This document shows positions 1 through 64,000 of a stretch of DNA of 64,000 bases, piece after piece. The stretch lies in contig NC_092087.1 of assembly GCF_045679555.1 (NCBI RefSeq), positions 24,621,367-24,685,366 of the forward strand. Direction: 5' to 3'. This DNA is from Salvelinus alpinus (taxonomy: Eukaryota; Chordata; Actinopteri; Salmoniformes; Salmonidae). Both the position numbers and the translations under genes were made by a program. A model generated the notes under the pieces. It was not told the DNA's origin, ran no database searches, and worked only from the letters and a program-made list of their open reading frames with translations. The stretch's first letter is position 1. Each line of letters begins with the position of its first letter.

Positions 1-117
1 TACAGATGAACGTGGTACCTTCAGGCATTTCGAAATTGCTCCTAAGGATGAACCAGACTTGTGGAGGTCTACAAATATTTTTCTGAGGTCTTGGCTGATT
101 TCTTTTGATTTTCCCAT
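1..117 (-). CDS. Tc1-like transposase, N-terminal part (cut by window edge)
   Basis: An open frame starts with ATG at 117-115 and stays open for all 39 codons to the window edge. It begins MGKSKEIS, the usual start of Sleeping Beauty-type transposases, and runs into the first helix-turn-helix of the paired-like DNA-binding domain. The catalytic DDE domain would lie outside the window, so I cannot tell whether the gene is intact. Most salmonid copies of this family are dead, so a fossil is likely. Confidence 0.6.
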   Translation of the reverse strand, partial: MGKSKEISQDLRKIFVDLHKSGSSLGAISKCLKVPRSSV

Positions 118-506
118 GATGTCAAGCAAAGACGCACAGAGTTTGAAGGTAGGCCTTGAAATACATCAACAGGTACACCTCCAATTGTCTCAAATTATGT
201 CAATTAGCCTAACAGAAAGCCTCTAAAGCCATGACATCATTTTCTGGAATTTTCCAAGCTGTTTAAAGGCACACCCAACTTAGTGTATTTAAACTTCTGA
301 CCCACTGGAATTGTGATACAGTGAATTATAAGTGAAAGTTTCTGTCTGTAAACAATTGTTGGAAAAATTACTTGTGTCATGCACAAAGTAGATGTCCTAA
401 ACGACTTGCCAAAACTATAGTTTGTTAACAAGAAATTTGTGGAGTGGTTGAAAAACAAGTTTTAATGACTCCAACCTAAGTGTATGTAAACTTCCGACTT
501 CAACCG
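1..506 (-). mobile_element. Tc1-like transposon, Sleeping Beauty-type salmonid family, 5' end
   Basis: The right border (486-506) is the outer repeat of the salmonid Tc1 family from which Sleeping Beauty was rebuilt, read in reverse and ending at a TA (507-508). A second inner copy of the direct repeat lies near 281-310, which is the paired-repeat layout of this group. The element continues past the left edge of the window. Family assignment is from remembered family sequence. The stretch 509-650 to its right holds nothing I recognise except a short repeated AAACAGTA(T/A) motif. Confidence 0.85.
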
Positions 507-1422
507 TACATATGAGGTGGGTAAAACATTATGTAAACAGTAAGTAAACAGTATGCAAACAGTATGCAAACAACTGTAACTCAGCCACTCACTCTTCTTG
601 GTAAGCAACTCCAGCGTAGATTTGGCCTTGTGATTTAGGTTAATTTACTGCTGCAATGTGAATTCCTCTCCCAGTGTCTGGTGCAAAGCAGACTGAACCA
701 GGTTTTCTCCAAGATTTGGCATGTGCTTAGCTCTATTCGGTTTATTTTTCATCCTGCTAAACTCACCAGTCCTTAACAATTAAAAGCATACCCGTAACAC
801 GATGCAGTCATCACTATGCTTAAAAATATGAAGAGTGGTACTCAGTAATGATTTGTATTGGATTTGCACCAAACATAACACTTTGTATTCAGGACAAAAC
901 ATGAATTGCTTTCCTACTTTTTTTGTAGTATTACTTTAGCGCCGTGATGCAAACTGGATGCATGTTTTGGAATATTTTTATTCTCTACAGGCTTCCGTCT
1001 TTTCACTCCGTCAATTAGGTTAGTCTTGTGGAGTAACTATAATGTTGTTGATCCATCCTCAGTTTTCTCCCATCACAGCCGTTAAACTCTGTAACTGTTT
1101 TAAAGTCCCCATTCGCCTCATGGTGAAATCCCTGAGCGGTTTCTTTCCACTCCAGCAACTGAGTTAGGAAGAACGCCTGCCTGCATCTTTGTAGTTACAG
1201 GATGTATTGATACACCATCCAAAGTGTAATTAATAACTTCACCATGCTCAAATGGGCATTGGAAAACCTCTCTGGTCTTTGTGGTTGAATCTTTGTTTGA
1301 AATGTATGTGGATACCTGCTCGTTGAACATCTCATTCCAAAGTCAAGGGCATGAATATGGAGTTGGTCCCCCCTTTGCTGCTATAACAGCTTCCACTCTT
1401 CCGGGAAAGCTTTCCACTAGAT

Positions 1423-1774
1423 CAGGGGTACTCAAGTACAATTTGAGAAGGTCTGGTCACAAATTTCCTAGGTGGCAAAGGTCCAGATGGATAATGTAAT
1501 TTATCGGCATAGTAACAAACCCCGACCTCGCAACCCATTCAACTTCAAACTGTTCACACCCCTCTTGTTGGCAGAGAGAAAGTGTTGCAGATTTAAAGCT
1601 AATTTCCTGCAATTCTACACATTTTGCACGGGGCAGAGATTTTTATTTGCTGGTATGAAGCTAATTTCCTGGAATTCTATGCATTCTTCCATGTATTATG
1701 TGTGTTAATATTTAATTAATAATAAATTTATTGACCCCGTTCTGGGTCCGTGGTCCGCCAGTTGAGTATGGAGG
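1423..1774. mobile_element. non-autonomous hAT element with 8-bp target duplication
   Basis: This 352-bp insert begins CAGGGGTACTCAA and ends with a loosely complementary GTTGAGTATGGAGG. It is flanked by an exact 8-bp duplication CACTAGAT (1415-1422 and 1775-1782). An 8-bp duplication and CAGGGG-type ends are hallmarks of the hAT superfamily. No coding frame of note is inside, so it must have been moved by a transposase encoded elsewhere. It breaks the transposase relic of the surrounding Tc1 copy. Confidence 0.9.
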
Positions 1775-2535
1775 CACTAGATGTTGGAACATTGCTGCGG
1801 GGACTTGCTTCCATTCAGCCACAAGAGCATTAGTGAGGTCAGGCACTGATGTTGGGGGATTAGGCCTGGCTCGCAGTCGGCATTCCAATTCATCCCAAAG
1901 GTGTTCGATGGGGTTGAGGTCAGGGCTCTGTCAAGGCCATTCAACTTCTTCCACATCGATCTCAACAAACCATTTCTGTATGGACCTCGCTTTGTGCATG
2001 GGGACATTGTCATGCTGAAACAGGAAAGGGCCTTGCCCAAACGGTTGTCACAAAGTTGGAAGCACAGAATCATCTAGAATGTCATTGTATGCTGTAGAGT
2101 TAAGATTTCCCCTCACTGGAACTAAGGGGCCCTAACCATGAAAAACAGCCCCAGACTATTATTCCTCCTCCACCAAACTTTACAGTTGGCACAATGCATT
2201 CGGGCCGGTAGCATTCTCCTGGTGTCCGCCAAATCCAGATTCGTTCGTCAGACTGCCAGATGGTGAAGCGTGATTCATTAGTCCAGAAAACGTGTTTCCA
2301 CTGCTCCAGAGTCCAATGGTGGCGAGCTTTACACCACTCCAGCCGACGCTGGGAATTGCGCATGGGGATCTTAGGCTTACGTGCGGCTGATCGGCCATGG
2401 AAACACATTTCATGAAACTCCCGACTAACAGTTCTTGTGCTGATGTTGCTTCCAGAGGCAGTTTGCAACTCGGTAGTGAGTACTGCAACCGAGGGCAGAC
2501 GATTTTTACGTGCTACGCGCTTCAGCACTTGACGG
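1775..2535 (-). pseudogene. Tc1 transposase pseudogene (family 3)
   Basis: A 142-codon reverse frame at 2528-2100 carries a Tc1 transposase middle part: the second helix-turn-helix region, then [10 protein letters not shown] with the first catalytic Asp replaced by Asn (the family normally has W(S/T)DES), then [18 protein letters not shown]. The C-terminal third continues in another frame at 2073-1777. The lost catalytic residue, the frameshift and the hAT insertion show that it is dead. Confidence 0.8.
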
Positions 2536-3608
2536 TCTCATTCTGTGAGCTTGTGTGAGCTACCACTTCAGTGGCTGAGCCATTGTTGCTCCTAGACGTT
2601 TTCACTTCACAATAACATCACTTACAGTAGACTGTGGCAGCTCTAACAGGGCAGAAATTTAACCAACTGACTTGTTGGAAAGGTGGCATCCTATGAAAGT
2701 GCCACATTGAAAATCACTGAGCTCTTCAGTAAGGCCATTCTACTGCTAATGTTTGTCTATTTAGATTGCATGGCTGTGTGCTCAATTTTATACACCTGTC
2801 AGCAATGGGTGTGGCTAAAATAGGCGAATCCACTAATTTGAAGGGGTGTCCACATACTTTTGTATATATAGTGTAATTATATATGTGGGGTACAGAGATG
2901 AGGTGGTCGTTAATAAATCAAGTTTAACACTATTATTACAGACAGAGTGAGTGCATGCAACTTATTATGTGACTTATTTTTACTCCTGAACAATTTAGGC
3001 TTGCCATGACAAAGGGGTTGAATACTTATTGACTCAAGACATTTTAGATTTTTATTTGTTATTAATTTGTAAACATTTCTAAAAACATACAGCACCAGTC
3101 AAAAGTTTGGACACACCTACTCATTCAAGGACTTTTCTTTATTGTGGAATAATAGTGAAGACATCAAAACTATGAAATGACACATATGGAATCATGTAGT
3201 AACCAAAAAAGTGTTAAACAAATCAAAATCTATTTGAGATTTTTCAAAGTAACCACTCAAGAGTAAACACTCTTGGTATTCTCTCAACCAGCTACATGAG
3301 AAATTCACCTGGAATGCATTTCAATTAACAGGTGTGCCTTGTTAAAAGTTCATTGTGGAAATGTATTCCTTCTTAATGCATTTGAGCCAATCAGTTGTGT
3401 TGTGACAAGGTAGGGTTGGTATACAGAAGATAGCCCTATTTGGTAAAAGACCAAGTCCATATTATGGCAAGAACAGCTCAAATAAGCAAAGAGAAACAAC
3501 AGTCCATCATTACTTTAAGACATGAAGGTCAGTCAATGTAGAACATTTCAAGAACTTTGAAAGTTTCTTCAAGTGCAATTGCAAAAACCATCAAGCGCTA
3601 TGATGTAA

Positions 3609-4625
3609 TTGGCTCTCATGAGGACCGCCACAGGAAAGGAACACCCAGAGTTACCTCGGCTGCAGAGGATAAGTTCATTACAGTTACCAGCCTCAGAAAT
3701 TGCAGCCCAAATAAATGCTTCACAGAGTTCAAGTAACAGACACATCTCAACATCAAGTGTTCAGAGGAGACTGCATGAATCAGGCCTTCATGGTCGAATT
3801 GCTGCAAAGAAACCACTACTAAAGGACACCAATAAGAAGAAGAGACTTGCTTGGGCCAAGAAACACAAGCAATGGACATTAGACCGGTGGAAATCTGTCC
3901 TTTGGTCTGATGAGTCCAAATGTGAGATTTTTGGTTCCAACCGCCGTGTCTTTGTGAGATGCAGAGTAGGTGAATGGATGATCTCCGCATGTGTGGTTCC
4001 CACCGTGAAGCATGGAGGAGGAGGTGTGATGGTGTGGGGGTGCTTTGCTGGTGACACTGTCAGTGATTTATTTAGAATTCAAGGCACACTTAACCAGCAT
4101 GGCTACCACAGCATTCTGCAGTGATACCCCATCCCTTCTGGTTTGCGCTTAGTGGGACTATCATTGGTTTTTCAACAGGACAGTGACCTGTCGAGCTCCC
4201 GAGTGGCACAGCAGTCTAAGGCACTGCATCTCAGTGCTAGAGGCGTCACTACAGACACTCTGGGTCGAATCCAGGCTGTATCACAACCGGTCTTGATTGG
4301 GAGTCCCATAGGCCATCATTGTAAATAAGAATTTGTTCTTAACTGACTTGCCTAGTTAAATAGAGGTTCAATAAAATAAAACAAATAAATAAAAAATAAC
4401 CCAACACACCTTCAGGCTGTGTAAGGGCTATTTGACCAAGAAGGAGAGTGATGGAGTGCTGCATCAGATGACCTGGCCTCCACAATCACCCAACTTCAAC
4501 CCAATTGAGATGGTTTGGGATGAGTTGAACTGCAGAGTGGAGGAAAAGCAGCCAACAAGTGCTCAGCATATGTGGGAACTCCTTCAAGACTGTTGGAAAA
4601 GCATTCCAGGTGAAGCTGGTTGAGA
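3609..4625 (+). pseudogene. Tc1 transposase pseudogene (family 4, copy 1)
   Basis: The main open part (3609-4124) has helix-turn-helix sequence, then [10 protein letters not shown] with the first catalytic Asp, then [19 protein letters not shown]. It stops at a TGA at 4122-4124 where the family normally reads on, so the rest is cut off. The SINE at 4193-4392 falls just before the second catalytic Asp region. The third region (QSPNFNPIEMVWDEL) is still readable at 4470-4533, though the usual Asp of SPDLNPIE is Asn. Dead copy. Confidence 0.85.
4193..4392 (+). mobile_element. salmonid tRNA-derived SINE (SlmI/SmaI-like) in Tc1 copy
   Basis: The head is tRNA-like: CCCGAGTGGCACAGCAGTCT with an A-box-like segment, then GGGTCGAATCC as a B-box. 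The tail TTCTTAACTGACTTGCCTAG followed by an A/T-rich end is the LINE-derived 3' end shared by salmonid SINEs. It lies inside the family-4 Tc1 transposase. Copies with the same layout are at 15912-16128 (reverse) and 44540-44745. The exact subfamily name is uncertain. Confidence 0.85.
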
Positions 4626-4845
4626 GAATGCCAAGAGTGTGCAAAGCTATCATCAAGGAGAAAGGTGGTTACTTTGAAAAATCTCAAATATATTTTGATT
4701 TGTTTAACACTTTTTTGGTTACTACATGATTCCATATGTGTTATTTCATAGTTTTGATGTCTTCACTATTATTCTACAATGTAGAAAATAGTAAAAATAA
4801 AGAAAAAGCCTTGAATGAGTAGGTGTGTCCAAACTTTTTAATTCC

Positions 4846-5744
4846 ACTTTGACATCGTGGGTTATTGTGTGTAGGCCAGTGACAAAAAATATAATTTGAA
4901 TCCATTTTAAATTCAGGCTGCAACACAACAAAATTTGGAAAAAGTCAAGGGGCGTTTATTCTTTCTGAAGACACTGTATAAACACACGCACATGCACACA
5001 CAAAGACACAAACACATACACACATGCTCTCACACAGCATCACATTGTAGTCCATGCTCTACAAAGTATGAGAATGTACTTGGTCGTATAAATGAAAGTT
5101 AGTCAAATCAACTGTGCAAATAAATGATAATGATATGGTTCATTACTCCCTTTTTCCTTTACTTGTCTGATTTTGACAATCCAGTTGTGTTCAACTTCAA
5201 AGGATATTTAGAAAGGCAGTTATTTCCAAGCAAACAAATTAAAAAGATCATGTACCCCTCTCTCCCTTTCCCTGGCTCTCTTAACCTATATCCCTCCAAT
5301 TCACTCCATCCTCCTATGCTCTCTCTCCTGTCCCCTCCTTCTCGACTTCCCTGTCTCTCTATCCTTCCCTCCTTCATCTAGTCCTCTCTTCCGTCTTCCT
5401 AGAAGTAGATGAGTGATAATAGCTTGGCAGCAGCCTACCCATGCCATTTGTCTTTCCATCGGTCTCGCCTCATTTTCTTCAGTCCCACCACAGACTATTG
5501 TTTTCCCTCAAAATTAGGTTACTTCTGCAAATGTACACAAATTTACTTAACTTACTCAAACCTCTGGTGCTCGCCATGCAAAAGGCCCGTCTGTTTGTTT
5601 AACATGCAACCCGAACTCAGAGACCTTTACACCCCCCCAACCCCCTCAACACTGATCACTAGTAGTTCATGGGGGGATACCTATTCCTGATTGGCCAAGG
5701 ATTAAAATCATCAGGGGTTGATATGGTGAGAAGTGTTTTTGATT
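4846..5744. other. no gene recognised
   Basis: The first 130 bp look like residual Tc1 flank (an element end reading ACACTGTA near 4970). A short CA-rich patch is at 4984-5035. Pyrimidine-rich sequence fills 5256-5400. I see no coding exon: the open frames here are short and compositionally biased. Confidence 0.5.
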
Positions 5745-5865
5745 TATTTGCTTCTACACCTGCATTACTAGCTGTTTGGGGTTTTAGGCTGGGTGTCTGT
5801 ACAGCACTTCGAGATATTAGCTGATGTACGAAGGGCTATATAAAATAAAATTGATTGAAAATTGA
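5745..5865 (+). mobile_element. LINE-like 3' tail, dispersed salmonid repeat
   Basis: The sequence from TTCTACACCTGCATTACTAG to AAGGGCTATATAAAAT followed by TTGATT repeats is the same 3' tail seen at 11135-11252 and 40597-40712. The 3' short-repeat end and shared tail with variable 5' truncation are typical of target-primed LINE (or LINE-tailed) insertions. Confidence 0.65.
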
Positions 5866-5941
5866 TTTATCAGACAGCAAAAAGCTAAATATTAGGACGT
5901 TTTGTTCTCCATTACTCAATATTCTAGACAATGTCAATATG

Positions 5942-6499
5942 CAGTGGTATAAAGTACTTAATTAAAAATACTTTAAAGTACTACTGGAGGTATCTTTAGT
6001 TTACTTTACTATGTATGTTTTTGCCAACTTTTGCTTTTACTCCATTACATTCTTAAAGTGAAGAGTGTACTTTTTACTCCATACATTTTCCCTGACACCC
6101 AAAATAACTTTTTGTGCTTAGCAGGACAGGAAAATGGTCCAATTCACACACTTTCAAGAGAACATCCTTGATCATCTCTACTGCCTCTGATCTGGCGGAC
6201 TCACTAAACACAAATGTTTTGTTTGTAAATGAGTGTCTAAGTGTTGGAGTGTGCCCCTGGCTATCTGTAAATACATGATAAAAAACAAGACAATCTGGTT
6301 TGCTTAATATAAGGAATGTGAAATGATTTATACTTTTAATTTTGATACTTAAGTAGATTTAAAACCAAATACATGCAGAGTTTTACTCAAGTAGTATTTA
6401 ACTGGGTGACTTTCACTTTCACTTTTACTTGATTCATTTTCTATTAAGGTATGTTTACTTTTACTCAAGCATGACATTTCAATACTTTTTCCACCGTTG
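5942..6499. mobile_element. non-autonomous hAT-like foldback element, copy 1
   Basis: This 558-bp element has ends CAGTGGTATAAAGTA and TACTTTTTCCACCGTTG, which are inverted repeats of each other, and is flanked by an exact 8-bp duplication TCAATATG (5934-5941 and 6500-6507). Subterminal sequence is rich in AAGTA/TACTT motifs on both arms. A sister copy lies at 15171-15747. No coding sequence. hAT assignment rests on the 8-bp duplication and the end form. Confidence 0.85.
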
Positions 6500-6507
6500 T
6501 CAATATG

Positions 6508-6844
6508 TATACCACACTGTAATGGAAAACTGTAAATTATAGTCATTTGGGGTATTATGAACAGTAAAATATTCTGAAACGTTTTACTGCAGCGTACTGT
6601 AAATTATAGGGCATTGTGGGAAAATGTTGTGGTCGGAGAAAGAATTGCTGTATTTCGAATGGTACTGTAATTCCACCCCACAGAATACAGTACTATCGTA
6701 CCGTATCTTTGGAGCGCCAAATACCTTTTGACCACTAGTGGGTGCATGGTATAGTTGTTTCTGGCTCCTTAACCTGTTTTGAGGCGTGCCTTGTAAGAGG
6801 CTATATTTGTATTTCAAAATAACAATCATTTCATTCCTTGATTA
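6508..6844. other. dispersed non-coding repeat, unclassified
   Basis: Motifs ACTGTAAATTATAG occur twice (6528-6542 and 6596-6609) and CAGTACTATCGTACC-like sequence is present. It looks like a degraded foldback element, but I could not define its borders. No exon recognised. Confidence 0.35.
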
Positions 6845-7305
6845 CATTGAGACACAATAACCCATAATGTCAATTATGTTTTTTAAGACATTTTGTGAAA
6901 TGAAAAGATAAAATGTCTTGAGTCAATAAGTATTCAAACCCATTCTGTGTGCAATAATAGTGTTTTACCTTATTTTTTAACGACTACTTCATCTCTGTAC
7001 CCCACACATACAATCATCTGTAAGTTCCTTCAGTCGAGCAGTGCATTTCAAACACAGACACAACCACAAAGACCAGATAGGTTTTCCAATGCCACACAAA
7101 GAAGGGGAACTATTGGTAGATGGGTAAATTTTTTAAAGCAGACATTGAGTATCCTTTTGAGCATGGTGAAGTTATTAATTACACCTTGGATGGTGTATCA
7201 ATACACCCAGTCACTACAAATACACAATTGTTCTTCCTAATCCAGAGAGGAAGGAAACCACTCAGGGATTTCACCATGAGGCCAATTGTGACTTTAAAAC
7301 AGTTA

Positions 7306-7974
7306 CTGTCACACCCTGACCTGTTTCACCCGTCTTGGGTTTCCCCCATTATCCCCTGTGTATTTATACCTGCGTTTTCTGTTTGTCTGTTGCCAGTTCG
7401 TCCTGTTTTGTCTGTTAGGTCTTACCAGCGTGTTTCCCATTTCTCTAGTTCTAGGTCTGATTTTTTTATCACTGGTCTCCCTCCGTCCGATGGCAAAAGC
7501 ACCATCCTTACAGTAGTGGATAGTTTTTCAGCCACCCATTTCATTCCCCTTCCCAAGTTACCCTCAACCAAGGAGACGGCCCAGCTCATGGTACAGCACA
7601 TTTTCCGGATCCATGGACTTCCGGTCGATATGGTCTCCGAAGGTGGTCCTTAGTACTGGTGCCGATTCTGGAAGGCGTTCTGCACCCTCATCGGCCAGCC
7701 TGTCCTCCGGGTTTCATCCCCAATCTATCGGCCAGTCGGAGCGAGCCAATCAGGACCTGGAGACGACTCTTTGTTGCCTCGTCTCTGCCAACCCAACCAC
7801 CTGGAGCCAGCAACTCGTGTGGGTGGAGTACGCCCGCAACACCCTTCCCTGCTCGGCCACTGGTCTCTCACCCTTCGAGTGTTCCTTGGATTACCAGCCT
7901 CCGCTCTTCCCTGAGCAAGAGGAAGAAGTCAGCATACCCTCGACCCAGATGTTCTTCCGTCTTCCGTCGCAAAG
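7306..7974 (+). mobile_element. Ty3/gypsy retrotransposon fragment inside a Tc1 element
   Basis: It starts at TGTCACACCCTGAC, the usual start of a salmonid gypsy LTR, exactly where the Tc1 sequence breaks off (after AAACAGTTAC). About 140 bp of LTR-like sequence is followed directly by an integrase-coding piece, with gag, protease and reverse transcriptase absent. The insert is therefore an internally deleted or recombined remnant. Confidence 0.8.
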
Positions 7975-7981
7975 AAATTAA
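7452..7981 (+). pseudogene. Ty3/gypsy integrase core pseudogene
   Basis: The first part (7452-7653) reads [20 protein letters not shown], the start of a gypsy-type integrase catalytic core with its first Asp (VVD), and runs to [13 protein letters not shown] before a stop. The next part continues in another frame (7659-7981) with SSGFHPQSIGQSERANQDLE, which contains the catalytic Glu region, and WVEYARNTLPCSATGLSPFE. At least one frameshift and the lack of other pol domains make it a fossil. Confidence 0.85.
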
Positions 7982-8307
7982 CTTCATGCCCTGAATACAA
8001 AGCGTTATGTTTGGGGCAAATCCAACACAACACATCAATGAGTACCACGGTCATCGACAAGGACTAGGGAGTTTTTTAGGATAAAAGAAACGGAATAGAG
8101 CTAAGCACAGGCAAAATTCTAGAGGAAAACCAGGTTCAGTCTTCTTTCCAACAGACACTGGAAGACAAATGTACCTTTCAGCAGGAAAATAACCTGAAAC
8201 ACAAGGCCCCAAAAAATATAAATATAAACAATTTTGAATTCAGGCTGTAACACAACAAAATGTGGAATAAGTCAAAGAGTGTGAATACTTTCTGAAGGCA
8301 CTGTACA

Positions 8308-10744
8308 TGTTGTGCCTGTGTAGAGAAGGCTTAATGAGATTGGGTGTAGATTCCCAGTGGACCATGGGCCTAAGAGTGAGGTGTGTTGTATGCAGCTACG
8401 GGAGGAAGTTGTCAACAGAGACAACCCTTTCACTCTGACCCTTGACATCAGCACTTCCGGATCACATAGTAGTAGACATTACTAAGGTTATTTAGAGCAC
8501 CAGGGGTGTTTCACATGACTCCAGACACATCTTGTTCTACAAATCGCCATCGCACACCCCTGCTCCCTGTAGGACCCTCCTCGTCATATTTAAACCTTAC
8601 ACCCCCACCAACTATCTCGAAACACCACCCACTCCAACCCCAGTGATGTCACATCCTGTCATGTCAGCTTAATGACACATACTGGGCCCATCCCTGCATG
8701 ACTGTTTGATCTCAGTCAGAGTATTAGAGAGGGTCGTGTCACTAGCTGATGGGGTCAGTGATGACTACAGCTGGTGCAGAAGTTTGGAAAACAGCACATC
8801 CCTTCTAAGGCCACGCATGACTAAAACTCATTAGCACCACAACTTGCCCTGGAGAAATCACCAACACTGACACCCTGGTTATTAGTTTACTGTGGTTTCA
8901 TGACGGAAGCCATTTGCCATACTGTACCCATGAGAGGAGGTTCATATTCATTGATCACTGGAGCTAGAACAAGGTATTATACCAAAACATGTACTAACTA
9001 CGCAACTATAAACCAATCGATATGTCCCAGCACATTAGTATAGTGAAATGTTACAATGTTGTTACAGTGTAATTCCAAAGGTATAAGCACACATAAGCAC
9101 ATGTAAAGGCAGATATGTCGCTGAATTCAGACCAGCAGAATGTAAAATACGTAATAACCCAGGGAGCCTCAAACCCCTGTGTAAAACCTGTGTCTGCATG
9201 GACCTGCAGTGGACACACAGAGACACAGTGTTATGTCTGGGCTGTCTGCGCCCATTAGGCCAAACTCAGGGTTGAAAAGAGGTCACGGTGAGGTCACAAG
9301 GGGGTTCCCACAGTTAGAGTATCCCACTCCCATCACTTCCCAAACTACCACAGGAAGGAAGGAGAGGGACAATCATTACATAGTGCTCTTCTGGTCTCTT
9401 CACTCTGATTTGTAGCAGTGTGAGAATCTATACCCTGTGGTCCCCTCACTGAGAGACGCTTTGATGTCACTGCTCCACTCATTACCCGCCACAGTGATAT
9501 CCTTTTCCCATTTCTCTCCTTTTATTCTCTTTAATTCATCCTCTATTTCAGCCCCCTGGTCGCCCTCTGCTCTGCTCTGTATCTCCTCCATCCCTCTCTC
9601 AATGTCGTTGGAGTGGTGGAGCTCCCCTCCATTAGAAAGAATATTACAGTTTACACCGTTTCATTTGCATCACCCTGCCACACCTCTCACTGATCATCCC
9701 TCCTTCCCCTGCCTCACTATGTAGATAGAGTATATCCACACTCCACAGTTCAGTATTGCTGAAATCACGCCACACATTCCATCGTATCCACCAGTGAAGT
9801 AGAGCTCCCTGAAGCATACTGAATCAGTGCAGGAAAGCACAAATACGCATGTCAAGCCTCACTCAGCACCGCAACACACTTCTCCTCTACTGTCAGAGCT
9901 GTGATTGGAGGCCCACTGAAACCTCCATAAGCTCTGCCTAACAGAACATGGGGATGCTCCATTCCAGAGAGAAAGCGAGAGAGAGGAATAATAGAAAGGT
10001 GTGTGTACACACATGCACGTGTGGCAAGGATGAAGTGGAAGTGACAGCTTGAATAAAGTGCATGAAAGTGTGTGTGTGTCTCTTTCCACACAGATTTGTG
10101 AATTTTCCTTTCTCCATTTTCCTCCTCCCAAAAGCCAGATAAGGCACAATACCATTGGCCATAATGGCTGATGATTATTCTGGAGCTTTCATCACTTCTT
10201 CTGTGTCTTCCTGTCTCCATGGCTGTCCAGTCTGACACAAGTGGAGCAGACTTAGCGGGAGAGGTGTGATGAGGTTGAGACCATTGTGAGAATGTGTGTG
10301 AGGGACAGACAGGACAAACAAACTGGGTCAAAGAGAGTGAATGTGTGTATGTGCACATATTTAGGGGGCAGTGAGGATGGGTGTGTTTCAACATAGATTT
10401 TATTTCAGGGTGCCAGTCTTCATTTGCATAATTGTATTCCCCATGAGCAACAAAGAGGAGTGAGGAAGGTGAGAGATATGGAAACAAAAACACAAGTGAT
10501 GAGGGAATAATGGTGGCCTTGAAGGGCCATTTGAGGAGCTACATTTCCCTGAATCACTGTTTAATATAGGGCAATCCAAGTTCCAGAAATCATTTGGCAC
10601 AGTTCTTAAGTGGTAAACCCCTCCAACAACTGCTTTAACAATCCAAATGTACTGTAGATAGCAACTATCATAAAAAACTATACCATTCACTATCTTAGTT
10701 GCGTCTCCAAATGCCAGTGGTAAGACACAGAAAATGGTAGACAC
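8308..10744. other. 2.4 kb with no gene recognised
   Basis: This stretch seems largely single-copy. It includes pyrimidine-rich sequence at 9490-9720 and purine-rich patches near 9960-10000. Open frames are short and show no family I know. A distal regulatory role is possible but nothing here shows it. Confidence 0.5.
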
Positions 10745-10860
10745 CTGGAATGATTTAACATAACACTCCACAACTAGGGCTGACGACTACTAGTGTACAG
10801 ACAGACTGGAATGATTTAACATAACACTCCACAACTAGAGCTGACGACTACTAGTGTACC
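10745..10860. repeat. 61-bp tandem duplication, two copies
   Basis: The segment starting CTGGAATGATTTAACATAAC at 10745 recurs at 10806 with one or two changes, giving two copies about 61 bp apart. Both end in GACTACTAGTGTAC. It directly precedes the minisatellite at 10880. Confidence 0.85.
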
Positions 10861-10879
10861 TGTAAGGGCTCATGGGAAG

Positions 10880-11440
10880 ACAGGCGTACAGGTGGAGATG
10901 GGCAGGTGTAGGGAGAGAGTAGGGTCTGATGGGATGGCAGGTGTATATATAGACAGGTGTAGGGAGAGAGTAGGGTCTGATGGGATGGGAAGGGGAACAT
11001 TTGAACATCTTGGACATGTTCTGTTATAATCTCCACCCGGCACAGCCAGAAGAGGACTGGCCACCCCTCATAGCCTGGTTCCTCTCTAGGTTTCTTCCTA
11101 GGTTCTGGCCTTTCTAGAGAGTTTTTCCTAGCCACCGTGCTTCTACACCTGCATTGCTTGCTGTTTGGGGTTTTAGGCTGGGTTTCTGTACAGCACTTTG
11201 TGACATCAGCTGAAGTAAGAAGGGATTTATAAATACATTTGATTGATTGATGGGATGGCAGGTGTATAGATGGGCAGGTGTAGGGAGAGAGTAGGGTCTG
11301 ATGGGATGGCAGGTGTATAGATGGGCAGGTGTAGGGAGAGAGTGGGGTCTGATGGGACAGTGGGTATATAGATGGGCAGGTGTAGGGAGAGACTAGGGTC
11401 TGATGGGATGGCAGGTGTATAGATGGGAAAGGGTAGGAGC
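10880..11440. repeat. about 50-bp minisatellite interrupted by a LINE tail
   Basis: Units contain GTGTAGGGAGAGAGTAGGG and TCTGATGGGATGGCAGGTGT and are 45-52 bp long. They occur on both sides of a LINE-like 3' tail at about 10990-11252, so the retroelement landed inside the array. The right block (11250-11440) has the clearest units. Confidence 0.85.
10990..11252 (+). mobile_element. LINE-like 3' tail inside the minisatellite
   Basis: It runs from TTGAACATCTTGGACATG through CTCCACCCGGCACAGCCAG to GGGATTTATAAATACATTTG and TTGATTGATTG. The same sequence forms the 3' end of the longer copy at 39285-40712. 5' truncation and a short-repeat tail indicate retrotransposition. Confidence 0.75.
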
Positions 11441-11639
11441 GGATAGGGAGGTGGTTAGCTGGGACTGCGGGTGGATGATGGATGATGGATGGTGTTGATA
11501 CAGGAGCGTGCGCCCTGCTTTATCTGGGCAGCAGAAGGCAGGCCTGTCTGTGTGATGGGTGAGCTGTCAGCTCTTTGTTTACGGGGCACGGCCCATCTCA
11601 CATCTCACAGCCCTCATTCTGCTCCTGGATCTCACAAAT

Positions 11640-12065
11640 ATGGCTACGTACTATCTCTCTACCTCAACGTCTCTAACACCCTGTCTCTCTACCACTGTCT
11701 CTCCACCTCGCTGTGTCTCCACCTCTCTGTCTCTCTATCTACACTACCTCTCTGTCTCTCTACCTCTCTGTCACTCCACCTCTCTGTCTCTCTACCTCTC
11801 TGTCACTCCACCTCTCTGTCTCTCTACCACTCTATCTCTCTTCCTCTACCTCTTTAATTCTCTCTGTCTCTCTACCACTCTATCTCTCTTCCTCTACCTC
11901 TTTAATTCTCTCTGTCTCTCTACATCTCTATCTCTCTTCCTCTACCTCTTTAATTCTCTCTGTCTCCCTACCACTCTATCTCTCTTCCTCTACCTCTTTA
12001 ATTCTCTCTGTCTCTCTACATCTCTATCTCTCTTCCTCTACCTCTTTAACTCGCTGTCTCTGTCT
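11640..12065. repeat. polypyrimidine minisatellite (CTCTCTACC type)
   Basis: Nearly all bases on the plus strand are pyrimidines. A first zone repeats CTCTCTACCTCTCTGTCACT-like units. From about 11835 a unit of roughly 62 bp containing CTCTACCTCTTTAATTCTCT occurs about five times. The long open frames across it are low-complexity artefacts (Leu/Ser/Thr strings), not genes. Confidence 0.9.
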
Positions 12066-12316
12066 CTCTACCTCCTCATTTACTGCTCATTCATTTTGTA
12101 TTTTCCTCCTCAATAAATTCCTCCTTCTAATAAATTATATTTGATGGGTGTTTGAAAGGTAGTTCTTGAGTCGTTTGAACAACACAATCATCAGCCCTTA
12201 GCTGTTCTAATAATATGCAGGTGTGTAGGCCTTTTTGTGCATTTAAATGACCAATTAGACCAACTGTTGTGAATGGAATTAGGATCTTAAGGATATTTCA
12301 GTCCATAGAGGGAGGA

Positions 12317-12318
<2 letters not shown>

Positions 12319-12383
<65 letters not shown>

Positions 12384-12388
12384 AAGAG

Positions 12389-12459
<71 letters not shown>
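12319..12459. repeat. compound (GA)n-(GAAA)n microsatellite
   Basis: Pure GA dinucleotides (12319-12378) pass into GAAA tetranucleotides (12379-12459) after one short mixed spot. This is an uninterrupted purine run of about 140 bases on the plus strand. Confidence 0.97.
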
Positions 12460-13915
12460 GGAAGATGGAATAGGAGAGATTAATTTATGAGCATAACCCA
12501 ACCATATCCCCATGAGTTGTACACTTCTAATTAACGAGTCGTTGGTTTATCAGTCTCCGGCTGGTGATTGCTCTTTTTAATCATTTCTCAGCTTTTTCTT
12601 CTTCTCTTCTATCACTTCTTCGCGCTCTTATCATCTAACCGCCCTCCTCCTATCCCTCCCTCTTTTCCAACCCCTCTTTGTTTTAACTTTGCTTGATTTC
12701 ATCATGTTCTGGTTGTAGTGTGATGTTCTCAAGCTGTGACAGTCCTGGTATTCAGTCTGTAAAGCCACTAGCATGTCTGATCTTCCTCCCTGGTCTGGTT
12801 CAGTGCAGGGCGTTCATGTAATCTAGGGTCTTGTATGTAGTCTTACGAACCTTATAATATACATAATGATATCTGAACTGTTTATACTGTATGTACAGTA
12901 ACAATTATGTTAAGCAACAGAAATACCTATTATATGGGTCAGTAGAATGATGTGGGCCTAGCAGTACACTGTAACTGGGATCATTAACTGGGTTTATCCT
13001 TGTACGTTACACTGTACCACAAACCAAATAAAGTCAGTTCTCTCATTGATGCAGGTCAACATAAGTTGCACACATTCAGGCCTTTTCTCCTGACTCATCC
13101 AGAATTAGACCTAATGTCCTCTATATAGCACCAGAATCCTTTCCCTTTGTTAGCGTGATTGATTTGGACCCCTGAAATGTGCCTGTCAAATTGATCGATC
13201 TGCCTACCTGACGGGAGGTTTATCCCTGCGCCTGCTGCCATCGTGATGAATGGCGGTTGACGTGCTGACAGAGCTGCAGTTATGGCTTCTTTAATTTACC
13301 CTCCGCACCGCGCTGGCAGAGACTCATAACAAGGTGACATGTCGCTGTAATGGTCAAGCTCAGTCACCCCATGTTGGAGGGCTGGGGGTGAGGGAGGGTG
13401 GAGAGAGATGGGGTGGGGGCACTGATTCAATGTTTCCTGTCCTCCATGTGGTCAAGGTGTTATTGAGAGGCTGGGTGTTATCTCTGTCTCTCTGGGCCTA
13501 GTGGGGAGCGTTAGCCCCCAGTCTCATGGAGCGGAGAGGCTGGCTGTTCTGTTCTGTAGGCCACGTCCTCCAGGGTGGGTTATAACTCATCTCCAGCGGC
13601 TGGGGAGAGAGTCTTATCTCATGCCTTCTCTCCCTCTACTCGCTCTGTCTCAGACAGGGAAGACATTTCTTTGTGCCCGGGTGTGTGTGTATAGTTGGGT
13701 TTAAGGTGAGTGAATAAGGGTGTCTGTTTGGCGTGTCTCTGTGAATGTATGTGTGTGTAGGTGTATGTGGATTGCATTTGAGTAGAAATGCATCCTCCTT
13801 ATATGTGCTTATATGTGTAAAGTTGTGTGCATCATGTGTGTGTTGTTGACTGTATGCACACTACAGTATGTGTCAATACGAGAGTGTGTACACATCCATT
13901 TACGGAGGTGTCATC
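12460..13915. other. no gene; apparently single-copy, possible conserved non-coding sequence
   Basis: This is 1.45 kb of moderate composition with few repeat signatures; a TG-rich patch is at 13680-13860. Segments such as 12525-12600 and 13215-13360 are complex and not repeat-like. I note them as candidates for conserved regulatory sequence purely because they are unlike their surroundings. No exon seen. Confidence 0.35.
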
Positions 13916-13923
13916 TTCTAAGG

Positions 13924-14430
13924 CAGCGTTTCCCAAACTAGGCGTCGCGCTTAGTTCATAGAACTGGGGTTACATCAGTAACCTCCGGTAGCAGCTAGAT
14001 GCGGTTGTAGTAAACAGAGCGGTTTCTGTTTTTTCCCACAAATGTGGCCCTATGTTTTGAACAGTTCAAGCTACAAAATATTATGACACCATCACTGAAA
14101 GATAAGACTCTCAGGAACATATATGCGTCTTCTGTTTCCCTTTGCAATGTCCACAAGCCGCGCAGGACTCATTAGAACAGATTGGACAAGACCAGGAACT
14201 AAATCAGGCTGAGGGGAAAAAGAACATCATCAATGATGAGGTATTTTTCCACAAAGGAGATCATATAAAATGATTGCCTGATGATCTTCTTAACTTCCCA
14301 ATGCTTTTCTGATTCTGATTTCAATCACTTCAAACCATACTTTCTTCATGTTCAAATACTGTAAAAAGTACTCTCAGACTGACTTGTAATAGATTGTGAG
14401 TCACGGGCCAAAAAAGTTTGGGAACCCCTG
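13924..14430. mobile_element. non-autonomous hAT (Charlie-type) element with exact 8-bp duplication
   Basis: This 507-bp element begins CAGCGTTTCCCAAACT and ends AGTTTGGGAACCCCTG, complementary ends of the hAT-Charlie form. An exact 8-bp duplication TTCTAAGG flanks it (13916-13923 and 14431-14438). No transposase frame inside. Confidence 0.93.
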
Positions 14431-14438
14431 TTCTAAGG

Positions 14439-15068
14439 TCTTGTGTAATTGTGTACAGTTATTTGATCACATGAAGGATATTGTTACAGTTGCATCAGAG
14501 TCTCCATACCATCCGTCCTTACGCCCTCTCCCCTCAGTGTGATCCCTGCATGCCGCCTCTCTGTCATCTCAGCCTATCAATCAACATTTATTAATTCTGG
14601 AGTCGAGGCCGATCAAAGACAGAATTCCTAGGAAGAGAGCAGATAAGGCCTATCTCATTAATAAGTGCTTTACCATCGGAGAGGCCCAAACAGCTCACCC
14701 TGCCAGCCTCCCTTTGATATCTAGCTATTCATCCATTTCATTCTGTCAAAGAGAGAGAGAGTAGAGGGCTACAGCGGATTGTCATACCATACACAAAAAC
14801 ACATATGGAGACTGGCACATACAAACAAATGCAAATGAAAACGGAGGTTCTGGTAAAAGGCAGCATTACACCCCTCCTAAAAACTGACTGTGGGAAAAAT
14901 TATATTGGAACAGTTTGGATGTTGTGCATAAATTGCATAGATTTGGAGTCTGCATACAAGCAAACTCTCCTACCAAGCTGTAGAATCAACATGCTTACAG
15001 GCTGGGCTGAAGAACAGATGTCACTAAGGCAATTTGTGTTGATATACTGTAGATACTACTGTACTGTA
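14439..15068. other. no gene; apparently single-copy
   Basis: Complex sequence without repeat signatures from 14520 to 14740, including a GATAAGG motif and CATTAATAAGT. I see no exon. It may be ordinary intergenic DNA or a distal element. Confidence 0.35.
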
Positions 15069-15170
15069 GTGCACTCTTGGAAAAAAGGGTTATAAGGGTT
15101 CTAAAAAGGGTATTTTTGTTTCCACGTAGAACCCTTTTGGGATCCATGTAGAACCCTCTGTGGAAAGGGT

Positions 15171-15747
15171 CTGTGGTGTAAAGTACTTAAGTAAAAATAC
15201 TTTAAAGTACTACTAGTTGTTTTTTTGGGTATCTGTACTTTACTATTTATATTTTTGAGAACTTGTACTTCACTACATTCCTAAAGAAAATGTTGTACTT
15301 TTTACGCCATACATTTTCCCTAACAACACAAAGTACTTGTTACATTTTGAATGCTTTGCAGGACAGGAAAATTGTAAAATTCACACACTTATCAAGAGAA
15401 CACGTGGTCATCCCTACTGCTATGGTCTGGAGGACTCACTAAACACAAATGCATCTTTTGTAAATTAATGTGTGAGAGTTGGAGTGTGCCCCTGGCTATC
15501 CGTACATTTTTAAAACAAGGAATTTGGAATTTGAAATGATTTATAATTTTACTTCTACTTTTATTACTTAAGTACATTTTAGCAATTACATTTACTTTTG
15601 ATACTTAAGTATATTTAAATCCAACTACTTTTAGACTTTTACTCAAGTAGTATTTTACTGGGTGACTCACTTTTACTTGAGTAACTTTCTATGAAGGTAT
15701 CTTTACTTTTACTAAGGTATAACACTTGGGTACTTTTTCCACCACTG
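15171..15747. mobile_element. non-autonomous hAT-like foldback element, copy 2
   Basis: Same family as 5942-6499: it starts CTGTGGTGTAAAGTAC and ends TACTTTTTCCACCACTG, with abundant AAGTA/TACTT motifs. The flanking 8-mers GAAAGGGT (15163-15170) and TAAAGGGT (15748-15755) differ at one base, consistent with a decayed 8-bp duplication. Confidence 0.85.
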
Positions 15748-15794
15748 TAAAGGGTCATACATGAAACCCAAAACGGTTCTACCTGGAACCAAAA

Positions 15795-16200
15795 GAGTTC
15801 TGCCCCTGAGCAAGGCAGTTAACCCACTGTTCCCCGGGTGCCAATGACGTGGATGTTGTTTAAGGCAGCCCCCCACACCTCTCTGATTCAGAGGGGTTGG
15901 GTTATTTCATTTATTTCTTGAACCTTTATTTAACTAGGCAAGTCAGTTAAGAACAAATTCTTATTTACAATGACGGCCTATTCCGGACCACGCTGGGCCA
16001 ATTGTGCTCCGCCCTATGAGACTCCCAATCACGTCGGTTGTGATACAGCCTGGAATCGAACCAGGGTCTGTAGTGACACGTCTTGCAATGAGATGCAGTG
16101 CCTTAAACCGCTGCGCCACTCGGGAGCCCCAAAATACTGAAGACACATTTCAGTTGAATGCATTCTGTTGTACAACTGACTAGGTATCCCCCTTTCCCTT
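15795..16200 (+). mobile_element. salmonid SINE 3' portion, split by another SINE
   Basis: The left piece runs from GAGCAAGGCAGTTAACCCAC (the GTTAAC gives the HpaI site) to GATTCAGAGGGGTTGGGTT (about 15904). The right piece resumes at about 16129 with ACTGAAGACACATTTCAGTT. The same tail without an insert is seen at 34624-34745, which proves that the two pieces were contiguous. Confidence 0.8.
15912..16128 (-). mobile_element. salmonid tRNA-derived SINE (SlmI/SmaI-like), reverse
   Basis: In reverse it starts GGCTCCCGAGTGGCGCAGCG, has a B-box-like GGTTCGATTCC, and ends with the LINE-derived TTGCCTAGTTAAATAAAGGT tail. It is inserted into the SINE tail at 15795-16200. A 26-bp scrap of the same tail (TTATTTAACTAGGCAAGTCA...) is found alone at 16211-16236. 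Confidence 0.9.
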
Positions 16201-16598
16201 TCTACCTGGAACCAAAAGGGTTATTTAACTAGGCAAGTCAGTTAAGGTTCTCCTATGGGGACAGCCAAAGAACCCTTTTAGGTTCTATATAGCACTTTTT
16301 TTCTAAGAGTGTACAGTATACAAGATATTAGAACATGAAGGTGAGATATTGAGAGGAGGATCAATAGGAGGAGAGTAAGGGTTAAGAGGGTTTAGCGGGT
16401 AGCTAGAAAAGAGTGATGGACAAAAGACGAGAGAAGAAATGAATTAGGCTGATCGACAGGGAGACGGGAGAAATGAGAAAAAGGGAAATGGGAAGGAGAG
16501 AAAGAATGAGCCATTATTTTTTTGTACTCTGCTTGGTTTTCTGTAAGAGTAGCTCAGAGAGATAAGGCTAAAAGGTCCTTCAGCCTGTTTCTGAACAA

Positions 16599-17640
<1,042 letters not shown>

Positions 17641-17644
17641 GACA

Positions 17645-18180
17645 CAGCAGGCTACCAGCATTAAGAACACCTGCTCTTTCCATGTCATAGACTGACCAGG
17701 TGAATCCAGGTGACAGCTATGATCCCTTATTGATGTATCTTGTTAAATCCACTTCAATCAGTGTAGATAAAGGGGAGGAGACAGGTTAAATAATTATTTT
17801 TAAGCCTTGAGATAGTTGAGACATGGATTGGGTATGTGTGCCATTCAGAGGGTGAATAGGCAAGATAAAATATTTCAGTTCCTTTAAACAGGGTATGGTA
17901 GTAGGTTTCAGGCGCACCGGTTTGTTTCAAGAACTGCAACGCTGCTGGGTTTTTCACGCTCAACAGTTTCCTGTGTGTATCAAGAATGATCCACAGCCCA
18001 AAGGACATCCAGCCAACTTGACACAACTGTGGGAAGCATTGGAGTCAACATGGGCCAGCATCCCTGTGGAATGCTTTCAACACCTTGTAAAGTACATGCC
18101 TTGACGAATTGAGGTGGTGGGAGGTGGTGTAACTCAATTTTAGGAAGATGTTTCTAATGTTTGGTATACTCAGTGTATAC
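17645..18180 (+). mobile_element. mariner-like MITE (family 8), copy 1
   Basis: The right end TTGGTATACTCAGTGTATAC (18159-18178) and the conserved interior (GGTGAATAGGCAAGATAAAA; AAGGACATCCAGCCAACTTG) match a second copy at 59205-60069 whose left end is complete (CACTGAGTGTACAAAACATT). Here the left end is slightly truncated. Remnant transposase-like words (CCGGTTTGTTTCAAGAACTG) suggest it derives from a mariner-type element, but no usable frame remains. Confidence 0.7.
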
Positions 18181-18475
18181 CTACAGTAATGAGTGACTGG
18201 ATTTAACACAACTATAACTAAAGCATCTGCTGACACATCGTCATGCACTCAAAACTGAGAAAATGAACACAGATACAGTTCACTTCTCCCGCTTTCTCTC
18301 ACTCTCCCTCCTCTATCTCTGACCTGTGGTTGTGAGTTGTGCGCTTGAGGGTTTGAATAACTGTCTGGTGCCAGGCTGCTCAGCCCTGTGGGCTTGTGGG
18401 AGATGAAGCAGAGGTCAGTGAATGAGGTAGGGGCAGGGGAAGGAGGGGGAGAGGAGACATGGGGTGGTCATGCTG

Positions 18476-18592
18476 TCTGTGTGGATTGAGGGATGGAGGG
18501 ATGGAGGGATGGCAAGATGAGGGGATAGAGGAATGGAGGGATAGAGGGATGGCAAGATGAGGGGATAGAGGGATGGCAAGATGAGGGGATAT
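18476..18592. repeat. GGATGGAGGGATGG-type minisatellite
   Basis: Short imperfect units built from GGATGGCAAGATGAGGGGAT and GGATGGAGGGAT repeat about five times. G-rich on the plus strand. Open frames on the reverse strand (Leu-Pro-Ser-Ile-Pro strings) are artefacts. Confidence 0.85.
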
Positions 18593-18599
18593 AAACTAT

Positions 18600-19550
18600 T
18601 GAGCACAGACCACTAGACCTCCACCTGACCTTGATCAAGTGATCAGCATTTTCTTCACAAAAGAGAAAAAGACCCCAAAACAAAATGAACAGGCTAGATA
18701 GCATAGATAGCAAACTAATTGCAAAGAAATACAAATAATTGCCTTGATAGCATCAAATTATACATTATTTTGTTCTCATGTTATTGAGCCCCTGTGCTTT
18801 AAAAAAATCTAATAAAAGATATCACTAAAATAAACTGAACTCTCATGTCACAATGTCAGTATGCCCTGAGCCATATTCACTGTCTAGCTGTGAGACCTTG
18901 CCCTCCATGCACCCAGTGTAACTGTTGAGACCCACAGTCAGATGAAAGGGAAGTCACCCCACTGGGATGAACTCCTTGTGAGTTTGAGAGGGCTGGCGGC
19001 TGCCTCCCTGGGTGGCTCACCCTGAACCAAGGGTCTGGTTGTGATTTTGTGTTGTGGACTGTAAGCCATGGCAGTCTCCTTTTTCCCCCAGGATGCCTTG
19101 GGTAATGTGGCCAGGGTGAGGATGGGGTCAGAGGGGCTCCAGTCAGCAGTGTCCTGAGGGGGAATCTGCTGTGGGATGGAGATGGGGTGGGGGGTGGAGG
19201 GGATCCCTCAGGACCAGTACCCCTCCCAAATCAAAACAAACAAACTCAGCAACCCTCTGATCTAATCTAGCCAGGCTAAACTCTATTCACAACACTCATC
19301 ACCAGGCACACTGAAGCATCCTAACCAAACTCAGCAAAGGGACTGTCTTTTTGTTGTGAGTTCAAAAAGGGTCCTGACCACTGGGGTATACAGGATTGTA
19401 TTATTGTCTTATAAACCCTTAGGTTAATTTCTCCCTGCTACATCTCTGCCACCTGGACAGGTAGGGCCATACCATACTCATCATCTAAGACAAGTAGACA
19501 TCCCTTTGTTAGAGTGGGACAGATGAACTGGGGAGATCACATGTTACTGA
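18600..19550. other. no gene recognised
   Basis: About 950 bp, apparently single-copy, with a G-rich portion at 19080-19220. Nothing resembles an exon of a family I know. Confidence 0.5.
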
Positions 19551-19557
19551 CAGAATG

Positions 19558-20003
19558 TTAAACAGTGCACACACCCATATACATGTACAGTACATCTACA
19601 TCTGCATAGATGTGCACGTAAACACTGAAGTTTACACAAAAAGGGAAGGGGGGTGTCAAACTTACAGTAAGTTTGGTGAGATAATGTTAGCTTTAGTTTT
19701 AGATAAAAAGCTGGGTCATGTTTTTTTTGCAAAATAGAATGCAGATTATTCTGTGGTGTGATATGAGTCAGGATTAGACATTAAACACCTATTCTTTCCT
19801 TTCATATATATAGGATTGACTGAGTGAAACATATACATCTGCATAGACGTGAATTTGAACACTCAAGCTTACCCAAAAAGGGTGTCAAACTTACAGTAAG
19901 TTTGACACCCCCCTTCCCTTTTTGTGTAAGCTTGAGTGTTCACGTGCACGTCTATGCAGATGTAGATGTACTGTGCATGTATATGGGTGAGTGCACTGTT
20001 CAG
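19558..20003. mobile_element. foldback element with about 115-bp inverted arms
   Basis: The left arm 19558-19676 (from ACAGTGCACACACCCATAT to GTGTCAAACTTACAGTAAGT) is matched in reverse by 19884-20003. A second, shorter forward piece of the arm (about 19836-19880) precedes the reverse arm, and a local hairpin GTGTCAAACTTACAGTAAGTTTGACAC sits at 19881-19907. A 158-bp segment between the arms (19677-19834) is repeated outside the element at 20349-20506. Confidence 0.75.
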
Positions 20004-20506
20004 CATTCTTCACAACTTTGAACCACAACCCATGGGTGAGTTGTATGAGGATTTTCTGTGAATTTTTGTCTTCAACATACTTTCAAGGTTTTATTTTGAC
20101 ATGGTTCAAACTTTAGACTAAGTCTTTAACAGGGTAACTGTTAACCCAACACAATGCTAAACATCTTCACTTCCTGTAGCTGAGTATTGTCCAATCACAG
20201 TGCAGTATGTCAGCTGACCTCAGAGTAGATGAGGTCAAGCTAAGGTTATTCAACCATTCCAAAACAAAAACAGATGGAGAGCCCTGAACTACTCAACATC
20301 TACTGTCGGTTTCATATCTGTAGGGCCATGTTGTCCATCTCATATGGGATGGTGAGATAATGTTAACTTTAGTTTTAGATAAAAAGCTGGGTCATGTTGT
20401 TTTTGCAAAATAGAATGCAGATTATTCTGTGGTGTGATATGAGTCAGGATTAGACATTAAACTCCTATTCTTTCCTTTCATATATATAGGATTGACTTAG
20501 TGAAAC
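19677..20506. repeat. 158-bp direct repeat, copies 672 bp apart
   Basis: The stretch from GTGAGATAATGTTAGCTTTAG to ATAGGATTGACTGAGTGAAAC at 19677-19834 recurs at 20349-20506 with only a handful of changes. One copy is enclosed between the foldback arms, the other is free. Either the element captured flanking sequence or a tandem duplication was followed by insertion. Confidence 0.85.
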
Positions 20507-21160
20507 AAATAAATAAACAATGAGACACACACTAGCCCAGAGTCAGAGGTAGTGACCTATTCTGTACTGATAGGTCCCGTGGGTACAAATAAGCAGCTCA
20601 TTGGTTCTCTAACACCACACACTTGTCCGTCTGTCTGCCTGCCTGCCCCCAACATCATGTATGTACCCATGTCGGCCGTCTGTCTGCCCTCCCTTTTACT
20701 TACGTTCTATCTATATTTGCTTTTTTGTTTGCTTATTTTCTGCCTTATCACTCCATCTAGAATTCAACTCCATGATTCAGATAAACATGGAGGCCCCACT
20801 AAATCTCTCTGTCTCGCTCTCTTTTTCTCTCCGTCTCCATTATCTTCTATTGTACACAGATGAGATGTAATTGTGATTTAACAGAGGTGTGACAGTGAGG
20901 ACACAAGACCTTCGTCATGAGGAAAAAAATGAATAAGATAAGCGATAGATGGAAATATGTACAGCACGTTATCAGCGATGTTAATTGTTTCCGCATGAGG
21001 ATAATGGAGAGAGGGAGGAACCTGAGAATATCCTCCCTGTTCCCCTGGCCTGTTCATGACTCCAGAGGTCAACAGCAGGTTACACTTTTCACCTCCTCAG
21101 TCTGAATGGAGACACTTAATACCCCTCCACCTCCATGAAACCATTACTGTATCCCCTTAA
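20507..21160. other. no gene; apparently single-copy
   Basis: Includes a complex, non-repetitive stretch 20895-21070 (AATAAGATAAGCGATAGATG; GTTATCAGCGATGTTAATTG). I list it as a possible regulatory sequence only; no exon seen. Confidence 0.35.
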
Positions 21161-21167
21161 ACCAAAC

Positions 21168-21845
21168 AACAACACAGATCTACTCTGAACCACAACACTT
21201 CACGACACCAAACAACACAGATCTACTCTGAACCACAACACCAAACACAGATCTACTCTGAACCACAACACTTCACGACACCAAACAACACAGATCTACT
21301 CTGAACCACAACACTTCACGACACCAAACAACACAGATCTACTCTGAACCACAACACTTCACGACACCAAACAACACAGATCTACAACACTTCACGACAC
21401 CAAACAACACAGATCTACTCTGAACCACAACACTTCACGACACCAAACAACACAGATCTACTCTGAACCACAACACTTCACGACACCAAACAACACAGAT
21501 CTACTCTGAACCACAACACCAAACAACACAGATCTACTCTGAACCACAACACTTCACGACACCAAACAACACAGATCTACTCTGAACCACAACACCAAAC
21601 AACACAGATCTACTCTGAACCACAACACTTCACGACACCAAACAACACAGATCTACTCTGAACCACAACACCAAACAACACAGATCTACTCTGAACCACA
21701 ACACTTCACGACACCAAACAACACAGATCTACTCTGAACCACAACACCAAACAACACAGATCTACTCTGAACCACAACACTTCACGACACCAAACAACAC
21801 AGATCTACTCTGAACCACAACACTTCACGACACCAAACAACACAA
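21168..21845. repeat. minisatellite with alternating 43- and 33-bp units
   Basis: All units share ACACAGATCTACTCTGAACC. Long units (43 bp) have an extra 10-bp ACTTCACGAC block; short ones (33 bp) lack it. After an initial run of long units the right half alternates long-short at least four times, making a 76-bp higher-order unit. One long unit near 21361-21400 has a small deletion. No coding potential. Confidence 0.95.
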
Positions 21846-22985
21846 CACAACAGTACAAGGCAATGTCACAATGCTTCACCCCCACTGTGCCAGGGTCTGT
21901 GAGGAGACTAGTGAGGAGGCTGTAGTGTAGTCTACTGCAGGGTGATAAGCAGTGGGCACCAGACCCGCGTGGGGGCGATGTCAGCGCCGGTCAGGTGTGT
22001 CCAAACAGCGCAGACAGGCAGGCGGGCGGGCTGGCGTCAGCGGCCACATGCGTGTCTAGGCACACAACACACCAAGTGCCCGCATACTGCAGTTCCCACA
22101 CACGTGTGCACAAAGAGCACTTAGTCCCAGCATCACGCACCAGCGGCAACAGCAATGTGAAAAATTCAAACAGGGACAAAGGTACACCACGGCGGAAGGG
22201 GTGTGGGTGGGGGGTGAGGAAGTAGGTCAGGCAGGGCCCGGGGTTGAGCGAGGTAGAGGCCAGGGACAAGGGGAATGAGACACGAGTGACATGAACTAGC
22301 TTTTCTATGAAAGTTAACACACTTTGGATTTCACTGTAATGTAGTTTCATTTACTGTAATATTGAATTCCTACTAGGTAAAACTAAGTCAAAGTCCAAAT
22401 GTTGATGTTTAAAATTCAAACCACCAGAACAGCCGCCACGGCAAGTTGTCACAACCTCTAGGATATTACCATAAACATGATCCATATACCCAGAAATATC
22501 CCTATGATATATTAATGAATGCGTTTAAACCCACAGTCATTTCCATGGAATAAGATCCTTGAATTCCCCGACTATTTTAAAGTAAAGTTTAACCATGGAA
22601 ACAACATGGTAATTTTTCTCAATCTCATAAATCCACTACTCATCAGAATTACTGCATGAGTATTGTTTTAAGTCTTGGAGTCAAATATTTTTTTAAATAG
22701 GTTTCACGTGTCCAGCGTTGGAGTTTAGTAGTCCAAGGCCCAAGTTGCTGATACCGTTTACACTTATAGTAATGGGATAATGACTGAAGACCTGACAGCC
22801 ACAGCTCACAGACACAACAGTATTGTCACAGGTCTCTGCTCCCCTCCTGTGGCCAATAATGGCACATACACTCTGCCTCAGGGCTGAGCTATCATGGCTA
22901 CAAGCCTTTGAAAAGTCTTTAATTATCAAGACTATAGGATGGAGTTGCTCCATTGATCTTTGATCGACCTAGGACGATGGACAAA
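21846..22985. other. no gene recognised; GC-rich patch
   Basis: A GC- and CpG-richer patch lies at 21960-22130 and a G-rich patch at 22195-22265. The rest is ordinary. I found no exon that I can support. Confidence 0.45.
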
Positions 22986-22989
22986 GAGA

Positions 22990-23535
22990 GACACGTTTCG
23001 ATGTTTTTACTTTTTACCCCCTTTTCTCCCCAATGGTAGTTATAGTCTTGTCCCATCGCTGCAACTCTGCTACAGACTCGGGAGAGGCGAAGGTCAAGAG
23101 CCACGCATCCTCGGAAACACGACCCTGCCAAGCTGCACTGCTTCTTGACACACTGGTCGCTTAATCCGGAAGCCAGCTGCACCAATGTGTTGGAGGAAAC
23201 CGTCCAGCTGGTGCCCGAAGTCAGCCTGCAGGCGCCCGAAGTCAGCCTGCAGGCGCCCGAAGTCAGCCTGCAGGCGCCCGAAGTCAGCCTGCAGGCGCCC
23301 GAAGTCAGCCTGCAGGCGCCACAAGGAGGTCCACCACAAGGAGTCGAAAGAGCGCAATGGGACAATGCCAAACCCTCTCCTTACCCGGACACCGCTGGAC
23401 CAATTGTGCGCCACCTCATGGGTCTCCCAGTCACGGTCGGCTGTGACATAGCCTCGGATCAAACCCGGGTCTGTAGTGACGTTTCAAGCACTGCAATGCA
23501 GTGCCTTAGGCCGCTGCGCCACTCTGGAGGCCAGA
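22990..23535 (-). mobile_element. tRNA-derived SINE, reverse, with an internal 21-bp expansion
   Basis: In reverse the head reads GGCCTCCAGAGTGGCGCAGC (about 23512-23531) with tRNA-like boxes, followed by GACCGTGACTGGGAGACCCA, and it ends in TTGGGGAGAAAAGGGGGTAA near 23015-23035. This is a common teleost/salmonid long SINE. A 21-bp motif is repeated five times within it (23213-23318), which normal copies of this SINE, as I recall them, lack. Confidence 0.8.
23213..23318. repeat. five tandem 21-bp units in a SINE
   Basis: The unit GCGCCCGAAGTCAGCCTGCA(G) is repeated about five times almost without change. Because 21 is a multiple of 3, all frames stay open and read heptapeptides such as APEVSLQ, which explains the 180-codon open frame here. 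It is not a gene. Confidence 0.95.
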
Positions 23536-24379
23536 GAGAGAGAGAGACATTCAGACTAACCACGCTTAGACATGCGTGGAAGTTGAAGTTGCACACATAT
23601 ACATTCTGGACTCAGCTCTCTGACTACAGTGGGCTGGAGCAGCCTCCCAAACAATCCCCAACACCCCCCACATCTGGTGTGAATTAATGCCTCCCCCCTC
23701 CAAGACACACACATAACCCCAAAGACCCACTTAAGAAAATCCCTCTCAACTCCTGAACTTCCGACATGACTTGGGTCAGCGCTCCTGCCCTGAACTCATT
23801 AGGAAACACACCACAGCCATGTTATCAGAGTCGGGGAGACAAAGCACACAGTTACAGTAAAGTGAGTGCACACAGGCACACACACATACACACTTACACA
23901 CACGCATGCACACACGCAGGCAGACCCTCCTCCCTCCAAGGGGTGGTTGCTCAGGATGTATCTGTCACTATCCTTGTGTCAAAGGTGTGGTGTCTAAATG
24001 ACTGTAGAGAACCTGCTGTATTTAAACAAAAACACTCTGTCTGGCTTATTAGCTCAGTCACTCTTCAAATTGCCTTTTAATAAAGACGCCTTATGTGATG
24101 CTGTTGGGAAGTGACCTCATATCTGGATGAAGTAACTGGCATGAGCTGCGCCTTGTTAAACTGGGCAGAGCAAGGCTGAGGTCAGGTCTGGGCAAAGCCC
24201 CTACATCAAGTAGCCTGACGACTCACACTAAATTCTTCCGCTGCTCTGTCATTCACTACATACTTTAGTCTGATGAGACTGCCATCATTTAAGTAGTTTA
24301 TGGTGACGAGGGGTCATTGCTAGAAGGGATTACATTTTTGTCAGAATTGACTTCTCAAAACAGGCTTAGGAGAATGTAT
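23536..24379. other. no gene recognised
   Basis: A CA-rich patch is at 23866-23915. Otherwise non-descript, apparently single-copy sequence. Confidence 0.5.
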
Positions 24380-24381
24380 CA

Positions 24382-24690
24382 AATCAAATCGTATTTGTCA
24401 CATGCACCGAATACAACAGGTGTAGACCTTACAGTGAAATGCTTACATACAAGCCCTTAACCAACAATGCAGTTTTAAGAAAAATAAGGGTTAAGTAAAA
24501 AATGTATAAGTAAAAAATGTCAAATAAAAGTAACAAATAATTAAAGAGCAGCAATAAAATAACAATAGCGAGGCTTTATACAGGGGGTACCGGTACAGAG
24601 TCAATGTCTGGGGGCACTGGTTAGTCAAGGTAATTGAGGTAATATCTACATGTAGGTAGAGTTAAAGTGATTTACGCAGCAGGTTTAAAC
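24382..24690 (-). mobile_element. L2-like LINE 3' end fragment
   Basis: The segment from CAAATCGTATTTGTCACATG through CAGTGAAATGCTTACATACA to GGTAGAGTTAAAGTGA matches the 3' untranslated end of the longer reverse-strand LINE at 47258-48595. It is 5'-truncated so no coding part remains. Confidence 0.85.
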
Positions 24691-25171
24691 TTATGCAGCA
24701 GGTCAGGAGAATAAACATGGCAGATTAGGATAATTAGGTTAGGAAAAGGGTTAGGGTTAGCTAAAATGCACAAAAACAAAACAAAAAAATCTACTTTCAC
24801 GTAAATTTGACATCAGCTAGATCACATCTAGAGATGACTGTGACCACCGTGTCGAGGGGCTGTTGTACAAAAGTACAAAGTCATCAGTGATTGGATTTTT
24901 CTCTAACCAATCAGAGGCTTTGACGAATTTTCAAACTGTGACTTTACCCGAGTGTGTTCTGGCTCTAGTCCAACCCATCTAGTGTGACCACATGTCCCGG
25001 ATGGTGCGGGACAGTCCCACATTTTGTCCCGCGCTCCAGAACTATACAATCATATCCTGCATTTTATCAACCAATTGAAACAACACTATTTAGAAAAAAG
25101 GTAGATTTGTCCAGTATTTCAGTCAGACATTCTGACCTGTCTCTTGCAGTCACGTTGGCTTCTGAAAAGAG
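24690..25171. other. unclassified repeat-like sequence
   Basis: No gene seen. Sequence around 24985-25040 (ACCACATGTCCCGGATGGTG...) resembles a dispersed salmonid repeat, whose continuation may be at 25740-26500 beyond a Tc1 fragment. I cannot classify it. Confidence 0.3.
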
Positions 25172-25662
25172 ATATACAGCTCTGGAAAAAATTAAGAGAC
25201 AACTGTAAAATTATCAGTTTCTCTGGTTTTACTATTTATAGGTACGTGTTCGGGTAAAATTAAAATTCTTGTTTTATTCTATAAACTACTGACATTTCTC
25301 CCAACTTCCAAATAAAAATATTGTCATTTGGACCATATATTTGCAGGAATTGACTGGTCAAAATAACAAAAAAGATGCAGTGTTGTCAGACCTTAAATAA
25401 ACAACACAATACTAATGTTTTAACTGAGGAAGAGTTCAGGAATCAATATTTGGTATAATAACCCTGATTTTCAATCACAGCTTTCATGCGTCTTGGCATG
25501 TTCTCCACCAGTCTTTCACATTGATGTTGGGTGACTTTCAAGCAGCTCGGCTTTGTTTGATGGCTTGTGACCATCCATCTTCCTCTTGATCACATTCCAG
25601 AGGTTTTCAATGGGGTTCAGGTCTGGAGATTGGGCTGGCCATGACAGGGTCTTGATCTGTTG
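25172..25662 (-). mobile_element. Tc1-like element fragment (family 6)
   Basis: The left end TACAGCTCTGGAAAAAATTAAGAGAC is a Tc1 terminal repeat. The reverse strand at 25500-25661 encodes a transposase C-terminal region readable as SWPAQSPDLNPIENLWNVIK, i.e. with the last catalytic acidic region of Tc1 enzymes. Everything upstream of it in the transposase is missing. Confidence 0.85.
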
Positions 25663-26513
25663 TGTTCCCGCATGTGCTGCAGGTACCCCCCCCCCCCCGA
25701 GCACCCCATTGGTTCCTGCATGAACCCCCCCTCCCCTCAAGCACTACATCTTCATGCTTGTGACACTTTGAATGTGGGTCAAACGGGAAATTAAAGTATT
25801 ATCAGAGTTTTTTCGCACCTGCCTCCCAGCTGCTGTGTACCGGAGTACTCCTTGCTAGCTAGCAGGAGCAACACCGGTAGACAGTGTCCTTCGTTCCTGC
25901 CTGTCCACACCGTTTTAACAGAACTGTGGGAAAACAGTGCAACAGGCATCCAACATTAAGGCACATTACCGCCTCCCACCTATGTACCGGAGTCATAGCT
26001 TAAAAATAGACCAAAAAGAAGTATAAAGAGGGGTTCCTTCAGATGCAGGAATGCCCACAGGCAGGAATGACGGATTTGCGGGTTGCATTAGCACCCTTCT
26101 CTAAATCCATCTAAACTTGGAGAGGACAGTTACGCCTAACTACTTACAAAAAGAATGCTTCTGATGAAGAGCTACAAAAGTAAGTAAATAGCTGCATTAG
26201 ACTGAAATAAATAATTTAATTTCAGCAAACTTGTAAGGCTCTCCATGCCCATCAGTTGCTCATTTAACAGTTTCTGCTACTTCACCCAATCCCGTTTTAA
26301 AAGGCTCCCTTCTTAAGTGTTTTACATTCCCTGAGACCAACCAGAAATGTTTCCTTGGCCAAATATTCCCAGATTTTCATAGAACAGTCACACATGTGAT
26401 CTCTCATTTCTGCATCACCAAATTTTGAGTGAGGCAAAAGAGTAGGCTAGGTGCTTCAATTGCTCATTCGGTGCAGCTGACTGCAGGGGATGTAGTGCTA
26501 CCATATTGCAATA
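25663..26513. other. no gene; unclassified repeat-like sequence
   Basis: Starts with a C homopolymer (25687-25699). The rest may be a non-coding DNA transposon interior; short inverted motifs and AT-rich stretches are present but I could not define ends. Confidence 0.3.
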
Positions 26514-26667
26514 TTTAATGTTGAGTAAATTTTGATCTGTCCCTAAACGAGCACCATTGTGAGACGTGGCGAAGCGACGCTGAGGTGTGCTCACACCTCA
26601 GCGTCGCTTCGCCACGTCTCACAATGGTGCTCGTTTAGGGACAGATCAAATTTTACTCAACATTAAA
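26514..26667. repeat. near-perfect 154-bp palindrome
   Basis: The two 76-nt arms are complementary at 75 of 76 positions; the single mismatch is 26530/26651. The arms meet with only a 2-nt spacer (CT, 26590-26591). The inner half is GC-rich (ACGTGGCGAAGCGACGC) and the outer part AT-rich. There is no coding frame of interest. It could be a foldback transposon, a hairpin-RNA source, or an inversion artefact of cloning or assembly. Confidence 0.95.
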
Positions 26668-26959
26668 AATATTTTCACATGACCCTCCCCTTGTACTGTA
26701 AAAGAAATTGAACACCCTCCCCTTTCATAGAATTAACTCAAAATAATTTTACACCCACAAATAACTGTAGTGACCCTGTGTTTATGAATGGGGATATCAA
26801 CTTTGCCACTTCAGCATGCTTTTGTGGCACAGTTAATGCCATGCAGGGCTATGGGCCAGAAGGTTGAGGGTTCACCAACCACCTCGAGCTCACTCTCCCT
26901 GCCTGTTTCATTCTTCATGAGCTGAGCTGGTTGCAGACAATGATCAGCTAGGGGGAATC

Positions 26960-27982
26960 AAATTTTTCCATATGCACAAAAAGCTTATAACACTAAAATG
27001 TTGTGCACACATTTGTTTACATCCCTGTTAGTAAGCATATTTCCTTTGCCAAGATAATCCATCCACCTGACAGGTGTGACATATCAAGAAGCTGACTAAA
27101 CCACATGATCATTACATAGGTGGACCTTGTGCCTGGGACAATAAAAGACTGTGTCATGCCGTTTTGTCACACAACACAATGCCACAGAGGTCTCAAGTTT
27201 TGAGGCAGTGTGCAATTGCACGCTGACTGCAGGAATGTCCACCAGAGCTGTTGTCAGAGAATTTAATGTTAATTTCTCTACCATAAGCCGCCTCCAATAT
27301 CATTTTACAGAATTCTGCAGTACGTCCAACCGGCCTCACAACCGCATGGCGTTGTGTCGGCGAATGGTTTGCTGATGTCAACGTTGTGAACGGAGTGACC
27401 CATGGTGGAGGTCGGGTTATGATATGGCCAGGCATAAGCTACAGACAACGAACACAATTACACTTTAGCGATGGCAATTTGAACGCACTGAGATACCGCA
27501 ACGAGATCCTGAGGCCCATGTTTCAGCCTCATAATGCACGGCCCCATGTTCCAAGGATCTGTACACAATTCCTGGAAGCTAAAAATGTACCAGTTCTTCC
27601 ATGGCCTGCACATTCACCAGACATGTCACCCATTGAGCATGTTTGGGATGCTCTGGATCGATGTGTACAACAGCGTGTTCCAGTTACCACCAATATCGCA
27701 CAGCCATTGAAGAGGAGTGGGACAACATTCCACAGGCCAAAACAAACAGCCTGATTAACTCTATGTGAAGGAGATGTGTCACGCTGCATGAGGCAAATGG
27801 GGGTCACACCAGATACTGACTGGTTTTCTGATCCACGACCTACCTTTTTTTAAGGTATCTGTGTCCAACAGATCCATAGATTAGGACCTAATTAATTTAT
27901 TTCGATTGACTGACTTTCTTATATGAACTGTAACTGTAAAATTGTTGAAATTGTTGCATTTATATTTTTGCTCAGTATACAT
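26960..27982 (+). mobile_element. Tc1-like element (family 5), copy 1
   Basis: The right end ATATTTTTGCTCAGTATAC (27962-27980) is the family's terminal repeat. The left end is truncated in the untranslated leader (CATATGCACAAAAAGCTTAT). Other pieces of this family are at 38084-38300 with 41682-42023, and at 63108-63742. Confidence 0.9.
27181..27826 (+). pseudogene. Tc1 transposase pseudogene (family 5)
   Basis: The helix-turn-helix part (27223-27300) reads LTAGMSTRAVVREFNVNFST. Then a deletion joins the DNA-binding region to THGGGRVMIWPGISY. The C-terminal part (27530-27690) has PHNARPHV and WPAHSPDMSPIEHVWDALD with the third acidic region. The first catalytic Asp segment is deleted and frames change at least twice. 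Confidence 0.85.
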
Positions 27983-28755
27983 AACATATATTTTCCAACT
28001 GTCCTGTTATCTGGTTTAATCTCCATTCTAGATTTCCCTTCTAGCCAATCAGAAACGAGTATTCAACAATGCTGTGGTATGAAGTTTGTTAACACCATCT
28101 GTTCTAATTTGCTCACAAAATAGTAATTCAAGAAGATCTAAATGTATACTCCCAAGAAACTGATTGAGATCAAATGATTGGCATGTAAACACTGTTTGGA
28201 CATTTCACTAGTCAAACGTGAATCCATTCAGGATTGACAGTGATGATGCCATAGCATTAGGTGTGCCTAACTTGGTGTTTGAGGGTATAAAAATGTATGT
28301 GTGGGCATAGGCAGACGTTTCAATTGGAAGATGCATTTTATGTATATTCTATAATGATATTCAGTAGGCTACATCTGTCGGTACAAACTTTGAGTGGGTG
28401 GAGGGTGCGGCAAAATGTTTTTATGTAGGCTACACTTTTCCCGCATTTGGGTATTTTAAATGTGGTCACCTTAAACCCATTGGTTTCTGGACCAATCAGA
28501 CGGCCCTGAATGTGTTCACATTTGGTGAAGGTTTGGGAGGTACTCAGATCCAGACTCTTGTGGAGAAGAAACTAACGTCTTTGAGCGTGGAGTAGCGTTT
28601 GTCCGGAGCAAGGAGGCTGGATAGCCAGGCAATACGTCAAGCACCACAGTGTTGATTTGTTATCTCTCTGTATATGTTTCTCTCTCCCTTCATCTTTCCC
28701 TCTCAAGGGCCAATCAAAATGGGATTAAATGCACACATGTTAGGTGGAAGTGGGC
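27983..28755. other. no gene recognised
   Basis: Apparently single-copy sequence between a Tc1 element and the inferred 3' end of the itih3-like transcript. No exon supported. Confidence 0.45.
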
Positions 28756-28758
28756 CCA

Positions 28759-28764
28759 TTTATT
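28759..28764 (-). terminator. candidate polyadenylation signal of itih3-like gene
   Basis: AATAAA on the minus strand lies about 245 bp after the stop codon at 29008. It is the nearest full consensus signal I see downstream. A longer 3' UTR cannot be excluded. Confidence 0.4.
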
Positions 28765-29007
28765 TCAACAGGTTTTTGTCATCACTATCCCATATCAATA
28801 TGAAAACATTGAATGTATTCGACAGCAGTTCTCTATCCTGCCACTTATCTTTTAATCAAATGTACTTCGGTCTGATTTTATCTTACATTATCTATGAATT
28901 ATTCTCATGTCATGATGGTATGTCTATAGCACATACAGTGTGTTGAATCCATGTGAAACGTGTGACTGATGTACTGTTTGAGGAGGTTGACTGCTAGTGT
29001 AACAGGC

Positions 29008-29185
29008 TCAGACGGTCTTGAAGAGTCCAGACATGATGTAATCTGTGTGGTTTCCATCGATGAGGCCGTTGCCGTTGCTATGGATGAACCAGCAGGGGAC
29101 GTTCTCTCCATTCTTCACATCCCAGCGGAAGTCCCTTTGCCAGCCTCTGCAGAAAAAAAGCAGGGAGGAGAGACAATGATGAGAT

Positions 29186-29242
<57 letters not shown>

Positions 29243-32200
29243 GACATCACAGTACCTTGTCACTGTAAGCTCCTGCCCCTTCACTAGCATGGTGGCATCT
29301 GGTTTCTCTGGCTCCTCCCCTGGGCGCATGTTTCTCACCTCAAACTGCACCCCATGGTAAAACTGACCTGTATGGGGATAATAAAATACATTCTTATTGA
29401 TCAGATATACAGACATTTTTCCAAATATACTGCAGTAAAACTCCAGCCAGCAACGCAGATTTCATCTGGCCCTGCCAATGACAGGTTATCCTTTGGAGCC
29501 CCCTGGTGATACCTAGCAGGCCGTGGACGCTGGGGGAGAGGAGGTGGCTTTCCTACCTAGCAGGCCGTGGACGCTGGGGGAGAAGAGGTGGCTTTCCTAC
29601 CTAGCAGGCCATAGACGCTGGGGGAGAGGAGCTGGCTTTCCTACCTAGCAGGCCATGGACGCTGGGGGAGAAGAGGTGGCTTTCCTACCTAGCAGGCCGT
29701 GGACGCTGGGGGAGAAGAGGTGGCTTTCCTACCTAGCAGGCCGTGGACGCTGGGGGAGAAGAGGTGGCTTTCCTACCTAGCAGGCCGTGGACGCTGGGGG
29801 AGAGGAGCTGGCTTTCCTACCTAGCAGGCCGTGGACGCTGGGGGAGAAGAGGTGGCTTTCCTACCTAGCAGACCGTGGACGCTGTGGGAGAGGAGCTGGC
29901 TTTCCTACCTAGCAGGCCGTGGACGCTGGGGGAGAAGAGGTGGCTTTCCTACCTAGCAGACCGTGGACGCTGTGGGAGAGGAGCTGGCTTTCCTACCTAG
30001 CAGGCCGTGGACGCTGGGGGAGAAGAGGTGGCTTTCCTACCTACCAGGCCGTGGACGCTGGGGAAGAAGAGGTGGCTTTCCTACCTAGCAGGCCATGGAC
30101 GCTGGGGGAGAGGAGGTGGCTTTCCTACCTAGCAGGCCATGGACGCTAGGGGGGAAGAGGTGGCTTTCCTACCTAGCAGGCCGTGGATGCTGGGGGAGAA
30201 GAGGTGGCTTTCCTACCTAGCAGGCCGTGGACGCTGGGGGAGAGGAGGTGGCTGTCCAGGGTATAGAAGCCCAGATAGTCCTGGTGGTAGGGGTGCTGTT
30301 TCCACACCTTGTGTAGGATGACCACAAACCGGACCGAGTCCCTGAGGGTGACAGTCAACCTGCGGTCTTTGGTCACCTCCAGGTCTAAACTGTAGGAGGG
30401 GAGAGAGATGGAGGTAGTTTAACCAGGAGGACAGGGAGATAGGATGAAACATCAGATTCCCTTACAACCTTCTGTGGTAGTAGGAGTAGCAAGGGAGGTT
30501 GCATTAAATCCAGAAACTCTGGTCTCTCTATATACAGTGTATAAATAGGAGTTATATGGAAGCCAGAACAGTAAAATGGGAATAAGTGGGTCATTCCAAA
30601 AATTCGGTGCCAAAGAAAACTTCAGATGTCACCTAATTTTTACATCCTCCCATAAAGAGCACTTGTTCGACTTCATAAAACAACACTTTTTCCCATGTCA
30701 AGAGGGAGTAAAAAATGACTATACTACCAAATAAAGTAACAGGGTTGACAAATTCTTAAATCAACCATAAATCAACTTGTGAAGGGGGAATGGAAGCTTG
30801 TTGCATGCAACAGGGAGTGGCAATTGAGTGCAAGCTTCACAATTTATTTGATTGTTAAAACATTTGTAGCCTGTCTATCTATGGGTAGCAGGGTTGACGT
30901 GTTATGCTCGAACCGCTCAGTTTTTCACCACAAAACACTAGAAAATGTCCAAAAAGAGTAGAACCAGATCCCCTGACTTTGCACTATGATTTGACTGTTA
31001 GATGTTCAATATTTATTTGTAAAAAAATATTTATAAAGGAATAGTTTCACCGTATTAAACAGAGTTCAGTTCACATAACAGGGTTGACCTTAAAATGAGG
31101 GACAGATGTAAATGAATCACTAAACACATGAAATAAATTATCATATTCAGAAATGACTTTGTCAAAGCAACAAAATAACTAGGCCTTTGCAATGATTAAA
31201 TGTTGGGGTTACGTGGGTTAAAATCTTCCCTAGAAGTAGTGGGGGCACGGAGGGACATGTCATAATGCAGAATTAAACCAAGTCTTTATTCATATTAAAA
31301 ACAGATTTATTGAATTCTCCATGTTGTCTATATTAAAGGCCACTTCATTTAATATAACAGGCTTTTCAAATTCAATATTGGTGCAGAATTTATACTTTCT
31401 ACTCAAATGGACGCAAAAGGCACTCTTCTTAGAACGACCCAGGTAAGGGTGGACTTACTTGGCTCCCTTGAGAGAGGCGGTGTCAGACCAGAGGAGTTTG
31501 GCCTGCTTGCCATCCTGGGACACAGTGATGTCATGAGTGGTCACCTCCAGTCTCACCCCCAGCCCCTGGTGAACAATGCCAAAGCGACCAAAGTAGGTGT
31601 TCACTTTGCCATCAGGGGCCACCTTCTTATCCCCAATGGTCTGGCCATTGACCAAAATACCTGTAAGACAGATTGAGGCAAGCTGTGTTATGTTTGAATG
31701 GTTCATAGTGTAATTTTGATATTTGTTGTCTATTTTATGAAACAAGTGTCATGGTTTGGTTTCATGCCTTGTAACATTCAAAGACACATTACTGTCAAAG
31801 GTTGGTCAATTTCAAATAATGAATCATTTCTACAGCTATAACTATGTACTTTAATAAAGTGTAATTTCTGTAGTCATTGAGTGGTTAATATTTACCTGCC
31901 AGCTGGTCTCTCACTAGGTTGAAGATGGTACCAGGCCTATCGTCTATGTTGAAGCACAGTGCATCCTTCTGCTCTGGCAACTCAATCATGAAATGAGGGT
32001 CCCCATCCACTGCAGAGTCAACAACAGATTGTTCCAGTTGTAAAATTTGATTTGGTTGAGGCTAAGCCCATTCAAACTTCTGGATCACTCACTGTAGTCC
32101 TAATGTGGCATGACAGCATGGTGGACATTGAAAATACTAAATACGGTTCATTTAGTCTTTAAGACACTGTTGTTTTTATTCTTTATTTGGGCAGTTAACT

Positions 32201-35200
32201 ATATATCCACTGTTTTGTTTTTTGTTTGGTTAAAAGAAGCACAGAAAAAAATACTAAACATAAATATGCAAGTACTGCAGCCTGTGAAAGCAACCTATTT
32301 TTGAGACAGTCGCACCAGATAGAAAATCCAGAAGTAACCCATGTCTGACACAACGGTCACTCTGAATGAAGGAGGACCCACCAAAGTATGTGGGCATGTT
32401 CTGCACCCTGTAGGTGTTGCTCACCACCTGGGGTACAAAAGGACCTGAAAATCACACCAAAGATGTCAGATGGCAAGTAAAGTTCAAGTACAGTGGTCAA
32501 ATGTATTTCAGAGATTTGGTCTGAACATAACAAGGTGTATATTACCATCCAATACGGTTAGTTTCTAACCACAAATAATTTGGTGTCAGCTTTCCATGTC
32601 ATAAATTCAGGTGATCCATAATGACTTATAAATCCATTCAGATGATGAATCCAGTCCTGTCCATTCATGTCATATTCTTACCCAATCTCTGGGCTTTCTG
32701 CCTTTCATCTGTCAAACAGCATTAGGAAAAAACTGTCAGACACACACCTTTGACAATCCATACATGGATTTCTATAACCACTGAGATAAACATGTCAAAT
32801 AAGACACGCCAGATGTACTGGTGGTCTCCCCCTCTCCCATCCCACTTGGTCTCATACCCTCGGTCAACTTGTCGGCGATGAGGGGTTCCTCTTGCTCCTC
32901 TTCAGTCTCAGGCTTGGTGACCACCATGGAGGTAAGAGGGGTGACGAAGCTGTACTGCAGGGACATCTCCAGAGCCTGGGCAGTGGCATTCCCCTTCTCC
33001 TCCGCAGTTCCAGTCTCTCTGACAGAAAACCATAGGATGAATGGTGTTATTGCATTAGGTTTGGGTTAGAGGTTAGGTTTGGTTTAACTTGGGTTAGGTT
33101 TGGTTTAACTTATGTAATATTTAAAAAAAATTATGTAATATTTACAAATGTAGTTACTTTAATATAACCATCTCCATTCATCCCAACCACCAGTGTGTCT
33201 TAGGAATTTGGATTATTCTAAGCCACCATTTTGTTCTGGAGTGTTCACCAGACATCAGTAATAGCAGTTAACTGATCACACTGACTTCTTGCTCAACAGT
33301 TGTTGGATGGTGAGGTAGGCCCAAAGACGCTCAGTGAAGTCCCCAAAGATGTACTCCTGCTCAGGGTACAGTATGTCCCACTCCTGGGCACTAGCCTGGC
33401 CTTTGACAATAAAGTCCTCCTCAAACTTAAAAGAGTGTGAGGGAGTGAGAAAGAGAAAGATGATATTAGATACAGAGAGAAGGAGTGAGAGACAAGCATT
33501 AGTTGGGTTAAGCATTGTACTGTACATCATAATGAGTGCACAATGCCATTCAGGTGCAAAGACTGATGAAGATCTGTCTTTCTAAGCTCAGTATCAGGGT
33601 GTCATGTTGTGTTGTGCCTGTCTGTTCCTCACCCCCTTTGCAAACACCTCCACCAGGAAGTTATCCAAGCTATTATCAGTGAGCCGGCCAGCTACCACGA
33701 TCTCTGAGCCGTTGAACAGCTGCTTGTAGTGGCTGGTGGTCAGAGAGTTCACCAGGTTGTCAGGGTAATGCAGGTCCACCTCGGAGAGGAGGGGGCTGGC
33801 TACTTCCTCATAGAAACCCTAGGACACAAAGACACACATTACCTAATCATTTATCTTAAATTATTTTCTACAGTGCATTATCACTAATGCCAATATGCAG
33901 TATCTATGTATGACCTAGATAGTTTCATCCATCTTGTGACGCTCCCTATCAGTGATATGGTAAAACCAGAAAACCACTGAAAAGTCACTATTGTGAGATT
34001 TGGGACACAGCCCTGGTCCAAACCTGAAGCTGGACAGTGGCGTCAGAGCCCTCGTAGATCCTCCGGGCCAGTCCCTGGTTCTGTCTAGACATCACATCCA
34101 GAAAGGAGTAGTCCACATCATTCCCAAAGCCCAGACAGAACAGAGACATGTTCCCACCCATTGCATCACGGACATTCTCCTGAATCTGTGGTGTAGAAGA
34201 CACTCCTGTACACAAACACACACGGCTGGACCATTAAACAAATGTACCATGACCTTACTGGCTTGATCTAATATAAAACAATACATCAGATTGCTACTTC
34301 AATGTTAAAATGGCAGCCCAACCAAATAAGGGAGATCAGAAAGGAAGGAAACCTGATAGCACCTGCGTTTGGCATTCCATCTGTCAGTAAGACAATCATT
34401 GACACACTCCTCTCTGTGAACTTCTTGGCTTGTTTGTCTTTCATCATTATATCCACAGCTTTCATCAGAGCAGCATTTATATCAGTGTCTAAAAGGAAAA
34501 CAGGACAGAAAATCAATCCAGGTGTTTATAAACATTTTGTAAGTTCCCTCATAAATGCACCTCACTCAATTTTAGCATACAGCTTGCCCAAGTGTTATAT
34601 TGCCATAGTTTCACTACTGTACTACGGGCGCCAAAGACGTGGATTTCGATTAAGGCAGCCCCCCGCACCTCTCTGATTCAGAGGGGTTGGGTAAAATACA
34701 ATAGACACATTTCAGTTGAATGCATTTAGTTGTACAACTGACTGGCTGACAAAATGAATGATGACACAAACTTAATGAAATACATATGACTCACATCCAC
34801 TGTGCTGTATTTCTTTGATAAATCCTTTGGCTTCAGACACATTTTCCATGGTGGCCTTGGTCAAAGATCCCTTCCATGTTGAGATTTGGTCGTCAAATGT
34901 GACAATTCCAAAGTAGTCGTCCTCATGCAGGTCATTCAGGATAGTCAGCATAGCTTCCCTTGTCTATGAGAGATCACAGGCTCTCAGGTCAATCTGAACA
35001 TCAACTACTATTACAGCTCTCTTTCTCAACCTCTCGCTCTCATATTTTCTCTCTCCCCAGCTCTTTCTTTCAGACAAACTATTTCCCTCCTCTCTTACCT
35101 GACGCATTTTGTTTCCAGACATTGACCCACTCCTGTCAATGACGAACACTACATTCTTTGGAACTCTGGGTAAGTCCGGAGGAGCAAAGAAGTGCACAAA

Positions 35201-37556
35201 GTACCCATTCACTATCTGAAAAAGACATGCTGAGCATCATTAAGACATGAACACCATGAATTGATGGAATTGACCCCAAAACTGATCCAGTATCATATTC
35301 AACACAGCTAACCTGGATGTCTCCAAGGGTCTCAGCTCGGTTCACGTCATATTTGATAAAGAAATCCCCGTCAATCAGGGTGCCGTCACAACCTGGGCAC
35401 TTTCTCTGCTGGTCCATTGTTGGGCAGAATGAGATGTGTGCCTGAGTGAGGGAGGAAAACACAATTTAATACAATTAAACACAAAACAACACATTTCAAC
35501 ACAGCAAAATTGTATTTATCTCTTTGGGACGATATGCTCCATATGCATTTGTTTCATAGAACAGAACAGCATTATACCTTTTTGTCAGTGACTGTTTTCT
35601 CCACCAGAGGTAGAAGCTCGTTGGAGATGAAGGTTCCATAGGCATCCAGGAAGGCAATGCCCTGGGGTTCATAGATATCTGCCACAATCTGTTAGAGACA
35701 TGGACTGGATTGATGAGACACAGGACTGAGTCAAGATGATGACAAAAGTGCTGTTTTGGGGTATAGTGTGTAAACATCTACAGACCTCAAAGTGCTGGAC
35801 CAGCTGCTTGGGTTTGACCCGGGTCATGATCTCATACTGGCCCAGTTTACGCTGAAGCAACTCCTCGTATGTCAGAATGAAGGTGACGTTACTATTGGCC
35901 GCGATGTTCACAGACACTGAAAACTTCTCCATCTTCCTCCCTGATGCCCTAGAGTACACAGACAAACACAGGTACAGTAGGAGGACAATCACATTTGAAA
36001 CAAAACACAGGCTGTGATAAGAGTATAGAAGTGCTTGGTGTAATGGAAACATCATGTTTGTTCCCTCCTCATTGCCCTGGTCCACTCACTTGACCAGTCC
36101 TGCAGTCTGCCCTGTGGAAACAGCTTTCTCATACTGCTTCTTGGCTTTCTCCTTCTCCTTCACCACACCCGTGTACGTCTGACCCTCTATCTCCCTGAGA
36201 TACAAAAACACAGTTATTCAAACAAACACACATATGCATTCACACACACTTCTACATATGCCATGACTGCTGACTGACATGCTGAAGTTGGTGATGAAGG
36301 CGGTCTTCGGCAGATCCACCTCAAAGAACACTTCCTGAGAGGAGTTGACCTTGTTCAGAGCACTGGAGGTTATGACCGTGTGAGCGAAACGAGACGCCAC
36401 CTTACAGGCCACCTTTACACTGTACACCTCCACCTGAGAGAGGGAGAGATGGAGGAAAAGAGAGAGGAAGAGAGGCAGAGAAAGGAAGAGAAAGAGGGAT
36501 AGAGGTACATGTACATGTACGTACATAGGAAAAAAAGAGAGAAACAGCAACAGAAGTGTTTTGAAACTTGTGTTTGTGTGAGTAATGACTATCCAATATA
36601 CCTGTAAAAAAGCTCACACATTTTCTCAAAACATATTTTCCATATACAGCTGAATAGCGTGGATTAGGCTGCATTGACTACAGGATTACTTAAAAAACAA
36701 ATGATTACAGCTGTACTCTTGTGAAAGAGTACAGCTGGTTCAGTGGTTCCATTTAAAAAGTCCATGAAGGCATGGATTCCTGGTGATGGCTTATCATTAT
36801 CCTCACAAAGATCATGTAAATATAGTGTATTTCCTTACCTCCATATTATCTGTACTTCTTTTCTGTAAAAAATGTATAGATTCAGACAGTATTATGAATT
36901 TTATTTTTGACAGAGTACACTATTTAATACTTGGACATTTTTGACTTTTCAAGTGGCGGAAATCAATACTGTTATCTATACTCAAAAGGTTAGAGCGGTT
37001 TTTTTCTGGGGAAAATGTATATTCACCACAGGGAGGGTGTTCAAGAGAAGAAGTCTGACAGATTCTGAGACAGATTCCTGTTTTGATTTGTGTCTGACAG
37101 TACAGTTTGAGTCAATGCTGAACTACCACAGTACCTTTAGTATCCTTGTAGCACCATCAGAGCCCTGCGATACAAACCACAGGAGAAGTTTAATTTTAGG
37201 ATCAGAATGTCATCCAAACTAATTTAAAATTCACAGTCAAATTCATTGTAATGCATATACATAGATATTAGCATGACTGTAAATCAATTAATGTACACAC
37301 ACACAACACATACGGAGCGAAAGCAGAACAGAGACGATTCAAAGTAGATACGGTACAGATATATATAGAAAATCTAGAGTAACACTAGATTATAGCAGGA
37401 GCGGCCAGATGTGGTGACAGGACAGTAGATACTATAGTAACCGTGGAGAGTCACCTGTGGTGTGGAGTCTTCTCGTGAGATGACCAGAGCTCCATGCAAC
37501 AGAGCCGGGACAAAGACAACGCCCCAGAGCAGCAGCACAGTCCACACTCCAGACAT
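29008..37556 (-). CDS. itih3: inter-alpha-trypsin inhibitor heavy chain (ITIH3-like), 22 coding exons
   Basis: Secreted plasma protein family whose heavy chains attach to chondroitin sulfate of bikunin and to hyaluronan. Coding exons (gene order): 37556-37455, 37164-37135, 36862-36839, 36433-36275, 36190-36090, 35948-35786, 35688-35578, 35441-35313, 35215-35099, 34963-34795, 34488-34363, 34205-34024, 33818-33633, 33425-33286, 33018-32858, 32708-32682, 32444-32361, 32009-31896, 31660-31459, 30389-30217, 29367-29256, 29146-29008. They total 2751 nt (916 residues), with GT-AG borders and agreeing phases. Residues 1-24 are a signal peptide, about 50-170 the VIT domain, about 290-470 a VWA domain with MIDAS D-R-S-G-S (Asp300) and TDG (Asp405), and about 700-890 the heavy-chain C-terminal domain. 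DPHF (Asp674) is the cleavage and linkage site of ITIH1-3; ITIH4 lacks it. ITIH3 versus ITIH1 is inferred, not proven. Exon 20's donor has been amplified into a minisatellite (29508-30230). Confidence 0.95.
29188..29240. repeat. (GT)n microsatellite in last itih intron
   Basis: About 26 GT units on the plus strand (CA on the coding strand) lie between exons 21 and 22, starting about 40 bp from the exon 22 acceptor. The acceptor itself keeps a normal pyrimidine tract. Confidence 0.95.
29508..30230. repeat. 44-bp minisatellite built from itih exon 20 end and splice donor
   Basis: About 16 units of 44 bp. On the gene strand each unit reads as a pyrimidine run ending CCCCCAG, then CGTCCACGGCCTGCTAG, then GTAGGAAAG. 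The 17 bases are the last 17 coding bases of exon 20 and the following GTAGGA is its donor. The unit nearest the exon (30187-30230) includes the real exon end at 30217. Unit variants include AAGAGG/AGGAGG, GCCGTGG/GCCATGG, and a GACCGTGG form with TGTGGGAG found twice. It lies in the intron between exons 20 and 21. Confidence 0.95.
30390..31458 (-). other. intron 19 of itih3-like gene with ACAGGGTTGAC motifs
   Basis: The 1.07-kb intron holds AT-rich sequence in which CAGGGTTGAC recurs (about 30740, 30889, 31079), probably a dispersed repeat. No other exon is seen within it. Confidence 0.5.
34624..34745 (+). mobile_element. SINE 3' tail in itih intron
   Basis: The segment from GGCGCCAAAGACGTGGATTT to CAGTTGTACAACTGACT-like sequence equals the uninterrupted form of the SINE tail at 15795-16200. 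It lies in intron 10 (34489-34794), with its right end about 50 bp from exon 10's donor, and in antisense orientation to the gene. Confidence 0.8.
37135..37164 (-). other. itih micro-exon 2 (30 nt, in frame)
   Basis: This exon has 30 nt and phase 0 at both ends, so it can be skipped without changing the frame. It codes [10 protein letters not shown]. Exon 3 (36839-36862; 24 nt, phase 0, coding KRSTDNME) behaves the same way. Both lie between the signal peptide and the VIT domain. The surrounding segment has a diverged copy upstream of the gene (37690-38083). Confidence 0.85.
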
Positions 37557-37655
37557 AACCAAGACGCAGCTAAACACTGACTTCACTGCTTAGAAAACGA
37601 CAACCCTTTCCTACCCTACTGCTCCACTCACAGGAGTGACAGACTATGTGTCTGC

Positions 37656-37671
37656 TTTATACTGGATTAAC
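37656..37671 (-). promoter_or_regulatory. candidate itih promoter: TATA box and HNF1-like half-site
   Basis: On the gene strand TATAAA is at 37661-37656, about 100 bp upstream of the ATG. GTTAAT, a half-site of the liver factor HNF1, is at 37671-37666. Heavy chains are mainly made in liver, so this fits, but it is inference from two short motifs. The segment just upstream (from about 37690) is duplicated intronic DNA. Confidence 0.45.
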
Positions 37672-37689
37672 AACCAGCAGACCCAACCC

Positions 37690-38083
37690 ATTTTTTACTT
37701 TTCAAGTGGCGGAAATCGATACTGTTGTCTATACTCAAATACAGAGTTGGGTAACAGTGGCCGAACAAATTTTGCTAATATTTACTCAATCATGTCCTCA
37801 AAGGTTAGATAGCTATTCTGGGAAAAATGTTAATAACGAAATATTAATCAAATATCAGATTCACCACAGGGAGGGTGTTCAAGAGAAGAGTCTGACAGAT
37901 TCTGTGACAGATTCCTGTTTTGATTTGTGTCTGACAACACAGTCTGGGTCAATGCTGAACTACCACAGAACCTTTAGTATCCTTGTAGCAGCATCAGAGC
38001 CCTGCGATACAAACCACAGGAGATAAGTTTAATTTTAGGATCAGAATGTCATCTAAACTAATTTAAAATTCACAGTCAAATTC
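37690..38083 (-). pseudogene. duplicated itih segment with a stray copy of exon 2
   Basis: The stretch parallels 36940-37243 (intron 2, exon 2, intron 1), sharing landmarks such as TTTTCAAGTGGCGGAAATC and CACAGGGAGGGTGTTCAAGAG. It contains a copy of exon 2 at 37972-38001 with one coding change (GAT-GGT to GAT-GCT) and the AG and GT borders kept. It lies upstream of exon 1 and of the TATA box, so it cannot be used by the normal transcript. This copy has about 100 extra bp and is cut off at 38083 by a Tc1 fragment. Confidence 0.85.
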
Positions 38084-38766
38084 ATTGACGAGATCCTGAG
38101 GCCCATTGTCGTGTCATTCATCTACGCCATCACCTCATCTTTCAGCATGATAATGCACGTTCCCATGTAACAAGGATCTGTACACAATTCCTGGAAGCTG
38201 AAAATGTGCCAGTTCTTCCAGTTCTTCTTGGCCTGCATACTCACCAGACATGTCACCCATTGAGTATATTCGGGATGCTCTGGATTGACGTGTACGACAG
38301 TGTTCTGATAGCTGTACTTCTGTACAAAGTATCAGATTGCCCTATGTTGTCATATAGTGTCGAATTTGGGTACTGTAGCTTTTAATTTGCTAACTTCCTG
38401 TTAATAAAGAGATCAAAATAATGTTAATAAAGAGATCAATTTGAGCGACAACAGACAGACAAGCCATACTTTTCCGCCTTACTAGGCCTTGGTTAAAGAT
38501 AAGTCTGAGTAGTTTGCGTTATTAGAAAAGGCTTTTGCTAATTCAAATTGTGTTTATAGAATATTTACTTTTTTACATGTTTATTCTAGTTTTTTAAGTT
38601 CCGATGAAGCTAAGCTGATTGCGCCAACTTTCTCTCATTCACTTAACATTGTGTGTTAGCATGCTAGCTATCGTTTCGTGACGGAAGTTAGCTTCTTTGG
38701 TTTCTGGATGTATCTAGCTATTTTAAGTGTTCCGATATCTCTTGTGAGAGAGCTAAAGGATAGTTG

Positions 38767-41584
38767 TTAATACGGACCACCCATCCCGGATCATTCTCAT
38801 CAGAAACGCTGACTAGCATAGCCTAGCCTAGCGCCACAGGGATATCATATAATATAATTTCATGAAATCACAAGTCCAATACAGCAAATGAAAGATAAAC
38901 ATCTTGTGAATCCAGCCAACATGTCCGATTTTTAAAATGTTTTACAGCAAAAACACAACATATATTTATGTTAGCTCACCACCATATCCCAAAACACAAC
39001 GCCATTTTTTCACCGCAAAGATAGCTTTCACAAAACCCACAAATAGAGATAAAATTAATCACTAACCTTTGAACAACTTCATCAGATGACAGTCTTATGA
39101 CATCATGTTATACAATACATTTGTTTTGTTCGAAAATTTGCATATGTATAGCTACAAATCGTGGTTTTACATTGCCGCCATGGTCACAAATGGCACCAAA
39201 ATGTCCGGAGAAATTTTAGACAGCCATGTAATCTAACAGAAAAACTCATCATAAACTTTGCTGAAAAATACATGTTGCACAGACTCGGTCTCAACCTTTA
39301 AGTCTTTACTGAAGACTTATCTCTTCAGTAGGTCATATGATTGAGTGTAGTCTGGCCCAGGAGTGTGAAGGTGAACGGAAAGGCTCTGGAGCAACGAACC
39401 GCCCTTGCTGTCTCTGCCTGGCCGGTTCCCCTCTCTCCACTGGGATTCTCTGCCTCTAACCCTATTACAGGGGCTGAGTCACTGGCTTACTGGTGCTCTT
39501 TCATGCCGTCCCTGGGAGGGGTGCGTCACTTGAGTGGGTTGAGTTACTGATGTGATCTTCCTGTCTGGGTTGGCGCCCCCCCTTGGTTTGTGCTGTGGTG
39601 GAGATCTTTGTGGGCTATACTCGGCCTTGTCTCAGGATTGTAAGTTGGTGGTTGAAGATATCCCTCTAGTGGTGTGGGGGCTGTGCTTTGGCAAAGTGGG
39701 TGGGGTTATATCCTTCCTGTTTGGCCCTGTCCGGGGGTTTCTTCTGATGGGGCCACAGTGTCTCCTGACCCCTCCTGTCTCAGCCTCCAGTATTTATGCT
39801 GCAGTAGTTTATGTGTCGGGGGGCTAGGGTCAGTTGGTTATACCTGGAGTACTTCTCCTATCTTATCCAGTGTCCTGTGTGAATTTAAGTATGCTCTCTC
39901 TAATTCTCTCGTTCTCTCTTTCTTTCTCTCTCTCGGAGAACCTGAGCCCTAGGACCATACGTCACGGCAAACCGGGCATGATGACTCCTTGCTGTCCCCA
40001 GTCCGCCTGGCCTTGCTGCTATTCCAGTTTCAGCTGTTCTGCCTGCGGTTATGGAACCCCTACCTGTCCCAGACCTGCTGTTTTCAACTCTTAATGATCG
40101 GCTATGAAAAGCCAACTGATATTTATTCCTGATTATTATTTGACCATGCTTGTCATTTATGAACATTTAGAAAATCTTGGCTCTCTCTAATTCTCTCCTT
40201 CTCTCTTTCTTTCTCTCTCTCGGAGGACCTGAGCCCTAGGACCATACGTCACGGCAAACCGGGCATGATGACTCCTTGCTGTCCCCAGTCCGCCTGGCCT
40301 TGCTGCTATTCCAGTTTCAGCTGTTCTGCCTGCGGTTATGGAACCCCTACCTGTCCCAGACCTGCTGTTTTCAACTCTTAATGATCGGCTATGAAAAGCC
40401 AACTGAAAATTATTCATGATTATTATTTGACCATGCTTGTCACTTATGAATATTTTGAACATCTTGGCATAGTTCTGTTATAATCTCCACCCGGCACAGC
40501 CAGAAGAGGACTGGCCACCCCTCATAGCCTGGTTCCTCTCTAGGTTTCTTCCTAGGTTTTGGCCTTTCTAGGGAGTTTTTCCTAGCCACCGTGCTTCTAC
40601 ACCTGCATTGCTTGCTGTTTGGGGTTTTAGGCTGGGTTTCTGTACAGCACTTCGAGATATTAGCTGATGTACGAAGGGCTATATAAAATAAACTTGATTT
40701 GATTTGATAATTAAAGATACACTGGTTCTTAATGCAACCGCTGTGTTAGATTTAAAAAAATAACTTTAGTAAAAAGCACAGCATGCAATAATCTGAGACA
40801 GCGCTCAGCCATTCTCCGCCATGTTGGAGTCAAAAGAGTCAACAAAAATACGAAATAACATCATAAATATTCCCTTACCTTTGATGAACTTTCATCAGAA
40901 TGCAGCGCCAGGAATCCTAGTTCCACAATAAATCGTTGTTTTGTTTTAGAATGTCCATTTCTTCTGTCGAATTAGCAACTTTGGCTAGCATGTGTAGCTC
41001 ACGTGTCCATGAAGATTTTTACGCACTTCAAAAAGTGATAATAAAAGTCGAATAAACTGGTCAAACTCAGTTGAGAATCAATCTTCAGGATGTTTTTCTC
41101 ATATATATCCAATAACATCCCAGACAGAGCATTTCTTCGTGTCTACCTAAGGCATTGCAGACAAAGATATGACAAACCAAAGTGCGTAGCCAAATACTGC
41201 CAATATGGCTGACCTCTCACTCCAACGACTCATCTGGTCCCACAGAAGGCTAGACACTTCATTCCACGTTCTACTGCCTGTTGACATCTAGTGGAAGGCG
41301 TATGAAGTGCATACAGATCCATAAATACAAGACAATTGAATAGGCAATGCCTTTCACAGAGACCCATTTCAGAATTTTCACTTCCTGTTTGGAAGTTTGC
41401 TTGCCAAATGAGTTCTGTTTTACTCACAGATATAATTCAAACAGTTTTAGAAACTTCAGAGTGTTTTCTATCCAATAGTAAAAGTAATATGCATATCATA
41501 TGATCTAGGACAGAGTACGAGGCCATTTAAATTGGGCACAATTTTATCCAGAAGTGAAGTTAACCCCTATTTCCAAGAGGTTAA
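38767..41584. mobile_element. piggyBac-like non-autonomous element between TTAA sites
   Basis: The segment lies between TTAA at 38767-38770 and TTAA at 41581-41584, the target site of piggyBac elements. Its interior matches, from memory, a very common salmonid non-coding repeat. It is interrupted by a LINE 3' end at about 39285-40712. No transposase frame is inside. Confidence 0.55.
39285..40712 (+). mobile_element. LINE 3' end with an internal 286-bp tandem duplication
   Basis: It begins at the end of a LINE reading frame (AAGTCTTTACTGAAGACTTA; Leu-Lys-Thr-Tyr-Leu-Phe-Ser type C-terminus ending near 39342). It continues as about 1.3 kb of 3' untranslated sequence ending AAGGGCTATATAAAATAAAC and TTGATTTGATTTGAT. 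The block 39895-40181 is repeated at 40182-40466. The tail is the same as at 5745-5865 and 10990-11252. The open frames inside are non-coding. Confidence 0.7.
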
Positions 41585-42023
41585 GCTATATGGACACTGA
41601 TTGTGTGAATGTATATAGTGACTTTTTCTCATGCATTTTCTCCTTTCTGTATGTGTTACAGTTTGAGGGCAGAACAGACAGCATGTCCCAGTTCCCGCCA
41701 ATATCCAGCAATTTTGCACATTCATTGAAGAGGAGTGGGACAACATTCCACAGGCCACAATCAACAGCCAGCACAACTCTATGCTAAGGAGATGTGTCCT
41801 GCTGCATGAGGCAAATGGTGGTCACACCAGTAACTGACAGGCTTTCTGATCCACATCCCTACCTTCTTTTAAGGTATCTGTGACCAACAGATGCATATCT
41901 GTTTTCCCCGTCATGTGAAATCCATAGATTAGGGCCAAATTGACTGATGTCCTTATATGAACTGTAACTCAGTAAACTCTTTGACATTTTTTCATGTTGC
42001 GTTTATATTTTTGTTCAGCATAA

Positions 42024-43347
42024 AACTGCATATCTAAGGCTCTGGTTTGTTCAAGAAGTGAGGGTAACGGTCAACACGATATCTGCTATCCACTTTTAAT
42101 TATTTTGGGTATAGGGGAGTGTCACTTATTTTTCAAGCGTTCAGGGAGGGTTTAGGTCAAATATATTTTGCTGAAGGGAGGGCGATTTCATTTCAGAGGT
42201 CATTTCATAACCCTTATAAATAACGTTCACTCCCTTATTTTAACTTGTAGACTGACAGATATGTGATATCTGCATATGTTTGGCAGCCCAGCTTACCTTC
42301 TTTACAATCTATCCATGGATATGCCTCCTGTTTTTACTTCCACATAATGTTTGTCCATACATCAACACATGGTAGGTAGCAGGCCTATTGGTGCCATTGT
42401 GGTGGTACCAGCTGCGGGGAGAGGTGCTGTCCTGTCATCTGAGGGAACCGAGGTAGCTGAGGTTGTGGTGGGATTGGTAGCTGAAGACATGTTGGGATCG
42501 TTAGCTGGGGTGTTGGCATCCGATAGCTGAGGTGGTGTGATCGGGAGTTGTTAGTGTTGCGGAGATCGGCCCTGGACCCGGGGACTGGGAGGGGCCTGTC
42601 AAGGTCGTGGAGGGGGATGCCATGCTAGAAGGAGACCAGAGAGAGAGACCAGAATTCCCAAATTGGAATTCCGCGTTGGATGACCGTTCAAATAGAGTTC
42701 CCAGTTATTTTGAACACGGCATATGTCAACAATGGACTAATGAATCAAATACCAAAATATAGTTTTTGGGTGGAGTATTCCTTTAAGTTCCTACCACAAT
42801 GTACCAGACAAATGTCCTTCTATAAAGATGAGGCGGCGATGATGATTGTAGAAGCTGTAGATGATGAGCCTCTGTAGTTGGCGAAGTAGTTTGTAGAAGA
42901 TGGCAGGTGCCACCTGTGCCGTCGAATCAAATGGGGTTTTACAAAAACCAGTCTGCACAGAACGTACAGAATAATCAATTATATAGTCTTACTTTTATCA
43001 ACAAAGTTTCAGTAACAACAATTTTTTACATATGTGGTCTCAAAAGGATTTGCAGATTTTTCAAAACCCACGTTCTTCTCCAATGCGACAAGACAACTAC
43101 AGGCAGGCGCCATCTCTCTCACACAAAGAAATGCACATGTAACTATAGCAAATGCAAAATGTTCTAAAATCTAAATGATCTTCACTCTTGAAAGCATACA
43201 CGCTTACGTCAATATCCTGACTGGTTTTAGATATCCTGACTCGTAAATATCATGTACACGTTAGTTATTCATCAGTTGGTGGCAGCCAGTGGGGAGGTGT
43301 GCTGCCACTGACCAGAGAGCTAGGCTAGGTTTCTAGTACAGACAGTG
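42024..43347. other. no gene; partly repeat-derived
   Basis: A G-rich patch is at 42385-42640. Around 42645-42790 lie motifs (AGAGTTCCCAGTTATTTTGAAC) related to the foldback element at 45598-45856. I see no exon. Open frames here are short and unlike any family. Confidence 0.4.
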
Positions 43348-43627
43348 GCTTCATGAGGTAGTCACCTGGAATTATCAGGAACTCCTTGTTAAAAGTTCAT
43401 TTGTGGAATTTCTTTCCTTCTTAATGTGTTTGAGCCAATGAGTTGTGTTATGACAAGGTAGGGATGGTATACAGAAGATAGGCCTATTTGGTAAAAGACC
43501 AAGTCCATATTATGGCAAGAACAGCTCAAACAAGCAGAGAAACAACAGTCCATCATTACTTTAAGACATTAAGTTCAGTCAATCCGGAACATTTCAAGAA
43601 CAGTCACAAAAACCATCATGCACTACG

Positions 43628-44455
43628 ATGAAAATGGCTCTCATGAGGACCGCCAAAGGAATGGAAGACCCAGAGTTACCTCGGCTGCAGAGGATAAGTT
43701 CATTACAGTTACCAGCCTCAGAAGTTGCAGCCCAAATAAATGCTTCACAGAGTTCAAGTAACAGACACATCTCAACATCCACTGTTCAGAGGAGACTGTG
43801 TGAATCATGCCTTCCTGGTCGAATTGCTGCAAATAAACCACTACTAAAGGACACCAATAATAAGAAGAGACTTGCTTGGGCCAAGAAACACGAGCAATGG
43901 ACATTAGACTGGTTGAAATCTGTCCTTTGGTCTGATGAGACCAAATTTGAGATTTTTTGGTTCCAACCGCTGTGTCTTTGTGAGACGTAGCGTAGGTGAA
44001 CGGATGATCTCTGCATGTGTGGTTCCCACCGTGAAGCATGGAGGAGGTGGTATGATGGTGTGGGGGTGCTTTGCTGGTGACACTGTCAGTGATTTATTTA
44101 GAATTCAAGGCACACTTAACCAGCATGGCTACCACAGCATTCTACAGCGATACACCATCCTATCTGGTTTGAGCTTAGTGGGAGTATCATTTGTTTTTCA
44201 ACAGGACAATTACCCAGCACACCTCCATGCTGTGTAAGGGCTATTTGACCAAGGAGAGTGATGGAGTGCTGCATCAGATGACCTGGCCTCCACAATAACC
44301 CGACCACAACCCAATTGAGATGGTTTGTGATGAGTTGTACCGCAGAGTGAAGTAAAAGAAGCCAACAAGTACTCAGCATATGTAGGAACTCCTTCACGAC
44401 TGTTGGAAAAGCATTCCAGGTTAAGCTGGTTGAGAGAATGCCAAGAGTCTGGCAA
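43628..44455 (+). pseudogene. Tc1 transposase pseudogene (family 4, copy 2)
   Basis: A frame at 43628-43990 has the helix-turn-helix region and [10 protein letters not shown] with the first catalytic Asp, then shifts. The next frame (43935-44237) carries [20 protein letters not shown] and FVFQQDNYPAHLHAV with the second catalytic Asp, then a stop. The third region is degraded (ACCCGACCACAACCCAATTG at 44299-44318). Two frameshifts and stops make it dead. Confidence 0.85.
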
Positions 44456-44539
44456 TCAAGGCAAAGGGTGGCTACTTTGAAAAATCTCAAATTATATTTT
44501 GATTCGTTTAATCCTTTTTTGGTTACTACATGATTCCAT

Positions 44540-44745
44540 ATGGGGCTCCCGAGTGGTGCAGCGGTCAAAGGCACTGCATCTCAGTGCTAGAGGCATCACT
44601 ACAGACCCTGGTTCGATTCCAGGCTGTATCCCAGGGAGTCCCATAGGGCCGCGCGCAATTCGTCCAGTGTCGTCCGGTTTAGGCCGTCATTGTAAATTTG
44701 AATTTGTTCTTAACTGACTTGCCTAGTTAAATTAAGGTAAAAAAG
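44540..44745 (+). mobile_element. salmonid tRNA-derived SINE in Tc1 copy 2
   Basis: Head GGGCTCCCGAGTGGTGCAGC, B-box-like GGTTCGATTCC, tail TTCTTAACTGACTTGCCTAG then A-rich. It is inserted in the 3' flank of the Tc1 copy (after GATTCCATAT), a different place from the SINE in copy 1. Confidence 0.9.
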
Positions 44746-44879
44746 AAAATCATAGTTTTGATGTCTTCACTATTATTCTACAATGTAGAAAATAGCAAAA
44801 ATATAGAAGAACTCTTGAATGAGTAGGTGTCCAAATTTGACAGGTACTGTATATGTATTTATAAAAAATGTTGCCTGTT

Positions 44880-46620
44880 ATTTTGGCATTAATATGTGTC
44901 AAGTATCAGTTTGCAAACAATAAAGCTGCATACAAACTTGGTCTCTTTTTAGCTTTCTTGAGTAAAGCAGCTCCAAAATGCAGGAGTTTCAGCCTAGCTC
45001 AGTGCAATCTGTGAAGGTGGGGCAGCCAGCGGAAAATACGGAGCGTAGGGGTTGGTAATGCCCTCTAGTTGCGCCGTGATTGGCTCAGTGTTCTTTCACT
45101 CATGGGGACACTACGTCACCACAAAATCTACAGGTAAAGCTAGAAAATTCAAGCCCCTTGAGTGCTGCCATAGAGTTACATTAGAAGTGCCCATCCGAGA
45201 AGGCTCAAGGTCATTTGACACAGAGAAAACGACGTCAAATCACATATCTACAGTAGCTTTAATTGGACTGATCATGTCAACATACTTTAAAAATCTTAGC
45301 TAGCAGTCATCATCATGAATAAAGTTGACAATCTACTGGCAAATCCTCTTCACACGAAGAGAAATAATGAAGAGATATTATAGATAAAACTTATCGGTGC
45401 TCATCAGAAATTGGATATAAACATTACACAAGTTGGAAATCCCAAATTCAACAATGAGGGGTTTGGAAGAAATCAGTGGCATTGCAAAGCAATCACTAGC
45501 CTGCTATTCAGCGGAGTGGGTCTGTTGTTCAAGTCTGGGTTTAAGGGTCTCTTTTCCAAGCTTAAAGGATAAACATTCAACATTGGCCATGCATGACTTC
45601 TGCCGCATTCAAAACAACTGGAAACTTGGAACTGGGAAATCTCAGACTTCAGTGAGTTCAAGACAACATGGAACTTTAAAGAAAAAAAACGAGCTCCGAC
45701 CGGGAAAATAAGTTTTGAACAGTCATCCAACTCAGATTTGCAAGTCGGGAACTCAGGTCTCTTTTTAGAGCTCCGACCTGAAGATCACTGACGCCATCAT
45801 GTTTCAAGCTTGTTTTTTTCCCCGAGTTCCCAGTTGTCTTGAAAGCACCATAAATCTAGAGAATGCCAGACTTTAATGAGAAAGTTTGATGACAAAATTT
45901 GCCCACGAAGGACCACTGTGCCACCTTCCTGTTCAAGTGAGCACAGCACAAGGTGAGTCCAAAAATGTCTTGTATGCTGATGCATAAATTATGTAATATT
46001 CCAGGGAGATATGTACACTGTAGCTAAGAAGGTAACATTAAGTGTATGTTGTGTAGTAAGCTGTTAGTAGCCCATGTGCCTCACCCTAAAAAGTTGGTCC
46101 CTTTTCCCCTCATAACTTAGCCTACTGTTCTGACTTGGTGGTGCACATGTAGCCTATAGGCTGTTTTAGAGAAATGTAATCATCAAGTATTGTAAGAGCT
46201 TTCATTGTCTGCTTATATGCCCCCTCTATCCTACGGTTCTAACTTGGTGTACAGGGAGAATACTGTAAGAGCGGACCATGTTCGGAATTCTGTCACTGTA
46301 CATTGCAAAAGTACTGAACAAATGGTTATTTTGACTACGTCCATCCTAGCTCGCTCATTAATGTCTTAATCGAAATTATGGATTGCCTCTTATCCGCTCA
46401 TCGTCCCCTTATGCCATAGTTTGTACATCTCAATTGTCAGTAGAAACCACATTTGTATTAAGCAAGTCAGCCATATCCGCTATGTTTAAAACAAAAATGG
46501 TAGTAAATGAGGCTGAATTTACTGTTTTGCTGCCGGACAAGGCTCCGCTGATAGCCAGGTGTAGCTGTGGTAAGGTGTTGGGACTGCTGTTGGGACTCTG
46601 CTGTTAGGACAGACTTATGT
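44880..46620 (+). mobile_element. long salmonid non-coding repeat, unclassified
   Basis: The text from GCTCCAAAATGCAGGAGTTT through GCTCAAGGTCATTTGACACA to at least 45990 matches, from memory, a very common long salmonid repeat whose class I do not know. It includes a foldback section at 45598-45856. The right border is uncertain. No protein-coding frame of a known type. Confidence 0.5.
45598..45856. repeat. foldback segment (AACTCGG/CCGAGTT type)
   Basis: The left arm GCATTCAAAACAACTGGAAACT (near 45605-45626) is matched by CCCGAGTTCCCAGTTGTCTTGA near 45821-45842. Repeated GGAACTGGG/TCGGGAACTC words lie between. Typical of a short foldback DNA transposon. Confidence 0.65.
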
Positions 46621-47257
46621 AGGCCCTAACAGTTTGTAGACATCATTTGTCACTGTTATAGTGCAATTAATGTATTGTTTAGTGTTGTGGCCTTGCTGCC
46701 ATGCATCAAAAAGTTTTTTTGTCCCACAATTTACATGCTAAAATTGCCACTGAGTACAGAGACAGGGTAAATTCAAAATAAAATAGCTTATATTTCCTAT
46801 AAGGTTCCAACCTAAATGATCTCTTTAAGAATCAAACTTAAAATGTTCAACAAATAAATCTTGAAACCAGACCTAACGGCTCTCTCAGTCCTGTCCTCCC
46901 GCGAGGGGAAACCAGCAGCTGATAAGTGTGGTGCCTGAGTGACTAGCCAGCAACACCCTTAACAAGTCTATTTAAGTCAGCCGTGCCTGTTCATCTTCAA
47001 GCAGTGGGCCCTTTCCCAGCTGACTACATGGCTTGTGAGGGTGTGGACAATAAGTGGCCGCCCCTCACGGCGCCACACCCCTCACGGCGCCAACGGTGGC
47101 CCACCCATCCCAAGGTTTCAAGCTGATGGCTGCGTTCCATGGTGACCCCCTCGCTTGTAGTGCTGGTCGTGGTAGGAGGACTGGCCCCTGACAGCCCAAC
47201 ACAGGCATACAATTTTGTTAGCATAATGCTAACTCACCAGGGTCCGGTTTTAAATCT
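46621..47257. other. no gene recognised
   Basis: A short GC-rich direct repeat (CCCCTCACGGCGCCA, twice at 47063-47091) is the only distinctive feature. Possibly part of a larger repeat. No exon. Confidence 0.4.
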
Positions 47258-48595
47258 AAATCTTATCAAATCTTATTTGTCACATGCGCCGAATACAACA
47301 GGTGTAGACATTACAGTGAAATGCTTACAAACCCTTAACCAACAATGCAGTTAAGAAAAATACACTTAAAGTATGAAATAAAAGTAACAAATAATTAAAG
47401 AGCAGCAGTAAAATAACAATAGTAGTGAGGCTATATACAGGGGGTATTGGTACAGAGTTAATGTGCATGGGCACCGGTGAGTCAAGGTAATATTTACATG
47501 TAGGTAGAGTTATTAAAGTGACTATGTATAGATAATATAGAGAGTAGCAGCAGCGTAAAAGGGGGAGGCAATGCAAATAGTCTGGGTAACTAGCCATTTG
47601 ATCAGATGTTCAGGAGTCTTATGGCTTGGGGGTAGAAGCTGTTTAGAAGCCTCTTGGACCGAGACTTGGCGCTCCGGTACCGCTTGCCATGCGGTAGCAG
47701 AGAGAACAGTCTATGACTAGGGTGGATGGAGTCTTGGACAATTTTTAGGGACTTCCTCTTACACCGCCTGGTATAGAGGTCCTGGATGGCAGGAAGCTTG
47801 GCCCCGGAGATGTACTGGGCCGTACACACTACCCTCTGTAGTGCCTTGCGGTCAGAGGCCGAGCAGTTGCCATACCAGGCAGTGATGCAACCCGTCAGGA
47901 TGCTCTCGATGGTGCAGCTGTAGAACTTTTTGAGGATCTGAGGTCCCATGCCAAATCTTTTCAGTCTCCTTAGGGGGAATAGGTTTTGTTGTGCCCTCTT
48001 CACGGCTGTCTTGGTGTGCTTGGACCATGTTAGTTTGCTGGTGATGTGGTCACCAAGGAACTTGAAGCTCTCAACCTGCTCCACTACAGCCCAGTCAATG
48101 AGAATGGGGGCATGCTCGGTCCTCTTTTTCCTGTAGTCCACAATCATCTCCTTTGTCTTGATCACGTTGAGGGAGAGGTTGTTGTCCTGGCACCACACAG
48201 TCAGGTGTCGGTGATTAGGCCTACCACTGTTGTGTCATCGGCAAACTTAATGATTGGTGTTGGAGTCGTGCCTGACCATGAGGTCATGAGTGAACAGGGA
48301 GTACAGGAGGGGACTGTGCACACACCACAGAGGGGCCCCAGTGTTGAAGATCAGCGTTGCGGATGTGTTGTTAGGGGGGCGGCCCGTCAGGACATCCAGG
48401 ACCAGTTGCAGAGGGAGGTGTTTAGTCCCAGGGTCATTAGCTTAGTGATGTGCTTGAGGGCACTATGGTGTTGAACGTTGAGCTATAGTCTATGAATAGC
48501 ATTCTCACATAGGTGTTCCTTTTGTCCAGGTGTGAAAGGGCAGTGTGGATTGCAAAAGAGATTGCATCATCTGTGGATCTGTTGGGGCGGTATGC
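47258..48595 (-). mobile_element. L2-like LINE, 5'-truncated
   Basis: Reverse-strand LINE. The 3' untranslated end (47258-47600) has CTTATTTGTCACATGCGCCG and CAGTGAAATGCTTACAAACC; the C-terminal coding part follows at 47602-48198; further coding sequence with frameshifts continues to about 48595. A 3'-end fragment of the same LINE is at 24382-24690. The upstream part (endonuclease and most of the polymerase) is absent. Confidence 0.85.
47602..48198 (-). pseudogene. LINE reverse transcriptase C-terminal region
   Basis: An open frame of 198 codons reads NNLSLNVIKTKEMIVDYRKK, then VESFKFLGDHITSKLTWSKH, then [20 protein letters not shown]. This is the end of the polymerase ORF of L2/CR1-like LINEs downstream of the catalytic YxDD motif. 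The catalytic part itself is broken or missing upstream (frame changes at 48200-48595), so it is a fossil despite the clean frame. Confidence 0.85.
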
Positions 48596-48705
48596 CCGGT
48601 TTCCCAAAGGCAGCTTAAGGTTAAATTCATGGTTAGAACCACAGGACCCTATGGATCTAAAGATGAACTTAGCCTTAAGATGCTTTTGAGAAACCGGGCC
48701 CAGGA
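48592..48705. mobile_element. short foldback MITE
   Basis: The ends GCCCGGTTTCCCAAAGGCAG (from 48593) and CTTTTGAGAAACCGGGCC (to 48702) are inverted repeats with AGCTTAAGG/CCTTAAG just inside. About 110 bp, no coding. It sits at the broken end of the LINE fragment. Confidence 0.75.
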
Positions 48706-49078
48706 TTCTCTCTTCATAAACATCAAAGGAAAAAAGGTCTCAATTCCCATCTGGCTCAGCTCACTGATTATCTAAACACTTGATTCTTCTGCAGTAGTAA
48801 AAATATACTCCACAACTTTGTTTATAATAAGTTATCAACGTTCAATATTGCTATGATTCTTTTAGGTTTCTTTCTGTGTAACAGTTCACAGGTCGTGGAA
48901 GCTCTCTCCAAAGGCAAGAGGGTAAGAAAGCGAGATCCGAGCCACAGCAAAAGATGTTCAGACTCTAGTGGTCGCCAACAAACTCCCAACCCATAGAATT
49001 AGTGTAAAGAAGTTAGGGGCTGTCTTGTTTTGTAAAAATGTTAGGGAATGTGATAAGAGAATTAAGTTCTCATGTTCT

Positions 49079-51680
49079 TTAACTTCTTATGGCTGCATCC
49101 CTTCTTCTCAATTTCCACCTGAAGACATACCCTAATCTAACTGCCTGTAGCTCAGGCCCAGAAGCAAGGATATGCATATTATTGGTATCATTTGAATGGA
49201 AACATTCTGAAGTTTGTGGAAATATTAATTGAATGTAGGATAATATAACACAATAGATCTGGTAGAAGAAAAGAGAAAGAAAGAGCATACGTTTTCTGTT
49301 TTTGTATTGTTGTAGCATCATCTTTTACATGTACTAGAATAGCCAAACAGTCAGATAGGATGCTGGGGACAATTTAGATGGAGAACACAAGAGGACAACT
49401 GTAGTTGTGCAAAGTTTTAGACTGATAACTTCAGGAATGGGTGAGCTACATGACATTTAGCATGAAGTCACCCAGGTGTCCCACACAAGTTGCCCAAATG
49501 TACCCAAGTGGCCGAATTGGTGAAATGATATATAACTATATACAACAGTGCAAAAAACTATATACAACATATCAAAAAGCAATTATAACAACAACAAAAA
49601 AATAAAAATGTTTAAAAAATATTTGAAAAAGAAAAGATACAAAAAAAACAGGGGTAGACCCTTTGGAAGACCCTCAGTCCTCTACACAATATTTTGCTTC
49701 TGATGCCATGTCCCATAGCAGTCTATTTCTGCTGTAAAGCAGAGGCAAACCGAACAAATGGTGCAGGTGATGGGGGACTTCATGTGGCAAAGAACACAAC
49801 GACGCCTCCATGCTGTGCCCTTTTGGCCCTGAGGCACATTCATGCCTGCAGTTATTTACTTTGGCATGTGAACAACACTGGTGGCAGGAGTAGAGGGGGC
49901 AGAGGTAGAGGGTTGGCAGAGGTAGAGATGGCAGAGGTAGAGGGGGCAGAAGTTGATGCATCGGACTTTGCGCTATAGCCAGCAAGCTCCCGGATGAACA
50001 GCTCCCTGAAGGCTAGCTGTGAGTTGGGGGGCCGTCCACAGCTCTTCGCCATTTCCTTGTCTTGTGCAGAACATTGTAGTAACCTATCAGTGCGTCTGAT
50101 AGGTCTACACCTCCCATGTCCTTGTTGTAGTCCTTGATAGCTGCAGGAATGGGGACATTTTTGGTGGTCCATGCCCCAGTAGCGTCCTTCACACGCCTGA
50201 CGACGTGATCGCCACTGAAGGACTTGTGGATAGTGGAGCACATGACCACCTCTCTGGTATCCATCCATTTCACAAACAGCAGGCCATCTTCACTGATCCA
50301 TCGCATGGTCCCCCGCTCAGCCCGCTTAGGCATGTCGTTTACCTTTGTCTTCGGAAAGCCCACTCTGTTGGTCCGAATAGTGCCACAAGCCCACACATCC
50401 AGCTTCCTCAGGTCTGCAAACAGGGTAGGGCTTGTGTAGAAGTAGTCCACAAAAAGTTTGTAGCCCTTCCCCAGCAGTTGAAAATCTGTAATGGAGTTAT
50501 TGGAGTCATAGCTAAGTCAGTCCCTTACCGGTCGCACAAGTGTTCTTCCCCTCATAGACAAAAAAATTGCACGTGTATGCACACACACAATCAGCCAAAA
50601 CAAACAGCTTGTAACCCCATTTGGTTGGTTTGTTACGCATGTATTGTTTTAGGCCAATTCTGGCCTTTGAGGCTACCATCCTCTCATCTATGGACAAGTT
50701 CTGGGCGGGCTGAAAATGGGTCTTGCAGAACTCAACCATGCTGGCGTAGAGAGGTTTGACTTTGCAGAGCCTGTCAAACCGTGCGGTGCCTCTCCTCCTG
50801 TCATTCTCCTCATCAACTTCTGGGTCACTGATGTGAAGCGCCCGTGAGATATTTAGAAACCTTGTAGAGGACATGACAGTGGGGGGAAAGGCAGTTGATA
50901 GAGTGGGGATGTTTTCCAGTAATCCTTGAGGGTTTTTTACTTCACCAGCCCCATGTAAATGACCAGTGAAAGGTAGCAGAAAAGGTCTGACATGGAAATG
51001 GACTTCCATGCCTCTTTCTTTCCTGCTTGCTTCTTAGCCCCATATTTGTTTGTATTACACACCAGGGAATCAACAACTGACGGGGTGAAAAACAGTTGAA
51101 AAAGTTGCATGGGGCTGTATTTTGAGGTCATGTCCAGCTGAGGTCCTGGTGGCCTTTTTGGTCTGAATATTGGAGGACGTGGCTCCACATCCTCCTCCAG
51201 CACATAGTGCCATTGCCCCTCTACCTCTCTGCCAGCAGGTTCCACACTTCCCTTCCTCCGCTTCTTTGTTTGTGTCTTCACACCTCTAGATGGCCGGGCG
51301 GGGTTAGGTGTAGAGCCGGAGACAGCAGGGGTCCGGCTGGATGAACCCGCTTCAGTGGGGGATGGGCACCTTGGCACCGGGGCATCCCAGTCGGAGTATC
51401 TATCACTGTGAAAGAAAACATTAAAAAATATATTTGTTATGTATGAGCCTTGTATCATCATGTAACATAAACAGATATGTATTGTATAGAGCAGAGGGAA
51501 CACAGTCACTATGGTGAAGTGCTGTTCCGTTCAACTCCGGCCATTGTTGTGGGCCTGCCCTCCTCCCAACAGCATCCAATGGCTATTTCATATGGAAATG
51601 GGGTGGAGTGGAGCAGCAGGCGCAGTGGCCATGTGTGTGTTTGCTGTTCTACTCCATTCCATTTTAATAAAAAATGGAAA

Positions 51681-51713
<33 letters not shown>

Positions 51714-52570
51714 TCCACCCAAACACAAACACAGGTTATGGGTCATACACATACATACATACACACACACACACACACTATGAAAAGCCAATGTGTACTT
51801 TACACATTTCATCACACATTTCATTACTGATTATATTTCTATAAATTGCACAATTTAAAAAAAGATTTATAATTCAAACAACGGCATTAGCACTTACCAG
51901 TCCAGAATTATGTCCTCTCCTTGCAGAAACATCTCTTCAGTCTGAGTTAAAACTATGCTCACTCAAAGATTCTTCAAGCAAAAAATCTGTCTCACTTTCC
52001 CTATCTAGTTCTTCTATAATTTGGTGCAAATCTGTATACTTAGATATTGACTTCGCTTTTCCTGATTTATTCGCCATGATGTTTTCTATGAAATGGTTGA
52101 AAATACTCTTCACAAAATACTGCTGTGCGTAATGCGTGTGTCTGCAAAAAGTCTGATCGTCAATGGTGGAATGAAGTTCGTTACGCGTGCGTTTACTAAC
52201 AAGGGCTGGTGGTTCAACCCATAACCATCACATACTGCCGTTTACCTCAGCTCATTGGCTATCTACCAACCTAGATATCAAGAAGATCAGTGGTCATTGG
52301 GCAGAAATACAGTCAATCAACGAAACTTCGCTAATATTATTGGTGCGCAATGAGGTCATTGCTTGTTGTCTTCAAATCAGTTCCTTTCGGTCAATACGCC
52401 CCGCAAAAAGAACCATCAAGTATTGCTGTGTTACAAACATCCAGAGGATTGCAATGAAACCAACCATGACTAGATAAACAATTGTTTAGTGTGTGTAATT
52501 ACGTCGAATGCTTCGTCAAAAGTTGATAGAGACGGAATTCACGACACAAGCGGTTTACAAAATGTTTCGT
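49079..52570 (-). mobile_element. piggyBac element with transposase gene
   Basis: The left border is TTAA (49079-49082) followed by CTTCTTATGGCTGCATCCC; this end is the same as the end of the non-autonomous copy at 59355-59846. The right part, with the transposase 5' flank, is cut near 52570 by a Tc1-type fragment, and I found no TTAA there. A TA-CA microsatellite lies in the transposase intron (51680-51715). Confidence 0.8.
49687..52077 (-). pseudogene. piggyBac transposase (PGBD4-like), intron-containing, frameshifted
   Basis: Exon 1 starts MANKSGKAKSISK at 52077 and is followed by a GT donor near 51899. The second exon starts at an AG acceptor at about 51409. The long part (51408-50940) gives the acidic N-terminal region, then [11 protein letters not shown] (first Asp, 50620-50560), [14 protein letters not shown] (second Asp, about 50450) and MGGVDLSD (third Asp, about 50100). 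All three catalytic aspartates are therefore kept. The C-terminal Cys-rich finger ([10 protein letters not shown]... ending QNIV) ends at 49687. Breaks: an in-frame stop in exon 1, frameshifts near 50940 and 50500, a deletion with frameshift near 50030, and a frameshift near 49850. Recently active but dead copy. Confidence 0.85.
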
Positions 52571-53172
52571 GTTAGGCTATAAAAATGGATTTTTTTGCAC
52601 ATTTGTGGCCTGCTGGAGGTCATTTTGCAGGGCTCTGGCAGTACTCCTCCTTGCACAAAGGCGGAGGTAGCGGTCCTGCTGCTGGGTTGTTGCCCTCCTA
52701 CGGCCTCCTCCACGTCTCCTGATGTACTGGTCTGTCTCCTGGTAGCGCCTCCATGCTCTGGACACAACGCTGACAGACACAGCAAACCTTCTTGCCACAG
52801 CTCGCATTGATGTGCCATCCTGGATGAGCTGCACTACCTGAGCCACTTGTGTGGGTTGTAGACTCCGTCTCATGCTACCACTAGAGTGAGAGCACCGCCA
52901 GCATTCAAAAGTGACCAAAACATCAGCCAGGAAGCATAGGAACTGAGAAGTGGTCTGTGGTCACCACCTGCAGAATCACTCCTTTATTGGGGGTGTCTTG
53001 CTAATTGCCTATAATTTCCACCTTTTGTCTATTCCATTTGCACAACAGCATGTGAAATTTATTGTCAATCAGTGTTGCTTCCTAAGTGGACAGTTTGATT
53101 TCACAGAAGTGTGATTGACTTGGAGTTACATTGTGTTGTTTAAGTGTTCCCTTTATTTTTTTGAGCAGTGTA
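52565..53172 (-). mobile_element. Tc1-like element fragment (family 7), N-terminal half
   Basis: The right end AAGTGTTCCCTTTATTTTTT (53143-53162) with GACTTGGAGTTACATTGTGT is this family's terminal repeat. The reverse strand holds the first part of a transposase. The element stops abruptly at about 52565 against piggyBac sequence, so the catalytic half is missing. It lies about 120 bp downstream of the mustn1 last exon. Confidence 0.85.
52577..52873 (-). pseudogene. Tc1 transposase N-terminal domain (family 7), truncated
   Basis: An open reverse frame reads [20 protein letters not shown] from 52873, then [20 protein letters not shown]: a helix-turn-helix pair with a linker ([20 protein letters not shown]). 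It ends where the element is cut, with no DDE domain. The clean frame is only 99 codons, so integrity means little. Confidence 0.8.
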
Positions 53173-53294
53173 TATCAGACCATTCAATAACAGTAAGGTT
53201 TGGCTTCTTTGGTGCCATTTGCCCAGGCATCCATCTGTCCTGTCATGGCTCCAGTGCAGTGATGATAGCCACTACTCCTCCACCCTGGCTGCCT

Positions 53295-54351
53295 CTACCT
53301 GCCAAAGATGCTGGCTCCTGGGGCTTTAGGCTTCTCCAGTACAGTCTCTAGTCAATACTTCACCCCACTGAACACAGAGGGAGCCACCTTCCCCATATGC
53401 ACTGAGGATGGACAGACAAGGGCATGAGCAAAGATAGTAGTGCTTGGCACGCCCCCCTACACACAAACACAAAGATGATGAGCAATATTCACACTGTAGA
53501 CAAACTGATGTGTCTATAATCTTTAGAAGTGCTGCAGTTGTGTTGTCTTTTTCCTTCTTCCTAGTTCTCTAATCAAACATTCTTCCTCTACCCTGGGGAC
53601 AGGGACAGTAACACTAGGCCAGTAACTATACACCCTTTGTCTTAAACACTGACTGCACAAGATTCAGTCTCTGTAGGAGTGGAAACTATTTGTAACTCAC
53701 TCAGTATGCGCTCTCCTGAGCTGGGCTTGGGCCGAATACACACCAGAGTTCAGCAATAACATTGTAGAAAGTGAACCGAGCTCATGTCACTTGACTGACT
53801 TTACTCTCCCTGATATGCTCGCTGCACTATTGCCTACAACTGACCAATATCAAAAGGGTATATGCGGTCAACAATTAATATGGCAGTGATAATTACTTGT
53901 ATTTGACAACTCCCACAAGTGGAAAAAAAAAAGTTAGGCAAGTGACGTTATGCTACTATAGGTTGAGTCTGAATGCTGCTACTCACCAGTCTATCATGAC
54001 CTCATAGGTCTTACTCTTGCGCTCGCCCTTCAGCCCCAGTTTACTGCGGGCTCCTTTCAGTTCCTCCTCCATCACAGGACACTTCTTCTTTACCTCACCG
54101 GGCTATGGAGGGCTGGAGAAAGAATGGAGGTTAGACAGGGCAAAATCTCACATCTTTCAGGATTTCCCTCATCATAACCATCCCTCTGATTTGTTTCTCG
54201 ATCTTCCTATATTAAAGTAAATATAGAGGAATCCTTTACATAGGAAATAATATATGTAGATTTTGCTGTCACATCAAGAACTGGACAACAAATAGTTGAT
54301 AAAAATAGGTCAGGACAGTCGGATACAAGGACGTTTGCTTACCTGAGACAT
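53295..54351 (-). pseudogene. mustn1: mustn1 (musculoskeletal embryonic nuclear protein 1), disrupted last exon
   Basis: MUSTN1 is an approximately 80-residue nuclear protein of developing and regenerating muscle and skeleton. Exon 1 (54351-54343) codes MSQ and has donor GTAAGC. Exon 2 (54102-53987) codes PGEVKKKCPVMEEELKGARS, then KLGLKGERKSKTYEVMID, ending in phase 2 with donor GTGAGT. The third exon (53401-53295) still encodes VAPSVFSGVK, ETVLEKPKAPGASIFGR and TAG, the family C-terminus. However, the phase from exon 2 is off by one base, and an in-frame TGA sits between GVKY and LETV. As spliced here the product would leave the family frame at residue 42 and end near residue 66. This may be a decaying genome-duplication copy, an assembly error, or an exon boundary I misread. 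Confidence 0.8.
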
Positions 54352-54430
54352 TGTGTTTGGGTTTTCGTGTCTTAATCCCAGAGTTCTGGTCAGTGGAGCT
54401 GTCTGGATTGCTCCTCTCTGTCCAGTCCAT

Positions 54431-54490
54431 TATATTTATACCCTCAGATCCCCAGGGAGATAATCTGTTATTGACCCTGGGATTGAGTCA
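54431..54490 (-). promoter_or_regulatory. mustn1 promoter: TATA box and AP-1 site
   Basis: On the gene strand TATAAATATA is at 54440-54431, about 80 bp upstream of the ATG. A full AP-1 site TGAGTCA (palindromic type) is at 54484-54490, about 45 bp further upstream. Mammalian Mustn1 is reported to be controlled by AP-1, so the site is in a sensible place. Motif-level evidence only. Confidence 0.6.
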
Positions 54491-54682
54491 GTGGACCCTC
54501 ACCCTCCTCTCTCTGTCCATTGTCAGTGTGTATTATTAGACTGACATGAGGGATTATGCAGCTGGAACAGGTCTTTCCTCATTTAGGATGTGGTTGCAAC
54601 GAACTGCTGAGTGAGAGACAACTCATAGCCCTTACAACATTCCACTAGCTGTGATTTCAAAGTACTCTGGAAGCTACACCAC

Positions 54683-54753
54683 TCCCTGGCAGTCTAGTGG
54701 TTAGGATTCAGCACTTTCACCGCAGCAGCCCAGATTTTATTAGGCCTCTGAAT
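54683..54753 (+). pseudogene. tRNA-Glu-like sequence 1 (degraded)
   Basis: It begins TCCCTGGCAGTCTAGTGGTT, the start of eukaryotic tRNA-Glu, with an intact D-arm/A-box. The anticodon loop reads CTTTCAC (anticodon TTC). The T arm is degraded (AGATTTTATTAGG) and the 3' acceptor strand does not pair. A pseudogene. It lies about 330 bp upstream of the mustn1 ATG. Confidence 0.7.
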
Positions 54754-55197
54754 GCATATTAACTGGCAGAACACGTCAGCTGATGAACACCTTCCCCATG
54801 TTACTACTAACCCCAAAATAGCTCTACTCCCTACTGCCCAATCAAGAGTTCACCTCTCCCATCAAATTAAACCTGAGGTCAAAATATTTTCCTGAATGGA
54901 TTATCTAAAGGTTTAGGGATTTTGCAAACATAACACTTGCAGTCATAACTTTGACATAATGGTTCCGAGTAAGACTTGACTCAAAGGGGCCAGACCATAC
55001 ATACTGTATCACAGGGAGACTAGTGAATCAGCCTTTCTGTTTGAGAGGCCATCGCTTGCCTGCCAGCATGTCTGTGTGTAGTTAATAAGTGAGTAAGGAG
55101 TCAAAAGGTGTTTGTCCATCAATAAAAATTGTCCTCGAGTCAGTTTGTATGCTTCAAAAGATAGTCTTGTGTGTATAATTAGGGGATCTATTTGCAG

Positions 55198-55367
55198 CAG
55201 TGGAGGCTGGTGGGAGGTGTTATAGGAGGACAGTCTCATTGTAATGGCTGGAATGGAGTAAATGGAACAGAGTCAAACACATGGTTTCCATGTTTGATAC
55301 CGTTCCATTTATTCCAGCAATTCCAGTGAGCCCGTCCTCCTATAGCTCTTCCCAACAGCCTCCTCTG
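55198..55367. mobile_element. 170-bp foldback hAT-type MITE
   Basis: The ends CAGTGGAGGCTGGTGGGAGG and ACAGCCTCCTCTG are inverted, with internal complementary arms (GGCTGGAATGGAGTAAATGG against CCATTTATTCCAGCAATTCC). The flanking 8-mers ATTTGCAG (55190-55197) and ATTTACAG (55368-55375) match at 7 of 8 positions. A common salmonid MITE. Confidence 0.88.
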
Positions 55368-55602
55368 ATTTACAGGTACTTGGCAATATTCTCAGAGTCA
55401 GTGAACTCTATGGGGAGAAATGGGTCCTCACTTCCCTACATGCCTCACTGCACCTGTTACTGAACTGTTTACTGACAGCCCACTCTGCCACTGTGGAAAT
55501 GGCACCCTAGTGGCAGTCTAGAGCATAACAGAGACCTGTGATCTCAAATTCCCCCCCACATTCCAGGAGCCTTCTTAACACTAGCATTCTTTACCCTGAC
55601 AT

Positions 55603-55676
55603 CTCCCTGGGGGCCTAGTGGTTAAGATTTGGTGCGCTCACCGAGCAGCAGCCAGGGTTTGATTCCTGGCCAGGGA
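55603..55676 (+). pseudogene. tRNA-Glu-like sequence 2
   Basis: The acceptor stem is perfect: TCCCTGG (55603-55609) pairs with CCAGGGA (55670-55676). The B-box reads GGTTTGATTCC and a TTTT run follows at about 55682. The anticodon loop is CGCTCAC: anticodon CTC is kept, but U33 is replaced by G and the anticodon stem is mostly unpaired. Probably a pseudogene, though the outer fold survives. Confidence 0.7.
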
Positions 55677-55677
55677 A

Positions 55678-57000
55678 TTCACTTTTGAAACCCTCCTACA
55701 ATGCAGTACAAACCTAGTAAATGGACAAAACGGAAAGCTCTGTCTATTCAGACGCGGTCTTAAAAATACAAAAATGTGGCTATTTCAGTGTTTTACTAAC
55801 TTTATTGCAAAAGCAAATATAATGGTAATGTAGGTCCTTAATTTGTCAGTCATTTTAATGATCTAGTTATTTTTTTCAAAATACTAAAAGCCCTCGCTGT
55901 TGAGCAGAGGGCAACCAGAAGTGTTTTATGATGCTGTACCACCCATTTACCAAACCCTACTGTCATTTATTCCTAAGTATCAACCAACAACATAATCATT
56001 GTCAAACCGTTCAACATCTTCAGCACATCACATTTACTTTATCCCCACTCCATTCTTTGAACAGGAGCATTAAGACAAACACACTCATACATACAAACAT
56101 ACCTGCACTGTACTGCAGGCTGACCTAGAGTCACTCAAACTCTAGGTCTGTGCTTCTGTCAAACCAACTGAATGCTACTGCAAGTCTAAAGCTCTGGGGC
56201 ACAAAATGAACACTCACAAACACGGTAAGTTCACATAGGCACATTGTCGACAACAAAGAATGAACACAAAGAACATCCATAGACCAGTGATAACTGGGAA
56301 TTGTGCAAGAGCGGAGAGTTTTTTCCCGTTGGTTGTGAGGACACACCCTCAGGTCCCATATCTACTCCGTCTCGGAATGAAAAACACTTAGTAGGCTGGG
56401 GATCATCATGGTTTTGGCCCAAAATAACTTACAGTAAAAAACAAACAGGACACACCAAAGACAATAAATAAGGAATGGAAGAGATCCCAGTTAACGGTCA
56501 TACACAGAGACAGGAAGAGAAGGCTCCGAGCCAGGCCTATAGACCTAAACGGTCACTGGGTGGGCTTGAAATGAGGGTTTCAGTCCCTTGGGTCCGGGTT
56601 GGGTGGTGCATGGTGGAGACACACACGCCCAAGCTGCACCGTCCTGACCCGTCCTCCCTCTGCAGTCATGTAGAAGTGGAAACCGTTAGAAACGTGAGTG
56701 CTGTGGTTATTATAAAACACTGCATCTTCACAGAGCAAAGCCTCCATTGGCGCATCAAGCCACACCTCCCACATTCCCTTAGCCATGCATGAATGGAAAA
56801 GTCCACAGACAGACACACACACACTCCTCCACCAACTCCTATAACAGGCCATAGCAGTCAGCCTAGCTGAGGAGGAGACAAACATTTCTTATATGGAATC
56901 TAGCTGAGGAATACAATCACTTTCTGATTCGGAAGAGTATCAAATGTATTAAAATGACAGAGGTTTACTTAAAGGCGGGGGGGGGGGGGGGAACGACACA
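55678..57000. other. no gene seen between tRNA-like sequence and stimate 3' region
   Basis: Mostly single-copy sequence. The last part may belong to the 3' untranslated region of stimate, whose stop is at 57653. A run of 15 G is at 56977-56991 (C run on the gene strand). Confidence 0.45.
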
Positions 57001-57652
57001 CGCGGAGTTCAATACCAGGTGCCTGTTCTCTCCGTCTACATCCAACCGAGGTCACCGGCTAAACCACAGAAAAAGTAACACCCATTCACAGTTTAACCTG
57101 ATGCAGTAATATAATTCTGGACTTCTGAAGAGTCAGTGTGGAACAGAATTAGGAATTAGAATAGTCATTTAATAGGATCTTTAGGGTGCATCACCAATTA
57201 CACTGCATCACTGACTCAAACCCTCCTATTATAGACCAGTGTTAAAAGTTTTCCCAACACCCATATCAAGATTCATTTCCCCAACGAGTGTCACTGAAAC
57301 GCCAGTGACAGATCTATGGTGAAATCTCCTTTAGACATGGTATGTAGTTAGCTGCAGTAAAATCCTTTCCATGGGTTTCTATTCCCAGTGCAGAGGCTGC
57401 AGGAGTCCAATGTGGATGTGTAGTAATGGCAGTCCAATAGGCTCCATGGTCTGCAGTCTTCCATGATCCAACCTCCCTACATAGGCCCCCTACTCACTCC
57501 ACAAAGAGACCAATGCCAGCCTGCTGTTAGAGGAATCAAGTACAGGTTGCCAGCAGGCTCCAGTCAGGGCAGCAGGCCCTGGAGGAGGAGAGAGTGGGGA
57601 TGTGAGTAGACATAGGAGTGGGTAAGACCAGGTCAGACTGGGTAGGCCCAGG

Positions 57653-63974
<6,322 letters not shown>

Positions 63975-64000
63975 TCAATAGTTCAACATAACATTGTGTT

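Follow-up and report, generated by a model that had tools for sequence, protein, structure and literature searches.

The stretch of DNA analysed here, called the window, comprises 64,000 nucleotides of contig NC_092087.1 from Salvelinus alpinus and carries on its minus strand a gene for a blood protein, an inter-alpha-trypsin inhibitor heavy chain (ITIH). Two of the three translated pieces of the window matched the Pfam families ITI_HC_C (2.2e-74) and VIT (2.7e-8), and the third matched no Pfam family. A VWA-like motif is located at 35152 and a VIT motif at 36394. The Pfam matches agree with the itih gene named in a preliminary description of this DNA. No other ITIH 3' end scored above chance level when the window was searched by tblastn with the ITIH C-terminus, and a search of solved structures with this C-terminus gave 0 matches up to E 10. 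The exon numbers 19 to 22 serve as labels only, ‘exon 20’ following the numbering of the preliminary description. The features are as follows.

31459..31660, minus strand: exon 19 (start approximate)
between exons 19 and 20, minus strand: intron 19, 1069 nt
30217..30389, minus strand: exon 20, 173 nt, predicted from the reading frame and Pfam ITI_HC_C; its last 41 nt lie in unit 1 of the array
29510..30257, minus strand: tandem array of 17 units, each exactly 44 bp long (TRF and unit listing)
30257..30214, minus strand: unit 1, the first unit, which straddles the exon end
30211..30219, minus strand: true donor TAG/GTAGGA (written TAG|GTAGGA below), inferred to be the one used; its phase fits exon 21
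29513..30216, minus strand: true donor through last decoy, with 16 decoy donors (15 TAG|GTAGGA, the last TAG|GTATCA)
29368..30216, minus strand: intron 20, 849 nt, which carries the array
29256..29367, minus strand: exon 21, 112 nt
29008..29146, minus strand: exon 22, the last coding exon, its coding part as far as TGA

The 44-bp array is real and consists of 17 units arranged head-to-tail on the minus strand (30257..29510), with a mean pairwise identity of 94.2%. TRF over the window reported it at 29510-30257 with 17.0 copies, 93% matches, 0% indels and a score of 1314, in agreement with the tandem array containing the exon-end donor that had been described. The earlier span (29508..30230) and number of units (about 16) needed correction, although 16 units do follow the true exon end. 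Eleven distinct sequences were found among the 17 units, and units 1 and 17 differ at a single site. Elsewhere in the window, the unit sequence gave only matches of 9-13 bases (E of at least 1.7).

Unit 1 consists of the last 41 coding bases of the ITIH exon followed by GTA, the first three bases of the intron. The 17 coding bases originally assigned to the unit were thus too few. The remaining 16 units are copies of the exon end inside the following intron, and the intronic part of the array measures 707 nt. The pyrimidine run and CCCCCAG that resemble an acceptor belong to the ITIH coding sequence that was duplicated. In all 17 window units the 17-nt segment follows an AG (CAG in 16, TAG in one), as had been noted, but the exact CCCCCAG was counted in only 13 of the 17 in the unit listing. 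CTAGGTA is present in every window unit but the fifth, which has GTAGGTA. The donor reads TAG|GTAGGA in 16 units and TAG|GTATCA in unit 17, so that the GTAGGA attributed to every unit is absent from the last. The position given for the true donor was correct, with the last exon base at 30217 and the GT starting at 30216.

Several other repeats were observed in the window. A perfect dinucleotide run at 29188-29240, (CA) on the gene strand with 26.5 copies, starts in the next intron (109 nt), 16 nt past the end of exon 21, so that two successive introns have repeats near their donors. At 21168-21844 lies a large minisatellite whose periods are mixed (43, 76 and 119 bp). Five perfect 21-bp repeats at 23213-23320 (score 216, 100% matches) form an open frame of RLQADFG repeats on the minus strand, and a 287-bp unit at 39893-40468 occurs as two tandem copies at 96%, both of which contain an ORF of some 90 aa.

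A DNA search of the source genome (2.37 Gb, 928 contigs), the counts of which are lower bounds, located the array sequence in the window itself and in at least one further place, on a contig designated C12. The comparison with a duplicate-genome copy proposed in the preliminary description could therefore be made: such a copy is present on C12, and at the same exon end it carries an 11-unit array in which ten units measure 44 bp and one 41 bp. The protein end encoded by the C12 exons is that of the window ITIH gene. Identity between the two copies is 93% for the part of exon 20 ahead of the array and 92% for exon 21, and it is 79% across 117 aligned bases of the intron past the array. The array intron of the C12 copy is 558 nt long. 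Both arrays end in GGTA followed by YCACCAGGG, a shared right boundary. An alignment of intron 19 between the copies (47% identity) was set aside because the length of the duplicate intron had been guessed. The numbers of 17 and 11 units refer to two gene copies and not to alleles.

When the window was compared with 66 kb of C12, 40 of the 51 same-strand matches listed (the best 51 of 65) lay within 5 kb of one diagonal, running from 4961 to 58535, seven of these being shifted matches inside the array; the other 11 lay further off (all counted by eye, among the matches listed). Among the same matches, colinearity was broken at window positions 38088-56000, where blocks are shifted by some −9 kb or +16 kb, and the diagonal was regained near 56080. 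Since both copies carry the array at the same exon end in largely colinear regions, the array is probably older than the split between them. The size of the genome, together with the colinearity and divergence of the two regions, would be consistent with the salmonid whole-genome duplication. Alternatively, gene conversion after the copies arose could make the array look older than it is. In a tree of the 44-bp units, which was weakly resolved and read without support values, the units fall largely by array.

The second array also bears on the possibility that the window array was mis-assembled or falsely expanded. Tandem arrays are often mis-sized and a single assembly was examined, but a diverged array at the same exon end on C12, together with the 11 distinct units in the window, makes an artefact extremely unlikely. 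The doubt about assembly concerns the copy number and not the existence of the array.

By its anatomy, as far as sequence can tell, the ITIH array belongs with the amphioxus ‘mirages’ and the human ABCA7 VNTR. The mirages are minisatellite-like repeats in Adh3, the globins BflGb6 and BflGb9 and TnC, with similar repeats in PGBD5; they run in tandem across an exon-intron boundary, their units contain splice signals (AG/GT), and they are said to leave regular splicing undisturbed (PMC3087553, PMC3902484). The ITIH repeat likewise spans the boundary, unit 1 holding both exonic and intronic bases, and its units carry a splice signal, TAG|GTA being present in 17/17 window units and 11/11 C12 units. 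According to these sources, the globin units measure about 150-160 bp, in 6 and 3 copies in two haplotypes, and the Adh3 units 10-72 bp. The ITIH array differs in its 44-bp unit, its 17 and 11 copies, the exonic origin of 41 of 44 bases, its occurrence in a vertebrate and its presence in both gene copies.

The VNTR in intron 18 of human ABCA7 has a 25-bp unit; the true donor GT starts the repeat, the units carry copies of the donor, and use of the next donor causes a frameshift and premature stop (PMC5954066). Retention of one unit is given there as 2 ± 1%, independent of VNTR length, and longer VNTRs go with more skipping of the following exon. The ITIH array also has its true donor in the first unit and donor copies in the later ones, with a premature stop predicted when a later donor is used. 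The differences are that the ABCA7 repeats start at GT and come with RNA and population data, whereas the ITIH unit is almost all exon and is known from sequence. The model of Rogers, in which introns are gained by tandem duplication of a segment with AGGT, offers a further comparison (PMC3443670, PMC4974935). The duplicated exonic segment of ITIH does contain AGGT, but it lies at the edge of an existing intron, and neighbouring copies would yield introns of just 44 nt. The preliminary description knew of few cases in which the unit of a VNTR is an exon-intron border; few they are, but precedents exist in amphioxus and, with RNA data, in human ABCA7. No paper on the ITIH array was present among the matches listed in a literature search that left most subscription journals outside its scope. 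Also set aside were the intron repeats of sea bream MSTN-2, not a donor array in the parts of that report covered (PMC3045353), and reports on DDX3Y (PMC3039753) and earthworm metallothionein (PMC12783039), which concern a different phenomenon.

The arrangement of the units raises the question of whether each acts as an acceptor, a 17-nt micro-exon and a donor, some being spliced in as frameshifting (poison) micro-exons. The AG after the pyrimidine run in every window unit speaks for this, as does the TAG at which every micro-exon would end. Against it, the AG is copied coding sequence and is gone from 8 of the 11 C12 units, so that an acceptor AG is not shared by both copies, and the 707 nt of intronic array in the window contain no TNA triplet and therefore lack a consensus branch point. 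In intron 20, branch-like yTnAy motifs were found only at 29439, 29404 and 29385, all past the array. On C12, the two intronic units that keep the AG lie 27 and 71 nt past donor 1 and the first TNA is found only at 111 nt; non-consensus sites aside, no branch motif precedes the surviving AGs. Loss of the AG in C12 and the lack of TNA in the window array led us to reject micro-exons as a conserved function, and their use in any form is very unlikely. While TAG|GTA is kept in 28/28 units of the two arrays, the AG is not; the donors persist and the micro-exons do not. That such products would be out of frame, as proposed earlier, is supported, 0 of the micro-exon products translated keeping the frame; micro-exons as a conserved property are not.

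The C12 units without the AG (positions 3664-4144 of locus L003) have changed to CATCG. Five of these units read CTCAT, which is branch-like, shortly before the next TAG|GT, and this points toward extra splicing; as read from its sequence, CTCAT could permit recursive splicing at TAG|GT. Further AGs remain in the C12 units, in GGACAG and CTAG.

Over 81 nt around the splice site, 3-8 positions distinguish each of donors 2-16 from donor 1, which bears out the earlier description of many near-identical donors. Being nearly identical over the U1 site and its flanks, the donors must be chosen by position. The non-terminal donors would pair equally with U1, and local sequence would barely separate donor 1 from the decoys. 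Exon definition over the 173-nt exon would then select donor 1, the nearest to the acceptor of the exon. Where minigenes under exon definition contained two identical donors, all five constructs used the upstream one exclusively (PMC9225289). The same study states that exon definition holds for flanking introns longer than about 250 nt, that weakened donors in larger exon constructs lead to exon skipping, and that about 60% of human events, with no strength filter, favour the downstream donor. Judged by this limit, intron definition by the decoys, another earlier proposal, is unlikely, the introns measuring 1069, 849 and, on C12, 558 nt. The first donor is thus probably the only one used among these rows of near-identical sites, and the suggestion that the array is neutral since the first donor wins is probable in the light of the minigenes.

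Rare use of a later donor would expose the in-frame TAG at positions −3 to −1 of the second donor and would lead to nonsense-mediated decay (NMD). Upon translation, all alternative donors gave a premature stop, 16/16 in the window and 10/10 on C12, as did 16/16 single micro-exons in the window. The window products of alternative donors and single micro-exons end at the TAG of a donor, at least 112 nt before the last junction, and the 10 alternative-donor products of C12 do likewise. Stops more than about 50 nt before the last junction generally elicit NMD, and these products, which lie beyond that distance, are therefore predicted NMD substrates. The protein end was kept by 0 of the 16 alternative donors, 16 single micro-exons, 136 longer inserts, 120 micro-exon pairs and 560 triples translated from the window, nor was it kept on retention of intron 20. 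Premature poly(A) signals that U1 might shield, AATAAA or ATTAAA, are absent from intron 20. For the protein, the array is probably mostly neutral.

By analogy with ABCA7, an effect of the array on splicing is possible, and the one-unit retention there leads us to expect some leakage in the ITIH array too. Were leakage appreciable, array length could act through NMD to adjust how much the gene yields, like a dimmer that depends on length. The premature stop in every later-donor product translated would suit such a role, as would the correlation of ABCA7 VNTR length with lower expression and exon skipping (PMC5954066). The one-unit retention in ABCA7 is, however, itself unchanged by VNTR length, and upstream donors win under exon definition in the minigene study (PMC9225289); a dimmer is quite unlikely.

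The explanation that we favour, with a probability of about 0.7, is an old minisatellite of the mirage type, in which one 44-bp duplication before the split of the gene copies made the true donor stronger, exon definition selects donor 1, NMD clears the leakage and the protein is left mostly unaffected. In the founding event, one 44-bp segment that starts 41 nt inside the exon and runs to the third base of the intron would have been duplicated in tandem, before the two copies split. The founding segment would have read GGACA...CTAGGTA, and its duplication would have joined GTA to the exon's own GGACA, giving GTAGGA and turning a weaker donor, TAG|GTAYCA, into the stronger TAG|GTAGGA. Later unequal exchange or slippage would have led to 17 units in the window and 11 on C12, with the terminal donors GTATCA and GTACCA preserving the original donor; this ancestral donor is derived from the ends of the arrays and not from an outgroup. 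GGACA is found in 10 of the 11 C12 units and in the exonic unit 1, as against GGAAA in window units 2-17, so that the C is likely the older state. Pairing with U1 yields −9.2 kcal/mol for GTAGGA, as against −5.7 and −5.6 for the two terminal donors, and a frequency table scores GTAGGA at 7.15 and GTATCA at 2.92. With this stronger U1 pairing, the first duplication would have improved the true donor.

Neutrality of the decoys has to be weighed against their retention by selection in both copies, either as a U1-docking ladder reinforcing exon definition or as a reserve of heirs to the first position. While the rest of the unit drifted and the neighbouring AG was lost, the U1-pairing sequence GTAGGA remained letter-perfect in 26/26 non-terminal units of the two copies. 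Over the 28 units, 0 of 9 donor sites vary as compared with 17 of 35 others (P 0.0066 raw, 0.011 base-stratified). For single arrays the values are weaker, with P 0.040 in the window (0.16 among non-C sites) and 0.054 on C12, and a clean run of nine sites anywhere has a P of 0.11-0.14. The donor invariance, with P about 0.01, or about 0.1 with look-elsewhere, is suggestive. Moreover, the units may be homogenised, and leaky decoys should be harmful and so not be kept. The lack of donor variation hints at constraint over neutrality, against our favoured explanation; selection on the decoys is nevertheless unlikely. Should it be true, a U1-docking ladder or a reserve of heirs would have outlived the duplication of its gene.

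The locus provides a natural test of how the spliceosome chooses, with 16 donors identical over the U1 site and nearly alike for 40 nt on each side, so that position is almost the sole difference among them. The in-frame TAG of the decoys makes any leakage easily recognised once NMD is blocked, and the gene copies with 17 and 11 units form an internal comparison of length. If the proposed origin is true, fishes without the salmonid duplication should have a single copy of TAG|GTAYCACCAGGG, and fishes within it should have arrays in both copies. If related fishes agree, the locus would show that minisatellites at coding borders can survive a large-scale duplication and that a donor can be strengthened by a tandem duplication from the very start of the array.
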